From: Acetobacter farinalis
Lineage (GTDB): Bacteria > Pseudomonadota > Alphaproteobacteria > Acetobacterales > Acetobacteraceae
Direction: 5' to 3'
Length of the DNA stretch: 64,000 nucleotides
Assembly (NCBI RefSeq): GCF_011516935.1
Contig: NZ_WOTF01000003.1
Coordinates: forward strand, 1-64,000
The notes beneath the pieces are model-generated. The model saw only the letters and a program-made list of their open reading frames with translations. It was not told where the DNA came from and ran no database searches. A program made the translations under genes and the position numbers. Positions 1 to 64,000 of the stretch are shown in pieces. Every line of letters starts with the position of its first letter. Positions within the stretch are counted from its first letter, which is position 1.

Positions 1-37
1 TTCTCTTGTCAAAGACCACCCCCCAACCGGGCCAAGT

Positions 38-66
38 AACTTAGCAGAGCCTCTCAGCTCCGTCAA
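38..66 (-). promoter_or_regulatory. Candidate rRNA-operon promoter P1, firing leftward
   Basis: Read on the minus strand there is TTGACG (61-66), a 17-nt spacer and TAAGTT (38-43). Downstream, at about 1-15, the minus strand reads CTTTGACAAGAGAA, which resembles the conserved leader just upstream of 16S rRNA in alphaproteobacteria. The 16S gene itself would lie left of the window. The promoter geometry is seen directly; the rRNA assignment is inference from the leader motif. Confidence 0.55.
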
Positions 67-96
67 CCGTTAAACACCACCGCGTCGGTGAAGCGG

Positions 97-125
97 TTTC
101 TAAGCGATCAAACACACCCCGTCAA
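97..125 (-). promoter_or_regulatory. Candidate tandem promoter P2, firing leftward
   Basis: A second minus-strand promoter-like pair lies upstream of P1: TTGACG (120-125), a 17-nt spacer and TAGAAA (97-102). Tandem promoters are usual for rRNA operons. Between the two promoters lies CCGC-N9-GCGG (79-95), a possible activator site. This one is weaker than P1 because its -10 matches the consensus at only four of six bases. Confidence 0.4.
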
Positions 126-425
126 CACCCCTCATCATAAAAACTTCAAAAAAATGCACCCCACACCCATGCCCTAAACAAAAATCCTAGTTTCCCGCCA
201 GTTTTTCCCCACACGCTCCGCTTGGACACCGTTTGAATTGCGCCTCACAATCAGCCTGCACGGGTTTTACGACGGAATTCGACCTGATGAATGAAGCGAT
301 TTCCCCCTCGGACAGCCATCCTGTGCGCATACTTTGTCTACTCCCCCCTCCCCGCCACGCCCCCGCGAGAGCCTATGCATCTTTATTATATGGGAGACGG
401 GGGTGCTGGCCTGATGTTACCTCCC

Positions 426-441
426 CTCCCCGAAGGGGGAG
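426..441. repeat. Short GC hairpin
   Basis: CTCCCC (426-431) pairs with GGGGAG (436-441) across a GAAG loop. There is no T-tract, so it is not a clear terminator. Confidence 0.35.
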
Positions 442-570
442 AAGCCGGGAGATGAGTGCCTCTTCCCCTTGCGCTCCTGCTCACGAAAAACCGGGGCTTT
501 AAGGCCCTGCCCCCTCGTGACTGACCTTGACTATATGGAGCGTGCCACGATTTGTGCATGTGTGCCGGTT

Positions 571-585
571 ATAGTGCCGCACTAT
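571..585. repeat. 15-bp palindrome upstream of the sphingolipid operon
   Basis: ATAGTGC and GCACTAT form a perfect inverted repeat around one central C, 78 bp before the first start codon of the operon. It could be an operator. No known family consensus is recognised. Confidence 0.4.
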
Positions 586-663
586 GGACAGGTTGATGAG
601 GCACAGAATGACGCGAGCGACCAAGCCGGATCATGCCTCAACACAAGAGGTGTTATTTTACTG

Positions 664-1794
664 ATGCGCGTTCTTTTTCCTTACATCGCACAGCCGCACC
701 AAACCTTGCATTCCCTGCCGATTGCAATGGAAATTGCCAGCCGACACCCGGAGACGGAAGTCCATGTTGCCTGCGCCACACAGGCTCATCTGGAGTATGC
801 GCAATCCCTCGCGGCGTATTACCCGGAATCGAAAGCAAGCTTCGAGCTTCTGCACCTGCCAAACGTGATTCGTGAACGTGTGGAACGGCATGGGCACACC
901 GTTTTTTCCCGCCTTGCGAGCCTTTTTTTCAACAAGAAATATTTCTCTACGTTTCAGGCCATTGTCGTGCCCGAACGGACATCACTCTATTTAAGGACGC
1001 TTGGTGTCCGCCAGCCACGCCTGATCTGGACCCGCCATGGCGCGGGTGACCGTGCCATCGGGTTTGCGCGGGATGTCAAAAATTTTGACTATGTTCTTAT
1101 GGCCGGGAAAAAGGTCGAGCAGCGCCTTCTTGCGCAGGGCGCCATTCGCCCGGGCCATTACCATACGGGTGTGTATGCCAAGTTCGACATGGTTCGCAGG
1201 ATGCGGAACACCGGTGAACGCCTGTTCAACAACAACCGCCCGACCATTCTTTATAACCCGCACTTTAATGCGCGCCTCTCCTCCTGGCCGCAGATGGGGC
1301 TGAATATCCTCAGCCATTTTGCCAACCAGGACCGCTACAACCTGATTTTCGCGCCGCATTACCGTCTGTTTGACAACAGACGCGCGGAAGCGACGCAGCT
1401 CCAGCGGGCTTTTGGCGGCCACCCGCACATGATTATTGATACAGGCAGCGCCCGTAGCATCGACATGACCTACACCTCAGCCGCGGACCTGTATCTTGGC
1501 GACGCCAGTTCCCAGATTGCCGAGTTCCTGATTCATCCGCGCCCCTGCCTGTTCCTGAATGCGCACAAGGTCGCCTGGCAGGGGGATGAGAATTACCGCT
1601 TCTGGACCCTGGGGCCTGTGCTGGAACGCCTGGAAACCCTTGCTGAAGACGTCGATGCCGCATTTTCTTCACATGATGCTTTCGTAAATCTACAAAAAGA
1701 TTATATACGCGACACGTTCGATCTCACGGGGGACGAACCAACCGCGCCGGTAGGGGCCGACGCTATTGTTGATTTTCTTCGAATGGCCAGCTGA
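664..1794 (+). CDS. TagB/TagF-like CDP-glycerol glycerophosphotransferase family protein
   Basis: This 376-aa protein resembles the glycerophosphotransferase domain of TagB/TagF enzymes, which transfer glycerol-phosphate from CDP-glycerol. Supporting motifs are TRHG at about residues 123-126, FDYVLMAGKK at 141-150, NPHFNARLSSW at 198-208, FAPHYRLFD at 229-237 and DLYLGDASSQIAEF at 275-288, matching the family's C-terminal D-x-SS-x(3)-E-F type signature. ATG 664 was chosen because the recognisable fold begins there; the frame is open further upstream. The stop overlaps the next start by 1 nt. Being first in an operon with acyl-AMP ligase, ACP and serine palmitoyltransferase, it may add a phosphoglycerol-type head group to ceramide. 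That substrate is inference; family membership is fairly secure. Confidence 0.7.
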   Translation: MRVLFPYIAQPHQTLHSLPIAMEIASRHPETEVHVACATQAHLEYAQSLAAYYPESKASFELLHLPNVIRERVERHGHTVFSRLASLFFNKKYFSTFQAIVVPERTSLYLRTLGVRQPRLIWTRHGAGDRAIGFARDVKNFDYVLMAGKKVEQRLLAQGAIRPGHYHTGVYAKFDMVRRMRNTGERLFNNNRPTILYNPHFNARLSSWPQMGLNILSHFANQDRYNLIFAPHYRLFDNRRAEATQLQRAFGGHPHMIIDTGSARSIDMTYTSAADLYLGDASSQIAEFLIHPRPCLFLNAHKVAWQGDENYRFWTLGPVLERLETLAEDVDAAFSSHDAFVNLQKDYIRDTFDLTGDEPTAPVGADAIVDFLRMAS

Positions 1795-3569
1795 TGAACG
1801 TTTTGAATCCTGCTTCTTCACTTTCTGACGAAGAGACCCTGCAACCCGTTCCAGCTGCTTCCGGCCAGCCGCGCCGCTATGGCGATTTTGCGACATTCCC
1901 CGCAGCGCTGGATTATGCCGCACAGGGCGGAGCAGGTTTTAATATCTATTCCGGCAAAGGGGTTCTGCTTGAAGCCCTGCCGTATCGCGTCCTGCGCGAG
2001 CAGGCGATTGAAACCGGCCTGCGCATGCTGGGCATGGGACTTCAGCCGGGTGATCGCGTGGCGATTGTCGCGGAAAGCGATGGCGATTTTGCCCGCATTT
2101 TCTTCGGCTGCCAGTATGCCGGGCTGGTTGCGGCCCCCCTCCCCCTTCCCGTTGCCTTTGCCGGGAAAGAAACCTACCTGACCACTCTGCGCGGCATGAT
2201 TACCAGCGCAGGGGCCAGTGCCGTGGTTATCCCGCAGATCATTGAAGGCTGGACCGATGATATTGTCAGCGGCCTTGGCCTGACCTTTGCCGGTTCCCCC
2301 GCTGAACTGATGGCACGCCCCGTGCCGGATATGGCTCTGCCGGAAATCCGCCCGGAAGACCTGTCTTATCTTCAGTTTTCTTCGGGCAGCACCCGCTCCC
2401 CGATGGGTGTGTGCGTCAGCCAGCGCTCCGGCATGGCCAACGTGGCCGCCATTGCCCATGATGGGTTGTGTGTGCACGAAACCGGCGACCGCTGCGTTTC
2501 CTGGCTGCCGCTTTATCATGACATGGGGCTGGTCGGCTTCTTTCTGACCCCCATGACATGCCAGCTGACGGTTGACCTGCTCCCGACACGCGAATTCGCC
2601 CGCCGTCCGCATGTCTGGCTGGATCTGATCAGCCGTAACCGAGGCACCATCGCCTACAGCCCTTCCTTTGGCTATGAGCTGTGCGCGCGCCGCCCTGCCT
2701 CTGCCGGGCTGGATCTCTCTTGCTGGCGTGTGGCCGGCATTGGGGGCGACATGATCCGCCCGCATATCCTCAAAGAGTTCTCTGAACGGTTTGAACCTGC
2801 CGGCTTCAACCCCAAAGCCTTCGTCGCCAGCTATGGCATGGCGGAAGCAACGCTGGCCATCAGCTTTGTTCCCCTGAACAGCGGCATTGAAACTGATACG
2901 ATTGATCTGCCCGCTCTGGAACGCGACGGCGTTGCCCGCGCCGCGACAGACCCGGCCACGCCGACCAGAACATTCGTGATCTGCGGCAAGGTGCTGCCCG
3001 GCCATGACATGGAAGTTCGGAGCCCGGACGGAACCGTGCTGGCTGACCGGCAGATTGGCACCATTTTTGTGCGTGGCCCGAGCCTGATGGATGGCTACTT
3101 CCTCAAGCCTGCGGATACGGAGGAAGTGCTCGACCACAACAAATGGCTGAATACGGGTGACCTCGGCTACATGCTGAATGGTCAGATTGTGGTCACCGGT
3201 CGCGCCAAAGACCTGATTATCATCAACGGTCGCAACATCTGGCCGCAGGATCTGGAATGGTCCGCCGAGAGCCACATTCCCTCCCTGCGCAGCCGCGATG
3301 TGGCCGTGTTCTCGCTCGATCAGGGAGATCATGAAGAAATCGTCGCTCTGATCCAGTGCCGTGCGACAGCGCCGGACGCACGGGAAGCCCTGCGCGCAGA
3401 GGCAGCCAGCCTGTTCCGCCGCCTGCATGGTGTGGATGTTTCCGTCGTGCTGGTGGCCCCGCATGCCTTGCCGCAAACCTCTTCCGGCAAGCTGACACGC
3501 GCCAAAGCCCGCAAGATGTTCCAGTCCGGCATGTTTGAACCGCAGTCCGAAGCAGCCTCTGCCTGTTGA
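1794..3569 (+). CDS. Fatty acyl-AMP ligase / acyl-ACP synthetase of the sphingolipid operon
   Basis: A 591-aa ANL-superfamily adenylating enzyme. The nucleotide loop FSSGSTRSPMG lies at about 195-205, followed by SWLPLYHDMG, the YGMAE motif, TGDLGY and a C-terminal SSGKLTRAK lysine motif. The PLYHDMGL signature is typical of fatty acyl-AMP ligases, which activate a fatty acid and hand it to an ACP rather than to CoA. The start overlaps the upstream stop (TGATG), which indicates coupling. With the ACP 22 nt downstream and the serine palmitoyltransferase after it, it probably loads the acyl-ACP used for long-chain-base synthesis, as the acyl-ACP synthetase does in the Caulobacter sphingolipid locus. 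An AMP-ligase is more likely than a CoA-ligase. Confidence 0.85.
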   Translation: MNVLNPASSLSDEETLQPVPAASGQPRRYGDFATFPAALDYAAQGGAGFNIYSGKGVLLEALPYRVLREQAIETGLRMLGMGLQPGDRVAIVAESDGDFARIFFGCQYAGLVAAPLPLPVAFAGKETYLTTLRGMITSAGASAVVIPQIIEGWTDDIVSGLGLTFAGSPAELMARPVPDMALPEIRPEDLSYLQFSSGSTRSPMGVCVSQRSGMANVAAIAHDGLCVHETGDRCVSWLPLYHDMGLVGFFLTPMTCQLTVDLLPTREFARRPHVWLDLISRNRGTIAYSPSFGYELCARRPASAGLDLSCWRVAGIGGDMIRPHILKEFSERFEPAGFNPKAFVASYGMAEATLAISFVPLNSGIETDTIDLPALERDGVARAATDPATPTRTFVICGKVLPGHDMEVRSPDGTVLADRQIGTIFVRGPSLMDGYFLKPADTEEVLDHNKWLNTGDLGYMLNGQIVVTGRAKDLIIINGRNIWPQDLEWSAESHIPSLRSRDVAVFSLDQGDHEEIVALIQCRATAPDAREALRAEAASLFRRLHGVDVSVVLVAPHALPQTSSGKLTRAKARKMFQSGMFEPQSEAASAC

Positions 3570-3591
3570 GGCGGGAAAAAAGGAGTCCAAA

Positions 3592-3843
3592 ATGAGCGAA
3601 ACTGTTGAAAGCGTTTCTGCGCTGATCATCCAGAAGCTTCTCGCCAACCCGAAAGTGCCGCGTGATATCGACGGCAACTGCAAGATTATGGACGATCTGG
3701 CTTTTGACTCTCTGGCTGTCATGAATTTTGTCATGGAAGTGGAAGACTGCATGGATGTCTCCGTTCCGCTCGACAAGCTGGCCGATATCCGGACTATCAA
3801 TGATCTCGCAACCTGCGTTGTCGATCTAAAAAACAAAGGCTGA
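3592..3843 (+). CDS. Dedicated acyl carrier protein
   Basis: An 83-aa acyl carrier protein. The phosphopantetheine attachment serine is Ser40 in DLAFDSLAV, followed by the acidic helix EVEDCMDVSVP. The start was set at ATG 3592, which has AGGAG seven bases upstream; an upstream in-frame extension has no such site. It lies between the acyl-AMP ligase and serine palmitoyltransferase and probably carries the fatty acyl thioester condensed with serine. It is distinct from a housekeeping AcpP: the sequence is less acidic and the gene is not near fab genes. Confidence 0.9.
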   Translation: MSETVESVSALIIQKLLANPKVPRDIDGNCKIMDDLAFDSLAVMNFVMEVEDCMDVSVPLDKLADIRTINDLATCVVDLKNKG

Positions 3844-3849
3844 CCACGC

Positions 3850-5058
3850 ATGACGTCCCTGTTTTCCAAGTTTGACGGTATTGCAAGTTCACTCGGTGCC
3901 CTGATGGAAGCCGGTGGACGCAATCCGTTCTCTGTTGTGATCGAAAAGCCCCTCTCTTCCACGGTGGGTCTGATTGAAGGCCGCGAGACGCTGCTTTTCG
4001 GCACAAACAACTATCTGGGCCTCAGCCAGTCCCCCCGCGCCATCAAGGCGGCGCAGGACGCTGTTGCCGCCTGCGGCGTGGGCACCACCGGCTCCCGCAT
4101 TGCCAACGGCACGCAATCCCTCCACCGGCAGCTTGAAAGCCGGATTGCCAACTATTTTGGTCGGCGCGACGCAATGGTGTTCTCCACCGGGTATCAGGCC
4201 AATCTGGGCATGATTTCCACCCTGGCGGGGAAAGACGACTACCTGATTCTGGATGCCGACAGCCACGCCAGCATTTATGACGGTAGCCGCCTGAGCCCTG
4301 CACAGGTCATTCGCTTCCGGCATAATGATGCGGATGATCTGCACAAGCGCCTGAAACGTCTGGACGGCACGCCCGGAGCCAAGCTGATTGTTGTGGAAGG
4401 AATTTATTCCATGACCGGCAATGTGGCTCCCATTGCCGAGATGGCTGCGGTCAAACGCGAAACCGGTGCCTATCTGCTGGTTGACGAAGCCCATTCCTTC
4501 GGCGTGATGGGGGAAAAGGGCCTCGGTGTTGCTGAAGCCGCGGGTGTGGAAGCCGATGTCGATTTTGTTGTCGGCACGTTCTCCAAAAGCCTTGGTACGG
4601 TTGGTGGGTACTGTGTGTCCGACCATCCGGAGCTGGAATTTGTGCGGCTGAACTGCCGCCCTTACATGTTCACCGCCTCCCTGCCGCCGGAAGTGATTGC
4701 CGCAACCATGGCAGCGCTGGAAGACATGGCCGAGCACCCTGAACTGCGCACGCAGCTTATGGACAACGCCGCGCGCCTGCATGCCGGATTCCACCGTATC
4801 GGGCTGAACGCCAGCAAACAGGTAAGCCCGGTGATTGCCGTGACACTCGAAGAAATCGGGCAGGCCATTACAATGTGGAACCGCCTCCTGGATCTGGGCG
4901 TTTACGTCAACCTCAGCCTGCCGCCCGCAACGCCGGACTCTCGCCCGCTGCTGCGCTGCTCTGTGATGGCAACACACACCGCAGCCCAGATCGACAAGGC
5001 TATCGAGATCTTCCAGCAGGCGGCCCGTGACGCCAACGCTCTGCCGAGCGCTGCTTAA
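3850..5058 (+). CDS. spt: Serine palmitoyltransferase (alpha-oxoamine synthase)
   Basis: A 402-aa PLP-dependent alpha-oxoamine synthase that condenses serine with an acyl thioester to 3-ketosphinganine, the first committed step of sphingolipid synthesis. Visible residues are the PLP lysine K246 in TFSKSLGTVGG, the aspartate and histidine of DEAHSFG (212-218), and the stacking histidine H139 in DADSHASIYDG. KBL and BioF are in the same superfamily, but the operon partners (ACP and acyl-AMP ligase) point to serine palmitoyltransferase. The start lies 6 nt after the ACP stop. Its 3' end overlaps the convergent Tam41-like gene by 4 bp, sharing TTAA as both stops. No ceramide synthase or ketosphinganine reductase gene is in this window. 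Confidence 0.9.
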   Translation: MTSLFSKFDGIASSLGALMEAGGRNPFSVVIEKPLSSTVGLIEGRETLLFGTNNYLGLSQSPRAIKAAQDAVAACGVGTTGSRIANGTQSLHRQLESRIANYFGRRDAMVFSTGYQANLGMISTLAGKDDYLILDADSHASIYDGSRLSPAQVIRFRHNDADDLHKRLKRLDGTPGAKLIVVEGIYSMTGNVAPIAEMAAVKRETGAYLLVDEAHSFGVMGEKGLGVAEAAGVEADVDFVVGTFSKSLGTVGGYCVSDHPELEFVRLNCRPYMFTASLPPEVIAATMAALEDMAEHPELRTQLMDNAARLHAGFHRIGLNASKQVSPVIAVTLEEIGQAITMWNRLLDLGVYVNLSLPPATPDSRPLLRCSVMATHTAAQIDKAIEIFQQAARDANALPSAA

Positions 5059-6041
5059 GAGCGCCTGAAAGCCCCTTTGCGCCATAGCCACCAGACCAGC
5101 GGTGGCGCGGCCAGCAGAGGGTGCTTTTCTGCAAACGGTGTCAGAGGGACTTTTATCCCGCTATGGCGTTCGATTTTCCACGCGGCATAGCGGGCTCCCC
5201 CGGTAAATGTATAGGCTGCCTTTATCAGGCGCAGGATATTCAGCGGACGCCCTGACTGCCGCCGGACCTGCCATGCCTGCTCTGCCCGGGTTTTCTCCGC
5301 AGGGGTGATCAACGGGCGCACTTCGCCCCCCTCCGCCACGTAGGGCACGTCTGCCAGTTGCCAGCACGGCAGAAGCAAAGACTGATACCGTTCCTGATAG
5401 CTGGCGACGATCCCCGCACCCCGGCCCGCTTTTTCAACACGCAGTTCCGCCTGATAGGTCTGGCGGTAGAGCGCGTTCCAGAACGCATCGCACTCGCCTT
5501 TTTCGGGGCCAAGAAAGGCCGCCCAGCGGGCCGCCGTCAGGGTGGCACGCATGACGCACCGCCGCAGGGCATGCGCCGCCGCCGCATCACGCTGCCAGAC
5601 CAGCCGGACGGGTTGAGAAAAACGCGCCCAGACTGTGGTGTTCAGCGCGCTGAAGCGGGTCAGCCTGCGAAACTGGGCCAATGTCAGGATGGCAATCTTG
5701 GCCCGTAAGAGGCGGCCCCCGATGCTCAGTTCACGATATTCAACATTGGGGGGCAGAAGCGTATTGGCCAGACAGGCCAGCCTCCCCCGGGGCCAGTCGG
5801 ACTGGTTGTGAACAATGACGTAAAAATCCAGCAGGGTATCCGCGTGAATGCCGCTGCGCAGACCAGACCCGTAAAACAGCACCCCAAGCGGGGTGGCCTC
5901 GCCAAGCATCTGCTCGACAAAATCCACCACATGCCGGCTGACCGGCGTTGCCAGTTCCTGCCCGATCTGTTCATCCAGACACTGAAGAGCGCGGCCCTTC
6001 ATGCCAGAAGATGTATCCTTCAGGGGTGGCTGTTCTATCAT
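5055..6041 (-). CDS. Tam41/Mmp37-like nucleotidyltransferase (possible CDP-lipid synthase)
   Basis: This 328-aa protein has the pattern of the Tam41 (mitochondrial CDP-diacylglycerol synthase) nucleotidyltransferase fold: a YGSG loop at 57-60, the catalytic-type aspartate of LLDFYVIV at about 70-77, a tryptophan-containing stretch as in the family, and a later block with RAKIAILTLAQF that aligns with the Tam41 second segment. Tam41 makes CDP-diacylglycerol from phosphatidate and CTP. Start ATG 6041 lies one base after the upstream lipid kinase stop (TGACATG), so the two are coupled. By position, the product may activate ceramide-1-phosphate or phosphatidate with CTP. The fold is recognised from pattern only and the lipid substrate is inference. 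Confidence 0.6.
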   Translation of the reverse strand: MIEQPPLKDTSSGMKGRALQCLDEQIGQELATPVSRHVVDFVEQMLGEATPLGVLFYGSGLRSGIHADTLLDFYVIVHNQSDWPRGRLACLANTLLPPNVEYRELSIGGRLLRAKIAILTLAQFRRLTRFSALNTTVWARFSQPVRLVWQRDAAAAHALRRCVMRATLTAARWAAFLGPEKGECDAFWNALYRQTYQAELRVEKAGRGAGIVASYQERYQSLLLPCWQLADVPYVAEGGEVRPLITPAEKTRAEQAWQVRRQSGRPLNILRLIKAAYTFTGGARYAAWKIERHSGIKVPLTPFAEKHPLLAAPPLVWWLWRKGAFRRS

Positions 6042-6042
6042 G

Positions 6043-7074
6043 TCATGCCTGCAGGAAAGAGATAACGGGCCCGGCAGAGAGTTCCAGACTGTGTTCAGGT
6101 CCGGTTTCCAGAATCTCACCGTCCAGCACAAAAGATTGTTTTGTTTTCAGCAGGATGCGCCGCACAGACGCACTTGTGTAAGCAGGATTGTCCCGCAGCC
6201 ATGCAGGAGTGCGCCCGCGCAGCAGGTTCCAGAGAGCACGCAGCAGTTTTGGCGGGTGTGCCGCCACATCCAGATAGCTGATCCCTTCATCCTTCTGTGC
6301 GCTCTCGCGCCAGAACGGCCAGACGCCATATGGCAGGCGGTGCAACGCCGTGCACAGAAAGAGAAAACGGCTCCGCTCCACTGGCGCGGCCTCATCCAGC
6401 GCCAGCGCCACAGGAGTGCCTTCCACCCATTTCTGCCGCAGGCGCGGGGTGATGATCTGGCGCAATGTTTCCGCCAGCGTGATCAGCACAGCCGTATCAT
6501 GCGCGTAATTTTTCAGGATGGCTGGCTGATGGGCAATTTCAATGCCCCGGGTAAACGCCCCCAACCCGCCAAAAAAACCAAGGACAGGAGCCCGATTCAA
6601 GCCCGGCCAGGACACAACCAGCGGCTGCCGTTTTTTGACGCCTGACTGCAAATCCCCCGACCGGCACCGGTTCTGAAGGCAGTGCAGGGCCTCTGCCCCG
6701 CGCAGGCCGAAGCCGACATCGGCAGCAATCAGATTAGTATTGCCTGACGGCAGAACCGCAATCACGGGCAGTTTGTCTTTGGGGTAAGAGGAGGCATACA
6801 CGGCGCTCAGCACATTCCCGACCGTGCCATCCCCCCCATCCACCACCAGGCACTCAACCTGCTGCCGGGCCAGACTCTCCACCGCCTCATACAGTTCCTC
6901 CTGCGAGGTGGGCGAAAAAAACATCGGCCCCAGCATGCTCCGTGCGCACTCCAGGTAACGACGATCCGCTTCGATATTGCGCCGACTGCGGGAATTGTGG
7001 ATCAAGGCAAAACGATCGGACACTCGGAAACTCTTGTTTTTGCAGATACGGCGCCAGCGCTTTTGCCCCGGCAT
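6043..7074 (-). CDS. Diacylglycerol/ceramide-kinase family lipid kinase
   Basis: A 343-aa protein with the DAGK catalytic domain signature GGDGT (80-84) and LPSGNTNL at 108-115, the ATP-binding and nucleotide-specificity motifs of lipid kinases. The C-terminal half holds a second beta-sandwich domain ending in VLDGEILE, as in YegS and DgkB. It phosphorylates a lipid hydroxyl with ATP. A DAGK-type ceramide kinase is known in the Caulobacter sphingolipid locus, and this gene sits next to serine palmitoyltransferase, so ceramide is the likeliest substrate. Diacylglycerol or a long-chain base remains possible. It is coupled to the Tam41-like gene downstream. Its 5' end overlaps a rightward promoter. 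Confidence 0.8.
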   Translation of the reverse strand: MPGQKRWRRICKNKSFRVSDRFALIHNSRSRRNIEADRRYLECARSMLGPMFFSPTSQEELYEAVESLARQQVECLVVDGGDGTVGNVLSAVYASSYPKDKLPVIAVLPSGNTNLIAADVGFGLRGAEALHCLQNRCRSGDLQSGVKKRQPLVVSWPGLNRAPVLGFFGGLGAFTRGIEIAHQPAILKNYAHDTAVLITLAETLRQIITPRLRQKWVEGTPVALALDEAAPVERSRFLFLCTALHRLPYGVWPFWRESAQKDEGISYLDVAAHPPKLLRALWNLLRGRTPAWLRDNPAYTSASVRRILLKTKQSFVLDGEILETGPEHSLELSAGPVISFLQA

Positions 7075-7090
7075 ATGGCGGTGGTATAAT
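7063..7090 (+). promoter_or_regulatory. Candidate promoter for the phosphoesterase-lptFG-hydroxylase operon
   Basis: A perfect TATAAT at 7085-7090 is preceded by TTGCCC (7063-7068) with a 16-nt spacer. Transcription would start near 7097, about 55 nt before the TTG start at 7152. It lies across the 5' end of the divergent lipid-kinase gene. Confidence 0.55.
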
Positions 7091-7151
7091 TAGACTCACA
7101 GCACTTGTCACATATTGTCCTTGCAGGCCCCTGTGCCGGAGATCTTCCTTC

Positions 7152-8051
7152 TTGTCTTTTTTTCAAATCGCACATCTCTCCGACCCCCACCTGCCGCTGG
7201 CAGAACTGCCCGCTCCGGACGAAATTCGCTTCAAGCGCCTCCTCAGCCTGCTGTCCTGGACACTGAAACGCCGCCATCTGCATAAGGCCGCGCCTCTGGC
7301 ACGCGTGATGGACGATATCAGGCAGGCTCACCCCGAACTGATTGCCCTGACGGGAGATCTGACCAACCTTGGCCTGCGTTCCGAGTTCCGGCGCGCCCGG
7401 CAGTGGCTGGAAGAGCAGAGTCTGCCCCCGACCCTGCTGGTGCCGGGGAACCATGATGCGCTGATCCGGGAGAATGCCTCGGGCAAGGCGGCCCTCTGGG
7501 CTGAGTGGCTGAAAACGGGCACAACCTTTCCCTCTTTGTTGGTCAAAGACCATATTGCCCTGATTGGCGTGAACTCAGCCGTGCCAACCGCCCCGTTTTT
7601 TGCTTCTGGCAGGATCGGGGCTGCGCAAGCGGAGCGCCTGCGCGCCCTTCTTGCCAGAACGGGGCGGGCCGGACTGTGCAGGGTTGTGCTGATCCACCAT
7701 CCACCTGTGGAAAATCTGGTCAGCCGCCGCAAGGGACTGGAGGATTTCCGGCTGTTCCAGACCATCCTGCGCGAAGCCGGAGCCGAGCTGGTGCTGCATG
7801 GCCACTCGCACCGCGCAACGCATACCTGCATCCCCGATACGGATATTCCGGTTGTCGGCACGACCTCCGCCTCTCATAGTGCGGGCAACCCGGCTACCGC
7901 AGCGGGGTGGAATGCCATTGCAGTCCATCCGCAGGCCGGACACTGGTCAATCACCGTTCTGCGGCGGGAACTTGGAGCCGATGGCATGATGCGGGATGGT
8001 TTGATACGAAATTTCACACCTCATCGCCTTTCCCGTTCAATCCCGCTATGA
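7152..8051 (+). CDS. Calcineurin-like metallophosphoesterase
   Basis: A 299-aa cytoplasmic metallophosphoesterase with all five metal motifs: D-x-H (D11, H13), GDL (D69), GNHD (100-102), IHHPP (181-185) and HGHSH (216-220). TTG 7152 is the only start near the conserved N-terminus; it has GGAG ten bases upstream and a TATAAT promoter further up. The family includes LpxH-like UDP-sugar-lipid hydrolases and many phosphodiesterases. As first gene of an operon with LptF/LptG-like permeases and a lipid hydroxylase, it may hydrolyse a lipid phosphate or pyrophosphate intermediate. The substrate cannot be read from sequence. Confidence 0.75.
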   Translation: MSFFQIAHLSDPHLPLAELPAPDEIRFKRLLSLLSWTLKRRHLHKAAPLARVMDDIRQAHPELIALTGDLTNLGLRSEFRRARQWLEEQSLPPTLLVPGNHDALIRENASGKAALWAEWLKTGTTFPSLLVKDHIALIGVNSAVPTAPFFASGRIGAAQAERLRALLARTGRAGLCRVVLIHHPPVENLVSRRKGLEDFRLFQTILREAGAELVLHGHSHRATHTCIPDTDIPVVGTTSASHSAGNPATAAGWNAIAVHPQAGHWSITVLRRELGADGMMRDGLIRNFTPHRLSRSIPL

Positions 8052-8058
8052 CAGCCCC

Positions 8059-9264
8059 ATGCTGAATCACCCCCTGCTGCACCGCGTGAAAGCGTTTTTC
8101 ACTCCAGGCACTCTGGACCGCTATCTGATTGCGCAGCTTGTTCCCCCCTTCATGGTCGCACTTTCTGTGGTGATGATCGCCCTGCTGCTGGAACGGCTGC
8201 TGGTGCTTTTCAATCTGCTGGCCGCAGGCAACAACCATCTCGGCATTTTTGTTGAGCTGCTGACCACCCTTCTGCCTCATTATCTGGGGCTGGCCATACC
8301 GGCCGCGCTGTGTGTAAGCGTTTTTTCCATTATCCGGCGCATGAGCCAGAATGAAGAGATTGATGCCATCACGAGTAGCGGCATCTCTCTGGTGCGTATC
8401 ACCCGCCCCTATATCCTGCTTGGGGGCGTGCTGAGCTTTATTGCCTTCCTGCTGTACGGGTTTGTTCAGCCGCATGCCCGATATGATTTCCGTGCGACCT
8501 TCTACACAGCCAGCCACACCGGGTGGGCACCGCGGCTGCAATCCAACATGTTTGCAAGCCCCTCCCCCACGCTCACCATTGTGGCAGACCACGTTACACA
8601 GGGCGGGTCAGACCTGCAGGGCGTGTTTATCCGCGATACCTCGGACCATCAGGAGCGCGATATTACTGCCCGGCACGGCCATATCCGCCTGGCCTCTGAC
8701 AATTCCGCCGTGGAAATTGATCTGGAAAACGGCACAATTCTGACTGATCCCGGCAAGGGCCTCCCTACCCTCACCACGTTTGAGCACGCAACGCGCCTGC
8801 TGACACGGGCAAACCATATTGCCCCGTTCCGTGAACGCGGAGAGGATGAACGGGAGCTGACCTCCCCGGAGCTGGTCAGCCGGCTTCTGCATCAGGACCC
8901 GTCCATCTCCCGCCCGCATATGCGCTCGGAAGTGCATTTTCGTCTGGCCCGCAGCCTGACCATTCCCTTCATTCCCGCCCTGGCTGCGGCTCTGGCCATC
9001 ATGCGCAAACGCCAGCGGAGCAGTGCCGGGCTGGTGCTGGCCTTTATTGTCATGGTGGGGTTTGATCACATGCTCCAGTTCGGGCACAGCATGGTCGCTA
9101 CCAAGAAGGCCTCGCTTCTGATGATCTGGGGCCCGGCCCTTGTGTTTGTCACTGGCAGCTCCCTGTTGCTGCTTTATAAGTCCGGCACGTTCCAGACTCT
9201 GAAGGCCCGGTGGGGCGGCGCGCGGCGCATCGAAAAGAAAAACAACCAGAAGGCCCTGCCTTGA
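8059..9264 (+). CDS. LptF-like permease
   Basis: A 401-aa YjgP/YjgQ family protein. The N-terminal block DRYLIAQLVPPF leads into membrane helices, then a periplasmic beta-jellyroll-like middle from about residue 140 to 290, then three C-terminal helices beginning near RSLTIPFIPALAAALA. LptF and LptG form the inner-membrane permease that lifts lipopolysaccharide from the membrane with ATPase LptB. It is followed directly by an LptG-like gene. This may be the only lptFG pair of the cell or a second pair serving sphingolipid. Its position inside the sphingolipid locus favours the second, but a whole-genome count is needed. Confidence 0.8.
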   Translation: MLNHPLLHRVKAFFTPGTLDRYLIAQLVPPFMVALSVVMIALLLERLLVLFNLLAAGNNHLGIFVELLTTLLPHYLGLAIPAALCVSVFSIIRRMSQNEEIDAITSSGISLVRITRPYILLGGVLSFIAFLLYGFVQPHARYDFRATFYTASHTGWAPRLQSNMFASPSPTLTIVADHVTQGGSDLQGVFIRDTSDHQERDITARHGHIRLASDNSAVEIDLENGTILTDPGKGLPTLTTFEHATRLLTRANHIAPFRERGEDERELTSPELVSRLLHQDPSISRPHMRSEVHFRLARSLTIPFIPALAAALAIMRKRQRSSAGLVLAFIVMVGFDHMLQFGHSMVATKKASLLMIWGPALVFVTGSSLLLLYKSGTFQTLKARWGGARRIEKKNNQKALP

Positions 9265-10355
9265 AAACGCAGCCTCCCGCCCCGACCCATGTTCTGCTGC
9301 GCTACCTGTCTGGCGTGCTGTTCAACCGTGTGATGTTCAGTTCCGCCATTCTGGTCGGGCTGATGGAAATTCTGGCCCTTCTGGAACAGACCACCCCCAT
9401 TCTCCAGCGGCATCTGGGGGTGGCCGGTATCCTGACCTATGCGGGCATGCGGCTGCCGTTTCTGATGTCTGGAGCCCTGCCCCTTGGCGTGCTGATTGGC
9501 GCGCTGCTGATGCTGACGCAAATGACGCTCGCCAGCGAGATGGCCATCCTGCAGGCCTCCGGCCTGTCCATGTGGGGGCTCTACAAGCGGCTTGTTCCGG
9601 CCACCCTGCTGGTTGGCGCGCTGGGGATTGTTCTGGATGATCAGGTCACACCCCGATCCGAGCAGGCTCTGGCGGCCTGGTGGAACCGTACGGACCCACA
9701 CCCGGAGGACGGCCACGCCTTCTGGTTTCATGAAGGCGGGCGACTCGCGCATGTGCGGTATGTGGCGGATGGCGGCAACATGCTCGCGCACCTTGACCTC
9801 TACACCCGTACTCCTGAAGGCCTGCTTCAGGAAACACTCCATGCCGAACGCGCGGACTATACCCATGCCCACGGCTGGCAGCTTCATGCCATTACCCGCG
9901 TTCAGATAGACCAGCAGAAAGCCCAGAGGCTCCCCGCAGAGGACAGCATGCCCTGGCAGACCACCCTGCACCCGTGGGATTTCATCAGGCTTTCCGCCGA
10001 AAACCCTCCGCTTTCTTCCGGCACCATTATCGGGATGCTCCGTGGGCGGTTGCCTTCGGATTCCAGTTCGGGATTTCTGCAGGCCGGCCTGCTGGAACGC
10101 TTCCTCCGCCCCGCGGCCATGATGGTGCTGCTGTTGCTTGCCATGCCGGTAATCTATATCCCCCCCAGAACAGGCACACGTAGCTGGGTTCCGGTCTGGT
10201 GCCTTGGGGCCGGGCTACTTTTCATTATTGCGCAAGGGCTGTTACGGGCCATGGGAAATGCAGGACTTCTGCCCCCGCCCGTTGCAACCATTCCCGGGTT
10301 GATTATCTTCACGCTCGGGGCAGTCACTGCGCTCCTGAGGAACGAAGCAAAATGA
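9261..10355 (+). CDS. LptG-like permease
   Basis: A 364-aa YjgP/YjgQ family partner of the LptF-like protein. It begins with LLRYLSGVLFNRVMFSS, has helices to about residue 115, a periplasmic beta domain (FWFHEGGRLAHVRYV onwards) and three C-terminal helices. TTG 9261 was chosen because it overlaps the lptF stop (TTGA), has AGAAGG seven bases upstream, and matches the family N-terminus; the frame runs further upstream without family similarity. It would form the heterodimer channel with the product of the previous gene. The next gene overlaps it by 4 nt. Confidence 0.8.
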   Translation: MKTQPPAPTHVLLRYLSGVLFNRVMFSSAILVGLMEILALLEQTTPILQRHLGVAGILTYAGMRLPFLMSGALPLGVLIGALLMLTQMTLASEMAILQASGLSMWGLYKRLVPATLLVGALGIVLDDQVTPRSEQALAAWWNRTDPHPEDGHAFWFHEGGRLAHVRYVADGGNMLAHLDLYTRTPEGLLQETLHAERADYTHAHGWQLHAITRVQIDQQKAQRLPAEDSMPWQTTLHPWDFIRLSAENPPLSSGTIIGMLRGRLPSDSSSGFLQAGLLERFLRPAAMMVLLLLAMPVIYIPPRTGTRSWVPVWCLGAGLLFIIAQGLLRAMGNAGLLPPPVATIPGLIIFTLGAVTALLRNEAK

Positions 10356-11128
10356 GCGGCACTCTGAATAACGCAACCCTACGGACAGGCCGGAGTTTCG
10401 ATCTGGGCAAGATGAACCTCCGGCAGTTGTGGGTTGCCTATCTGACCTACCCGACCATCCTGCTGTATTTTGTGCTGATTATCGCCAGCGTTGCAGCCTC
10501 GGTCCTTGCCTTTGCGGGGTGGGGCCCCACGCTTGTTGCGATTGTGGCGGTCATTCTGGTCTATCCGCTGGCGTGGTACCTGCTGCATCGTTACGTTCTG
10601 CACGGGCGCATGCTGTACAAGATGAAATGGACGTCCTCCCTGTGGAAGCGCATCCATTTTGACCATCATCAGGACCCACATCTGCTGGATGTTCTGTTTG
10701 GCTCCCCCCTCACCACGGTGCCGACCATCGGCTGCATTACCGGGCCCATCGGCTATCTGATCGGGGGCTGGGGCGCGGCCGCCACGGCATTTGGCACGGG
10801 TCTGGTCATTACCTGCATCTATGAATTCTTCCACTGCATCCAGCACCTGAACTACAAGCCTCGTTCCGCATGGATCCAGCGCATGAAAGCGCGGCACGTC
10901 CTGCACCATTTTCATGATGAAGACGGCAACTTCGGCATTACCAGCTTTGTGGTGGACCGCCTGTTCGGCAGTTACTATGTGGACGCCAAAGCCCGCCCCC
11001 GCAGCCCTACCGTGTTCAATCTGGGGTATGACATCAAGGAAGCCGGGCGCTTCCCCTGGGTCATGCGTCTGACAGGCTCCCCCCCGCGTGACCGGCCCGA
11101 TGGCGCACGCCCGGACGCCAGATCATGA
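10352..11128 (+). CDS. Fatty-acid/ceramide hydroxylase (sterol desaturase superfamily)
   Basis: A 258-aa integral membrane di-iron hydroxylase. Histidine clusters are HRYVLH (79-84), HFDHH (102-106), HCIQH (161-165) and RHVLHH (181-186), between hydrophobic segments at about 28-60 and 62-78 and others. This pattern is that of fatty-acid 2-hydroxylases (the Scs7/FA2H catalytic domain), here without the cytochrome b5 domain of the yeast enzyme. The start overlaps the lptG stop (ATGA). Within a sphingolipid locus it probably hydroxylates the ceramide N-acyl chain or the long-chain base. Acetobacter species are reported to make 2-hydroxypalmitoyl dihydroceramide, which fits. The exact carbon hydroxylated is inference. 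Confidence 0.8.
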   Translation: MSGTLNNATLRTGRSFDLGKMNLRQLWVAYLTYPTILLYFVLIIASVAASVLAFAGWGPTLVAIVAVILVYPLAWYLLHRYVLHGRMLYKMKWTSSLWKRIHFDHHQDPHLLDVLFGSPLTTVPTIGCITGPIGYLIGGWGAAATAFGTGLVITCIYEFFHCIQHLNYKPRSAWIQRMKARHVLHHFHDEDGNFGITSFVVDRLFGSYYVDAKARPRSPTVFNLGYDIKEAGRFPWVMRLTGSPPRDRPDGARPDARS

Positions 11129-11156
11129 TGCGCGCTCATCACACCAGACACCCGGT

Positions 11157-11945
11157 ATGAGCACGCCGCGCGGAGCACTTTCCGCACTGGTTCTGGCCGG
11201 GACACGCCCCGGCACGCCAGACCCGATGGCACAGGCTTATGGCGTGTCCCACAAGGCCATTCTGCCCGTAGCGGGCGTCCCCATGATCCTGCGCGTAATT
11301 CAGGCTCTGCGGGCCACGCCGGAAATCGGACGGATTGCTGTCTGTATTGATGCCCCCGCCGTTCTGGAGGGTCTCCTCCCCACGGATATCGAGATCATCC
11401 CCGCCAGCCCGAACGGCCCCAGCGCCAGCGTGCTGGCCGGGCTGGAGCGGATGGGAACTCCCTTGCTGGTCACCACTGCTGACAATGCCCTGCTGCGCTC
11501 GGCCTGGATCAGTGAGTTTCTGGCCCGATGCAGCCCGCAGAGTGACGTGGCCGCCGCCGTTGCGCCGGAGGCCGTGGTCCTGCGGGACGTTCCCGGCACG
11601 AAGCGCACTTTTGTCAGGCTGGCCGATATGGCGTTTTCCGGCTGTAACCTGTTCCTGTTCCGCACGCCCGCGGCTTTGCAGGTTGCCGCCCTGTGGCAGC
11701 GCGTGGAAAAAAACCGCAAGCACCCGTTGCGCATTGCCTGGCTGCTTGGCCCCGGCATTCTGCTGCGGGCACTGTGCAAGAAGCTGACCCGCGCCGCCTT
11801 GTGCGCGCGGATTGGGGCCCTGAGTGGCACAACGGCCGAACTGGTGCCGCTTTCAGATGGTCGGGCTGCGGTGGACGTGGATAAGCCGGCCGATCTGGAA
11901 CTGACGGAAAAGCTGATTGCCGCTGAAGCCGCAGCGAAACCCTGA
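11157..11945 (+). CDS. MobA-like NTP transferase domain protein
   Basis: A 262-aa nucleotidyltransferase of the GT-A/MobA-like fold. The N-terminal LVLAGTRPGTPD loop is followed by HKAILPVAGVPMILRV, and a metal-type TADNALL stands near residue 105. These match enzymes that transfer NMP to a phosphorylated small molecule. ATG 11157 was chosen because the family begins just before LSALVLAG; starts at 11088 (GTG) and 11100 (ATG) are also possible and would overlap the hydroxylase. In context it could make a CDP- or NDP-activated head-group donor for the neighbouring transferases. The substrate is unknown. Confidence 0.65.
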   Translation: MSTPRGALSALVLAGTRPGTPDPMAQAYGVSHKAILPVAGVPMILRVIQALRATPEIGRIAVCIDAPAVLEGLLPTDIEIIPASPNGPSASVLAGLERMGTPLLVTTADNALLRSAWISEFLARCSPQSDVAAAVAPEAVVLRDVPGTKRTFVRLADMAFSGCNLFLFRTPAALQVAALWQRVEKNRKHPLRIAWLLGPGILLRALCKKLTRAALCARIGALSGTTAELVPLSDGRAAVDVDKPADLELTEKLIAAEAAAKP

Positions 11946-11951
11946 GCCACC

Positions 11952-13037
11952 ATGCGCATTGCCTATCTTATCAATTCGACCGAAGGGGGCGGTGCGGCGT
12001 TTCCTGTACCGGCCATTACCGGTGTGTTTCGCAATGCCGGGCATGAGGTGGCCGTTTTCGCCCTGACGCGGCGCGATGGCCGGGCCATCAAGCCCATGCA
12101 GGATGCCGGGCTTGATGTCCGGATTCGTGATGGCGGCCGAAAAGATCATCTCGCCGCCCTGTTCTGGCTGAAGCAGCAGATGGACGCCTGGCGCCCCACC
12201 CATATCTGGACCTCCCTGACGCGCGCGACACTGCTCGGGCAGATTATCGGCCAGATGCGGGGTGTGCCTGTGGCAAGCTGGCAGCATTCCGCCCGGCTCC
12301 GCCCGCCCAACGGCACCCTGCTGCGTCTGCGGCGAAACGCCTCCTGCCTCTGGCTGGGCGATTCCCGATACGTGACGGACATCACGCGCCAGCAACTCCA
12401 CATTCCCTCTGAGCGCCTGCTGTGCTGGCCGATTTTTCACGCGCGCCCCACAGCCCTTCAGTCCCGCCCCTGGATGCGGGGGGAACCTGTGCGCCTTGGT
12501 TCTCTGGGGCGGCTGCATCCGGTGAAAGGGTTTGACACGCTCTGTCTGGCCCTCGCCCGGCTCAGACAGGCAGAGGCGCTCCCCCCTTTTCATCTGACCC
12601 TTGCGGGAGAAGGTGAGGAACGCCCGGCACTGGAAGCCCTCATCCGTGAAAACGGGCTGAGCGAACAGATTTCCTTGCCCGGCTTCTGCGAGAGGACGGA
12701 GCAGTTTCTGGCCGACCAGCATCTTTATCTGCAACCGTCCCACTGGGAAGGGTTCTGCATGGGCGCGCATGAGGCCATGCAGGCGGGTTTACCCGTTATT
12801 GCCTCCGCCGTTGGAGAACTGACGCATTCCATCCGGAATGGCGTAACCGGCTGGACCGTCCCGCCGAAGGACCCTGATGCACTGGCCCAAGCTCTGGCAA
12901 CCGCCCTGAGCCAGCCGGAGCAGCTCGCACCCATGGGGCAGGCTGGCCGGAACTATGTCCTGACCCAGTTCAGCGAACAGGCCTTTACCCGTGCGGGTGA
13001 AGCCGCCCTGCAGAAATTTGCCTCCCTCACACCCTGA
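11952..13037 (+). CDS. GT4-family glycosyltransferase
   Basis: A 361-aa GT-B glycosyltransferase. The N-terminal domain starts MRIAYLINSTEGGGA; the C-terminal nucleotide-sugar domain has LGSLGRLHPVKGFDTL near 180 and SHWEGFCMGAHEAMQAGLPVIAS near 262-284, the E-x7-E motif of family GT4. No signal peptide. It starts 6 nt after the NTP-transferase stop. As last gene of the operon it is a candidate to glycosylate the sphingolipid head group, but a role in lipopolysaccharide cannot be excluded. It converges on gph with a 12-bp gap and no clear terminator. Confidence 0.75.
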   Translation: MRIAYLINSTEGGGAAFPVPAITGVFRNAGHEVAVFALTRRDGRAIKPMQDAGLDVRIRDGGRKDHLAALFWLKQQMDAWRPTHIWTSLTRATLLGQIIGQMRGVPVASWQHSARLRPPNGTLLRLRRNASCLWLGDSRYVTDITRQQLHIPSERLLCWPIFHARPTALQSRPWMRGEPVRLGSLGRLHPVKGFDTLCLALARLRQAEALPPFHLTLAGEGEERPALEALIRENGLSEQISLPGFCERTEQFLADQHLYLQPSHWEGFCMGAHEAMQAGLPVIASAVGELTHSIRNGVTGWTVPPKDPDALAQALATALSQPEQLAPMGQAGRNYVLTQFSEQAFTRAGEAALQKFASLTP

Positions 13038-13049
13038 GCACCTCTGACA

Positions 13050-13721
13050 CTACCCTAGAAGAGCCTGTGCCTTGACTGGAACCTCCGCCATGCTTGCCGC
13101 ACTGGCGTCCGCCGCGTTTGCGAAAGCCGGATCCCCATAGCCCCATGCGGCAAACAGGGAGGGTGCTCCCGCACCTTTTGCTGCCAGCAGATCGGGCATC
13201 ATATCCCCGACCATCACCGTGCTGGCGGGCTGCCCCCCGGCCTGAGCAATGGTGCCCAGCAGATGGCGCGGGTCCGGCTTTCTGACAGGAAAGCTGTCCC
13301 CGCCCCCTATGCTGGCAAACAGCGGCGTCAGTCCGAACTGGTCAAGAATATGCCGCGCCGCTGCTTCGGGCTTGTTGGTGCAGACAGCCAGCCGCCAGCC
13401 CTGCCCCCGCAACACCTCAAGTGCCGCCTCCGTGCCGGGAAAAAGACGGGAAAGGCGCGTTGCACGCGGGGTGTACAGCGCGAGAAACTGTCGGACGATC
13501 TGATCCGGCTGCATCCCCACATTTCCGGCAGGGTCCGCCGTATGGATCAGCGCTTCCGCCAGCGCCTGCACCCCATTGCCAATCATACCGCGCACCACAC
13601 TGTCCGACACGGGCGGCAGGCCGTGTGAAGCCAGAATTTCGCGCACGCAATCCGCAATATCCGGCAGGGAGTCCAGCAGGGTGCCGTCCATATCAAACAC
13701 TGCAAGCCTTGGGTGAGTCAT
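13050..13721 (-). CDS. gph: Phosphoglycolate phosphatase (HAD family)
   Basis: A 223-aa HAD hydrolase. Motif I is FDMDGTLLDS with the nucleophile D10, motif II is CTNKP, and motif III/IV is RKPDPRHL followed by MVGDMMPDL. The Gph/PGP type cap domain and length fit phosphoglycolate phosphatase, which removes 2-phosphoglycolate. HAD specificity is hard to read from sequence, so a related sugar-phosphate substrate is possible. It is divergent from glmU. Confidence 0.75.
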   Translation of the reverse strand: MTHPRLAVFDMDGTLLDSLPDIADCVREILASHGLPPVSDSVVRGMIGNGVQALAEALIHTADPAGNVGMQPDQIVRQFLALYTPRATRLSRLFPGTEAALEVLRGQGWRLAVCTNKPEAAARHILDQFGLTPLFASIGGGDSFPVRKPDPRHLLGTIAQAGGQPASTVMVGDMMPDLLAAKGAGAPSLFAAWGYGDPAFANAADASAASMAEVPVKAQALLG

Positions 13722-13831
13722 GGACTGTTATCCTTCGGTAAATTTCGGAAAAATTTTATGATACCCTTATAACGCCTTTACCCTGCCAGACGTTTGACAC
13801 GTGCATGAGCTTGGCTTACCGCAAGGTGATC
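13722..13831. promoter_or_regulatory. Divergent gph/glmU promoter region
   Basis: A 110-bp region with an AT-rich core (13741-13775) holding TATGAT (13757-13762) and TTATAA (13767-13772), possible -10 elements for glmU. TTGACA at 13794-13799 is also present, but its -10 would fall on the glmU start. None is decisive. Confidence 0.35.
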
Positions 13832-15178
13832 ATGACGTCTTCCTCCTCATCCCGCCCCGCCACCGCCGTGCTGCTGGCCGCAGGCCTTGGCACCCGTATG
13901 AAATCCTCTCGCCCGAAGGCCATGCAGCGTCTTGCAGGCAGGCCCATGCTGGCTCACCTGATAGCCAGCGCGGCCGAGGTGTTTGACCGGCTGGTAATCG
14001 TCATCGGTCCGGAGATGGCCGATGTGGCTGAACTGGCTGCCCCTTACCCTGTTGTGATCCAGCATGAACGTCTGGGCACCGCACACGCCGCCCTGCAGGC
14101 GGAAGAATGGTTTGGCGAGGGGGATGTCGCGGTCCTGTATGCTGATAATCCGCTGATCTCCTCTGAAACACTCACCCGCCTTCTCGAAGCGCGGCATGCG
14201 CCGGATGTCGGGCTGGCGCTTCTGGCCATGCGCCCCACTGAACCGGGCCGTTATGGCCGGGTGATTGCGCATGACGGCCTTGTGGAACGGATTGTGGAAT
14301 GGGCGGATGCCACGCCGGAAGAGCGGGCTGTTGATCTGTGCAATGCCGGTGTACTGTGCGCGGATGCCGCAACCTTCCGCCGCTGGCTGCACAGCGTGAA
14401 AAATGACAACGCAAAAGGCGAGTTCTACCTGACGGACGTGGTTGATTGCGCCGTGGCCGATGGCGTGCGCGTCCACGCGGTGGAAGCCGCCGAGGCTGAA
14501 CTACGCGGTATCAACTCCCGCAGTGAACTGGCCGAAGCGGAAGCCGCCCTGCAAAACCGCCTGCGCCAGAAGGCCATGGAAAACGGCGTGACTCTGGTCG
14601 CACCTGAAACCGTCTTTTTCTGTGCGGATACCACGCTGGCTCCGGATGTTCTGGTGGAACCCCATGTGGTGTTCGGCCCCGGTGTGACCGTTGAAAGCGG
14701 TGTGGAAATCCGCGCCTTCAGCCATCTGGAAGGCTGCACGGTACAGGCGAATGCCATTATCGGCCCGTATGCCCGCCTGCGCAGCGGCACCAATATTGGC
14801 GCACAAGCCCGCGTCGGGAACTTTGTGGAAGTGAAAAACACCACACTCGGTGATGGCGCCAAGGCCAACCACCTGACCTATCTGGGGGATGCCTCCATCG
14901 GGGCTGGCACCAATATCGGCGCAGGAACCATTACCTGTAATTATGATGGTTTCTTCAAACACAGGACGACCATTGGGGACCGGGTTTTTGTCGGCTCCAA
15001 TGCCATTCTGGTCGCCCCTGTCAGTATAGGCACCAATGCGCTGGTCGCGGCTGGCAGCGTGATTACCAAGGACGTGCCTGAAGAGGCCATGGCCTTTGGC
15101 CGCCCCCGGCAGGAAAACAAGCCGGAACTGGGCAAACGCTTCAAGGAAACCCTTCGGGCCAGAAAGGAAAACGGCTGA
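13832..15178 (+). CDS. glmU: Bifunctional GlcNAc-1-P uridyltransferase / GlcN-1-P acetyltransferase
   Basis: A 448-aa GlmU, which acetylates glucosamine-1-phosphate and then forms UDP-GlcNAc for peptidoglycan and lipid A. The N-terminal pyrophosphorylase loop is LLAAGLGTRMKS. The C-terminal half is a left-handed beta-helix of hexapeptide repeats with RSGTNIGAQARVGNFVEVKN and YLGDASIGAGTNIGAG. ATG 13832 is preferred because AAGG sits five bases upstream; the ATG at 13805 in the same frame has no ribosome site. The gene overlaps glmS by 1 nt, so synthesis of GlcN-6-P and UDP-GlcNAc is co-expressed. Confidence 0.95.
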   Translation: MTSSSSSRPATAVLLAAGLGTRMKSSRPKAMQRLAGRPMLAHLIASAAEVFDRLVIVIGPEMADVAELAAPYPVVIQHERLGTAHAALQAEEWFGEGDVAVLYADNPLISSETLTRLLEARHAPDVGLALLAMRPTEPGRYGRVIAHDGLVERIVEWADATPEERAVDLCNAGVLCADAATFRRWLHSVKNDNAKGEFYLTDVVDCAVADGVRVHAVEAAEAELRGINSRSELAEAEAALQNRLRQKAMENGVTLVAPETVFFCADTTLAPDVLVEPHVVFGPGVTVESGVEIRAFSHLEGCTVQANAIIGPYARLRSGTNIGAQARVGNFVEVKNTTLGDGAKANHLTYLGDASIGAGTNIGAGTITCNYDGFFKHRTTIGDRVFVGSNAILVAPVSIGTNALVAAGSVITKDVPEEAMAFGRPRQENKPELGKRFKETLRARKENG

Positions 15179-17001
15179 TGTGCGGAATATGCGGCGTTGT
15201 CGGCCTGCGGCACGCCACCCCGATTGTTTTTGAAGGTCTGCGGCGGCTGGAATATCGCGGGTATGATTCCGCAGGGATCGCAACACTGGCGAATGGCCGG
15301 GTAGAACGCCGCCGCGCGGCGGGCAAGCTGGACAATCTGGCCCACGTTCTGGAAGAAAACCCGCTCCCCGGCACCACCGGCATTGGCCACACACGCTGGG
15401 CCACGCATGGCGCGCCTACCACCTGCAACGCCCATCCGCACAGCACGGAGCGGGTTGCGATTGTCCATAACGGCATTATCGAAAACTTTGAGACCCTCCG
15501 CCGGGAGCTTGAAGCCGTCGGGCAGGTTTTCCATACGGAAACGGACAGCGAAACCATCGCCCTGATGGTGGATTATCATCTGGCGCAGGGCCTTGGCCCG
15601 AAAGAGGCCGCTCTCAAAACCCTTCAGCGCCTGGAAGGGGCCTATGCCATCGCAATGATTTTTGCGGGGCATGAAGGGCTGATGATTGGCGCCCGCCACA
15701 ATGCCCCTCTGGCTGTGGGCTATGGTGACGGGGAAATGTTTCTGGGCTCTGACTCCCTCGCCCTCGCCCCGCTGACCCGCCGCATTACCTACATGGATGA
15801 TGGGGACTGCGTGGTGATCACCCCCGCGGGCGCTGAATTCATGACGTTTGATGGCACGCCCGTCACGCGGAAAGAGCAGACAACCGCACTGGTCGCAGGG
15901 GCTATCGGCAAGGATGGCTACCGCCATTACATGGAAAAGGAACTGCACGAACACCCGCTGGTTATCGGCCAGACGCTCCAGCGTCTGGTAGACCCGGCGA
16001 GCCGCACGGTTGTGCTGCCCGACATGCCGTTCGATCTGGCGTCCGTGCCCCGCGCTGTCATCACCGCCTGCGGGTCCGCATTCTATGCGGGCATGATCGG
16101 CCGGTACTGGCTGGAAGATATTGCCCGCCTGCCGGTGGATATCGATGTGGCCAGTGAGATGCGCTACCGCAATCCGCCGCTCACATCCGGCTCCCTTGGG
16201 GTGCTCGTCTCCCAGTCCGGTGAGACGGCGGATACGCTGGCGGCCCTCCGCAGCCTGCGGGAAAAGGCGGTGCATATCCTCTCCATCCTGAACGTGGAGC
16301 AGAGCACCATGGCGCGGGAAAGTGCTGTTGTGCTCGGCACGGTCGCCGGTCCGGAAATTTCAGTCGCCTCCACCAAGGCCTTTACCGCCCAGTTGACCGT
16401 TCTGGCCTGCCTGACCATTGCCACGGCCCGTGCCCGCGGCACGCTGGACACCGCGGGGGAAGAAGCTCTGGTGGCTGCCCTGCTTGATCTGCCCAGCCGT
16501 GCGGCTGACGTGTTCACGTCAGGCGATGCCATCCGCCGCATGGCGCGGGTCGTAGCGGAAGCGCGGGATGTGCTCTACCTTGGCCGGGGCAGCATGTTCC
16601 CCGTCGCCATGGAAGGCGCTCTGAAGCTGAAGGAAATTTCCTACATCCACGCAGAGGCCTACGCTGCGGGTGAGATGAAGCACGGCCCCATCTCCCTGAT
16701 CGACAGAACCGTGCCGATTGTTGCCAGCGCGCCGTACACACCGCTGTTTGATAAAACGCTTTCCAACCTTCAGGAAGCCAAGGCCCGCGGCGGACGCCTG
16801 CTGGTCTTTACCGACACCAAGGGCGCGGACCGTGTCTCTGCCATTGCAGAAGATATGGTGGTGCTGCCGCATGTGCATGATTTTGTGGCCCCCATCCTGC
16901 AAACCATTCCGGTGCAGATGCTGGCTTATGAAGTTGCCGTGCTCAAAGGCACGGATGTGGACCAACCCCGCAACCTCGCAAAGTCAGTCACGGTCGAATA
17001 A
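15178..17001 (+). CDS. glmS: Glutamine-fructose-6-phosphate aminotransferase
   Basis: A 607-aa GlmS converting fructose-6-phosphate and glutamine to glucosamine-6-phosphate. Cys2 of MCGICGVVG is the glutaminase nucleophile, the HTRWATHG motif lies near residue 70-78, and two SIS domains follow (VSQSGETADTLAALR near 343 and GRGSMFPVAMEGALKLKE near 468). It ends in LAKSVTVE, the family C-terminus. The TGATG overlap with glmU gives a two-gene operon. No glmS ribozyme is possible in the overlap. A strong hairpin follows at 17039-17075. Confidence 0.97.
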   Translation: MCGICGVVGLRHATPIVFEGLRRLEYRGYDSAGIATLANGRVERRRAAGKLDNLAHVLEENPLPGTTGIGHTRWATHGAPTTCNAHPHSTERVAIVHNGIIENFETLRRELEAVGQVFHTETDSETIALMVDYHLAQGLGPKEAALKTLQRLEGAYAIAMIFAGHEGLMIGARHNAPLAVGYGDGEMFLGSDSLALAPLTRRITYMDDGDCVVITPAGAEFMTFDGTPVTRKEQTTALVAGAIGKDGYRHYMEKELHEHPLVIGQTLQRLVDPASRTVVLPDMPFDLASVPRAVITACGSAFYAGMIGRYWLEDIARLPVDIDVASEMRYRNPPLTSGSLGVLVSQSGETADTLAALRSLREKAVHILSILNVEQSTMARESAVVLGTVAGPEISVASTKAFTAQLTVLACLTIATARARGTLDTAGEEALVAALLDLPSRAADVFTSGDAIRRMARVVAEARDVLYLGRGSMFPVAMEGALKLKEISYIHAEAYAAGEMKHGPISLIDRTVPIVASAPYTPLFDKTLSNLQEAKARGGRLLVFTDTKGADRVSAIAEDMVVLPHVHDFVAPILQTIPVQMLAYEVAVLKGTDVDQPRNLAKSVTVE

Positions 17002-17038
17002 GGACGCTTGATCCCTGCAAGGGCACGCGTCCGGAAAA

Positions 17039-17075
17039 GCTGAACGCCTGCATTCGGATCGTGCAGGCGTTCAGC
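17039..17075 (+). terminator. Hairpin terminator after glmUS
   Basis: GCTGAACGCCTGCA (17039-17052) and its perfect complement (17062-17075) form a 14-bp stem with a 9-nt loop, 37 nt after the glmS stop. Only a short T-run (ATTT) follows, so it may be partly Rho-assisted. Confidence 0.7.
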
Positions 17076-17163
17076 AGATTTCAACGCAAACCGGCCACGC
17101 ACTCAGGCTTCAGAGAATGCCACGTTCAGAGTGTGCGGCGTGTGATGTTCCGGCAGGTGCGTC

Positions 17164-18141
17164 TCACAGCTCTCCGGTCAGGCGCTGCCAGTTCCCGCTG
17201 GCAAACGCCAGCCTGCCGGCCTCATCCAGACCGCATGTTTCAAGAAACTGCCGTGCAGTTCTGCCTGGCCGATACTGGTAAGGGTAGTCGGTTGAGAAAA
17301 GCAGCCGGTCCGTGCCGACAATGCGCGCGGCCTGCTCCAGATAGTGCGGCAGGAACATGCCACTGGCCGTAACGTACAGGTTCCGCTGGAAATACGTCAT
17401 CACCGGGTGTGCGAGGCCGGAGACACGATCCACATTGGCAAAGCGTTCAGCGTAGAACAGCACCAGCTCTCCCCAATGCCCCAGAATAATCTGCAAGTCC
17501 GGCATCCGGTCAAAGTGCCCCGCGAGGATAAGGCGCAGGAACTGAAGCCCCGCATCATAATGCCAGCCCAGACTAAAGCAGGAAAACGCTGCATCCACAG
17601 ACGGGCTGAAGCCGGAATAATAGGCATCCCGGACTGACTGTTCCGGCACTCTCGGGTGCAGCAGCACCGGCGCTTTCAGCGCGGCGGCACTCTGGAAGAT
17701 GGGCAGCAGGTCTGCGTGGTCCAGACTACGCTGCCCAACCCGGCCGCAGAGCATGGTGCCTTTGAAGCCGAGCGTCTTGACGCAGCGCTCAAGCTCCAGC
17801 GCGGCCTCATCCGGCTGTGTTACGGGAAGTGTCGCAAATGCCTGAAAGCGGTCAGGATGCCGCGCCACGGCCTCGGCTACGGCATCGTTGACACGGCGGG
17901 CCATGGCAACGCTTTCAACCCCGACATCATGTAAGGATGGTGTGGTGAGTGAGAGAACCTGCACATCCAACCCGGTTTCATCCATGAGCGCCAGACGCTC
18001 ATTGGAGAGATCACACAGCCGCGTCTCCAGTGCGCCACCATGAAAGGCGACACTCGGGTCGGACGCTTCAAGGCTGAGGGCAGACCATGCGGCCTTTACC
18101 TCGTTTGTGAGGAAATGTTCTTCAATGCCAATCAGTTTCAC
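17164..18141 (-). CDS. Amidohydrolase-2 family decarboxylase-like protein (gamma-resorcylate decarboxylase type)
   Basis: A 325-aa metal-dependent TIM-barrel protein of the ACMSD / gamma-resorcylate decarboxylase group. The N-terminus KLIGIEEHF supplies the E-x-H metal ligands (E7, H9). LLHPRVPE, LGHWGEL and STDYPYQY give the further His, His and Asp ligands. GTG 18141 was chosen because GGGGAC lies eight bases upstream and the family begins KLIG-EEHF; the open frame extends 34 codons further without support. The divergent LysR gene probably regulates it. The likely role is non-oxidative decarboxylation of an aromatic acid, but hydrolysis is possible. Confidence 0.7.
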   Translation of the reverse strand: MKLIGIEEHFLTNEVKAAWSALSLEASDPSVAFHGGALETRLCDLSNERLALMDETGLDVQVLSLTTPSLHDVGVESVAMARRVNDAVAEAVARHPDRFQAFATLPVTQPDEAALELERCVKTLGFKGTMLCGRVGQRSLDHADLLPIFQSAAALKAPVLLHPRVPEQSVRDAYYSGFSPSVDAAFSCFSLGWHYDAGLQFLRLILAGHFDRMPDLQIILGHWGELVLFYAERFANVDRVSGLAHPVMTYFQRNLYVTASGMFLPHYLEQAARIVGTDRLLFSTDYPYQYRPGRTARQFLETCGLDEAGRLAFASGNWQRLTGEL

Positions 18142-18307
18142 GAGACTGTCCCCTTTTCCAGAAGCTCCCTTGTCGTAACGGTGGTCACGCCAACAGGGTC
18201 TTACAAAGAGATACGGCGCGCCGGGAGCAGGCACCAGGCGCATCAGGATTAAGATAATTTTGCATCCAACGCTATGTATCGCAGGGCATCGGGGTTAAAG
18301 TCTCACC

Positions 18308-19261
18308 ATGAGCACAGTGGATCTCAATCTTCTGGCGGCCCTTGATGTGCTGCTTGACGAAGGCAGCGTGACGGGAGCCGCCCGACGCCTCGGCCTCAGC
18401 ACCTCGGCGATGAGCCGCACGCTTGCACGGCTCCGCGCCGCAACGGGGGACCCGTTGCTGGTCCGGGCCGGCCGCCATCTTGTGGTGACACCTTATGCGG
18501 CTGAAATGCGGGATCATGTTCATGATCTGACCCGCACTGTGCAGGCTGTCCTGCGTCCGCGCGTTCAAAATCTGGACCTGCACACACTCGACCGGACGTT
18601 TGTCCTGCGCACAAACGAAGGCTTTCTGGACAGTCTCGCGCCCCCACTTGTTGCCGCTGTCATGAAAGAGGCACCGCGCGCACGCCTCCTGTTTACCCCC
18701 AAACCCGACAAGGATGCCCTGCCGTTACGGGAAGGGAAACTTGATCTGGAGATTGGCGTGCGCGGCACGTCCGCGCCGGAAATCCGGAGCCGACTCCTGT
18801 TCCGGGACACATTTGTGGGCGTTGCGCGGGCCGATCACCCGATATTCGGAGAGGGCGATATCACGGACGAACGCTATGCCGCATATCACCATGTCGCCAC
18901 CTCACGGCGTGGAGCCTTCTCCGGCCCTGTTGACGCGGCACTGGAGCAGAAGGGGCTGCACCGGACTGTGTCCGTGGTTGTGCCCGGATTTCCAGATGCG
19001 CTTCAGATCGTGCGGCATTCGGACCTGCTCACCCATGTTCCGCAGTCCTGCCTCACCGGCAGCCCTGCGTGCGATGCCACAAAATCAGCCGGGCTGAGAG
19101 CCTTCACGCTCCCCTTCAGCACACCCGAAATCGTCATTTCGGCCATGTGGCACCCGCGTATGGAGGCTGACCCCGCTCATCGCTGGCTGCGGGACACCGT
19201 TCAGGCAGTTTGCCGTGCCATGAGACCCCGGCAACGGCCTCCCCTGACCGATCTTCCCTGA
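18308..19261 (+). CDS. LysR-family transcriptional regulator
   Basis: A 317-aa LysR regulator. The winged helix-turn-helix occupies residues 1-62 (DLNLLAALDVLLDEGSVTGA, then AARRLGLSTSAMSRTLARLR) and a type-2 periplasmic-binding-like effector domain follows. It is divergent from the decarboxylase-like gene across 166 bp, the usual LysR arrangement, so that gene is the predicted target. The effector is unknown. Confidence 0.85.
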   Translation: MSTVDLNLLAALDVLLDEGSVTGAARRLGLSTSAMSRTLARLRAATGDPLLVRAGRHLVVTPYAAEMRDHVHDLTRTVQAVLRPRVQNLDLHTLDRTFVLRTNEGFLDSLAPPLVAAVMKEAPRARLLFTPKPDKDALPLREGKLDLEIGVRGTSAPEIRSRLLFRDTFVGVARADHPIFGEGDITDERYAAYHHVATSRRGAFSGPVDAALEQKGLHRTVSVVVPGFPDALQIVRHSDLLTHVPQSCLTGSPACDATKSAGLRAFTLPFSTPEIVISAMWHPRMEADPAHRWLRDTVQAVCRAMRPRQRPPLTDLP

Positions 19262-19304
19262 CCAACCTGAAATTATCCGCGTTCTGACGCGCCTTCCCGG
19301 AAAA

Positions 19305-19322
19305 CCGGCACTCCCGTGCCGG
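19305..19322 (-). terminator. Hairpin terminator between LysR and DUF3108 genes
   Basis: CCGGCAC (19305-19311) and GTGCCGG (19316-19322) form a perfect 7-bp stem with a TCCC loop. On the minus strand TTTT follows, so it best terminates the DUF3108 gene and may also act on the convergent LysR gene. Confidence 0.6.
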
Positions 19323-19332
19323 AAACCTTTAC

Positions 19333-20169
19333 TCAGCTCGCCTGTTGGGGTGGACCGTCCATCACAATGGTGATGCGCCCGAGCTTGGGGTGATCCACCT
19401 CCACCCGCACGGCCACAAACCCGGCCTCTCCCACTTTTTCAAACCATGCGCGCCCCGGCTGCGGGTTGCGCAGTTTGCTTTTCTCGCTGGAAAATTTGAA
19501 GCCCTCTGTCTGCTGGGCAACAAAATCACAACGCAGCGCATCTTCACCCCAATCCAGCGGGCCGCCGGAAGGAATGTGCTGCAACCCTGCGGGATGAATG
19601 GAAAGCGTGCTCAGGCGCATGCCATCAAACACTTTTTCCTGCCCGCCACAGCTCTGGGATGTGCGCACCTGATGCAGGAGGTTCATCAGGGCGGACAGGG
19701 TATCAATGGCACCCAGCTTATCTGCTGCCGGGACGCTTTCCCGATCGGTCTCAACAGGGTCAATCAGCGTGACCTCCGGCATCTGGTCCCGATAGACAAC
19801 CGACACATGCCGGTTCCGGCCACGGGACCACCCCGCACTGTCGAACAGGGCAGGCTCCACCTCTGCCCCGCTGAAATGCCCCTGCGCGCTGGTCTGCAAA
19901 TTGGTTTTCATGAACATGCCAAAAAAACCGCCCGTTTTGACCCGCGCCGTAATGCCATACTGAGACTCGCTCAGCCGGTAAGAGGCCTGAATATCCATGA
20001 CATTAAAGCCATGCGCATAAACGCGGTATTTCACGATGGTCTGGGGCAGCACCCCATCCGCTCGCGCGGGAGCCGCGGAACCGCCCCCCAGCAGAAAAAC
20101 CGTGCACAGACCCGGCATGAAAGACCGCAGAAGCGCAGTTCCACCAGAGAGCAAACGTAAACGCGGCAT
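19333..20169 (-). CDS. Secreted DUF3108 family protein
   Basis: A 278-aa protein with an N-terminal signal peptide: a basic start PRLRLL, hydrophobic FMPGLCTVFLLGGGSA and a likely cleavage after APARA. The mature part (VKYRVYAHGFNVMDIQASYR onward) matches DUF3108, a predicted periplasmic beta-rich protein family of unknown function common in alphaproteobacteria. ATG 20169 is preferred because AAGGA lies six bases upstream; a TTG 15 nt earlier is weaker. No function is assigned. Confidence 0.65.
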   Translation of the reverse strand: MPRLRLLSGGTALLRSFMPGLCTVFLLGGGSAAPARADGVLPQTIVKYRVYAHGFNVMDIQASYRLSESQYGITARVKTGGFFGMFMKTNLQTSAQGHFSGAEVEPALFDSAGWSRGRNRHVSVVYRDQMPEVTLIDPVETDRESVPAADKLGAIDTLSALMNLLHQVRTSQSCGGQEKVFDGMRLSTLSIHPAGLQHIPSGGPLDWGEDALRCDFVAQQTEGFKFSSEKSKLRNPQPGRAWFEKVGEAGFVAVRVEVDHPKLGRITIVMDGPPQQAS

Positions 20170-20238
20170 AGTATTCCTTTTCAATCCGCCAACCTGAGGT
20201 GCCTTCCAGCCGGAAGGACTGTCTCGGAGCCAGACGTT

Positions 20239-21036
20239 TCAGGCAGACTCGCCCTTCTCCACGCGATACCCTAACCGGCGGGAAAGAGCCTGCGCCAGAG
20301 CCTCCGCCATTTTACCAAGCTGGCTGACCTCATACCGGCCAAGCTCGGTCTGTGGCAGGCTCAGACCAACCCCGGCAACCATCCGCCCGGAATGATCCCG
20401 GACCCCGGCCCCGAAGCACCAGAGGCCATCATGAACCTGCTCATCATCCACGGCGTACCCTCGCTCCCTGATCTCGGCAATCTCCCGCACCAGCGTGGTG
20501 ACAGAGCGGATACCATGCGGTGTCAGCGGTTCCGGCCAGGTTGAAGCCGGGTGCAGGGTCAGCCATTCCCTGAACGAGGTATCATCCATCTCCGCCAGCA
20601 TGGCATTCCCTGTTGCCGTAAAAATGGCAGGCAAATGCATCCCGACGCGGAAGGATGCCCCCAGCACTGTGGCGCTGTTACGGCAGGCCACGTAGACCAC
20701 ATCCGTATCTTCCAGCAGCGTGAGCGTGACGGTGAAGGCCGCGAGATCTGAAAAACTCTCCAGAGCCTGATAAAATTCAGTCACCAGATCCCGGCTTTCC
20801 GTGACTCCGGTAGCCCAGTCCGCCAGCCGCGCCCCAAGACGATACCCCTGCAGGCTCGTTTTCTCCAGCAAACCAAGCTCCACCATCACCGCCACAAGGC
20901 CATGAACCGTGCTGCGGGGCAATTCAAGCTGGCGGGCAATATCCGCCGCCAACGGCGGGCGCTCAGCGCTTTTCACCAGATCGAGAATACGCACGGCGCG
21001 ACGCAGGGCGGGCACAGAATCATGAGATGGGGTCAT
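20239..21036 (-). CDS. IclR-family transcriptional regulator
   Basis: A 265-aa IclR-type regulator. The N-terminal winged helix lies at about 8-70 (ALRRAVRILDLVKSAERPPL, then IARQLELPRSTVHGLVAVMV), followed by the GAF-like effector domain with GMHLPAIFTATGNAMLA and ERGYAVDDEQVHDGLWCFGA. The start was set at ATG 21036; a TTG at 21063 is possible. It faces the glutathione peroxidase gene across a 269-bp region with nested inverted repeats around a TATAAT, so auto-regulation and control of the divergent gene are likely. The effector is unknown. Confidence 0.85.
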   Translation of the reverse strand: MTPSHDSVPALRRAVRILDLVKSAERPPLAADIARQLELPRSTVHGLVAVMVELGLLEKTSLQGYRLGARLADWATGVTESRDLVTEFYQALESFSDLAAFTVTLTLLEDTDVVYVACRNSATVLGASFRVGMHLPAIFTATGNAMLAEMDDTSFREWLTLHPASTWPEPLTPHGIRSVTTLVREIAEIRERGYAVDDEQVHDGLWCFGAGVRDHSGRMVAGVGLSLPQTELGRYEVSQLGKMAEALAQALSRRLGYRVEKGESA

Positions 21037-21094
21037 GCCGAGTCTTATTTTCCTTGTTGACAAAGAGGGCTCATACCCTCATATTCGAAATACG

Positions 21095-21139
21095 GGATCG
21101 AGTTCAATATAATGAACAATAAAAATCAGAACTCGATCC
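21095..21139. promoter_or_regulatory. Nested inverted repeats around a -10 box, probable IclR operator
   Basis: GGATCGAGTTC (21095-21105) and GAACTCGATCC (21129-21139) are perfect 11-bp inverted repeats, 23 bp apart. Inside them GTTCAATATAATGAAC (21102-21117) is a second palindrome and carries TATAAT (21108-21113) for the plus strand. Read on the minus strand the same centre gives TTATATT, a -10-like sequence toward the IclR gene. The layout is what an autoregulated divergent promoter would show. Confidence 0.6.
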
Positions 21140-21305
21140 TTCATCACAGAGCGATCTGGTGGAAGCCTGACAAGAACCCGGAACAGGGCAGCAGGCTTCC
21201 CCCCGGCTTTTCCAATCACACACCATCTACTCGCCCCCTTGAATGTCCTGCGCTAAACACAGCAGGGACAAACCCTGTCAATGCAATAGAGATGAGTGCC
21301 GGACC

Positions 21306-21791
21306 GTGACGACAATCTACGACTTCACACTTCCCGCCCTTGAAGGCGGTGAGATCAATCTGGCTGAGTATCGCGGTCGTCCCATTCTTATTACCAATAC
21401 GGCCTCCAAATGTGGTTTCACCCCGCAATATGAAGGGCTGCAAGCCCTGTGGTATCAGTTCCGCAGCATGGGGCTGATTGTTATTGGTATTCCCAGCAAT
21501 GATTTTGGCCAGCAGGAACTCGGGTCTTCCTCTGAAATCGCTGCTTTCTGCCACAGAAATTATGGGGTCAGCTTTCCGATGGCGGCCCGCAGCCCTGTTC
21601 GGGGGGCGCAGTCGATCCCCCTGTTCCGCTGGCTGGACAAGGAATGCGGCTTTCTGGCCCGCCCCCGCTGGAATTTCTATAAATATCTGACAAACCGCAC
21701 CGGCAAGCCCGTGGCGTGGTTTTCCAGCATTACGCCCCCCACCTCTGCCCGTGTCAGCAATGCTGTTGAACGCGTGATCCTGAACCCCTGA
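21306..21791 (+). CDS. Glutathione peroxidase family thiol peroxidase
   Basis: A 161-aa Cys-type glutathione peroxidase homologue. The peroxidatic Cys36 sits in NTASKCGFTPQY, Gln70 in FGQQE, and Trp122-Asn123 in RWNFYKYL, so the catalytic tetrad is complete. GTG 21306 gives the normal family N-terminus TTIYDFTLPALEG; the open frame upstream is unrelated. Bacterial members of this type often use thioredoxin rather than glutathione. It reduces peroxides in the cytoplasm. Its promoter region is shared with the IclR gene. Confidence 0.88.
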   Translation: MTTIYDFTLPALEGGEINLAEYRGRPILITNTASKCGFTPQYEGLQALWYQFRSMGLIVIGIPSNDFGQQELGSSSEIAAFCHRNYGVSFPMAARSPVRGAQSIPLFRWLDKECGFLARPRWNFYKYLTNRTGKPVAWFSSITPPTSARVSNAVERVILNP

Positions 21792-21795
21792 CCGG

Positions 21796-21819
21796 GGCTC
21801 AGGTCATCTTGCCTGAGCC
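21796..21819. terminator. Hairpin between gpx and lolD
   Basis: GGCTCAGG (21796-21803) and CCTGAGCC (21812-21819) form a perfect 8-bp stem with an 8-nt loop, five bases after the gpx stop, between convergent genes. The following run is GTAAAAG, so termination on the plus strand is not ideal. It may serve either direction. Confidence 0.5.
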
Positions 21820-21838
21820 GTAAAAGAACGCCGGGGTT

Positions 21839-22522
21839 TTAGCGCGGGACGATCAACCCGTCCCGCAGTGTCACCACGCGATCCATGCGGCTCAGAAGTT
21901 CTTCATTATGCGTGGCAACTAGTGCCGCCAGCCCCTGCCCACGCACTGCGGCCATCAGTTCTGAAAACACGGCGTCTGCCGTGCGCACGTCCAGATTGCC
22001 TGTCGGCTCATCCGCCAGCAGGAGAGCCGGATTATTGGCCAGCGCCCGGGCAATGGCCACGCGCTGCTGCTCCCCGCCGGAGAGTTTACCCGGCAGATGG
22101 CTGACACGATGCGCCAGACCGAACATTCCCAGCAATTTTTCCGCTTTCTGGCGGGCATCCGGCTTGCGCACACCTGCAATCATCTGCGGGAGCATGACAT
22201 TCTCACGCGCTGTGAATTCAGCCAGCAGGTGATGAAACTGATAGACAAAGCCGATCTGGTCCCGCCGCAGCGCAGTCCGGCCCACCTCGGCAAGGCCCCG
22301 CGTCTGTTTGCCGCAGATCTCGATTTCGCCTTCATCCGGCGTATCCAGCAGGCCCGCCAGATGCAGCAGGGTCGATTTCCCTGTGCCGGACGGCGCGACA
22401 AGAGCCACAATCTCACCGGCATGCAGGCTGAAATCCACCCCCTGCAAAACGGGCAGTGTGCCGTCTTCCCCGCTCCGATAGGTCTTCTTCACGCCGCGCA
22501 GGCTGAGGGCGACATTACTCAT
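21839..22522 (-). CDS. lolD: Lipoprotein-releasing ABC transporter ATPase
   Basis: A 227-aa ABC ATPase of the LolD/MacB type. Walker A is APSGTGKS (43-50), the signature LSGGEQQR and the Walker [11 protein letters not shown] follow. With the LolC/E permease it releases outer-membrane lipoproteins from the inner membrane to the chaperone LolA. ATG 22522 overlaps the end of the permease gene by 8 nt, and the family begins [10 protein letters not shown]. Confidence 0.92.
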
Positions 22523-23765
22523 GGCGCAGGGCCTCCACAGGGTCAGTTTTTGCCGCACGCCAGGACGGGTAGAGTGTTGCCAGCAGGGAAAGCGCAAGGG
22601 CGATCACAATCACTTCCCCCACCTGCCCCCACACCAGTTTGGCGGGCAGATGCTCAAGGTAATATACCTCGGGGTTGAAAAGATTTGTGCCTGTCAGCTT
22701 CTGAAGGGCCACGCGAATACGCTCGATATTCTCACAGAACACCACCCCCAGCACGGTGCCGACCACAGTCCCTGTGACACCAACCGAGGCCCCGCACATC
22801 AGGAAAATGCGCAGAATTGCTCCCCGGCTGGCCCCGATGGTGCGGAGCACGGCGATATCGCCCGTCTTGTCCTTCACCATCATGATCAGGGAGGACACAA
22901 CGTTAAACGCCGCCACCAGAATAATCAGTGTCAGGATGAGGAACATCACATTCTGTTCCACCTGCACCGCGCCAAACAGGGCATTGTTCGCGTTTGTCCA
23001 GTCCAGCACCCGCAGGCCGGGCTCACCAACAGCGTTGACAATGCGCATCGTGACCGGGCGGATGTTCTGCTCATCCGTCACCATGACCTGAATCTGGGTC
23101 ACTTTATCCGGCATCTGGAAATAGACCTGCGCCGCGTGCATCGGCACGAACACGTAGCTGGAATTATAGTCGTTCACGCCCGCATCAAAAATGGCCACCA
23201 CACGATAGGCCCGCACCCGTGGCACGGTGCCAAACGCCGTGGCAGCCCCATCGGGCGAGACAAGCGTGATGCGTGAGCCGATGGAAAGCCCGGCACGGTC
23301 GGCCAGTGTCACACCAATGGCGATGGAATCATCACTGCCGAAATCATCCAGCGTGCCTGCCACAAGGGAAGAACTCACCCCTTTAAGGTCAAGCAGCCCC
23401 TGCCGTGTCATGCCATGCACCACACCGCCAGAACTGTAGGACCCGGCGCTGAGCAGCACCTGTCCTTCAATCAGCGGTGTTGCACTGATAACGCCCGGAA
23501 CCTTGCGCACCTTTGCCGCGACATCCTCATATTGAGAGATCGTGCGGCCCGTGCCGTAAATGCTCAGATCCCCGTTCAGGCCAAGAATGCGGCTCATCAG
23601 GTCTGCCTGAAAGCCATTCATGACCGCCATGACGATAATGAGTGTCGCCACCCCGAGGGCAATCCCCACAAGCGAGAAGATGGCAATCACGGAAACAAAG
23701 CGTTCCCCACGCCGTGCCCGGAGGTAGCGGCCTGCCACGGCCCGCTCGAAGGGACCAAACATCAT
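22515..23765 (-). CDS. lolC: Lipoprotein-releasing system permease (LolC/LolE type)
   Basis: A 416-aa permease with one N-terminal helix ([20 protein letters not shown], about 24-43), a long periplasmic MacB-like domain, and three C-terminal helices of the FtsX domain. The opening [20 protein letters not shown] is typical of alphaproteobacterial LolC/E proteins. Only one such gene is present beside lolD, so the complex is probably a homodimer of this subunit or uses a partner elsewhere. ATG 23765 overlaps the proS stop by 1 nt (TGATG). Confidence 0.9.
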
Positions 23766-25081
23766 CAGCCTGCCAGCACCAGAGCGAGGGCTTCTTCCAC
23801 GCTCACGTCCTGACGTTCACCGGTAGCGCGGCGCTTGAGCTCCACGCGGCCTTCCTTGGCGCTGCGCGGCCCGACCACAATCTGCCAGGGGTGGCCCATC
23901 AGGTCCGCATCCGCGAATTTCGCCCCGGCGCGGTCTGTCCGGTCATCATACAGGAAGGCTTCCGTGTTGGTGTTGTAGATCCGCTCACACACGGCATCAC
24001 AGGTTTCATCACCAACCTTCAGGTTCAGGATCGCGGCGCGGAACGGAGCCACGGCATCCGGCCAGATAATACCGGCCTCATCATGGCTGGCCTCGATAAT
24101 CGCTCCCGCCAGACGGGAAACACCAATGCCGTAGGAGCCCATTTCCGGGTAAACCGGCGCGCCCTCCGGTCCGCTGACCGCGACATCCATGGACTGCGTA
24201 TATTTGGTGCCAAAGTGGAAAATATGCCCCACTTCCACGCCGCGCCCTTCCCGACGGCGCGCCTCGGGCACGGACTCCCACGCAGTGGTATCGTGCATTT
24301 CATCGGTTGCGGCATAGGGTGTGGTCACGCGGGTGTAGAAGGCTTCCAGCGCCTTGGGGTCTTCCACATCCACCGGCTCATCCAGCCAGTCCTGCTCTTC
24401 CAGAGCGGCATCATAAAACACGCCGCTTTCCCCTGTGGGGGCAAGGATCAGGAATTCGTGGCTCAGTTCCCCACCAATCGGCCCGGTATCGGCCCGCATG
24501 GGCACCGCCCGCACGCCCAGACGCTGGAACGTGCGCAGGTACGCCAGCAGCATACGGCGATACGTGGCCACGGCGGAGTCATAATCCAGATCAAAGCTGT
24601 AGGCATCTTTCATCAGGAATTCGCGGCCGCGCATCACACCAAAACGGGGGCGCATTTCATCGCGAAATTTCCACTGGATATGATACAGCACCTGAGGAAG
24701 ATCCTTGTAGGACTTCACGGCCTGCCCGAACAGATCGGTAATCATTTCCTCATTGGTCGGCCCGTAGAGCAGTTCCCGCTTGTGGCGGTCCTGAATACGC
24801 AGCATTTCCGGGCCATAGGCATCATACCGGCCAGAACGCTTCCACAGATCAGCGGACTGAAGAGTGGGCATCAGCACTTCCTGCGCGCCAATACGGTCCT
24901 GCTCTTCCCGCACGATCTGGCTGATGTTGCGCAGAACCTTCAGCCCGGCAGGCAGCCATGCATAAATGCCGGATGCCGTCTGCCGGATAAGCCCGGCCCG
25001 CAGCATAAGACGATGCGAGACGATCTGCGCCTCTGCCGGGTTTTCCTTAAGCGTGGGAAGAAAACTGCGCGAAAGACGCAT
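23765..25081 (-). CDS. proS: Prolyl-tRNA synthetase, short alphaproteobacterial form
   Basis: A 438-aa class II synthetase. Motif 1 region is [13 protein letters not shown], motif 2 is [21 protein letters not shown], and motif 3 is [16 protein letters not shown]. It lacks the approximately 180-residue INS editing domain found between motifs 2 and 3 in E. coli ProRS, as is normal for alphaproteobacterial enzymes. Clearing of Ala-tRNA(Pro) would then depend on a separate protein not in this window. A perfect hairpin lies 25-46 nt upstream of the start. Confidence 0.95.
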
Positions 25082-25105
25082 GATACACTCAGCCTTGTCT
25101 GGCAG

Positions 25106-25127
25106 GTGAGGCCACAGGCGGCCTCAC
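25106..25127 (-). repeat. Stem-loop in the proS leader
   Basis: GTGAGGCC (25106-25113) and GGCCTCAC (25120-25127) pair perfectly with a 6-nt loop, 25 nt before the proS start. It may be a leader hairpin controlling proS; no T-tract follows. Confidence 0.45.
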
Positions 25128-25177
25128 TCTGAAATTCTAGTCTTTATCTGCTCTAAAACAGTGCGCGGACAAAGAAA

Positions 25178-25194
25178 ACCCGCCTGACGCGGGT
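25178..25194 (-). terminator. Rho-independent terminator after rnj
   Basis: ACCCGC (25178-25183) and GCGGGT (25189-25194) form a 6-bp stem. On the minus strand TTTTCTTT follows, giving a classical terminator about 55 nt after the rnj stop and separating the nuo-rnj operon from proS. Confidence 0.75.
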
Positions 25195-25233
25195 CTCCTT
25201 TTCATCACTGTTTCTGCCCTGCTCCGTGCAGGG

Positions 25234-25266
25234 GCATGTTCTGTGCGTCAGACGCGCAGAACATGC
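25234..25266. repeat. Long near-perfect inverted repeat over the rnj stop codon
   Basis: The 16-nt arms 25234-25249 and 25251-25266 are complementary except for one G-U pair, around a central A. The arms cover the stop codon (25248-25250) and the last codons of rnj, so the hairpin would form in the mRNA exactly at translation end. Confidence 0.6.
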
Positions 25267-26894
25267 ACGTCCACCAGCGGACGCTTCTGAAGTTTGCGGC
25301 CAAGTGCGCGGCGCAGCGCGGTTTTGGCGGCATCACGGAAAGCCTGGTCATCCCCGCGCAGTTCATCCGGAATCACGTCAATCGCATTGGCGAATTCTTC
25401 GCGCACGCGCACGCTTTCCAGATCATCCGGGTCCAGCAGGCCGGGTGCGCTGACTTTGGGCTCACCAATCACGAAGCCTTCATCATCCACCGCGAAGCTG
25501 GCAATCACCACACCGTTGAACAGCATCTTGCGGCGTGCCGCCAGAACACCACCGTTCATGGGCAGCAGACGGCCCCCATCCAGCGCCAGACGGCCGCTCG
25601 GGGCGGTATCCACCACTTCAACCTTGCCGGGGGACAGACGCAGGATATCCCCATCTTCCAGCAGAATCGGGGCAATTCCTTTTTCCTGTGCCAGAGCGGC
25701 ATGCGCTGTAAGGTGGCGCCATTCTCCATGCACCGGGACGGCATATTTCGGCCGCACCAGATCATACATGGTGCTGACATCACCCGCCGTTGCATGGCCG
25801 GAGACATGCACGAACGCTTCCTTGTCCGTGATCACGGTCACGCCGCGACGGGACAGATTATCCTGCACCGCCATAATGGCGCGCTCGTTCCCCGGAATCA
25901 TGCGGCTGGAATAAATGACCGTATCGCCCTCACCGAGGGACACATTCGGGTGCATATCCAGCGCAATACGGGAGAGAGCTGAACGCGGTTCACCCTGACT
26001 GCCGGTAATGATCATGACGAGCTGATTATCAGGCACATCATTCACATCCTGTTCCGTCAGGAACGGCAGCACCCCGGAGAGATACCCGCATTCACGCGCC
26101 GCCACATCCAGATTGCGCAGGGAGCGGCCAACCAGCACCACCGTGCGGCCCGCAGCCTGTGCCGCCATGGCAATGGTTTCCACGCGCGCCACGTTGGAGG
26201 CAAAGCAGGTGACAGCAATGCGCCCCTTCAGCCCGCTGATCAGGTCCGTCATGCTCCGGCGGACTTCAGCTTCGGACTGGGATGGGCCGGGCTTCATGAC
26301 GTTCGTGCTGTCACACACCAGCGCCAGAACGCCTTCATCCCCCACTTCCTTCAGACGCTTGATGTCTGTCGGCGGGCCGACCAGCGGATCCGGATCCAGC
26401 TTCCAGTCCCCCGTATGCACCACAACGCCTTCCGGCGTGCGCAGCACAACAGCCTGCGCTTCCGGCACGGAGTGGGTTACGGGAATGAATTCCAGATCAA
26501 ACGGGCCGACTTCAAAGCGGCCGGCACACGGAATAACGTGAATGAGCACCTGCTGGAGCAGGCGCGCTTCCGCCAGTTTGCGGCGCAGCACAGCCGCGGC
26601 AAACGGTGTCAGATAAACCGGGCACTGCAGCAGCGGCCACAAATGGGCCACGGCCCCAATATGGTCTTCATGCGCGTGGGTAATTACCAGCCCGGCAAGC
26701 TTGTCCTTGCGCTCGGCAATAAAGGTGGGGTCGGGCACCAGGATTTCCGCTTCCGGGGTGTCGTTCCCGCTGAAGCCAATCCCGCAATCTATGGCCAGCC
26801 AGGTTTCCCCAAGGCAATAGAGGTTCAGATTCATGCCGATCTCACCCGTCCCGCCTAGAGGCAGAAAGGCCAGACCGCCGTTCTCTTCTTTCAT
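25248..26894 (-). CDS. rnj: Ribonuclease J
   Basis: A 548-aa metallo-beta-lactamase/beta-CASP nuclease. The zinc motif HAHEDHIGA lies near 74-82, with FLPLGGTGEIGMN at the N-terminus and a beta-CASP core followed by the C-terminal domain ending DVHVLRV. RNase J is a 5' exonuclease and endonuclease for mRNA decay and rRNA maturation and occurs in many alphaproteobacteria alongside RNase E. It is the last gene of the nuo-birA-coaX run, 8 nt after coaX. Confidence 0.93.
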   Translation of the reverse strand: MKEENGGLAFLPLGGTGEIGMNLNLYCLGETWLAIDCGIGFSGNDTPEAEILVPDPTFIAERKDKLAGLVITHAHEDHIGAVAHLWPLLQCPVYLTPFAAAVLRRKLAEARLLQQVLIHVIPCAGRFEVGPFDLEFIPVTHSVPEAQAVVLRTPEGVVVHTGDWKLDPDPLVGPPTDIKRLKEVGDEGVLALVCDSTNVMKPGPSQSEAEVRRSMTDLISGLKGRIAVTCFASNVARVETIAMAAQAAGRTVVLVGRSLRNLDVAARECGYLSGVLPFLTEQDVNDVPDNQLVMIITGSQGEPRSALSRIALDMHPNVSLGEGDTVIYSSRMIPGNERAIMAVQDNLSRRGVTVITDKEAFVHVSGHATAGDVSTMYDLVRPKYAVPVHGEWRHLTAHAALAQEKGIAPILLEDGDILRLSPGKVEVVDTAPSGRLALDGGRLLPMNGGVLAARRKMLFNGVVIASFAVDDEGFVIGEPKVSAPGLLDPDDLESVRVREEFANAIDVIPDELRGDDQAFRDAAKTALRRALGRKLQKRPLVDVHVLRV

Positions 26895-26902
26895 CAGTAT
26901 CG

Positions 26903-27715
26903 TTATCCTTCTGTCAAAAAATCTTTTTCGATTGTGAGACGCGGCAGGGGATTCCGCCCCGCCAATATCCGCAGGCCGTTCAGGGTCAGCATTGAATCCA
27001 CATGATCAAACACCGTCGTACCTTCTGAGAAGAGCGGAGCCAGACCGCCAGTTGCGAGCACCTTCATGGTCTGCCCGACTTCCAGCCTGATCCTCTCGAC
27101 GATCCCCTCGATCAAACCGACATACCCCCAAAACACGCCTGACCGCATGGCCGCGACCGTATTGCGCCCGATGACGGACTCCACCGCCGGGCGGCCAACG
27201 CCTATTCTTGGCAACCGTGCGGCTGCCTGATGCAGGGCCTCAACCGAAAGATTGATGCCCGGCGCGATCACGCCACCGCAATAACTGCCTTCCACATCCA
27301 CCACATCAAACGTTGTGGCGGTTCCAAAATCAATCACTGTCAGCGGACCACCGTACAGATGGTGTGCCGCAAGTCCGTTTAACAGGCGGTCCACCCCGAC
27401 TTCGTCCGGGTTATCCATTTTGATGGAAAAGCCCCAGTCCAGCCGGGCCGACGCCAGCAGCGGCTCTACCGCAAACCACTGGCGGCACAGGGTGCGCAGG
27501 TGGTACAGGGCCGCAGGCACCACGGTGCCAATCACAGCCCCTTCAATATCATCCGCCACAATACCCTGCATCTTCAGCAGGGCCAGCAGCCAGACGGCAT
27601 ATTCATCAGACGTGCGCTGGGCCTGCATGGTAATGCGCCAGACACCCCGCCATTTTTCACCATCATGCACGGCAAACACGACATTCGTGTTCCCTGCATC
27701 AATGACGAGAAGCAA
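26903..27715 (-). CDS. coaX: Type III pantothenate kinase
   Basis: A 270-aa ASKHA-fold kinase for the first step of coenzyme A synthesis. The phosphate loop [18 protein letters not shown] is at 2-19, GVDRLLNG is near 103-110, [10 protein letters not shown] near 126-135 and GGVIAPGI near 144-151. Type III enzymes are not feedback-inhibited by CoA. The start overlaps the birA end by 17 nt. The coaX between birA and rnj is a common alphaproteobacterial order. Confidence 0.95.
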
Positions 27716-28466
27716 CGTCAGCCCCGTGTTGTGCCAGCAGGATATCTCCTGTTGCGATCGTTTTCATTCCATCTTCCGTCTCAAGCAGAAGCCGGCCATC
27801 AGCGGCAAGCCCTGCAAACTGGCCCTTTTCATAAGTAGTCCCGCCGCTTACGACAAGGGGCGTGCCAACAGGATGCGCCCGTTTGCGCCATTCTGCACAT
27901 AAAGCGGCAAACCCTTCACGGTTCCAGACATCACACCAGTTCGTCAGATGTGCAAGAATGGCCCGCGCCACATCGGCGGAAGACGGCACGGGACCGTAAT
28001 CCCCCAGCGCGCCCGCTTTCCGGCCAATCTGCGCCTCCTGCGGGGGCTGTGCAAGGTTGGCCCCCATGCCGATGACCAGCATGGTCCCTTCCCGCTCGAT
28101 CAGAATACCCGCCAGCTTCTGTCCATCAAGCAGAATATCATTGGGCCATTTGATCATCAGATGCTTACGGGCGGCAGGAACGCTCTCTGCCAGCCCTTCA
28201 AAAAACGCCAGAGAGGCCACGAAGGGCCATCCGCCCAGCGCGTCCGCCCCTGCTTGCCCTGCATCCAGCAGAACGGAAAACGCCAGGCTCTGCCCGGCAT
28301 TCGCCCAAGCCCGCCCCCGACTGCCTCGCCCCTTTGTCTGGTGGTGTGCAAGCAGCGCCAGACCCGGAGCCTCTCCGGCCCGGGCACGCTCAAGGCAGAT
28401 ATCAGAGGTTGATGTCAGTTCCTCATAACATTCCAGCCGCCAGGCGGCCGCCTCCGGCTGCGTCAT
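27699..28466 (-). CDS. birA: Biotin--[acetyl-CoA-carboxylase] ligase
   Basis: A 255-aa biotin protein ligase. The biotin-AMP loop is [12 protein letters not shown] near 45-56 and [19 protein letters not shown] follows near 110-128. It attaches biotin to the carboxyl carrier of acetyl-CoA carboxylase. It lacks the N-terminal helix-turn-helix of E. coli BirA, so it is a ligase only and not a repressor. ATG 28466 overlaps the nuoN stop (ATGA). Confidence 0.93.
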
Positions 28467-29905
28467 CCGCCAAGAGCCAGAGCAGCCTGCCGGGCCAGAG
28501 CCATCAGCGGGCCAAGAGCCAGAACAAAGAACACGGTTGCCAGCCCCATGCTGCCCGAAACAAACACAAGGCTGCGTGCTGGCTGGTCCAGCCTCTCAGC
28601 AGAGGCATCAAAATACATAACCTTCACCACCCGCAGATAATAATACGCACCAATCACACTCGAGAGTGCCCCGATCCCGACCAGCACGTAAAGACCGGAT
28701 TGCCATGCGGCGGCAAAAACCATCAGTTTGCCGAAAAAACCAGCCAGCGGCGGCGCGCCAACCATGCTGAACATGAACACCGCCAGCGCCGCCGCCAGAC
28801 CGGGGTCTGTCCGCCCCAGCCCGGACAGATCGGCAAGGGATGTCACCTCCCGCCCTTTGCGCCGCATGGCGGTGATCACGGCGAACACCCCGGCGTTCAT
28901 AACGAGATAGGCCGCCAGATACACCAGCGTGGCCCGCACGCCATTGGTGGACGCCGCAGCCAGACCCATCAGCGCATACCCCATGTGACCAATGGAGGAA
29001 TAGGCCATCAGGCGCTTGATATTGGTCTGCGGAATGGCCGCGAGCGCGCCGTAAACCATGGAGAGGATGGACAGCGTTTCAATCAGGATCTGCCAGCGGG
29101 GGGCCATGGCCCCGAACGGACCGCTCATCACCCGCAGCAGCAGCGCAAAAGTTGCGAATTTGGGAGCACCCGCCATATAGGCTGTCACAGGGGTCGGGGC
29201 ACCCTGATACACATCCGGCGTCCACATATGGAACGGCACGACGGAAAGCTTGAAGCACAGCCCCACAACAAGAAACACAAGGCCGACCATCAGCCCCACA
29301 GGCAGCGCTGTGGTCTGCTGAATGGCCGCAATCAGCCCGCTGTACTCCATGGTTCCGGCGTAACCATACACCAGAGACATGCCATACAGCAGCAGGCCGG
29401 ACGCCAGAGACCCCAGCACGAAGTATTTCAGCCCGGCTTCGGAGGAGAGCACGTCATCCCGTTCCAGAGCAGCCAGAATGTAGATGGAGAGTGAGGATAG
29501 CTCCAACCCGACAAACAACGTCATCAGATTGGCTGAAGAGGCCATGATCATGGCCCCCACTGTTGAAAACAGGATCAGCACCGCTGTTTCAAAAGGCAGG
29601 GGCGCACGCTCGTCCGTGCGGTAGCTGACTGTCAGCAGCAGAGCAACCAGCCCGCCCAGCAGAACCAGAATTTTCATGAACCGGGCGAAGCTGTCATTCA
29701 CGAACGTGCCCGCGTAGGCTGCACCATCCGGCGAGAGGGCCACCAGCACCGCGCACCCCACAAAGGCCGCGATGCTCAGAACGGTGCAGGCCCCAATTCC
29801 CTTCCCCGGCCGCTGAAGCACACCAAACACAAGGATAACCAGCCCTGCCAGGGCAAGCGTGATTTCCGGCAGAGCCAGTATCCAGTTGACTGACATCGCG
29901 TTCAT
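28463..29905 (-). CDS. nuoN: NADH-quinone oxidoreductase subunit N
   Basis: A 480-aa antiporter-like membrane subunit of complex I with about 14 helices. The GLELSSLSIYILAALERDD segment and FKLSVVPFHMWTPDVYQGAP are specific for NuoN, not NuoM. GGAG stands nine bases before ATG 29905. Its start overlaps, as ATGA, the stop of an 18-codon ORF that occupies the nuoM position. It probably carries one of the proton channels of the membrane arm. Confidence 0.95.
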   Translation of the reverse strand: MNAMSVNWILALPEITLALAGLVILVFGVLQRPGKGIGACTVLSIAAFVGCAVLVALSPDGAAYAGTFVNDSFARFMKILVLLGGLVALLLTVSYRTDERAPLPFETAVLILFSTVGAMIMASSANLMTLFVGLELSSLSIYILAALERDDVLSSEAGLKYFVLGSLASGLLLYGMSLVYGYAGTMEYSGLIAAIQQTTALPVGLMVGLVFLVVGLCFKLSVVPFHMWTPDVYQGAPTPVTAYMAGAPKFATFALLLRVMSGPFGAMAPRWQILIETLSILSMVYGALAAIPQTNIKRLMAYSSIGHMGYALMGLAAASTNGVRATLVYLAAYLVMNAGVFAVITAMRRKGREVTSLADLSGLGRTDPGLAAALAVFMFSMVGAPPLAGFFGKLMVFAAAWQSGLYVLVGIGALSSVIGAYYYLRVVKVMYFDASAERLDQPARSLVFVSGSMGLATVFFVLALGPLMALARQAALALGG

Positions 29906-29958
29906 TGCACGGCACTCCGTTCAGAGCGGAAGGAAACTGAAAAAACAGTGTGACTCAT
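29902..29958 (-). pseudogene. 18-codon ORF in the nuoM slot, possible nuoM deletion remnant
   Basis: Between nuoL and nuoN, where nuoM of about 1.5 kb is expected, there are only 61 bp. They hold an ORF encoding MSHTVFSVSFRSERSAVQ. Its ATG (29956-29958) has GAGG six bases upstream, formed partly by the nuoL stop, and its TGA overlaps the nuoN start as ATGA. These are exactly the gene-boundary signals of this operon, so the ORF looks like the two ends of nuoM joined by an in-frame deletion. It contains no recognisable NuoM residues, so this remains inference. Confidence 0.45.
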
Positions 29959-29966
29959 CTGCCGCC

Positions 29967-31919
29967 TCATCCACACAGAGCCACGGTCAGCACCACGACA
30001 AGACCCGCCAGCATGGTAAAGGCATACAGCGCGATGGACCCTGTCTGCAGGCGGACAGCATCGACCGCGCCACTCGCGGTTGCCCGCACCAGATCACGCG
30101 GGAGGCCTTCCACTGCCCCTTCTTCCCCATCTTTCCATAGGAAACGGGCAATGGCGGCATAGGGCTTTACGAAAATATGTTCATACAGCTCATCAAAATA
30201 CCATTTGTTGAGCAGGAACCGGTACACAGGCCCACAGGAACGGGCCAGAGCCTCAGGCAGCCCCGGAGAGGCGATGTAGAACAGGAAGGCCAGTGCGATA
30301 CCGACCAGCGCCACCAGAGAAGGCAGCAACGCCACCACACCAGGCACCTGCTCAAACGTTTCCATAATGGTGTTTCCGGGGGCATTGAAAATGCTGCCCT
30401 GCCAGAACGCGCTCTGCTGTGCGCCAATATAGTACGGGGCAAGAACCAGACCACTCACCACAGCGCCGATCGCCAACAGCACCAGAGGAACGCTCATGAA
30501 AAGCGGGCTTTCATGCGCGGCATCCCGCTTCTGCACATCGGCCGGAGCACGGTGGAACACCAAAAACAGCAGACGCCAGCTATAAAAGGCTGTGAGAAAG
30601 GCCGTTATAACCCCCAGCATCCAGGCATAGTGGCTCATGCGGCCATCAGCAGCCCACAGGGCATTCAGAATAGCGTCTTTCGACCAGTATCCGGCAAAGG
30701 GGAAAACACCTGCAAGCGCCAGACTGCCAATCCACATCACGCCATAAGTCAGCGGCAGTTTTTTCCACAGGCCTCCCATACGGAACATATTCTGTTCATC
30801 ATGCATGGCGTGGATAACGGACCCCGCCCCGAGAAACAGCAGCGCCTTGAAAAAGGCATGTGTTGTCAGGTGAAAAATCGCAACCTGATACGCACCCACA
30901 CCCACGGCGGCAAACATGTAACCAAGCTGGGAACAGGTGGAATAGGCAATGGTCCGCTTGATGTCCGGCTGCACCATGCCGACAGTGGCGGCAAAAAAAC
31001 AGGTTGTGGCACCAATGAAGATAATAAACAGGCGGGTGTTTGGCGCCACTTCCAGAAGGGGGGACATCCGGGCCATCAGAAACACGCCTGCCGTAACCAT
31101 TGTTGCAGCATGGATCAGCGCGGAAACGGGGGTCGGGCCTTCCATGGCGTCCGGCAACCATGTGTGCAGGAAAAGCTGGGCCGATTTCCCCATAGCGCCG
31201 ATAAACAGCAGAAAGCAGATGACTTCCAGCATGGGGAAAGAGTGCCCGAACAGCGTATAGAACGCCCCGGCAGCCTGCGGCACAGCCGCGAAAATCTCGT
31301 CATACCGCACGGAATGAAACAGAACGTAAATCAGCCCGATGCCCACAATGAAGAACAGATCGGCCACGCGGTTCACCACAAACGCCTTGATGGCTGCGGC
31401 CGTTGCGGCAGGGCGGTCATACCAGTACCCAATGAGCAGATAACTGGCGAGCCCCACTCCTTCCCAACCGAAAAACAGCTGGATGAGGTCCGAGGACGAG
31501 ACCAGCATGAGCATGGCGAACGTGAACAGCGAAAGATACGCGAAAAACCGGTAAACCGGCATGGTTTCATGGCTCATATAGCCAACGCTGTAGCAATGAA
31601 CCAGCAGGGAAACGCAGAGCACCATGGCACTCATGGTGACGGAGAGCGTATCGAACCGCAGGGTCCATGTCGCATGGAAACCGCCGGCATTCACCCAGTC
31701 GGCCAGAGGCACAGCATAGGGACCAAAACCCGATGTCCACCCCCCCCACAGCGCCCCAATTCCGCAAACGGTCGCAGCCCCCATGCACAGCAGCGTGACG
31801 GCTTTTGCCAGTGTATCGCCCATCAGGCGGCCACCCAGACCCGCCACAACCGCTCCCGCCAGAGGCAGGAGAATAGCTGCGGCAAACAGGTGAAGATCGG
31901 TCTGCATCAGTCCGTTCAT
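29967..31919 (-). CDS. nuoL: NADH-quinone oxidoreductase subunit L
   Basis: A 650-aa antiporter-like subunit, distal in the membrane arm, with the long lateral helix at its C-terminus. Family motifs include [19 protein letters not shown] and [20 protein letters not shown]. The C-terminus ([20 protein letters not shown]) is complete, so it is not fused to or truncated by the missing nuoM. It overlaps nuoK by 4 nt. Confidence 0.96.
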
Positions 31920-32239
31920 CCCTTCATCATCGTGACGTCTTCGACCTGGATCGACCCACGGTTACGGAAATACACCGTGACAATCGCCAGCCCGATGGCG
32001 GCTTCCGCCGCGGCAATGGTGAGCACAAACAGCACCATCACCTGCCCGGAAAGATCCGCATGCGCGGAAGAAAACGCCACAAAATTCAGGTTTGCGGCCA
32101 GCAGGATAAGTTCCATGGACATGAGAATGATGATGATATTTTTCCGGTTGAGAAAAATACCCAGCACTCCCAGCACCAGAAGGGCCGCACTCACCACCAG
32201 ATAAGAGCCCAACCCGATAGGGGCGATTGCCGGTGTCAT
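31916..32239 (-). CDS. nuoK: NADH-quinone oxidoreductase subunit K
   Basis: A 107-aa membrane subunit with three helices. The conserved helix [12 protein letters not shown] follows [11 protein letters not shown], carrying the two functional glutamates of NuoK (one in MSMELIL, one in [12 protein letters not shown]). It starts in a 4-nt overlap with nuoJ and ends in a 4-nt overlap with nuoL. Confidence 0.96.
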
Positions 32240-32949
32240 GCGCCTGTCTCCTCTTTTTCCACCGCGGGCTGCCCGGTAGAGCCGTAAGAGCCCGGAACAG
32301 CCGTATCGTAATAGGAGGTTTGGGGGCGCAGGAAACCACCTTGCTCCAACACGTTTTCGCCAAGTGGCACACGCACAAGCACCAGCGTTTCTTCAGGTGT
32401 GCGCGCATGCTGTTTTTCAATATTCTGACGCCGCCCGCTGCCAGTCTGGCGCAGGGTGAGCACAATGGCGCCGATCATGGCGACAAGCAGCACCAGCCCG
32501 CAGGCCTGAAACAGCAGGACATAATGCGTATAGATCAGTGTGCCGAGGGCTGCGGTATTGGTCAGGCCAGGGGCTGCCTGAAGCGGCACGCTCACGCCGG
32601 CCGGGGCCATGGTCCAGTGGCTCAGCGCCATGATCAGTTCGGCAAACAGAACGCCCCCCACACAGATACCTATGGGGGCGTGCCGCTGTAATCCTTCCCG
32701 CAGTTGCGTGAAATCAATATCCAGCATCATGACAACGAACAGGAACAGCACCGCAACCGCGCCGACATAGACAATGACCAGCAGCATCGCCAGGAATTCC
32801 GCCCCGGCAATCAGGAACAGTCCCGCTGCGTTGAAAAATGCCAGAATAAGAAACAGCACCGCATGCACCGGGTTGCGCACACTGATGACCATGGCGGCAG
32901 AAAGCAGCAGCACGGCGGCAAAAACATAAAAAACAAGCTGAGCCAACAT
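32236..32949 (-). CDS. nuoJ: NADH-quinone oxidoreductase subunit J
   Basis: A 237-aa membrane subunit with five helices in the first 165 residues, including [20 protein letters not shown], the conserved NuoJ third helix with its pi-bulge, and [10 protein letters not shown] hydrophilic C-terminal tail of about 60 residues extends beyond the last helix and makes it a little longer than E. coli NuoJ. It follows nuoI by 36 nt, the largest gap in the early operon. Confidence 0.94.
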
Positions 32950-32985
32950 CAGCCGGCCTCCTGCCCCGTTCGGGGCTGCACGGGG

Positions 32986-33474
32986 TTAACGGTACGGGGC
33001 ATCGCATTCCAGCCGGCGGGCCAGCAAGGCCTCCCACTGGTCTCCATTCGCAAGGAGCTTCTCCTTGTCGTACATCAACTCTTCCCGTGTTTCTGTCGCG
33101 AATTCGTAATTCGGCCCTTCAACAATGGCATCCACCGGACAGGCTTCCTCACACAGCCCGCAATAGATGCATTTTGTCATGTCGATATCGTAGCGCGTGG
33201 TGCGCCGGGAGCCGTCATCCCGCTCTTCGGCCTCAATGGTGATGGCCTCCGCCGGGCAGGTTGCCTCACACAGCTTGCAGGCAATGCAGCGTTCCTCCCC
33301 GTTCGGATACCGCCTGAGCGCATGCTCCCCGCGGAAACGGGGGGAGAGCGGGCCTTTTTCATACGGGTAGTTCAGCGTGACCTTGGGCTGAAACATCATT
33401 TTGAATGTCGAGGCCATACCGCCAACCAGTTCTGCCAGCAGAAATGAGCGGAACGTGCGCTTCAAGGCACTCAT
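32986..33474 (-). CDS. nuoI: NADH-quinone oxidoreductase subunit I
   Basis: A 162-aa ferredoxin-like subunit carrying clusters N6a and N6b. Two C-x2-C-x2-C-x3-CP motifs are visible: [12 protein letters not shown] and [12 protein letters not shown], followed by the conserved EGPNYEF. It passes electrons from NuoG to NuoB. It overlaps nuoH by 1 nt. Confidence 0.97.
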
Positions 33475-34502
33475 CAGTTTACCCCTCCCACCTGCGGCAA
33501 AAGCCCTGTGGCCATCAGGAACCCTGCGGTTGCAATCATCCAGACCAGTGAGAGCGGCAGAAACACCTTCCAGCCAAGACGCATCAGCTGGTCATACCGG
33601 AAGCGGGGGAAGGTCGCCCGGATCCAGATAAAAACGAAGAGACAGAAAAGAATTTTAAAAATCAGCCATAGTGGGCCGGGAATCCATGTGAACGGTGCCA
33701 ACCCCAGCGGCGGCAGCCACCCTCCGAGGAACAGAATGCTGATCATGCCTGACATCAGGATCATGTTCGCATATTCGCCAAGGAAGAAGAGACCGAACGC
33801 CAGCGAGGAATATTCCACGAAGAACCCGGCCACGAGTTCACTCTCTCCTTCCGGCAAGTCAAACGGAGCGCGGTTGGTTTCCGCAAGTGCCGAGATGAAG
33901 AAAACGATAAACATCGGGAACATCGGCAGGCAGAACCAGACATGGCGCTGCGCGAGCACGATATCATTCAGGTTGAGACTACCCACAGCCAGCAGGACAG
34001 AAACGATCACCAGCCCGATGGACACTTCATAAGACACCATCTGCGCGGCGGAACGCAGGCCACCGAGAAAGGCATATTTCGAATTGGACGCCCACCCGGC
34101 AATCAGAATTCCGTAGACACCAAGAGAAGAAATGGCGAGCAGATAGAGAATACCCACATTGATATCCGCCACGGCCAGACCATTCCCCGTGGGAATGACG
34201 GCCCAGGCCAGCATGGCGAGTGAGAAGGTCAGGAAGGGGGCGAAAAGGAACAGCGCCCGGTTGGCTCCAGCCGGAATAACCGTTTCCTTCATGATCATCT
34301 TGATGGCATCCGCAAAGGCCTGAAGCAGACCAAACGGGCCATTCACGTTCGGCCCGCGCCGCCGCTGCATGGCCGCCATCACCTTGCGTTCCATCAGCGT
34401 CAGATACGCCACACCAATCAGCAGCGGGACCAGAACAGCCAGCGTTTCCAGCAGCATCAGGATAATCTGGCCCGCCAGGGTATGATAAAAAAACTGTGCC
34501 AT
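33474..34502 (-). CDS. nuoH: NADH-quinone oxidoreductase subunit H
   Basis: A 342-aa membrane subunit with eight helices that forms part of the quinone site and the start of the proton path. Conserved loops are [15 protein letters not shown] near 38-52, [28 protein letters not shown] acidic loop near 205-228, and [20 protein letters not shown] near the end. Six nt separate it from nuoG. Confidence 0.97.
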
Positions 34503-34508
34503 TCGCCC

Positions 34509-36608
34509 TTACTCCGCCGCCACTGCCGCTGCAGGCCCGTAAACGCGGGAACATTCCGCCATGGTCGGGCTGGCCCGGCTGATGGCATTTGTCAGGTAAT
34601 AATCCCGCACCACAGGCCTGAAGGCTCCTGCCTCAACGCGCCCTTCCGGCGCGCTGACCGAAGCCGCCGCAGCGGGAGCAGAAGTCCCCTGCCCGGCAAT
34701 CTGCGCCGCGGGTTGCAGCCCCCCGCCCCCCTGCCGGAATACCGGATTGATGGCCGCCATACGTTCGCGCACTGCCTCCAGCGTGTCATAAGGCAGCGTC
34801 TTGCCCAGCACTTCTGAAAAAGCCCGGAGAATACGCCAGTCCTCCCGCGCCTCGCCGGGCGGGAAAACAGCGCGGAAACTGCGCTGAACACGGCCTTCCG
34901 TGTTCACATAGGTGCCGGGTTTTTCCGTATAGGCCGCACCGGGCAGAATGATATCCGCACGGGCCGCTGCGGCATCCCCATGGTGGCCCTGATACACCAC
35001 GAATGTCTCTGTCCCGATTTTATCAACCGGGAACTCATCCGCTCCCAGCAGCCAGAGAATATCCACCCCGCCACGCAGCATGCCGGACGCCGAGCGCCCA
35101 CGCAGGCCGGGCACAAGCCCAAGATCCAGCCCAGCCACGCGGGACGCGGCCGTATGCAGGATATTCAGCCCCTGCCAGCCCTCGGCCACGGCTTCACCCT
35201 GAGAAAGCAGGGTCTGGCATGCCGCATAAATTCCGGCGGCATCCGGGCGCGTCAGGGCACCATGCCCGAGAATGATCATCGGGCGCTTTGCCTTGCGGAA
35301 GGCCTCGGCAAATTCTGAGCCTCCGGCCTGCAGCGCGCCCAGCGCCTCCGGCCCATCCCCCAGAACCGTGACATCATATGTCGGGTCCGTAGGCGGTTGG
35401 CCAATCATCCCGATGGGAAAATGCCCCCGCCCGGCAGCAAGAAAGCGCTTGCGGATACGGGCATTGAGCACCGGCGCTTCATGCCGGGGGTGCGTTCCCA
35501 CCAGCAGAAGGACATCCGCTTCCCCTATGCCGGTAATGCCACTGTTAAACAGATATCCTTCGCGCGAGGTGAGATCATACCACGCGTTATCCTGCCGACA
35601 GTCGACATTGGGGGAGCCGAGAGCGGCCATCAGGTCTTTCAGGGCGCACAGGCTTTCCGCATCACACAGATCTCCCGCCACCGCACCAATCTGATAGCCT
35701 GCAACACCATCCAGCCTGCGGGCCAGCGCCACAAATGCATCCTGCCAGGAGGCTTCCACAAGCTTGCCATGCACCCGCACCCACGGGCGATCCAGCCGCC
35801 TGCGCTTCAACCCGTCAATTGAAAAACGGCCTTTATCAGACAGCCATTCTTCATTCACCTCATCATTCACCCGAGGCACAATCCGCATAACCTCACCGCT
35901 ACGCGCATGAACCTGAATATTGGTGCCGACAGCATCCATCACATCAATGCTGTCTGTCTTCTTGTATTCCCAGGAGCGACCGTGGAAGGCTGCGGGCTTG
36001 GATGTCAGTGCGCCAACAGGGCAGACATCAATCAGATTGCCTGACAGCTCGGACGTCAGGGCCTTTTCCACATAGGTGGTGATCTCAGCGTTTTCCCCGC
36101 GAAACACCATGCCCAGTTCCGGCGTGCCAGCAACCTCCGTGGTGAAGCGCACACACCGCGTGCACTGGATGCAGCGCGTCATGACGGTTTTGACCAGCGG
36201 GCCAATATCCTTGTCCGTCACGGCCCTCTTTGCTTCGTGGTAGCGTGAGATGCCCGTGCCGTAACCGTATGCCTGATCCTGCAGATCACACTCACCGCCC
36301 TGATCACAGATCGGGCAATCCAGCGGGTGGTTAATCAGCAGAAATTCCATCACGGCACGCCGGGCGCGCCGCACAACTTCCGTATCCGTCAGGATTTCCA
36401 TCCCTTCGGACACGGGAAAACCGCAGGAGGCAACAGGCTTTGGCGCACGCGCCACCTGCACAAGGCACATCCGGCAATTCCCCGCGACCGAGAGCCGCTC
36501 ATGGTAGCAGAAGCGCGGGATTTCCTTCCCTGCGGCCTCGCAGGCCTGCAAGGCGCTGAAATCGGGCGGCACATCAACCGGAGTGCCATCAACAATCACC
36601 CTCACCAT
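34509..36608 (-). CDS. nuoG: NADH-quinone oxidoreductase subunit G
   Basis: A 699-aa hydrophilic subunit. An N-terminal 2Fe-2S ferredoxin domain (FCYHERLSVAGNCRMCLVQV) carries N1b, then come the HPLDCPICDQGGECDLQD motif for N5/N4 type clusters, CIQCTRCVRF, and a molybdopterin-oxidoreductase-like C-terminal domain. The last 60 residues are alanine-rich and variable. It follows nuoF by 5 nt. Confidence 0.96.
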   Translation of the reverse strand: MVRVIVDGTPVDVPPDFSALQACEAAGKEIPRFCYHERLSVAGNCRMCLVQVARAPKPVASCGFPVSEGMEILTDTEVVRRARRAVMEFLLINHPLDCPICDQGGECDLQDQAYGYGTGISRYHEAKRAVTDKDIGPLVKTVMTRCIQCTRCVRFTTEVAGTPELGMVFRGENAEITTYVEKALTSELSGNLIDVCPVGALTSKPAAFHGRSWEYKKTDSIDVMDAVGTNIQVHARSGEVMRIVPRVNDEVNEEWLSDKGRFSIDGLKRRRLDRPWVRVHGKLVEASWQDAFVALARRLDGVAGYQIGAVAGDLCDAESLCALKDLMAALGSPNVDCRQDNAWYDLTSREGYLFNSGITGIGEADVLLLVGTHPRHEAPVLNARIRKRFLAAGRGHFPIGMIGQPPTDPTYDVTVLGDGPEALGALQAGGSEFAEAFRKAKRPMIILGHGALTRPDAAGIYAACQTLLSQGEAVAEGWQGLNILHTAASRVAGLDLGLVPGLRGRSASGMLRGGVDILWLLGADEFPVDKIGTETFVVYQGHHGDAAAARADIILPGAAYTEKPGTYVNTEGRVQRSFRAVFPPGEAREDWRILRAFSEVLGKTLPYDTLEAVRERMAAINPVFRQGGGGLQPAAQIAGQGTSAPAAAASVSAPEGRVEAGAFRPVVRDYYLTNAISRASPTMAECSRVYGPAAAVAAE

Positions 36609-36613
36609 AGCCT

Positions 36614-37942
36614 TTACTCCGCAGCCACTGGCACGCCGGAGGCTGGCACCTGAACCAGCCCGGTGCCGCCATGCGTTGCCTTATAGTGGCGGATGCGCGC
36701 CTCCAGCTCCGGCCGGAAATGGCGGATAAGCCCCTGAATAGGCCAGGCCGCCGCATCCCCCAGCGCGCAGATGGTATTGCCTTCCACCTGCCGGGTGACC
36801 TGCTCCAGCAGGTCAATTTCTTCCAGTTCGGCCCGCCCCTGCACCATGCGGTCCATCATGCGCATCATCCATCCGGTACCTTCCCGGCATGGCGTGCACT
36901 GCCCGCAGCTCTCATGTTTGAAAAACCGTGAGAACCGGGCAATAGCTTCCACAATATCGGTGGATTTATCCATGACGATCATGCACCCCGTTCCCAGGCC
37001 AGACTGCACGGCACGAAGACTGTCATAATCCATAAGAACAGTCTCACACACGGATTTTGGCAAGACAGGAACAGAGCAGCCACCGGGAATAACGGCCAGA
37101 AGATTATCCCACCCACCACGGACACCGCCTCCGTGCTTCTCGATAATCTCTTTGAGCGGCACACTGAGTTCTTCTTCAAAAACACAGGGTGTATTCACAT
37201 GGCCGGAAATGGCCATCAACTTGCTGCCTGTATTATTCGGCCGGCCAAGCCCAGCAAACCATGCCCCTCCCCGGCGCATGATTGTCGAGGCGACGGCAAT
37301 ACTTTCCACGTTATTCACCGTGGTCGGGCAGCCATACAGACCCACCCCGGCAGGAAACGGCGGCTTCATCCGGGGCTGGCCTTTTTTGCCTTCCAGACTT
37401 TCCAGCTGGGCCGTTTCTTCCCCGCAGATATAGGCACCTGCTCCACGATGGATAAAGAAATCAAAATCCCAACCCGAGCCCGCAGCATTTTTACCAATAA
37501 GCCCGGCTTCATAGGCTTCATCAACAGCCACCTGAAGACGCATTGCCTCGTTGAAAAACTCACCGCGCACGTAAATATAGGCTACATGCGCACCCATTGC
37601 GAAGGCGGCAATCAGCGCACTTTCAATCAGCTTGTGCGGTTCATGCCGTAAAACTTCGCGGTCCTTGCAGGTGCCGGGCTCAGATTCATCCCCGTTGATA
37701 ACGAGATAGTGCGGCTTGCCATCAGACTGTTTTGGCATGAAGGACCACTTCAGTCCGGTCGGGAAACCAGCCCCCCCACGGCCACGCAGGCCTGAGGCTT
37801 TCATTTCCGCAATAATTCCGTCACGCCCCTTTGCAAGAATGGCAGCCGTATCCTGCCAGTCACCCCGCTTGCGCGCGCCCTCAAGCCGCCAGTCCCCCTG
37901 GCCGTAGAGGTTTGTGAAGATCCGGTCCTTGTCCTGCAACAT
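36614..37942 (-). CDS. nuoF: NADH-quinone oxidoreductase subunit F
   Basis: A 442-aa NADH- and FMN-binding subunit with cluster N3. The glycine-rich [16 protein letters not shown] motif near 50-65 and [21 protein letters not shown] bind NADH and [13 protein letters not shown] near 350-359 plus a later Cys binds the 4Fe-4S cluster. It is 11 nt downstream of nuoE. Confidence 0.97.
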
Positions 37943-37953
37943 GCCCGTCTCTC

Positions 37954-38586
37954 CTACTTGTTTTCTGAAATGGAATGGACGGGGTCCATCAGTGTTTTAC
38001 GTCCGCCTTCGGGAGCAGAACCACTGCGATTAATGGTTGGCCCTGCCGGAGGGCGTTCCCCTTTACGCAGCGATTCAATCAGCGCGACGGTACGCGGGCC
38101 GTCCATGTCTTCATAATAATCATCATCCACCTGAAGAATGGGCGCATTGGAACACGCCCCCAGACATTCCACCTGTGTCAGGGTGAACTGGCCATCCGCG
38201 CTGGTTTCTCCAAATGCCGTAATGCCCGTGGCCCGCTTGCAGGCCGCCACAACATCATCCGAGCCACGCAGCCAGCAGGGTGTGGTGGTGCAAACCTGCA
38301 AATGGTAGCGCCCCACAGGTTTTGTGTTGAACATGGTGTAAAAGGAAGCCACCTCGTAAACACGAATGGCCGCCATACCCAGCCTGCGCGCAATCTCATC
38401 CATCGCAACAACAGGCACCCATGCGCTGCCGGTCAGCCGCCCCATCTGTCTCTGTGCGATATAGAGCAGAGGCATGACCGCGCTAGCTTTGCGCTCCGGC
38501 GGATATTTGCTGAGCGCAACAACAATTTCTGCTTCGGAGGCAGAATCAAAAACAAAGCTGTCTGGTTGTGCCTGTTGGGTGTTCAT
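37954..38586 (-). CDS. nuoE: NADH-quinone oxidoreductase subunit E
   Basis: A 210-aa thioredoxin-like 2Fe-2S protein (cluster N1a). The ligands lie in [10 protein letters not shown] and [11 protein letters not shown]. It ends in a hydrophilic tail of about 35 residues that is longer than usual and variable. It overlaps nuoD by 4 nt. Confidence 0.95.
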
Positions 38587-39866
38587 CGGTCAATCTCCCC
38601 AAAAACAAGATCGAGAGAGCCAAGAACCGCCACCATATCCGCCAGCATGGACCGGCGGGACAGTTCATCCAGCGCCTGCAAATGCGCGAAACCGGTCGGA
38701 CGAATTTTGCAGCGATACGGGCGATTGCTACCATCAGCCACCAGATACACCCCGAACTCCCCTTTCGGGCTTTCCACCGCCGTATATGTCGCACCCGGCG
38801 GCACATGATACCCCTCACTATAGAGCTTGAAGTGATGGATCAGCGCCTCCATCGAGCGCTTCATTTCCGCACGCGGCGGCGGGCTGAATTTCGGGTCCTG
38901 CACTTTGACCGCACCGGGCCGGATCTGTGTCAGGCACTGTTCGATAATGCTGACACTCTCACGCATTTCCGCAACACGCACCAGATAGCGATCATAACAG
39001 TCGCCATGCCGGGCTACAGGCACATTAAACTCCACCTTATGGTAATTGTCATAAGGCTGCGTACGCCGCAGATCCCACGGCACACCGGACGCCCTGAGGC
39101 AGGGGCCACTGAACCCCCACGCCAGAGCCTGCTCACTTGTAAAAATGCCAATCCCGACAGTGCGTTGCTTCCATATCCGGTTTTCCGTCAGCAGCCCTTC
39201 CAGCTCATCAATCCACGCCGGAAATTCCTTGGCCCAGGCCCCGATTTTATCTTCCAGACCCGCCGGAATATCCCGCGCCACACCGCCCGGGCGGAAATAA
39301 TTGGCATGGAACCGCGCACCGGATGCTGCTTCGTAGAACTCCAGAAGCTTCTCGCGCTCTTCATACCCCCACAGGGCGGGCGTTACCGCGCCACAGTCCA
39401 GACCGAGAGCGGTAATATTCAAAATATGGTTCAGAACACGAGTGATTTCCGCAAACATCACCCTCAGCCAACGGGCGCGTTCAGGAATTTCAATCCCGAG
39501 AAGCTTTTCCGTCGCCAGCGCGAAGGCCTGCTCCTCACACATGGGAGAAACATAGTCCAGCCGGTCAAAATACGGGAGCGCCTTCTGATAGGTCTTATAC
39601 TCGATCAGCTTTTCCGTACCACGGTGTAAAAGGCCGATATGCGGCACCGTGCGCGTAACAAGCTCGCCTTCCATATCCAGCACAAGGCGCAGCACACCAT
39701 GCGCGGACGGGTGCTGTGGCCCGAAGTTCAGCGTGTGGGAGTTAAGCTCCAGCGTCTTGCTTTCCTGCGCAGCCCCCGGCTGGTCAGGCAGCAGGGTTTC
39801 CGGAATATCCACGCGCAGAATCTCATCTGCTTCACGGAGCAGGGCTTCCTTGCTTACATCCGTCAT
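38583..39866 (-). CDS. nuoD: NADH-quinone oxidoreductase subunit D
   Basis: A 427-aa subunit of the quinone-reduction module. The family motifs are [19 protein letters not shown] near 47-65, [14 protein letters not shown] near 77-90, and DIVFGEIDR-like [10 protein letters not shown] at the C-terminus. Separate nuoC and nuoD genes are present, as in other alphaproteobacteria, rather than the fused nuoCD of enterobacteria. Confidence 0.97.
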
Positions 39867-40525
39867 CCGCGTGACCTCTTGATATGCTGCCTGACTTCAT
39901 GGGCCTTCTCGTCACCCGGCAAGGTCATCATGCCTTCCCAAGGGGAAACGAAGTCAAAATCCCGGAAGTCCTGCGTGAGGGAAACCGGCTCTTTCACCAC
40001 CTCGCGGCGCTCCAGATCGTAACGGACCTCTTCATACCCGGTCAGCGGGAAGTCCTTACGCAGAGGGAACCCCTCAAACCCGTCATCCGTCAGGATGCGC
40101 CGCAGGTCCGGGTGCCCGGAAAACTGCACGCCGAACAGATCGTAACACTCACGCTCCCACCAGGAGGCAGACGGCCACAGCCCGGATATGGACGGCACCG
40201 GCGTCCTTTCATCCGTGGTGATAATCACGCGGATACGCTGATTATGCGTGACAGACAGCAGGTTATAGACAACCTCAAACCGCTCCGCGCGGCTGGGATA
40301 GTCCACCCCGCACAGATCCATCATCTGCTCGAAGCGGCAGGCACGATCATCCCGCAGGAACGCCATGAGCGGCAGAATCTGGTCGCGCGTGGTGCGCACC
40401 ACCAGTTCCCCCTTTTCCAGCTCTGCGGAAGAGATGCCCGGCCGTGTCGTGGCGAGGGTAAAGGCCAGCGCCCCGAGGCGCCCCTGCATACGGACCTGCC
40501 GTGAGGAAACGGGACGCTCAGCCAC
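39863..40525 (-). CDS. nuoC: NADH-quinone oxidoreductase subunit C
   Basis: A 220-aa subunit of the 30 kDa family, recognised by [22 protein letters not shown] and [21 protein letters not shown] near 120-165. It overlaps nuoB by 8 nt and nuoD by 4 nt. It has no cofactor and supports the NuoD/B quinone module. Confidence 0.95.
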
Positions 40526-41081
40526 GGAGAATGGTCCCTGTCCGACGGATTTTCTTCTGCAACAGCATAATGCCGTAAATCAGGGCCTCAGCCGTGGGCG
40601 GGCACCCGGGCACATACACATCCACCGGCACAATCCGGTCACACCCGCGCACCACGGAGTAGGAATAGTGGTAATAGCCGCCACCATTGGCGCAGGACCC
40701 CATGGAGATCACCCAGCGTGGTTCCGCCATCTGCTCGTAAAGCCGACGCAGCACCGGGGCCATCTTGTTCGTCAGCGTACCTGCCACGATCATGACATCA
40801 GACTGGCGCGGTGAGCCGCGAGGAATAATCCCCATCCGGTCCAGATCATAGCGGGGCATGTAGGCGTGGATCATCTCCACGGCACAGCAGGCCAGCCCGA
40901 ACGACATGGGCCACAGGCTACCCGTACGCCCCCAGTTGACCAGCTTGTCCAGATTGGCAACCACGAAGCCCTTTTCGGCAATAGCTCCGGTAATGCCGCG
41001 CACAACAGCATCCTGCTCCGGGCCCGGAGGAAGGGCTTCCCGATTCCAGAGAATGGTTTCGTCTTGCGGATTTGCAGACAT
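40518..41081 (-). CDS. nuoB: NADH-quinone oxidoreductase subunit B
   Basis: A 187-aa subunit carrying the terminal cluster N2. The ligands are the tandem Cys pair in FGLACCAVE, Cys in MGSCANGG and Cys in [10 protein letters not shown] 41081 was chosen because a strong GAGGGAG ribosome site precedes it and it lies 11 nt after nuoA; the frame is open further upstream inside nuoA. Confidence 0.96.
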
Positions 41082-41092
41082 CGGCGGCTCCC

Positions 41093-41458
41093 TCAATCCC
41101 AGTCCAGCGCGCCTTTGCGCCATTCATATAAAAACCCGATCCCCAGAACACTCAGGAACCCCAGCATGGACAAAAAACCGAACAGGCCAATACGGGAAAG
41201 GCTGACAGCCCAAGGGAACAGGAACGCGACTTCGAGATCGAAAATAATAAAAAGGATTGCGACCAGATAAAACCGCACATCAAAGCGACGCCGGGCATCA
41301 TCAAAAGCTTCAAACCCGCATTCGTATGCCGTTACTTTTTCCGGGTACGGTTTCTGCTGGCCGCATACAAGGGCCATACCTAACATTGCCGCCGCAATAA
41401 CAACCGAAATAGCACCGAATACCAGAACGGGCGCGTAGTCACCAAGAACAGAGGGCAT
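41093..41458 (-). CDS. nuoA: NADH-quinone oxidoreductase subunit A, first gene of the complex I operon
   Basis: A 121-aa three-helix membrane subunit. The conserved loop [24 protein letters not shown] (about 41-64) includes the quinone-gate cysteine. AAGGAA lies six bases before ATG 41458. It opens an operon that probably runs nuoABCDEFGHIJKL-N-birA-coaX-rnj to the terminator at 25178. The upstream region holds a 16-bp palindrome at 41599-41614. Confidence 0.96.
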
Positions 41459-41598
41459 CTGTATTCCTTGCGTGAGGAAGATCGTGAAGATCAGACATCA
41501 TGCAAAGGAGCCTAAACCCAAGTCCTGACAACAACCATGCCCCATCACCAGTAATAATGGGCACTTTCCCGTGATTATTTTGGTCGGGAACGTTAAAA

Positions 41599-41614
41599 CG
41601 CCATAAATATGGCG
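41599..41614. repeat. 16-bp palindrome upstream of nuoA
   Basis: CGCCATA (41599-41605) and TATGGCG (41608-41614) form perfect arms around AA, 141 bp upstream of the nuoA start. It may be an operator for the complex I operon. The consensus is not recognised. Confidence 0.4.
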
Positions 41615-41709
41615 GAATACTCAAGATTTGGGGGGGAATTCATAAAAGCGAGAGCATCTTGAATTTTCAGTGCTCTGCGCGGAACACCATGACATTCCTG
41701 AAGAAATCA

Positions 41710-41784
41710 TGGTGGGCGATGACGGGGTCGAACCGCCGGCCCTCTCGGTGTAAACGAGACGCTCTACCTCTGAGCTAATCGCCC
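41710..41784 (-). tRNA. tRNA-Val (anticodon UAC)
   Basis: A 75-nt cloverleaf on the minus strand. The acceptor GGGCGAT pairs with ATCGCCC, the anticodon stem TCTCG/CGAGA encloses TTTACAC with anticodon TAC, and the T-loop reads GGTTCGACCC. The 3' CCA is encoded (41710-41712). It lies between HU and nuoA on the same strand. Confidence 0.95.
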
Positions 41785-41814
41785 GCTGAAAGCGTATGTG
41801 TCACAAACAGAAGC

Positions 41815-41849
41815 GGCCGGCAACCCTTCCAGTGGAAGTTTTACCGGCC
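41815..41849 (-). terminator. Stem-loop after HU
   Basis: GGCCGG (41815-41820) pairs with CCGGCC (41844-41849) and an inner CTTCC/GGAAG stem lies within an internal loop. It stands 31 nt after the HU stop, before tRNA-Val. A weak T-rich stretch follows on the minus strand, so termination may be partial. Confidence 0.45.
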
Positions 41850-41879
41850 GGAAACCAGAAAACTGTCAGTCAGGAGACT

Positions 41880-42164
41880 TCAGCTCACGGCATCCTTCAG
41901 AGCCTTACCCGGCTTGAAGCGCACTGAGGTAGAGGCCGGAATATCAATTTCCTCGCCCGTACGCGGATTGCGCCCTTTGGCTGCCTTGCGTGAGGCCGTT
42001 ACAAACGTGCCAAAACCGACCAGACGGACTTCCTGCTTGCGGGAAAGGGCCTTTTCGATTGCACCGAATACGGCGTCGACCACTTCTCCAGCCTTCGCCT
42101 TGGGCAGAGCTGCCTCGTCGGCCACTGCCGCAACGAGTTCCTGCTTGTTAAGTGGCTTCTCCAT
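41880..42164 (-). CDS. hupB: DNA-binding protein HU
   Basis: A 94-aa histone-like HU protein. The opening NKQELVAAVADEAALPKAKA and the DNA-binding arm FVTASRKAAKGRNPRTGEEI are diagnostic. ATG 42164 has GAGAGG upstream; an earlier in-frame ATG would add eight residues not typical of HU. It compacts DNA and is directly upstream of tRNA-Val and downstream of lon, the usual lon-hupB order. Confidence 0.94.
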   Translation of the reverse strand: MEKPLNKQELVAAVADEAALPKAKAGEVVDAVFGAIEKALSRKQEVRLVGFGTFVTASRKAAKGRNPRTGEEIDIPASTSVRFKPGKALKDAVS

Positions 42165-42238
42165 ATTACGCCTCTCTTTGTTTATCATGAATGGAGCGGC
42201 GGGCGGCTTTAACGTCCGCCTCTCCGCTTCCCGCTCGC

Positions 42239-42266
42239 ACTATGCAGCCGTTTTCCGTTACGTCAA
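42239..42266 (-). promoter_or_regulatory. Candidate HU promoter
   Basis: On the minus strand TTGACG (42261-42266) is followed after 16 nt by CATAGT (42239-42244), about 75 nt upstream of the HU start. This suggests HU has its own promoter apart from lon. Confidence 0.45.
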
Positions 42267-42306
42267 CCAAGCAAGCGTAAACTTCCGTCACATAGCAAAA
42301 TTTACG

Positions 42307-44823
42307 TCAGTGCGGCAGAGCGGCTGCCACCCCATTTCCTTCCTGAGTCGGAACAACTTCGGAAACCTCTTCCCAATGAATGGGCAGGGGTTTGCGCACC
42401 AGCGCCCGCTCAATCACTTCATCCACATGCGAAACAGGGATGATTTCGAGATTATTCTTTACGGAATCAGGGATTTCAGCAAGATCCTTCTCGTTTTCCT
42501 TCGGCAGGAAAACCGTCCGGATCCCGGCCCGCAGCGCTGCCAGAAGCTTCTCTTTCAAGCCGCCAATCGGCAGTACACGCCCCCGCAGAGTGATCTCACC
42601 TGTCATGGCAACATCACGCCGCACCGGAATTCCAGTCATGACGCTGACCAGAGCCGTTGCCATGGCAATACCGGCGGACGGGCCATCTTTAGGAGTCGCA
42701 CCTTCCGGCACGTGCACGTGGAAGCTCCGTTTTTCAAACAGAGTCGGCGCGATCCCAAACGTGGTGGAGCGGCTGCGCACGTAGGAAAACGCCGCTGAGA
42801 CGCTCTCCTTCATGACATCACCCAGCTTGCCCGTTTCGACCACACCGCCCTTGCCAGGCACCATGACGCTTTCAATCGTGAGGATTTCCCCACCGACTTC
42901 CGTCCAGGCAAGACCGGTGACAATGCCCACCATGTCTTCCGCTTCGGTTTCGCCGTAGCGGAAGCGCTTCACGCCAGCCATCTTTTCAAGGTTATCAACC
43001 GTGACAGCAACCTTCTCAGCCTTGCCTGTCACAATCTCCTTCACCGCCTTGCGCGCCAGATTTGCAATTTCGCGCTCAAGGTTACGCACCCCGGCTTCCC
43101 GCGTGTAATAGCGGATCAGGTCGCGCAGGGCTTCATCGGTAATAGACCATTCGTCAGGCTTCAGGCTGTGCGCCTCGGTCTGCTTGGAAATCAGATGGCG
43201 GCGGGCAATCTCAACCTTCTCGTCCTCCGTGTAGCCAGACAGACGGATGATCTCCATACGGTCCAGCAGCGGCTGCGGCATATTCAGGCTGTTTGCCGTC
43301 GTGACAAACATCACATCCGACAGATCATAATCCACTTCCAGATAATGGTCTGCAAATGTGCTGTTCTGCTCCGGGTCCAGCACTTCCAGCAGGGCAGAGG
43401 CCGGGTCTCCGCGCCAGTCCGCTCCGAGCTTGTCAATTTCATCCAGCAGGAACAGCGGGTTGGAAACCTTCGCCTTTTTCATGCCCTGAATGATCTTGCC
43501 CGGCATGGACCCGATATAGGTCCGGCGATGGCCGCGAATTTCGGCTTCATCCCGCACGCCGCCCAGAGACATGCGCACATACGTGCGGCCTGTTGCCTTG
43601 GCAATGGACCGCGCCAGAGAGGTTTTCCCCACGCCCGGAGGCCCGACGAGGCAGAGAATCGGCCCCTTCAGCTTCTGGGAGCGGCTCTGAACCGCCAGAT
43701 ATTCCAGAATACGCTCTTTCACCTTCTCCAGAGCGTAATGGTCCGCATCCAGCACGGCTTCTGCCTCGGCCAGATCATGCCGGACCTTGGTGCGCTTCTT
43801 CCACGGGATACCCAGCAGCCAGTCCAGATAGTTCCGAACCACGGTGGATTCGGCAGACATCGCACTCATGCCACGCAGCTTTTTAAGCTCCGCGAGGGCC
43901 TTTTCCTTCGCTTCCTTTGAAAGCCGGGTTTTGGCGATGCGCTCTTCTATCTCGCTGGTTTCGTCTTTACCGTCCTCGCCTTCCCCCAGCTCTTTCTGAA
44001 TGGCTTTCAACTGCTCGTTCAGATAATATTCGCGCTGGGTTTTCTCCATCTGGCGCTTTACGCGGTTGCGGATTTTCTTCTCAACCTGCAACACGCCGAT
44101 TTCCGCTTCAATATGCGCGAAAACCTTCTCAAGCTGCGCAAGAACGGAGGGAGCCTCCAGAATTTCCTGTTTCTCGGAAATCTTGAGATTCAGATGGCTG
44201 GCAACGGTATCAACCAGCTTGGAGAGATCACTGATCTGGTTGAGGGAGACCAGAACTTCAGACGCGATCTTCTTGTTGAGTTTGATATACTGCTCAAACT
44301 GGGAGACGATGGACCGGCCAAGCGCTTCAGCTTCCGCGCCTTTTGCCGGGTCTTCCACCACATCTTCAATTTCAGCTTCAAAATGCCCGTCAACATCGTG
44401 CAGGGCTTTCACCCGCGCACGGCGGACACCTTCCACCAGCACTTTCACCGTGCCATCAGGCAGCTTGAGCAGTTGCAGGATGGTGGAGAGGGTGCCGAAG
44501 CGATAGACATCATCCGCACCCGGATCATCCTGCGCGGCATCTTTCTGCGCAACCAGAAGAATTTGCCGGTCTTCACGTGTGACGGATTCCAGCGCCTTGA
44601 CGGATTTTTCACGCCCGACAAACAGCGGGACAATCATGTGCGGGAATACAACAATGTCACGCAGCGGCAGAACGGCAATGCGCCCACGCCCGCGTTCCGC
44701 AACAGCCGGAGGGGCGGCCTCTTCCGGAACACTCACAGGCACTTCAGCCGGAGAGACTGCCGCGGGGGTTTCCGCAGGAGATTTGCGCTTACGTTTTACT
44801 GCTGGTTTTTCATTATCAGCCAT
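42307..44823 (-). CDS. lon: ATP-dependent protease Lon
   Basis: An 838-aa Lon. The N-terminal substrate domain begins after an Ala/Pro/Lys-rich leader ([19 protein letters not shown]), the AAA+ Walker A is GPPGVGKT, and the protease domain has the Ser-Lys dyad in PKDGPSAG (Ser) and [10 protein letters not shown] (Lys). ATG 44823 is chosen for AAGGAGG eight bases upstream. The N-terminal basic leader of about 45 residues is longer than in E. coli Lon. It degrades misfolded and regulatory proteins; it stands beside clpX and clpP. Confidence 0.96.
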
Positions 44824-44965
44824 AACCATGACCTCCTTCAAGGACGATCCAGGCCGGGCACCCGTCTTGTGGCATACCCAAGCCTGCGGAAACCTGCCAA
44901 CAGGCTTCCAACACCTACCATGTCGTTACGAACGCCCCATTCTGCAATGGGTTAACCAGAAAACC

Positions 44966-44996
44966 CGCCCCGCAGACCCCATCGGGCCTGCGGGCG
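44966..44996 (-). terminator. Terminator after clpX
   Basis: CGCCCCGCAG (44966-44975) pairs with CTGCGGGCG (44988-44996) with one bulge. On the minus strand the stem is followed by GGGTTTTC, a fair Rho-independent terminator between clpX and lon. Confidence 0.6.
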
Positions 44997-45010
44997 CTGT
45001 TTTGCAGTTC

Positions 45011-46276
45011 TTAGGCTGACTGCTCTGTAGGGACGTCTTTCCGCTTCCCGTAAACATAGACCGGGTTTGTTTTTTCCTCGGCCACGTCACGATTGACCAC
45101 CACTTCTTCCACGTTCTCAAGGCCGGGAAGATCGAACATGGTGTTCATCAGGATGCTTTCCATGATGGAACGCAAACCACGGGCACCCGTCTTGCGGGTA
45201 ATCGCGCGGTCCGCAATCGCCTTCAGAGCATCCTCCGTGAAGGAAAGCTGGACATCCTCCATCTGGAACAGGCGCTGATACTGCTTGACCAGAGCATTTT
45301 TCGGCTCGGTCAGAATTCTGATCAGGGCGGCCTCGTCCAGATCTCCCAGCGTTGCCAGAACAGGCAGACGGCCGATAAATTCCGGGATAAGCCCGAATTT
45401 CATCAGGTCTTCCGGCTCCACATCATGGAGAATTTCACCGGTCTTCCGCTCATCGGGGGAGCGCACGTCAGCCCCGAAGCCGATCCCGGTTCCCTTGCCA
45501 CGCGCTGTGATGATCTTGTCCAGACCAGCAAAGGCCCCGCCACAGATAAACAGCATGTTCGTGGTATCCACCTGCAGGAATTCCTGCTGCGGATGCTTGC
45601 GCCCACCCTGCGGCGGCACGGATGCCACGGTGCCTTCCATCAGTTTCAGCAGTGCCTGCTGCACGCCTTCACCGCTCACGTCACGCGTGATGGAGGGGTT
45701 GTCAGACTTGCGGGAAATCTTGTCGATTTCATCGATGTAGACAATGCCGCGCTGGGCGCGTTCCACATTGTAGTCAGACGCCTGCAACAGCTTGAGAATG
45801 ATGTTTTCAACATCTTCCCCCACATAACCGGCTTCGGTCAATGTGGTGGCATCCGCCATGGTGAACGGCACATCCAGAATGCGGGCCAGGGTCTGCGCAA
45901 GCAGGGTCTTGCCCGAACCGGTGGGGCCTACCAGCAGGATGTTGGACTTTGCGAGTTCAACATCATTACCCTTGGTGGCCTGCGTCAGCCGCTTGTAATG
46001 GTTATGGACGGCAACAGAGAGAACCTTTTTCGCCTCAAACTGCCCGATCACATAATCATCAAGAACCTTACAGATCTCTCTGGGAGTCGGCACACCCTCG
46101 CGCGACTTTACCAGTGTCGTCTTGTGCTCTTCACGGATGATATCCATGCAGAGTTCAACACACTCATCGCAGATGAACACAGTCGGGCCAGCAATAAGCT
46201 TGCGCACCTCGTGCTGCGATTTCCCGCAGAAAGAACAATAGAGCGTGTTTTTGGAATCGCCGGACTTTGCGTTCAT
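45011..46276 (-). CDS. clpX: ClpX ATPase subunit of the Clp protease
   Basis: A 421-aa AAA+ unfoldase. The N-terminal zinc finger uses C14, C17, C36 and C39 (CSFCGK and CDECVELC). Walker A is GPTGSGKT near 116-123, and the pore and IGF-loop regions follow (a GIGFGADVR stretch near 272-280 binds ClpP). It recognises tagged substrates and feeds them to ClpP. It is 120 nt downstream of clpP. Confidence 0.97.
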
Positions 46277-46359
46277 CAGTCCACTCCCTCGATCGTCCCG
46301 GCTCTCAGAGAACCAGAAGCCGGGTTACAAACCCTATCTGCCTTGCTGCGGGCAGACCA

Positions 46360-46379
46360 CCCCTGCCATTGGGCAGGGG
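46360..46379 (-). repeat. Hairpin between clpP and clpX
   Basis: CCCCTGCC (46360-46367) and GGCAGGGG (46372-46379) form an 8-bp stem, with a second CTGCC/GGCAG pair just to its left. No T-tract follows. These may be RNA-processing or partial termination structures tuning clpX against clpP. Confidence 0.4.
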
Positions 46380-46396
46380 CTTCAATGCACACCAGA

Positions 46397-47059
46397 TTAA
46401 GGATGGCTTTTATCCTTCTTTCCAGTCTCTGTGGCCTTATGATGGCTGATCACCTTATCAACAATACCGAAAGATTTCGCTTCCTCGGCTGACATATAGG
46501 TATCGCGCTCAAGCTTGTGCTCGATATCCTCAAGGGTCTGACCGGTATGTTCGCGATAGATCTCGTTCAGGCGCTGCCGGATAATGAGGATTTCCTTGGC
46601 CTGGATTTCAATGTCACTGGCCTGCCCCTGCGCACCGCCGGACGGCTGATGCACCATCACGCGGGCATTCGGCAGAGCGAAACGGCGCCCGGCCTCACCA
46701 CCAGCCAGCAGCAGGGAGCCCATGGAGGCCGCCTGACCGATACAGACTGTGCTGACGGGGCTGCGGATATACTGCATCGTATCGTAAATCGCGAGCCCTG
46801 CCGACACAACGCCGCCGGGGCTGTTGATATAGAAAGAAATTTCTTTCGTCGGGTTCACGCTTTCCAGATAAAGGAGCTGTGCGGAAATCACAGATGCGAC
46901 CTGATCATAGACCGGTCCGGTCAAAAAGATAATCCGTTCCTGAAGCAGGCGGGAATAGATATCAAATGCCCGCTCACCCCGGGAGGTCTGTTCGACCACC
47001 ATCGGCACCAGAGCGTTGCTGAAAACCTCAACGGGATCACGATCCCTCATGTCAGTCAT
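46397..47059 (-). CDS. clpP: ATP-dependent Clp protease proteolytic subunit
   Basis: A 220-aa serine protease. The triad includes Ser112 in [10 protein letters not shown] and His137 in VMVHQPSGG, with Asp further on. It forms the tetradecameric barrel fed by ClpX. The N-terminus [19 protein letters not shown] fits the processed alphaproteobacterial form; the second ATG at 47050 is an alternative start. The order tig-clpP-clpX-lon-hupB is conserved in proteobacteria. Confidence 0.97.
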
Positions 47060-47192
47060 TCCCGTAAAAAAACCTGCACCATCCCTCCCCGCACCTGCCC
47101 GAAGACAGTGCCCGGTTCAGGCACTCTCAATCAAGATAGAGATAAAGTGGCAAGATGCCACCCCGGAAAAGAAAAACTACCCTGAAAAAGAA

Positions 47193-47220
47193 TGTCCCGC
47201 CGGTTCACACCGGCGGGACA
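47193..47220 (-). terminator. Rho-independent terminator after tig
   Basis: TGTCCCGCCGG (47193-47203) and CCGGCGGGACA (47210-47220) form a perfect 11-bp stem with a 6-nt loop, nine bases after the tig stop. On the minus strand TTCTTTTTC follows. This is the clearest terminator in the window, and it separates tig from clpP. Confidence 0.9.
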
Positions 47221-47228
47221 CAAATTTC

Positions 47229-48563
47229 TCAGATATCAGCCGGGGGGATATCCGATAACTCTTCCGGAGTAACTTCCTTGTCCTCCACTTTCGCAAGTTC
47301 AATCAGATAATCGACAACCTTGTTCTCGAAAATCGGACCGCGAAGGGATTCAATGGCCTGCGGGTTGTTCTGGAAGAAGGTGAAAACCTCCTTCTCCTGA
47401 CCCTGATAGCGCATGGCTTCCGCACGCATGGCGCGACCAAGTTCATCCTGTGTGACCGTAATGGCGTTCTTGCGGCCGATTTCAGCCAGAAGCAGACCGA
47501 GCTTCACGCGGCGTTCGGCAATCTTGCGATAATCGGAACGCAGGGTTTCTTCGTCTTTCCCTTTGTCTTCATCGTCAAGCTGGCCGTCTTTACGGTCGGC
47601 TTCAACGCGCTGCCAGATCTGCTGGAACTCGGCCTCAACCATGCCCTGAGGAGCCTGGAAATCGGTTTTCGTTGCCAGTGCGTCCAGCAGTTCGCGCTTG
47701 ATGCGCAGGCGGGAGAGCTGTTCGTATTCGCCTTCAATCTGCTTGCGGACGAGGTCACGCAGCTGTTCAAGCGTTTCGAAACCAAGCTGTTTGGCCAGTT
47801 CATCATCAATCGGCGCATCAACCGGCTTTTTCAGCGATTTGACGGTGATGTCAAAGGTCGCTTCCTTGCCTGCCAGCTCTTCCGCCCCGTAATTTTCCGG
47901 GAACGTCACGGTGATGACTTTTTCCTCACCGGCCTTCATGCCTTCAATCTGCTCGGCAAAGCCGGGAATGAAGCCTTCGCCGCCGATCTCGACATTGACG
48001 TCCTGCGCCGTGCCACCATCGAACGGCACGCCGTCGCGCTTGCCGAGGAAGTCAACGCAGACAACGTCACCCTTTACAGCCGGGCGAACTTCTTCAACCG
48101 TTTCAAAGGTACGCTGGCGCTTGGCAACGTCTGCCACGATCTTGTCGATGGCTTCATCGCTGGCAACAGCCTTCAGGCGTGTCAGGGAGAGATCAGACAG
48201 ATCCGGCACGGTGATGTCGGGCAGGATTTCGGTTTCAACCTTGAACTCAAGGTCCTTGCCGTCATCTTCCTGACCGGAAACCAGCTCAACCTGCGGCTGG
48301 CCGGCGGGGCGCAGGCCGCGCTCTTCCAGTGCCGTGCGCAGGGCGTCAGACACTGCCTGCTCGAGCACTTCCGCACGCACGGCCTCGCCATGGCGCTGGC
48401 GCGCCAGAGAGACAGGCACCTTACCCGGACGGAAACCCGGAAGAGTCAGGTTGGCAGCAACCTCTTTCAGACGCGCATCGCGCTTTTCTGCAAGCTCCGC
48501 TGCCGGAATGGTAATGGTGAAACCACGCTTCAGCCCTTCGGAGAGGGTGTCAGTAACCTGCAT
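47229..48563 (-). CDS. tig: Trigger factor
   Basis: A 444-aa ribosome-bound chaperone. The ribosome-docking signature is GFRPGKVPVSL near 43-53; an FKBP-type domain (GDVVCVDFLGKRDGVPFDGG) and a long helical C-terminal domain follow. It folds nascent chains. Start ATG 48563. The tail is rich in Glu/Asp as in the family. Confidence 0.96.
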   Translation of the reverse strand: MQVTDTLSEGLKRGFTITIPAAELAEKRDARLKEVAANLTLPGFRPGKVPVSLARQRHGEAVRAEVLEQAVSDALRTALEERGLRPAGQPQVELVSGQEDDGKDLEFKVETEILPDITVPDLSDLSLTRLKAVASDEAIDKIVADVAKRQRTFETVEEVRPAVKGDVVCVDFLGKRDGVPFDGGTAQDVNVEIGGEGFIPGFAEQIEGMKAGEEKVITVTFPENYGAEELAGKEATFDITVKSLKKPVDAPIDDELAKQLGFETLEQLRDLVRKQIEGEYEQLSRLRIKRELLDALATKTDFQAPQGMVEAEFQQIWQRVEADRKDGQLDDEDKGKDEETLRSDYRKIAERRVKLGLLLAEIGRKNAITVTQDELGRAMRAEAMRYQGQEKEVFTFFQNNPQAIESLRGPIFENKVVDYLIELAKVEDKEVTPEELSDIPPADI

Positions 48564-48653
48564 CGGCCAGGCCTTCCTTTCGGTACAAACTCAAATTCCC
48601 CGCTGCAATGTGCCGAAAGGCTGCCGCGGAACAGGACGGGAGCACCACAAAAA

Positions 48654-48738
<85 letters not shown>

Positions 48739-48801
48739 ACGGTAAAACCCCGTCACAAGTTGCGAGCACTTAGCCCAGAGTGCCGCTCCCGGCAAGAGAC
48801 A

Positions 48802-50250
48802 CTACGCACATCTTTCCGCTTCATTCTGCAATCGGGTCGCTTTTTCTCGCGCCGGGCCCAGATAGCGGTCCAGATCCTCCGCAACAGGCCAGGCACCAGC
48901 CTGCAAACCGGCCTCTCCATGCAGCCACACGCCGGCGCAGGCAGCCTCCCACACCGGCATTCCGGCAGCAAGAAGCGCGGCAATCACACCGGAAAGCGTA
49001 TCACCGGACCCCGCCGTGGCCAGAGCGGGACTCGCGTGATCATTGATCGCAAGCCGCCCGTCCGGCGCGGCAATGAGGGTGGAGGCCCCTTTCAGCACGA
49101 CAACCGCATTGAGAAATGCCGCCGCTTTCCGCACGGACTCTGGCGGATTTTCAACTGGCGAGCCGAACAGACGGGTAAACTCCCCCTCGTGCGGCGTGAT
49201 CACCGCGACGCCCCGCAACTTTTCCGGGCATCCTGCCGCGGCGGAAAGCGCTCCGGCATCAGCCAGCACGCATTTCCGGGCCGCCAGCAGCACCGGAAGG
49301 GTTTGAGCCACCTCATCTGTCGTCAGGCCCGGCCCGCACACCCAGACAGCCCGCCGTGTATCTGCCAGTAAACTCTCCAGAGAGCCGTCATCAACCACCA
49401 GCCCCGGCGCACCAAGCCGATAGGCCGGAGCGGCCTCCCCCGCAGCCAGACGCACCAACCCCGCGCCAGCGGCGCGGGCACCTCCGGCGCACAGGCGGGC
49501 CGCCCCGGGCATGGAGCGCCCGGCACAGACACTGACCACCCCACGCGTATATTTATGGCTTTCAGGCCCCGGCTCCGGCAGATGCCACAGCCCCGGCGCA
49601 TTGCGCCATGCGCGAGGGTGAACCTGCGTCAGGGCAGCCTGCGGCATGCCGATATCCGCCAGAACAAGACGGCCCATGTAGCTGAGCCCCGGATAAAGCA
49701 GGTGCCCCGGCTTGAACCGGCAGAAGGTGACAGTCATGGCCGCACGCGGCGCACTGCCGCGCACCCGCCCTGTCGCGCCATCAATTCCGGAAGGGATATC
49801 AACCGCCACGACCTTGCGTGCGGCCTGCAACAGCGCGGCGGCCTCACCGCTCACATCGCGGCTCAAGCCCGCACCAAAGACAGCGTCTATCACGAGGTCC
49901 GAGCGCGCGACTTCCGCCAGCGTGAAAGGCACCCGCAGCCCCTGAAAGCGCGCGGAGGCCTCCGCCGCAGCCGAGCCAGCACGGGGGGGCACCATATCCG
50001 CCACGGCAACTGACCAGCCTGCTTCATGCAGGAAGCGGGCCGCAACAAAACCATCCCCCCCGTTATTGCCCGGCCCGCACAGCACCAGCACCCGGCATGG
50101 GCGCATAAACCGCCGCACGGCCCGGGCCACGGCCCACCCTGCGCGGTCCATCAGATCGGAAACGGGAACCTGGGCTGAGGCCAGCCTGTCCACCTCCCCC
50201 ATCTCCTCTGGTGTATACAGGCTGAGTGCGGAAAGCGGCGATACAGGCAC
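48802..50250 (-). CDS. nnr: Bifunctional NAD(P)HX epimerase/dehydratase
   Basis: A 482-aa two-domain repair enzyme. The N-terminal epimerase (NnrE/YjeF-N) has GPGNNGGDG near 59-67, DAVFGAGLSR and DIPSGIDGATG. The C-terminal ADP-dependent dehydratase (NnrD) has CGPGLTTD, ITPHEGEFTRLFG and ATAGSGDTLSG. It converts hydrated NAD(P)H back to NAD(P)H. GTG 50250 is chosen because AGGAGG stands seven bases upstream. The open frame continues 20 codons upstream without such a site. Confidence 0.92.
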   Translation of the reverse strand: MPVSPLSALSLYTPEEMGEVDRLASAQVPVSDLMDRAGWAVARAVRRFMRPCRVLVLCGPGNNGGDGFVAARFLHEAGWSVAVADMVPPRAGSAAAEASARFQGLRVPFTLAEVARSDLVIDAVFGAGLSRDVSGEAAALLQAARKVVAVDIPSGIDGATGRVRGSAPRAAMTVTFCRFKPGHLLYPGLSYMGRLVLADIGMPQAALTQVHPRAWRNAPGLWHLPEPGPESHKYTRGVVSVCAGRSMPGAARLCAGGARAAGAGLVRLAAGEAAPAYRLGAPGLVVDDGSLESLLADTRRAVWVCGPGLTTDEVAQTLPVLLAARKCVLADAGALSAAAGCPEKLRGVAVITPHEGEFTRLFGSPVENPPESVRKAAAFLNAVVVLKGASTLIAAPDGRLAINDHASPALATAGSGDTLSGVIAALLAAGMPVWEAACAGVWLHGEAGLQAGAWPVAEDLDRYLGPAREKATRLQNEAERCA

Positions 50251-50419
50251 GGAAATCCTCCTGATGCAGGGAGCCCCGGAATGAAAGTCTTGCTGAATAC
50301 TGACTTGCACGCACGCTCACCGCTTGGCAATCAGGCAAGCTGATAGCGCATCAGGAGAGCCTTTCAGCCGCTGGTGCGCCTGTTCCTGAAGTCAGCCTTA
50401 TTTTGCGAGCGGAGTCCGC

Positions 50420-50875
50420 ATGCCTCATTCCATTCTCTGGAGCGCCATCCTCGCTCTTCACCTTGGCAGCATGATGTTCTGGATAGGGGGTATCGCCTAT
50501 GCCGCCCTCATCATGAGCCGGAGCCTCTCCCTGCTGGACACCACACAGCGCAATTCCGTTCAGCTCCAGTCACTGGGGCGGTTTTTCCGGGTGCTGATGC
50601 ATGTCATCCCCACGGGGCTGATCACGGGCTGGCTGATGATCCTCCATGAAGGTGGCTTCGCGCATATGCCATGGACCACCAACCTCATGCAGCTCCTCGG
50701 CGTGATCATGGCGGCTCTGTCCGTGCGCATCCTCACCGGCCCCTTCCAGAAAGCCCGGCGCGCCCTGCGCCCGCAACCCGCTCTGTTCGACTCGATCCGC
50801 AAGCAGCTTCTGGTTATCCTGTTTCTCGGACTGGTCAGCATTATTGCCGCCGCTCTGGGCCATCCGTTCGTGTAA
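50420..50875 (+). CDS. CopD-like four-helix membrane protein
   Basis: A 151-aa inner-membrane protein with four predicted helices (about 7-30, 56-72, 84-104, 126-147). Histidines H14 (LALHLGSMMFWIGG) and H61 (VLMHVIPTG) lie within helices, as in CopD-domain proteins and related haem- or metal-linked membrane proteins. CGGAGT precedes the ATG at a good distance. The family resemblance is moderate and no neighbour fixes the role. Confidence 0.55.
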   Translation: MPHSILWSAILALHLGSMMFWIGGIAYAALIMSRSLSLLDTTQRNSVQLQSLGRFFRVLMHVIPTGLITGWLMILHEGGFAHMPWTTNLMQLLGVIMAALSVRILTGPFQKARRALRPQPALFDSIRKQLLVILFLGLVSIIAAALGHPFV

Positions 50876-51040
50876 AATCGGAAGGGCGGACGGGGAAAGC
50901 TTGATTCTGGCGGGAAATGCCTTTATCGCAGCAAGCGCCTGACCGGCTTCAGCTTGCATCTCTGCTCCGGCCTCTGGAGCATAAAAAACCAAGGCCAGTC
51001 GGTCCATGATCACAACGACTGAAGTATCTCCGAGAGCATA

Positions 51041-53035
51041 TTGATAGCCAAAACGCCCACCCGCACCCGCAAGACAACGACGCGCAGCCGCACAAAAACG
51101 GCTGCCACCGCTGTAGAGACGGCCACAACGGAGACGGGCGCAGAAGCGCTTGAAGCCGCTCCTGCCAAAAAGGCGGAAGCACCGAAAACACCTGCGCGCC
51201 GGCGCAGGAAAGCCGCCGAGCCGGCCGTAGCGCCAGAACCGGCCGCCGTACAGGAAGAGGCTGAAACCTCCTCCGCGCAGCCGGCTGAAGCCGCGGCCCC
51301 TGCCGCGAAAGCGGCAGCAAAGCCCGCACGGACCCGCCAGAAAGCGGCTCCCGCGAAAAAACCTGCCCGTGCAAAAGCCACTGCGAAACCAGCAGCGGAG
51401 CCCAAGAGTGAGCCCGCAGCCCGGCAGGACGCAGCCCCCGCAGGCGTTGAACCCCAGACTGCTCCGCTGGACGCCCCGCCTGCCCCCGTCAAAAGTGAAC
51501 AGGTGCCGGCCGTAGTGGCCCCCGCTCAGGAAAAAGCGGCGGAAACCCCGGCGGAAACCAAGACAACCTTTGCTGACCTTGAACTGTCAGCCCCCATTCT
51601 GAGCGCTATTTCCGACATGGGATATGTTCATCCCACTCCCATTCAGGAACAGGCCATTCCGGCCATTCTGATGGCGCGGGACGTTCTGGGCGTGGCCCAG
51701 ACCGGAACTGGGAAAACAGCCTCCTTTACGCTGCCCATGCTGGAAATTCTTTCCGGCTCACGGGCAAGAGCGCGTATGCCGCGCTCCCTGATTCTGGAAC
51801 CCACACGGGAACTGGCTCTTCAGGTTGCTGAAAATTTTGTCAATTACGGCAAAAACCTCAAACTGACCCATGCGCTGCTGATTGGCGGCGAGAGCATGGC
51901 GGACCAGAAAGATGTGCTGAACCGGGGTGTGGATGTGCTGATTGCCACCCCCGGCCGCCTGCTGGACCTGTTCGAGCGGGGCGGCCTGCTGCTCACCCAG
52001 ACGAAAATTCTGGTGATTGATGAAGCAGACCGTATGCTGGACATGGGCTTCATCCCCGACATTGAAAAAATTGTCGGCCTGCTGCCCGCCAACCGCCAGA
52101 CGCTCTTCTTTTCCGCCACTATGGCTCCGGCCATCAAGCAACTGGCGGATGCCTTCCTGCATTCACCCAAGGAAATCACGGTCAGCCGTGCCTCTTCCGT
52201 TGCGACCACCATCACGGCGGGTCTGGTGATTGTGGATGAGCACAACAAGCGCGAAACACTCCGCAAACTGCTGCGCGACTCCAGCATGCAGAACGCCATT
52301 GTGTTCTGTAACCGCAAGCGCGATGTGGATGTGCTGATGCACTCCCTGCAGAAGCATGGCTTCTCCGTAGGCGCGCTACATGGAGACCTGCCGCAGTCTG
52401 TCCGCTTTGCGACTCTTGAGAAGTTCAAGAACAACGAGCTGAAGATTCTGGTGTGTTCAGACGTTGCCGCACGCGGGATCGACATTGGCGGTCTGTCTCA
52501 CGTCTTCAATTTCGACCTACCGTTCCATGCGGAAGATTATGTCCACCGGATTGGCCGCACAGGCCGCGCCGGAAAGGAAGGCCATGCGTACAGTCTGGCC
52601 ACGCCCTATGACAAAAATCTGGCCGATGCCATTGAAACCCTGACCGGCAAGACCATTCCGCGTCTGACGATTGACGGCATTGAGCAACTGGAATGGTCGG
52701 ACGAGAAGCGTCCGTCTCATGGCCGCCGCAGGGAAACGCCCGGCGCGAAGCCCACCTCCGGACCGCGGAACGAAAAACCCGCCGCCCCGAAGCAGCAGAA
52801 GCCCGCCGCCGCAGCCCCCGCGCCTCACGCCGCGCAGGAAACACGCGCCCCGGCTGCGCGCCTGCCCCGCCGCGAGGACGCACCGCCGATGCCCGCCGGA
52901 GATGTGGTCGGGTTTGGGCAGAGCGTCCCTGCTTTCATGCAGTTGCCGCGCCGCACGACCATTCTGGCCAATCTTCCGGCCCCGACCGCAGACGTTTCTG
53001 TTTCTGAAGAAGAGGCCGCAAAGCACTCAACGTGA
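51041..53035 (+). CDS. DEAD-box RNA helicase with histone-H1-like N-terminal tail
   Basis: A 664-aa helicase. Residues 1-174 are an Ala/Lys/Pro/Thr-rich low-complexity tail. The core follows: Q motif at 177-203, Walker A AQTGTGKT (219-226), PTRELA, DEAD in VIDEADRMLDMGF, SAT in FFSATMAP, and HRIGRTGR. A basic, Ala/Pro-rich tail closes the C-terminus. It belongs to the RhlE-like group that remodels RNA in ribosome assembly or mRNA decay. The start is TTG 51041: the frame has an upstream stop at 51020 and no ATG before the tail. The rRNA methyltransferase follows with a 4-nt overlap. Confidence 0.88.
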   Translation: MIAKTPTRTRKTTTRSRTKTAATAVETATTETGAEALEAAPAKKAEAPKTPARRRRKAAEPAVAPEPAAVQEEAETSSAQPAEAAAPAAKAAAKPARTRQKAAPAKKPARAKATAKPAAEPKSEPAARQDAAPAGVEPQTAPLDAPPAPVKSEQVPAVVAPAQEKAAETPAETKTTFADLELSAPILSAISDMGYVHPTPIQEQAIPAILMARDVLGVAQTGTGKTASFTLPMLEILSGSRARARMPRSLILEPTRELALQVAENFVNYGKNLKLTHALLIGGESMADQKDVLNRGVDVLIATPGRLLDLFERGGLLLTQTKILVIDEADRMLDMGFIPDIEKIVGLLPANRQTLFFSATMAPAIKQLADAFLHSPKEITVSRASSVATTITAGLVIVDEHNKRETLRKLLRDSSMQNAIVFCNRKRDVDVLMHSLQKHGFSVGALHGDLPQSVRFATLEKFKNNELKILVCSDVAARGIDIGGLSHVFNFDLPFHAEDYVHRIGRTGRAGKEGHAYSLATPYDKNLADAIETLTGKTIPRLTIDGIEQLEWSDEKRPSHGRRRETPGAKPTSGPRNEKPAAPKQQKPAAAAPAPHAAQETRAPAARLPRREDAPPMPAGDVVGFGQSVPAFMQLPRRTTILANLPAPTADVSVSEEEAAKHST

Positions 53036-54357
53036 CAGCTCACACACCGGAGCAGCACGCTTCAGAAACAGCCGAAACCTCCATTGCCTATCTTGGCGCA
53101 CAGGGTGACGGCGCCGCGATACTGCCAGATGGCCATACTGTGCACGTGCCCTACACCCTGCCGGGAGAGCGGGTGCGGATAGCACATACGGCCTCTGGCA
53201 AATGGTCCCTTGTGGATGTTCTCTCTCCCTCACCCGCCCGGGTAGAGCCTGAATGTGCTCTGTTTGGCCTGTGCGGCGGCTGCACGCTCCAGCATATGGA
53301 CCGCGCGGCCCTGCTGGCCTGGAAAACAGGCCGGGTGAGAGCCGCTCTTGAAAAAGCTGGTTTTTCTGATCTGCCTGAGCCTCAGGCCTTTCAGGTGCCG
53401 CCGCACAGCCGCCGCCGGGCGGATCTTGCCGTGCGCAGGCAGGGGAAGGATATCCTGCTCGGCCTGCATGGCCGGGGCAGTGCGGATGTGGTTGATCTGA
53501 CAACCTGCCCCGTTCTTCACCCCGCCATTATGGCGTGCCTGCCTGCCCTTCGGCAGACATTGAGAAGTCTGGAAGGCCTGTATCGCGCGGGTGATGTCCG
53601 GATCAATCTGCTGGAATCGGGGCTCGATATTCTTCTGGTCACAGATGGACCGCTTTCCACGGCTGACCGCAGCAGACTCGCAGCCCTTTCTTCGGAACAA
53701 TCTATTCCGCGCATCTGCTGGCAGCGGCAGGGAGACCAGGGCCTTCCTGAAACGGCCGCCCAGACCGGCCCCGTGCAGCATGTTCTGGCAGGTTCAACGG
53801 TCAACCCGCCGACGGGCGCGTTCTTTCAGGCCACTGCCGAAAGTGAAGCCCTGATCCAGAACGCGGTGCTGGAGGCTCTGCCCCCGAAGATGGGGAAGCG
53901 CGACAGTGTGTTTGAACTCTACGCAGGCTGTGGCACGCTCAGCTTCTCGCTGGCCAGCCGCGCCCGCGTGCAGGCTTACGAAGGCTATCCGCCAGCCGCA
54001 GAAGCCCTGAAAAACGCTTCTGGCGGCTCGCGTCTTGCCGTGGAATGCCGGGATCTGAACCGACAGCCGATTATGGCGAAGGATCTGGCCACCGCAGCCT
54101 GTGTGGTGCTCGACCCGCCCCATGTCGGAGCCAAATTACAGATGAAACAGATTACGCAGGGCAAGCCCCGCAGCGTGATTTATGTGAGCTGTAACCCCGC
54201 CGCACTGAGCAAGGATGCTTCAGCCCTTCAGGCCGCAGGCTATCGTTTGACCAGTGTGACGGTTATTGACCAGTTCCTGTGGTCAACCGAGGTGGAAGCC
54301 GTTTGCGGCTTCACACATGAAAGCTCTCGCCGCAGCCGCACCGGCCCTTCTCGTTAG
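53032..54357 (+). CDS. RumA/RlmD-like 5-methyluridine RNA methyltransferase
   Basis: A 441-aa SAM-dependent RNA methyltransferase with an N-terminal TRAM-like domain, a 4Fe-4S motif (C75, C81, C84 in CALFGLCGGC and C159 in LTTCP), the SAM motif FELYAGCGTLSF, LDPPHVGA, and the catalytic Cys in YVSCNPAAL. The family methylates U in 23S rRNA or tRNA. Start GTG 53032 overlaps the helicase stop (GTGA), which suggests joint use in ribosome maturation. Its last 47 bp overlap the convergent sufA gene. Confidence 0.85.
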   Translation: MTAHTPEQHASETAETSIAYLGAQGDGAAILPDGHTVHVPYTLPGERVRIAHTASGKWSLVDVLSPSPARVEPECALFGLCGGCTLQHMDRAALLAWKTGRVRAALEKAGFSDLPEPQAFQVPPHSRRRADLAVRRQGKDILLGLHGRGSADVVDLTTCPVLHPAIMACLPALRQTLRSLEGLYRAGDVRINLLESGLDILLVTDGPLSTADRSRLAALSSEQSIPRICWQRQGDQGLPETAAQTGPVQHVLAGSTVNPPTGAFFQATAESEALIQNAVLEALPPKMGKRDSVFELYAGCGTLSFSLASRARVQAYEGYPPAAEALKNASGGSRLAVECRDLNRQPIMAKDLATAACVVLDPPHVGAKLQMKQITQGKPRSVIYVSCNPAALSKDASALQAAGYRLTSVTVIDQFLWSTEVEAVCGFTHESSRRSRTGPSR

Positions 54358-54679
54358 GATTGAGGAAGACAAACCCTTCCTCAAGCTCGGTCTGGTGGTA
54401 ATCCATCTGTGTGCCGATAAGGAACAGGGTCGCCTTGCGGTCCACCAGCAGTGTCAGCCCTTTGTCTGACACCACCTCATCCCCCTCGCTCGGGCCATCC
54501 ACAAACTGCATGTCATAGGCTTTACCCGAGCAGCCTTTGGTGGTCACACCAATGCGCAGAAGCTGCCCGGCATGCGCCGTCTTATACAGATGCTCAAGGC
54601 GCGCAGCCGCTGCCTCTGACAGGCGCATGAGGGGCGGCAGAGCTTTTCTGGCGGGCGGCACAACACTGGTCTGAGACAT
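54311..54679 (-). CDS. sufA: SufA/IscA-type iron-sulfur carrier
   Basis: A 122-aa HesB/IscA family A-type carrier with the three conserved cysteines: C50 in TTKGCSGKAYD and C114, C116 in RCGCGESF. It delivers Fe-S clusters to target proteins. It is the last gene of the suf operon, 16 nt after sufT. Its 3' end overlaps the convergent methyltransferase gene by 47 bp, so the last 15 codons are antisense to it. Confidence 0.92.
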   Translation of the reverse strand: MSQTSVVPPARKALPPLMRLSEAAAARLEHLYKTAHAGQLLRIGVTTKGCSGKAYDMQFVDGPSEGDEVVSDKGLTLLVDRKATLFLIGTQMDYHQTELEEGFVFLNPNEKGRCGCGESFHV

Positions 54680-54695
54680 CGCTCCGTCCTTTCAC

Positions 54696-55259
54696 TTAAA
54701 ACATATTCAGGGCAAGGCGGGCTTCATCGCTCATGCGCGACATATCCCATGGCGGGTCCCACACCACCTCCACCTGAGCCGAGGCAACCCCCGGCACTTT
54801 CTCGACCGCCTCTTTCACCTGCACCGGAAGTTCCTGTGCGCTGGGGCAATTGGGGGCAGTCAGGGTCATTTCAATTTTCACGCGGCCATCGTCATACAGA
54901 TCAATCGCGTAAATCAGCCCCAGTTCGTAAATATTGACCGGAATTTCCGGGTCATGAACCGTTGCAATCGCTTCAATAACGGCCTCTTCAGAGGCAGGGC
55001 CGGACGCCGAACCTTCAGACGCAGGGGCTGTTGCCACCTCTGAGGAAGACTGCCCCTCTACCGATGCGGCACTGGCACTGGCACTGGCACTGGCACTGGC
55101 AGACCCGGCATCCGCGTTATCGGGTGTCCAGCTTTCCACTCTGGCTGTCTCCCCACGCCCTTGCGGGCCTTCCGCGTGCAGGACAGCTCCGGCGGTCTCC
55201 TGCCGCTCGGCGTCCTGATCCAGCATTTCAGGAGCATGCACCTTTTCAGACGTCGACAT
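54696..55259 (-). CDS. sufT: SufT-type iron-sulfur assembly protein
   Basis: A 187-aa protein whose C-terminal 100 residues are the MIP18/DUF59 domain (HDPEIPVNIYELGLIYAI and TAPNCPSAQELP), with the conserved Cys. SufT helps mature Fe-S proteins. The N-terminal 80 residues are low-complexity and include an SA-repeat encoded by (GGCACT)5 at 55068-55101. It overlaps the sufU-like gene by 14 nt. The N-terminal part has no family match. Confidence 0.88.
   Translation of the reverse strand: MSTSEKVHAPEMLDQDAERQETAGAVLHAEGPQGRGETARVESWTPDNADAGSASASASASASAASVEGQSSSEVATAPASEGSASGPASEEAVIEAIATVHDPEIPVNIYELGLIYAIDLYDDGRVKIEMTLTAPNCPSAQELPVQVKEAVEKVPGVASAQVEVVWDPPWDMSRMSDEARLALNMF
55068..55101. repeat. 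Hexanucleotide tandem repeat inside sufT
   Basis: GGCACT is repeated five times (55068-55097) and followed by GGCA. On the coding strand it specifies alternating Ser-Ala. Unit number can change without shifting the frame. Confidence 0.9.
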
Positions 55260-55809
55260 GAGAAAGCGCCTCCTTCAAAGCAACCCAAGGTAGTTCTGCG
55301 CAGCGGTGCCTCGCCCGGTGCGCGCGCAGTGGGGCAAATGCTTCCAGCGGCCCCAGCGCAGATGTTTCCGTATGCGCATCCGGTGCGCTGCCCGAGTCCC
55401 CCACCAGCATGGCGGAAAACCGGTGGCTCATATCCCGGGCCTGCAAGACGGTCAGACCCGTGACCCGTTCCGCCATCAGGTCAGCCGCTGCAAGGCAGAT
55501 GGCGCAGCCACGGGTCTGATGCCTGATCTGACTGATATGGGTGTCCATCATCTGAAGTTCCACCCGAGTCTTGTCCCCACACAGCGGGTTTTTCCCCTCC
55601 CCCTGCGCGTCCGCCTGCTCCAGCCGCCCGGCGTATTGCGGCGTGCGGGCACGCTCGACAATCAGCCGATCATAGAGAGCGCCACTATCCGCCAGAGTGC
55701 TGTTCCCCGACGTATGCACTTCAGGGCTGGTCACACCCGCACTCCGCACCCCGAAACCATTCGCCTCCGGGTGGGGCGCAGCGAGGCTGTTCGCACCCGA
55801 CGTGGTCAC
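55246..55809 (-). CDS. sufU: SufU-like iron-sulfur scaffold/sulfur-transfer protein
   Basis: A 187-aa protein of the IscU/SufU fold. The zinc/cluster ligands are C77 and D79 in LCGDK, C102 in RGCAIC and C170 in RHRCAEL. The insert before the last Cys (LGPLEAFAPLRAHRARH) is the SufU-specific segment, so it is SufU rather than IscU. SufU shuttles sulfur from SufS. An extra Cys (C105) follows C102, and a variable N-terminal extension of about 40 residues is unusual. It overlaps sufS by 4 nt and sufT by 14 nt. Confidence 0.85.
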   Translation of the reverse strand: MTTSGANSLAAPHPEANGFGVRSAGVTSPEVHTSGNSTLADSGALYDRLIVERARTPQYAGRLEQADAQGEGKNPLCGDKTRVELQMMDTHISQIRHQTRGCAICLAAADLMAERVTGLTVLQARDMSHRFSAMLVGDSGSAPDAHTETSALGPLEAFAPLRAHRARHRCAELPWVALKEALSHVDV

Positions 55810-57059
55810 ACAAAGAAATTCCGGATCCGCACCAGCGTATCCACCAGTGTGTCGATTTCTTCCGGCAGTGTGTAAACGCCAAAGCTGGCTCTGGCGGTGG
55901 CGCTCAGCCCGAGGCGACGCATGAGTGGTTCCGCGCAGTGGTGCCCGGCGCGCACGGCAACTCCGTTCCGGTCGAGCAGGGTTGCGATATCATGAGGGTG
56001 GACATCATCCATGGTGAAGGAAATCACCCCGCCGCGCTCCTTGGGCTGCCCGATAACCTTCAGGCCCGGCACATCCGCCAGCCGCGTGAGGGCATGTGCC
56101 GTCAAGGCGGCTTCATGCGCGGCAATGGCCTCGAACCCGATGGCCTCAACCCAGGAGATGGCCGCACCCAGACCGATGGTCTCGATAATAGCTGGCGTGC
56201 CCGCCTCGAACTTGTGCGGCACATTCGCCCAGGTGGATTTTTCAAACGTGACGGTGGAAATCATATCTCCGCCACCCAGAAACGGCGGCATGGCTTCCAG
56301 CAGGGCCTTGCGTGCCCACAGCACGCCAATGCCCGTCGGCCCATACAGCTTGTGCCCGGTAAACGTATAGAAATCCGCCCCCAGCGCCTGCACATCCGTT
56401 TTACGATGCACAACGAACTGGCTGCCATCAAACAAAACCTGCGCCCCGGCAGCGTGCGCTATCTCGGCTATACGCTTTGCGGGTGTCACCGTGCCGAGCA
56501 CGTTGGACATGTGGGTAACGGCAACCAGAGCCACCTTCCCATCCGCCAGCAGGCCCTGCAGGGCATCAAGATCGATATCCCCGGCCTCTGTAATCGGGGC
56601 CACGCGCAGTTCAATGCCGGCCCGGTCCCGCAGCATCTGCCACGGGATCAGGTTGGCGTGGTGTTCCATCTCGGAAATCACCACCGCCTGCCCCGGCTTG
56701 AGCAGGGCGCCAAAGGAATGCGCCACCAGATTGATGGCTTCCGTGCTGTTGCGCGTGAAGATGATTTCGTCACGGGATGGCGCGTTCAGGAAATGCGCGA
56801 CCTGATCACGCACCGCTTCATACGCTTCCGTTGTCCGCTCGCTCATCCAGTGCAGGCCGCGATGGATATTGGCGTACTGACCGCGCATGGTGTGCGTCAT
56901 CGCGTCAATCACCGCATCCGGTTTCTGGGCCGAGGCGGCACTATCCAGAAACACCAGAGGGCGGTCATGCACCGTCTGTGACAAAATGGGAAACTGCTGG
57001 CGGATGGCCGCCACATCCAGATCCTGCCGGGATTTTTCCCGAGTGGCTGCCTCGGTCAT
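55806..57059 (-). CDS. sufS: Cysteine desulfurase SufS
   Basis: A 417-aa class II cysteine desulfurase. The PLP lysine is K237 in TGHKLYGPTG, the active histidine lies in MEHHANLIPW, and the sulfur-carrying Cys is in RAGHHCAEPLM (about 374). It takes sulfur from cysteine and gives it to SufU. ATG 57059 overlaps the sufD stop as ATGA; an upstream open frame of 16 codons was rejected. Confidence 0.95.
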   Translation of the reverse strand: MTEAATREKSRQDLDVAAIRQQFPILSQTVHDRPLVFLDSAASAQKPDAVIDAMTHTMRGQYANIHRGLHWMSERTTEAYEAVRDQVAHFLNAPSRDEIIFTRNSTEAINLVAHSFGALLKPGQAVVISEMEHHANLIPWQMLRDRAGIELRVAPITEAGDIDLDALQGLLADGKVALVAVTHMSNVLGTVTPAKRIAEIAHAAGAQVLFDGSQFVVHRKTDVQALGADFYTFTGHKLYGPTGIGVLWARKALLEAMPPFLGGGDMISTVTFEKSTWANVPHKFEAGTPAIIETIGLGAAISWVEAIGFEAIAAHEAALTAHALTRLADVPGLKVIGQPKERGGVISFTMDDVHPHDIATLLDRNGVAVRAGHHCAEPLMRRLGLSATARASFGVYTLPEEIDTLVDTLVRIRNFFV

Positions 57060-58333
57060 ACCGTCTCTCCTGTAACAGGGAACGCACCCGCCAGCATCTG
57101 CACGCACAGTGCGCGGGCAGTTTCATCTTCAACCAGAGCCAGTGCCTCATCCATAAACGCATGAATGAGAATCTGGCGGGCTTCCGCATCCGGCACGCCG
57201 CGACTGCGCAGGTAGAAAAGCTGGTCTTCATCCAGCGCCCCTACGGTCGCACCGTGGCTGCACTTCACATCATCCGCATAGATTTCAAGCTCGGGCTTGG
57301 CATCAATTTCCGCGGTTTCAGAGAGCAGGAGCGCCTGATTCATCTGATAGCCATCAGTTTTCTGCGCAACCCGGTCCACATAGACCTTGCCCTGAAACAC
57401 GCCGCGGGCATGGCCATCCAGCACATTCCGCACTGTCTGGCGGGAGATGCAGTCCGGCGCGGCATGGGTCACCACGCTGGTGATATCCCCAATCTGCCTT
57501 GCCGCCAGCCTCTGCGCCCCATTCACATGCACCGTGGCATGCGGGGCTGACAGACGCGCGTGAATCTCCTGTCGGGAGAGCGCCCCGCCGATACCCAGAA
57601 CAAAACTGTCATAGGTTCCGCGACCGGCGACATCGGCATAGGTGGTGGCCAGACAGGCGGCAGCCTCCCCTTCTTTCTGAAGAGTAATATGCTTCAGGCT
57701 GGCATGCTCACCCACGCGCACTTCCAGCACGGGATTATGCAGATAGCGCCCGCGCCCTGCCTGAATGCTGATCAGGACAAGACTTGCGCCTTCCTCCAGC
57801 GTCACGGCATGACGGGGGTGGAAGGACACGGCCTCATCAGTCTGCCCCAGCGAAACCAGCAGGACATGGCCCACGTTTTTCCCGGCAGGCACTTGGAGCT
57901 GCGCTCCATCCTCCGCAAGAACGGTGTTCAGGGCTGTCAGCGGGTCACGGTCCGGGCTGGAGAGTGTGCCAAAGGTCTGGGCCTTTGCGAAGAAAGACAC
58001 CTCAACACCCGAAGGCAGCACGGAAAACGGTGCGGCATAGCGCCCGTTGACAAAAACCAGACGCGGCAGATCAGCCAGCGGCCCGGCGGCCAGCCCCAGC
58101 TCTTCAAGCTGCGCCTGAATCTTCCCGGCATCATAGAGATCACCGGGGGCGGCCAGCGGTGTTTCATTCAGAAAACGGAGGCTGGTATAGCGCCATTCCT
58201 CCACGCGGCGGTCAGGCAACCCGCTTCTGTGCAAAGCGCCTGCCGCAGCCTTGCGAACCGGGTCTGTCACCCGGTCCAGACGTGTGCCGAACGGGGCCAG
58301 AGTTTCTGACCTGTCTTGGGTGATTGCGCTCAC
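57056..58333 (-). CDS. sufD: SufD scaffold subunit
   Basis: A 425-aa SufB/SufD family protein with a beta-helix core. The C-terminal KCSHGATVGALDEDQLFYLRSRG stretch, with C and H of KCSHGAT, is conserved. With SufB and SufC it forms the scaffold where clusters are built. It overlaps sufC by 4 nt. Confidence 0.94.
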   Translation of the reverse strand: MSAITQDRSETLAPFGTRLDRVTDPVRKAAAGALHRSGLPDRRVEEWRYTSLRFLNETPLAAPGDLYDAGKIQAQLEELGLAAGPLADLPRLVFVNGRYAAPFSVLPSGVEVSFFAKAQTFGTLSSPDRDPLTALNTVLAEDGAQLQVPAGKNVGHVLLVSLGQTDEAVSFHPRHAVTLEEGASLVLISIQAGRGRYLHNPVLEVRVGEHASLKHITLQKEGEAAACLATTYADVAGRGTYDSFVLGIGGALSRQEIHARLSAPHATVHVNGAQRLAARQIGDITSVVTHAAPDCISRQTVRNVLDGHARGVFQGKVYVDRVAQKTDGYQMNQALLLSETAEIDAKPELEIYADDVKCSHGATVGALDEDQLFYLRSRGVPDAEARQILIHAFMDEALALVEDETARALCVQMLAGAFPVTGETV

Positions 58334-59106
58334 GCCGCTTCTGCCTCCGCAAGAAACCGGGTGTACCCCTCACGGTCAATCTGCTGGGCCAGTTCCGGCC
58401 CACCGGAATGAATAACCCGGCCTTTGGCCACCACATGAATGCGGTCGGGCACCAGATAGTCCAGCAGGCGCTGGTGGTGGGTGATAACCAGCGCCGAGAA
58501 AGTGGGAGACCGGAGGCGATTGACCCCCTCCGCCACAATCCGCAGGGCATCCACATCCAGACCACTATCGGTTTCATCCAGAATGGCGAATGAGGGCTGA
58601 AGAAGTGTCATCTGCAACACTTCATTGCGCTTCTTTTCACCCCCGGAGAAGCCGACATTCACGTTCCGCTTCAGCATCTCGGGAGACATGGAAAGCTCCT
58701 TGGCTGCGGCGCGTGCTGTCTTCAGGAAGGCCACGGCATCCAGCTCATCCTGCCCGCGCGCACGGCGCACGGCGTTCACAGCCGTCCGCAGGAAGTTGGC
58801 ATTGTTCACGCCCGGCAGTTCGATGGGAGACTGGAAAGCCAGAAAGAGGCCAGCCGCAGCCCGCTCTTCCGGTTCCATATCGAGCAGGTTCTGCCCCTGA
58901 AACGTCACGCTGCCAGCAGTAACTTCATAATCCTCACGCCCGGCGAGCACATAGGCCAGGGTTGATTTCCCTGAGCCGTTCGGCCCCATGATGGCATGAA
59001 CCTCACCCGGCGGAATGCTGAGATCCACACCCTTGAGGATTTCCTTTTCCTGCCCGTCAGCATCAATCCGGGCGCACAGACCGGAGATATCCAAAAACTG
59101 GGTCAT
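58330..59106 (-). CDS. sufC: SufC ATPase
   Basis: A 258-aa ABC-type ATPase: Walker A GPNGSGKST near 40-48, signature FSGGEKKR, Walker B AILDETDSGLDVDAL. It drives conformational change in the SufBCD scaffold and has no membrane domain. It lies 13 nt after sufB. Confidence 0.96.
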   Translation of the reverse strand: MTQFLDISGLCARIDADGQEKEILKGVDLSIPPGEVHAIMGPNGSGKSTLAYVLAGREDYEVTAGSVTFQGQNLLDMEPEERAAAGLFLAFQSPIELPGVNNANFLRTAVNAVRRARGQDELDAVAFLKTARAAAKELSMSPEMLKRNVNVGFSGGEKKRNEVLQMTLLQPSFAILDETDSGLDVDALRIVAEGVNRLRSPTFSALVITHHQRLLDYLVPDRIHVVAKGRVIHSGGPELAQQIDREGYTRFLAEAEAA

Positions 59107-59119
59107 GTCTTGCCCTTCC

Positions 59120-60610
59120 TTACCCTACGCTGCCTTCGAGGCTGATCTGCAATAATTTCTGGGCTTCCACGGCAAATTCCATGGGCAGCTCCTTCAGCAC
59201 GTCACGGCAGAATCCGTTGACGATAAGCCCCACCGCATCTTCTTCGGAAAGCCCGCGCTGGCGGCAATAGAACAGCTGGTCTTCCGAGATTTTGGAGGTT
59301 GTGGCTTCATGTTCAATGCGCGCGCCCATATTGCGGCTTTCGATGTAGGGCACGGTATGTGCACCACATTGATCCCCGATCAGAAGGCTGTCGCACTGTG
59401 TGAAATTCCGCGCGCCGGATGCCTTCGGCAGCACGCGCACAAGGCCACGATACGTGCTGTCCGACCGGCCGGCGCTGATGGTCTTGGCGATGATGGTCGA
59501 GCGCGTATTCCGCCCGATATGGATCATCTTGGTGCCGGTATCGGCCTGCTGGCAGTTGTTTGTCACCGCCACGGAATAGAATTCTCCCACAGAGCCTTCC
59601 CCCTGCAGAATGCAGGACGGATATTTCCATGTGATGGCTGAGCCGGTTTCCACCTGCGTCCAGGAAATTCTGGAGCGTGCGCCACGGCATGCGCCGCGTT
59701 TGGTCACAAAATTATAGATCCCGCCCCGGCCGTTTTCATCGCCCGGGTACCAGTTCTGCACCGTAGAATATTTGATGGAGGCATCTTCCATCGCCACCAG
59801 TTCCACCACTGCGGCATGAAGCTGGTTTTCATCCCGCATGGGGGCCGTGCAGCCCTCAAGATAGGAGACGGAAGCGCCATCTTCCACCACAATCAGCGTC
59901 CGCTCGAACTGCCCGGTATTTCTGGCATTGATACGGAAATAGGTGGAAAGCTCCATCGGGCAGCGCACACCTTTGGGCACGAACACGAAGGAACCATCCG
60001 TAAACACGGCGGAGTTCAGGGCTGCGTAGAAATTATCGCCCGCGGGCACCACGCTCCCCAGATACTGGCGGACCAGATCCGGATGTTCACGCACGGCCTC
60101 GGAAATCGGGCAGAAAATCACTCCTGCCTCTTCCAGCGTCTTGCGGAAGGTGGTGACAACGGAAACACTGTCAAACACCGCATCCACCGCCACCGGCAGA
60201 CGCGCCTGCTCTCCCTCCGGCACCTCCACGCCTGCCAGCATCGCCTGCTCATGCAGCGGAATGCCCAGCTTTTCGTAGGTCCGCAGCAGTTCCGGGTCCA
60301 CTTCATCAAGCGATTTCGGGCCGGGTTTCTTTTTGGGAGCCGCGTAGTAATGCAGATCCTGAAAATCAACAGGCGGGTAAGACACTTTGGCCCATGTGGG
60401 CTCTTTCATGCCCTGCCAGGCGCGGAAAGCCGCAAGGCGCCAGTCCAGCAGCCACTCCGGCTCTTCTTTCTTGGCGGAAATCAGGCGAATGGTATCTTCC
60501 GTCAGCCCCTTGGGGGCGAGGTCCATATCAATCTCGGTCTCGAAGCCCCATTTATAGGAAGACTGACCGAGTTGTTCGACTGCTTCACGCGTTTCGGTGA
60601 CTGCCGGCAT
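59120..60610 (-). CDS. sufB: SufB scaffold subunit
   Basis: A 496-aa SufB. Family features are the N-terminal [33 protein letters not shown], and [19 protein letters not shown] with the conserved acid and Cys. It receives sulfur from SufS/SufU and holds the nascent cluster. It follows the Rrf2 regulator by 4 nt. Confidence 0.96.
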
Positions 60611-60614
60611 TTGT

Positions 60615-61079
60615 TCAAGCCCCTTCGCGTCTTATGCTGGCGCTCATCAGCGCGTTTCTTTTCGTCATGGCTGCACCGCATGCGCTCTTCTGGCGCATGA
60701 CCTCCAGCGAAATCCCTTCCAGCGTGTCCCGGATAGCCTTGTTGATGGTATCCCAGCTCCCGCACATGCCGCAGGAGATGCCGGTATCACACTCTCCCCC
60801 GTCCACACAGGCTGTCAGCGCAATCTTGCCATCCACCGCCGTAATAACGCTGGCTACGGAGATCTCCGCCAGCGGGCGCGCCAGCCGGTATCCCCCTCGG
60901 GCCCCGCGCTGGGAGAGCACAAACTTGTGCGCGGACAACACCTTGAGGATTTTCGCCACGGTGGGCTCGGGCACACCTGTCTCGGCGGCAAGGGCCGGAG
61001 ACGTGACCACGCCATCCTGCTCGCCAAGATTGACAAGTATCACAACCGCGTAGTCCGCAAGACGGGAAAGTTTCAGCAT
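60615..61079 (-). CDS. Rrf2/IscR-type regulator of the suf operon
   Basis: A 154-aa Rrf2 protein. The winged helix ([17 protein letters not shown] to [15 protein letters not shown]) is followed by a cysteine cluster C91, C97, C103, C106 for an Fe-S cofactor. It resembles the SUF-system regulator subgroup. As first gene of the operon, it is likely autoregulated by cluster status. ATG 61079 matches the family start. No clear operator was read. Confidence 0.9.
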
Positions 61080-61222
61080 GATCCTGCCATCAGGTGATTG
61101 GAGACCAGTCAGGTCCTGTTTCAGACACATGGGGCGAAGCGCGCCAAAGGTCAACCCAAAAGCATCAGCTCTGACGCAGTACCGTTATCGTGATGTCCGG
61201 ACGGGATCTTGCACGGACTATC
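61080..61222. promoter_or_regulatory. suf operon upstream region
   Basis: A 143-bp gap between the Rrf2 gene and the DUF445 gene, both leftward. TTGACC (61149-61154, minus strand) could be a -35, but the -10 at 17 nt is CATGTG, which is poor. Weakly supported. Confidence 0.3.
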
Positions 61223-62521
61223 TCATTGAGCATTCAGGCCAAACAGCAGCCTCAGAAGCGCGAACAGCAGGGCCCCCACCCCAAACCCGACCAGCGTGCC
61301 GTTAAAGCGGACAAACTGCAGATCCTTGCCCACGCGCAGTTCCAGTTTTTCCGCAATCTGCACGGCATCCCACCCGGCCACAACGCGGGCAATGAAGTCT
61401 GCCATCCGCTCACGCACAAAGGGGAGCGCCTTCAGAATGGCTTTATCGACACTCTCCAGAATCCGCTGGCGCATGACCGCGTCTTCCCGCAGTTGGCCGG
61501 TGATATGGGTCAGCCCTTCCTGCACGAGGCAGGCAATGCGGCCATCGGGGTCTTCCACATCCGCTTCCACCAGCCGCCGGAATCGCTGCCAAATATCGGC
61601 CCACCAGCTCACGACACTCTCATGCGAGAGCACACCCATAATGGCCACCGAGATATCACGCCCGCGCTCGGGATCTGTCTCGATCCGGTCAATCTGGGAG
61701 CGCACCCATGCGGTGAAGCCCTCGCGCAGGGAGGAGTTCTGCGGATCAACCCGCTCAAGCTCCTTGCTGGCGGCTGTCAGCACCCGCGTGGCAATGGACC
61801 CGCCGATGGCCCACCCCAGCAGACGCCCCCCCTGCTCACGCACGCGCTCCTCAATCATGGTGCGCAGGGCCCCTTCCCGCGCCTGCAGGCCATCCTTGAT
61901 CTGCTCAAGGAGGAAGGAGAGCACTTCCTGATGCCGGTCATCATCCACAAGGCTGCGGAGTGCCCGGGCGACAATGGGGGCCAGATTGCTGTTCCCCAGC
62001 AGGCGCGGGAAGATTTTGCCAATGGCGCCACTGGCCCTTCCATCTTCCAGCCGGTCCAGAATATTCGGCATGGAGGACAGAACGGAGCGCGTCAGTGTTT
62101 CCCGTGTTGCCGGGTCATCCAGCATGTTTGCCAGAAAGGTGGGAATATCGACCTGTTCAAGAACACGCGCGACCTCGGCTTCCGTAAAGACCTGCCCGGA
62201 GACAAAGCGCCCCAGCGCACGGCCCAGCCGTTCTTTCTGGGCGGGCAGAATCGCGGTGTGGGGAATCGGCAGCCCCATCGGGTGGCGGAACAGCGCAACC
62301 ACCGCAAACCAGTCCGCCAGCCCGCCCACCACACCGGCCCGCGCTCCCGCTCTCAGCATTTCCAGCCAGAAGCCATCCTTCACCCATCCGGCAGCGGGTG
62401 CCGCATAGCCCGCCACAGTGAGCCCACCCATGCCCACCAGCAGGCCCGTTGCCGCACGCTGATAACGTTTGAGTGTCTTTCTGGCGGCAACATCGCCTTC
62501 GGTATCGGGGTATGACGTCAT
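61223..62521 (-). CDS. DUF445 family membrane protein
   Basis: A 432-aa protein with an N-terminal hydrophobic pair (TGLLVGMGGLTVAGYAAP and WFAVVALFRHP) and a C-terminal helix (VGFGVGALLFALLRLLF), enclosing a long helical domain; ALFRHPMGLPIPHTAILPAQKERLG near 80-104 is the DUF445 signature. The function is unknown. ATG 62521 is chosen over the further upstream frame. It is divergent from the carboxylase-like gene. Confidence 0.7.
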   Translation of the reverse strand: MTSYPDTEGDVAARKTLKRYQRAATGLLVGMGGLTVAGYAAPAAGWVKDGFWLEMLRAGARAGVVGGLADWFAVVALFRHPMGLPIPHTAILPAQKERLGRALGRFVSGQVFTEAEVARVLEQVDIPTFLANMLDDPATRETLTRSVLSSMPNILDRLEDGRASGAIGKIFPRLLGNSNLAPIVARALRSLVDDDRHQEVLSFLLEQIKDGLQAREGALRTMIEERVREQGGRLLGWAIGGSIATRVLTAASKELERVDPQNSSLREGFTAWVRSQIDRIETDPERGRDISVAIMGVLSHESVVSWWADIWQRFRRLVEADVEDPDGRIACLVQEGLTHITGQLREDAVMRQRILESVDKAILKALPFVRERMADFIARVVAGWDAVQIAEKLELRVGKDLQFVRFNGTLVGFGVGALLFALLRLLFGLNAQ

Positions 62522-62654
62522 GCTATTGTGAATAGCACTCCCCTTCCTGCCCCCCAAGAGTGCGTGAGCGTGTTGCGGCGGAAGGGCAGACATGAAACTG
62601 TAAGACCTTACGCTTCAAACCCTGCCGCAATGCACAACAGAGCAAGATGCAACA

Positions 62655-64000
62655 ATGGATTTTTCTACCCTTTCTCCTACGCTTCAAACCATTCTTGCAC
62701 CCATCCTTCTCGAAACATACGCACCGCCACCCACGGAAGGTGTGAACCCCGTTCTTTCTTCAGCCCGCCAACTGGGCGATGCGCTGGAGGAAGAGCGTCT
62801 GTCTCTCGCAGACGTGACCGCCCTGATCCGGACATTGCGGGATTCCGCGTTCCTGCGCCGGGCAAGGCGGTTGCATCGCTATGTCGGCGGGGCGGACGCC
62901 GATACCACGGCAAAACGTCTGGCGGCTGTTTCCCGCCGGGTGATTGCCTCCCTGCCCGTGCCCTCACCCGAAGCCTTTCAGGCAGCGGTCAGCCCCGTGC
63001 GCTTTGCGGCCGTGTTTACCGCGCACCCGACCTTTGCTGTCAGCAACGCGGTCTATACCGCGCTGGCGGAATGTGCCTCGCACGCGGTCCTGCCGGACAC
63101 AGCGCCGTTTTTTGAAACACACCGGCGGGAAGAACATCCGACGCTGGAAGAAGAATTCACCCTCGCGACACAGGCCATCATCCGTGCGCGGGATGCCATA
63201 GACCAGTTGGCCGAATCCCTGCTGGACACCGCCCGCCAGCAATGGCCCGAAGCCTGGATGAGCATCACACCGCGCCCTGTCATCGCCACAAGCTGGGTGG
63301 GGTATGACACGGATGGTCGCACAGATATCGGCTGGTGGGATACGCTCCGCCTGCGCCTGCGCATGAAGCTGTTCCAGCTTGAACGTCTGGAGGCGCAAAT
63401 TGCCGCGTCCGGCGTGAGCGCCCCGGCTCTGGTCGAGCGGCTGCAGAACGCCATCACCTGCGTGCAGGCACAGATCACCGCCACGCCTACCAGTGCGGAT
63501 GCAGACTCCGTCGCCCGGTTTGCTGATGCTCTGGTCAATCACCACGCGACAGCCCTGCTCAGCGCGGACGATCTGGCGGACGATCTTCAGGCCGCCCTTG
63601 ATGCGGCTCCCCCCGAGGCCCGCCTGCCACTGGCTGTGGCGCGCGCCGGGTTCATGGCGCACGGGCTGGCGCTGGCGCATACGCATGTCCGCCTGAACGC
63701 CACGCAGATCCATAATTTTGTCCGCCAGAAGCTTGCCATTCCGGATGACCCGGGCAATCCCGCGCATCGGCGCGCCCAGCTCAACCGCCTGAATGACGCG
63801 CTGGAAAGCGTAACCCCCGTCCCGGTGGATTTCGGGGCGCTGATGAGTGACCCCTCCACTGCTGGCCGCCTGATGATGACGGTTGCGCAAATCACCAAAC
63901 ACATTGATGCGCAAACACCTGTCCGCTTCCTGATTGCCGAAACAGAGACCGGATACACCCTGCTGGCGGCACTCTGGGCGGCACGCTACTTCGGCGTGGC
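62655..64000 (+). CDS. Phosphoenolpyruvate carboxylase-like protein, 3' end outside window
   Basis: An open frame of 448 codons with no stop before the window end. FAAVFTAHPTFAVS (about 117-130) aligns with the catalytic-His motif TAHPTE of PEP carboxylase, and SWVGYDTDGRTDI (213-225) aligns with SWMGGDRDGNP. Both are changed: E is F after TAHPT, and the Arg of GGDRDGN is Thr. PEP carboxylase makes oxaloacetate from PEP and bicarbonate. The changes mark a divergent branch or an enzyme with another role. There is no clear ribosome site before ATG 62655. It is complete only at the 5' end. Confidence 0.65.
   Translation, partial: MDFSTLSPTLQTILAPILLETYAPPPTEGVNPVLSSARQLGDALEEERLSLADVTALIRTLRDSAFLRRARRLHRYVGGADADTTAKRLAAVSRRVIASLPVPSPEAFQAAVSPVRFAAVFTAHPTFAVSNAVYTALAECASHAVLPDTAPFFETHRREEHPTLEEEFTLATQAIIRARDAIDQLAESLLDTARQQWPEAWMSITPRPVIATSWVGYDTDGRTDIGWWDTLRLRLRMKLFQLERLEAQIAASGVSAPALVERLQNAITCVQAQITATPTSADADSVARFADALVNHHATALLSADDLADDLQAALDAAPPEARLPLAVARAGFMAHGLALAHTHVRLNATQIHNFVRQKLAIPDDPGNPAHRRAQLNRLNDALESVTPVPVDFGALMSDPSTAGRLMMTVAQITKHIDAQTPVRFLIAETETGYTLLAALWAARYFGV

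Follow-up and report, generated by a model that had tools for sequence, protein, structure and literature searches.

Does the DNA around the serine palmitoyltransferase gene of Acetobacter farinalis encode one sphingolipid pathway, and which lipid would that pathway make? The question was addressed in a window of 64,000 nucleotides, the whole stretch of DNA that was analysed.

Gene content and conservation of the locus

Reading the open frames of the window gave 12 ORFs between positions 664 and 13037, all of them intact and located where the first-pass annotation had placed its twelve genes; the same order was found again in many named species.

664 to 1794, forward strand: TagF-like GT-B transferase, 376 aa, positional counterpart of Caulobacter CC_1167 (Pfam Glyphos_transf below threshold; fold match)
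1794 to 3569, forward strand: aasR-type fatty acyl-AMP/ACP ligase, 591 aa (NF006624, 875.6 bits, cut-off 600)
3592 to 3843, forward strand: acpR-type acyl carrier protein, 83 aa (Pfam PP-binding, E 4e-8, above the curated cut-off; DSL serine motif)
3850 to 5058, forward strand: spt, serine palmitoyltransferase, 402 aa (NF047599, 630.1 bits, cut-off 500)
5055 to 6041, reverse strand: cpgC-like Tam41-fold nucleotidyltransferase, 328 aa, candidate CDP-ceramide synthase (AF2 model and PDB fold matches)
6043 to 7074, reverse strand: cpgB-like lipid (ceramide) kinase, 343 aa (Pfam DAGK_cat, E 5.6e-12, above the curated cut-off; GGDGT motif)
7152 to 8051, forward strand: CC_1158-like metallophosphoesterase (Pfam Metallophos, E 2.6e-12, above the curated cut-off; start uncertain, TTG at 7152 chosen)
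8059 to 9264, forward strand: lptF2-like permease, 401 aa (Pfam LptF_LptG, E 5.6e-55, above the curated cut-off)
9261 to 10355, forward strand: lptG2-like permease, 364 aa (Pfam LptF_LptG, E 2.2e-50, above the curated cut-off; TTG start at 9261 uncertain)
10352 to 11128, forward strand: FA2H/Scs7-like candidate ceramide fatty-acyl hydroxylase, 258 aa (FA_hydroxylase, E 2.6e-20, 73.6 bits, cut-off 31)
11157 to 11945, forward strand: CC_1153-like MobA/CofC-type nucleotidyltransferase (ntp), 262 aa (Pfam NTP_transf_3, E 1.3e-14, above the curated cut-off)
11952 to 13037, forward strand: GT4 glycosyltransferase, 361 aa, a variable member (Pfam Glycos_transf_1, E 1.5e-34, above the curated cut-off)

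The three transcription units previously proposed (forward 664-5058, reverse 5055-7074, and forward from about 7152 to 13037) are predicted from orientation and junctions; within each unit, adjacent genes overlap or are separated by at most about 30 bases. Judged by gene order, the 12-gene block is not a chance cluster, because the identical order recurs across many named species. A comparison of synteny with spt across Acetobacteraceae, suggested in the first-pass annotation as a check, showed that most of 62 loci keep the block beside spt. At a coverage of at least 70%, the core genes spt, acpR, and aasR were present in 62, 61, and 60 of these loci, tam41 and ntp in 57 each, the kinase, lptF2, lptG2, and hydroxylase genes in 56 each, and the phosphoesterase gene in 55; the variable genes tagF and gt4 were found in 42 and 20. 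Genes in high-GC relatives were called by codon-scored prediction. The gene order is shared with Caulobacteraceae and Oleisolibacter, where cerR, cpgA, a HIT gene, and cerS are interleaved; Methylopila loci have a matching order, but without cerR and without the phosphoesterase gene, which was not found in the three loci of that genus. The outgroup locus is patchy, the CC_1153-type gene occurring in only 7 of 60 sampled Caulobacteraceae genomes. Many Acetobacter assemblies have a contig end just upstream of the locus, which fits the divergent rRNA operon seen in locus L057 and is no pathway feature.

Comparison with the Caulobacter CPG2 locus

In Caulobacter, according to the available text of PMC11324152, the locus CC_1168-CC_1152 joins SPT, AasR, and AcpR with a ceramide kinase, the CDP-DAG-synthase-like CpgC, a phosphoesterase, LptF2/LptG2, and nucleotidyltransferases. 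The serine palmitoyltransferase/ACP/ligase core had been described as known from Caulobacter, in agreement with this account. The joint presence of the other modules had been presented as the point of interest; that view is not supported, since nearly the entire set had already been published there. Measured against this source, the gene combination is not new, and the interest lies in the differences from the Caulobacter locus.

Both loci contain aasR, acpR, spt, CpgC, CpgB, the CC_1158-type phosphoesterase, LptF2, LptG2, the CC_1153-type gene, and a TagF-like gene at the CC_1167 position. The likeness extends to order and orientation, as judged by position in Caulobacteraceae genomes, from which, and not from the C. 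crescentus genome itself, the CC numbers were assigned. Unlike the Caulobacter locus, that of Acetobacter is without cerR, cerS, CpgA (CC_1159), CpgD (CC_1152), LptC2, and the HIT gene, and it carries an FA2H-like hydroxylase gene that separates lptG2 from ntp and, in some species, a GT4 gene.

Ceramide synthesis genes

The AasR-AcpR-SPT core of the Caulobacter-type locus is present, and a point missing from the first-pass annotation is that neither ceramide synthase nor ketoreductase genes, nor CpgA, CpgD, or LptC2, lie within the locus. A distant relative of ceramide synthase (CerS) was found on another contig of the same genome (C1:722928-724034). A clear CerR ortholog was not found in this genome, the best match having an E value of 2.5e-20 over residues 2-190 of 307. 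For cerS the query was taken from G017 and for cerR from G029; each of these genomes is also one of the outgroups. The same core operon is reported for another acetic acid bacterium, Gluconobacter oxydans, as GOX2058-GOX2056 (aasR-acpR-spt), with the two remaining ceramide genes placed elsewhere, GOX1849, named as the CerR homologue, and GOX2417; the available text of that study covers these five genes and not head-group, hydroxylase, or transport genes (PMC9386255).

Head-group genes

As in the Caulobacter-type CPG2 locus, CpgB kinase and CpgC genes lie beside spt. The kinase was 29-38% identical to the same-place kinases of Caulobacteraceae, Methylopila, and Oleisolibacter, and the CpgC-like protein 41-48% identical to its same-place homologues in Caulobacteraceae and Methylopila. 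Pfam and NCBIfam searches gave no match for the latter, and its alignment profile returned only implausible PDB matches (best E 0.64), so that fold comparison was used instead. The Tam41-like label was borne out by the AF2 model (pLDDT 92.9), whose five best PDB fold matches were all Tam41 CDP-diacylglycerol synthases (7ecd first, E 8e-9, TM 0.51/0.60; also 6ig4). Identity to Tam41 was 11-15%, and the substrate would be expected to be ceramide-1-phosphate, not phosphatidic acid.

CpgA (a CDP-alcohol phosphotransferase, CC_1159) was found in none of seven acetic acid bacteria, including A. farinalis, and in all six outgroups. In a class sample of 385 genomes, CpgC was present in 42; CpgA at E 1e-15 or better was present in 23, all of them among these 42, and in none of the five Acetobacteraceae. 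CpgD (phosphoglycerate cytidylyltransferase) gave only weak matches in the seven acetic acid bacteria (A. farinalis E 7.6e-5, best E 6e-13), and close orthologs in six of six outgroups (E 1.7e-81 or better); the CpgA and CpgD queries both came from G017, itself one of the six. Both proteins are reported to be needed for ceramide diphosphoglycerate (CPG2) in Caulobacter (PMC11324152, PMC12275187).

The CC_1153-type nucleotidyltransferase was 42-56% identical to its positional counterparts, whose genes follow cerS, in Caulobacteraceae and Methylopila, and the phosphoesterase was 38-43% identical to same-place genes of the Caulobacteraceae and Oleisolibacter clusters. Genetic work in Caulobacter assigns CC_1153 and CC_1158 to the step from CPG to CPG2 (PMC11324152, PMC12275187); that both types are retained here without CpgA and CpgD may indicate that other proteins still produce CPG2. 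The MobA-like enzyme was also considered as CpgD and rejected, as both genes sit close together in outgroups and only the CC_1153 type is found here.

It is possible, but doubtful, that the locus makes only CPG, with one phosphoglycerate, on a hydroxylated ceramide, ntp and the phosphoesterase serving CPG formation and TagF and GT4 being accessory or serving another surface polymer. In Caulobacter, CPG formation was found to require two head-group genes, CpgB and CpgC; Zymomonas, also without CC_1159, is predicted to have CPG without CPG2 (PMC11324152), and 19 of the 42 CpgC-positive genomes are without CpgA. However, it is for CPG2, not for CPG, that Caulobacter requires CC_1153, and the retention of this type here (57/62 loci) would need another reason.

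TagF-like transferase and GT4

The TagF label received mixed support. The protein fell below the Pfam Glyphos_transf cut-off (E 0.009, 15.4 bits, cut-off 22.1), and its alignment profile gave only implausible PDB matches (best E 0.0019), fold comparison again being used instead. The model had as its top PDB match the CDP-glycerol glycerophosphotransferase TagF (3l7k, E 7e-11), at 12-14% identity and with UDP-GlcNAc 2-epimerases scoring almost equally. By position the gene corresponds to CC_1167, which was set aside in the Caulobacter study (PMC11324152): it follows LptC2 in the three Caulobacteraceae loci that have LptC2 there (L160, L161, and L175). It lies immediately upstream of aasR in L110 and L061, and a flippase gene separates the two in two Caulobacteraceae loci; G017 has no TagF-like gene in the 1 kb upstream of its flippase. 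The TagF-like protein was considered as CpgA and rejected, the protein at the CpgA position being a CDP-alcohol phosphotransferase (PF01066).

Among 53 assessable Acetobacteraceae loci, 19 had both tagF and gt4, 19 tagF only, none gt4 only, and 15 neither, the remainder of the locus being kept where tagF was missing from its place. The co-occurrence within the locus (Fisher p 3e-4, ignoring kinship) is only suggestive. Nine of the 62 loci were partial, cut, or masked and were dropped from this table (L011, L020, L021, L025, L027, L029, L042, L053, and L057); two relatives that showed no tagF in the class search were likewise not counted as lacking it, as the stretches beside their locus were masked. 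GT4 matched only general GT4 enzymes in the PDB and is the weakest member of the locus.

An ordinary CPG2 product, with the TagF-like and CC_1153-like proteins standing in for CpgA and CpgD by non-orthologous replacement, seems unlikely. CDP-glycerol is the substrate of TagF and CDP-glycerate the product of CpgD (PMC12275187), and three of the ten class-sample genomes with TagF-like and CpgC proteins, all three Acetobacteraceae, are without CpgA. In outgroups, however, proteins of both the TagF-like and the CC_1153-like type are found alongside CpgA and CpgD, CpgA being present in 7 of 12 TagF-positive genomes, and therefore they are not simple substitutes; the loss of tagF from 15 of 53 otherwise retained loci also argues against replacement.

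Candidate ceramide hydroxylase

The alignment profile of the hydroxylase matched only Scs7 in the PDB (4zr1, E 1.2e-9), which says little on the position hydroxylated because the PDB may contain few proteins of this family. Ten histidines were invariant (H79, H84, H102, H105, H106, H161, H165, H182, H185, and H186) and align with histidines of 4zr1 that we take to be metal ligands. The catalytic domain and these histidines are shared with FA2H/Scs7 ceramide fatty-acid 2-hydroxylases, including myxobacterial homologues (PMC10002949); the present protein differs in being alphaproteobacterial and in that a Pfam search showed no cytochrome b5 domain. It also differs from the P450-type alpha-hydroxylase known from Sphingomonas. 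In Caulobacter, N-acyl hydroxylation has been ascribed to a DesA-family gene outside the sphingolipid locus (PMC11324152).

The hydroxylase gene occurred in 39 of the 385 class-sample genomes, 34 of them CpgC-positive. In 18 of 22 neighbourhoods it lay directly upstream of cerS, the match ends being 0-141 bases apart; these were all 18 from outside the Acetobacteraceae, the remaining 4 being Acetobacteraceae. There is a rather low probability that the enzyme instead acts on the sphingoid base, hydroxylating it at C4 as Sur2 does and so giving phytosphinganine: the broad di-metal family also includes the Sur2-type enzymes, and the PDB comparison cannot separate Sur2-like from Scs7-like action, but the histidine alignment with Scs7 and the adjoining N-acyltransferase gene cerS speak against it. 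Hydroxylation of the N-acyl chain is the preferred reading.

LptF2 and LptG2 permeases

Both permeases missed the NCBIfam equivalog cut-offs for canonical LPS export LptF and LptG (185.4 of 230 bits and 187.3 of 240 bits). A separate LptF/LptG pair is encoded on contig C1, making the window pair a second copy, and the window LptF2 was 34-39% identical to the cluster LptF2 of Caulobacteraceae, compared with 22% for the best match in the region of the genome's own canonical pair. The LptB2FGC-type exporter of Caulobacter has its own LptC2; no dedicated LptC2 was found here, the genome giving a single LptC match against two in three of four Caulobacteraceae. That TagF, GT4, and LptF2/LptG2 serve LPS or capsule and merely happen to sit beside spt is highly improbable: these families are mostly known from surface polymers and gt4 is patchy, but the separate canonical pair, the closer match of LptF2 to the Caulobacteraceae clusters, and a gene order kept across families argue against it.

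Proposed pathway and its implications

We consider it likely that the locus is the form that the Caulobacter-type phosphosphingolipid locus takes in Acetobacteraceae, and that it makes its lipid in six steps. From family membership and the Caulobacter work, AasR would load a fatty acid on AcpR, and SPT would condense the acyl group with serine. Keto reduction and N-acylation would be carried out by proteins encoded elsewhere in the genome, the distant CerS relative being the candidate for N-acylation, and the FA2H/Scs7-like enzyme would hydroxylate the N-acyl chain of the ceramide. The kinase would then form ceramide-1-phosphate, which the Tam41-fold CpgC, with CTP, would convert to CDP-ceramide; going by fold and Caulobacter genetics, the latter would be the compound from which a ceramide with a phospho-head group, such as CPG, is derived. 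As neither CpgA nor CpgD was found, extension of the head group to CPG2 would not take the known route, and the candidates for its final making and transfer are the CC_1153-like nucleotidyltransferase, the phosphoesterase, the TagF-like transferase, and, in some species, GT4. Finally, LptF2/LptG2 may move the lipid in the direction of the outer membrane with the help of the one LptC detected, which would serve LPS export as well. Our best reading of the product is an outer-membrane phosphoceramide, N-acyl-hydroxylated and with a head group not finished by the CPG2 enzymes, probably related to, but different from, the known Caulobacter lipid. The single pathway of the first-pass annotation is supported for the kinase, Tam41-like protein, phosphoesterase, LptF/G-like permeases, hydroxylase, and NTP-transferase; the TagF-like protein probably belongs to it, and GT4 is only loosely linked (20/62 loci).

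More tentatively, acetic acid bacteria may make an undescribed outer-membrane phosphoceramide in which a 2-hydroxyacyl ceramide is converted to CDP-ceramide by the Tam41-fold enzyme and, in place of CpgA and CpgD, a TagF-like polyol-phosphate transferase supplied by the CC_1153-type nucleotidyltransferase completes the lipid, with GT4 glycosylation in some species, the TagF-like protein (Caulobacter CC_1167) being an overlooked pathway member across Alphaproteobacteria; all of this holding together is conceivable rather than probable.

Anionic sphingolipids support Caulobacter survival without LPS (PMC12275187), and a link between them and polymyxin sensitivity is reported (PMC11324152). Acetic acid bacteria naturally keep the CC_1153 and CC_1158 types while CpgA and CpgD are absent, which sets apart steps that could not be separated by Caulobacter genetics. 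Through the pairing of its gene with that of ceramide synthase, the hydroxylase becomes a candidate bacterial ceramide acyl-hydroxylase open to direct testing, and the gene at the CC_1167 position can be added to the candidate members of the pathway. The head-group chemistry is also of practical interest, since acetic acid bacteria are food organisms and skin hydration trials have been run with ceramide-containing ones (a title cited in PMC8268314).

Gene content and organization of the locus

The twelve-gene locus described in the first-pass annotation was confirmed, with all frames intact within the first 13 kb of the window. Gene orientation and junctions suggest three transcription units:

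Unit 1, forward strand: tagF-aasR-acpR-spt
Unit 2, reverse strand: the CpgB-like lipid kinase gene and the CpgC-like (Tam41-like) gene
Unit 3, forward strand: phosphoesterase-lptF2-lptG2-fah-ntp-gt4

Pfam and NCBIfam supported the acyl-AMP ligase, ACP, serine palmitoyltransferase (SPT), lipid kinase, metallophosphoesterase, both LptF/LptG permeases, the FA_hydroxylase (fah), the NTP_transf_3 protein (ntp), and GT4, and gave little or no support for the TagF-like and Tam41-like proteins. For the latter, the structure model (pLDDT 92.9) clearly settled the predicted label: the top five PDB matches were all Tam41 (7ecd, E 8e-9), followed by aminoglycoside nucleotidyltransferases at E 2e-4. The TagF-like label was less clearly settled by its model (pLDDT 88.5), which matched TagF best (3l7k, E 7e-11), with UDP-GlcNAc 2-epimerases close behind.

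Comparison with the Caulobacter locus

The published Caulobacter region CC_1168-CC_1152 holds LptC2, a flippase, aasR, cerR, acpR, spt, CpgC, CpgB, and CpgA, and further a phosphoesterase, LptF2, LptG2, ceramide synthase (cerS), and two nucleotidyltransferases (PMC11324152, PMC12275187, PMC13228409). In Oleisolibacter and the compared Caulobacteraceae, whose genes received CC numbers by position rather than from the C. crescentus record, the order was aasR-cerR-acpR-spt, CpgC-CpgB-CpgA reversed, and phosphoesterase-HIT-lptF2-lptG2-cerS-ntp, with CpgD nearby wherever the compared stretch extended that far. The window has this order minus cerR, CpgA, HIT, cerS, and CpgD. In Oleisolibacter, a hydroxylase gene lies just ahead of cerS, within which the stretch stops; in three Methylopila loci (L066, L067, and L070), cerR and the phosphoesterase were not matched. 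The outgroup locus is patchy in distribution, and the CC_1153-type gene (the ntp type) was present in 7 of 60 sampled Caulobacteraceae genomes. Four genomes, two of Methylopila and two of Caulobacteraceae (L112, L113, L096, and L105), carry a second such nucleotidyltransferase, 35-41% identical, on a contig other than that of the sphingolipid locus.

Conservation across Acetobacteraceae

An SPT query against species genomes matched 235 relatives; the best 80 were kept, 62 of them Acetobacteraceae by title. The nearest relatives among these 80 were Acetobacter species, the first ten at 90-94%, which makes Acetobacter the most probable source of the window. Counting matches at 70% coverage or more, the 62 Acetobacteraceae loci contained spt (62), acpR (61), aasR (60), the CpgC-like gene and ntp (57 each), the kinase, lptF2, lptG2, and fah (56 each), and the phosphoesterase (55); tagF (42) and gt4 (20) were patchier, and a CC_1166-kind polysaccharide flippase lay upstream in 10. 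Five loci (L020, L021, L025, L027, and L042) had no block gene after spt within the stretch compared. Since the block genes are retained beside spt in most of the 62 loci, the synteny that the first-pass annotation had proposed as a test is borne out. In six Acetobacter loci (L022, L023, L024, L026, L028, and L062), spt and the CpgC-like gene were about 1.5 kb or more apart, and in L022 this gap holds a predicted 409-aa reverse-strand frame.

Missing orthologs

Thirteen genomes, seven from acetic acid bacteria (the window's own included) and six outgroups, were searched with CpgA, CpgD, and CerS from G017 and CerR from G029, both queries' source genomes being counted among the outgroups. CpgA was found in none of the seven acetic acid bacteria versus all six outgroups. 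The CpgD query had some match in all 13 genomes, at E 1.7e-81 or better in the six outgroups and weakly in the acetic acid bacteria (own genome E 7.6e-5, best E 6e-13). A CerS relative occurred in all 13; the own-genome copy shares 36% identity and lies on a different contig from the window, and Methylopila G002 has both a cluster and a distant copy. Cluster copies of CerR (48-100%) were present in five of six outgroups, and Methylopila and all seven acetic acid bacteria gave only 31-36% matches. Because 29-34% matches also occur in outgroup genomes with a true CerR, no match in the own genome was assigned as the reductase; GOX1849 has been named as a Gluconobacter homologue (PMC9386255). LptC had one match in the own genome and two in three of four Caulobacteraceae, and a second LptF/LptG pair is present in the own genome.

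Among 385 Alphaproteobacteria genomes, which are not independent samples, CpgC (E limit 1e-10) was found in 42, CpgA (1e-15) in 23, the hydroxylase (1e-20) in 39, and the TagF-like protein (1e-10) in 12. All 23 CpgA-positive genomes were CpgC-positive; 19 of the 42 CpgC genomes, including all five Acetobacteraceae, lacked CpgA.

The hydroxylase and ceramide synthase

The ceramide acyl chain of Acetobacter malorum is 2-hydroxypalmitate. Scs7 was the sole PDB match to the fah profile (4zr1, E 1.2e-9), a result that does not by itself fix the hydroxylation position because the PDB may hold few members of this family. Ten histidines were invariant in 24 hydroxylase sequences and aligned with Scs7 histidines that we take to be its metal ligands. 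In the 385-genome sample, 34 of the 39 hydroxylase genomes also had CpgC, and 8 of the 42 CpgC genomes lacked the hydroxylase; the five hydroxylase genomes without CpgC comprised two weak matches (E ~2e-21) and three with other sphingolipid genes adjoining (L286, L287, and L288).

We examined 22 hydroxylase neighborhoods, from 20 of these 39 genomes and from loci L061 and L077. The hydroxylase appears to be a long-standing partner of ceramide synthase, kept in the Acetobacteraceae locus after cerS loss, because in 18 of the 22 it is followed on its own strand by cerS, the match ends lying 0-141 bases apart, and the four exceptions were the four Acetobacteraceae stretches (L254-L257). In one of these, a cerS relative is encoded on the opposite strand at a distance of about 8 kb; L257 is probably the same locus as L057, and hence one of the 62. 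Sphingolipid-linked FA2H homologues occur in myxobacteria (Ring 2009, cited in PMC10002949), the Sphingomonas alpha-hydroxylase is a P450 unrelated to the FA2H type (PMC10002949), and A. malorum is on record as a ceramide producer (PMC10626005). Among titles and abstract openings in an incompletely covered literature, we found no report of an alphaproteobacterial FA2H-type ceramide hydroxylase.

The TagF-like gene and GT4

In all three Caulobacteraceae loci examined beside LptC2 (L160, L161, and L175), LptC2 was followed by a TagF-like gene, with a flippase and then aasR downstream in two; therefore, the window's TagF-like gene is at the CC_1167 position. In the third, G029, the TagF-like gene is directly ahead of aasR (L110); a fourth genome, G017, with a single LptC match, has none in the 1 kb upstream of its flippase. 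CC_1167 is called probably unrelated in PMC11324152, which nonetheless lists cofitness values of 0.57 for spt and 0.54 for CC_1159 (CpgA).

Among 53 assessable Acetobacteraceae loci, 19 had both tagF and gt4, 19 had tagF only, 15 had neither, and none had gt4 only; losses cluster by kinship. Ten of the 12 TagF-like genomes in the class sample were CpgC-positive and seven also CpgA-positive; the three with CpgC and without CpgA were all Acetobacteraceae, and in two further relatives from this family, with a partly masked stretch beside the locus, lack of TagF was not scored as absence. In L015-L019, from several Acetobacter species, a remnant of 11-16% of the tagF length beside aasR represents a decayed gene. 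In the Acetobacteraceae locus L254 (G404), two tandem TagF-like genes adjoin a flippase and a block of ntp, fah, LptF/G, phosphoesterase, kinase, and CpgC, but the SPT-like gene is only 33% identical to that of the window; in L277 (G326), also of this family, a TagF-like gene adjoins two GT4-like genes, with the CpgC-like gene about 0.9 Mb off on the same contig.

Proposed pathway

From the observed gene content, gene order, missing orthologs, and predicted folds, we consider the Acetobacteraceae locus to be the known Caulobacter-type locus in altered form. Most useful here are the disappearance of CpgA and CpgD by natural loss, the pairing of the hydroxylase with cerS, and the previously overlooked TagF-like gene. 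The CpgC-like protein would act as a CDP-ceramide synthase; CC_1161 has already been suggested to activate ceramide-1-phosphate in Caulobacter (PMC11324152). The ceramide N-acyl chain would be hydroxylated, and LptF2/LptG2 may serve as exporters. Hypothetically, ntp, the phosphoesterase, the TagF-like protein, and GT4 could build the final head group. The earlier proposal of one pathway making a hydroxylated, head-group-bearing ceramide is partly supported: the synteny with spt stands, the gene set is largely published for Caulobacter, and the head-group roles are hypothetical.

Upstream region and window composition

The window starts at the contig start, and many Acetobacter contigs likewise end just upstream of the block. 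Because of these contig ends and the reverse-strand rRNA genes upstream of aasR in Commensalibacter melissae (L057), the block probably lies beside a divergent rRNA operon. The AT skew of the window peaks at 0.25-0.28 at 28001-32000.
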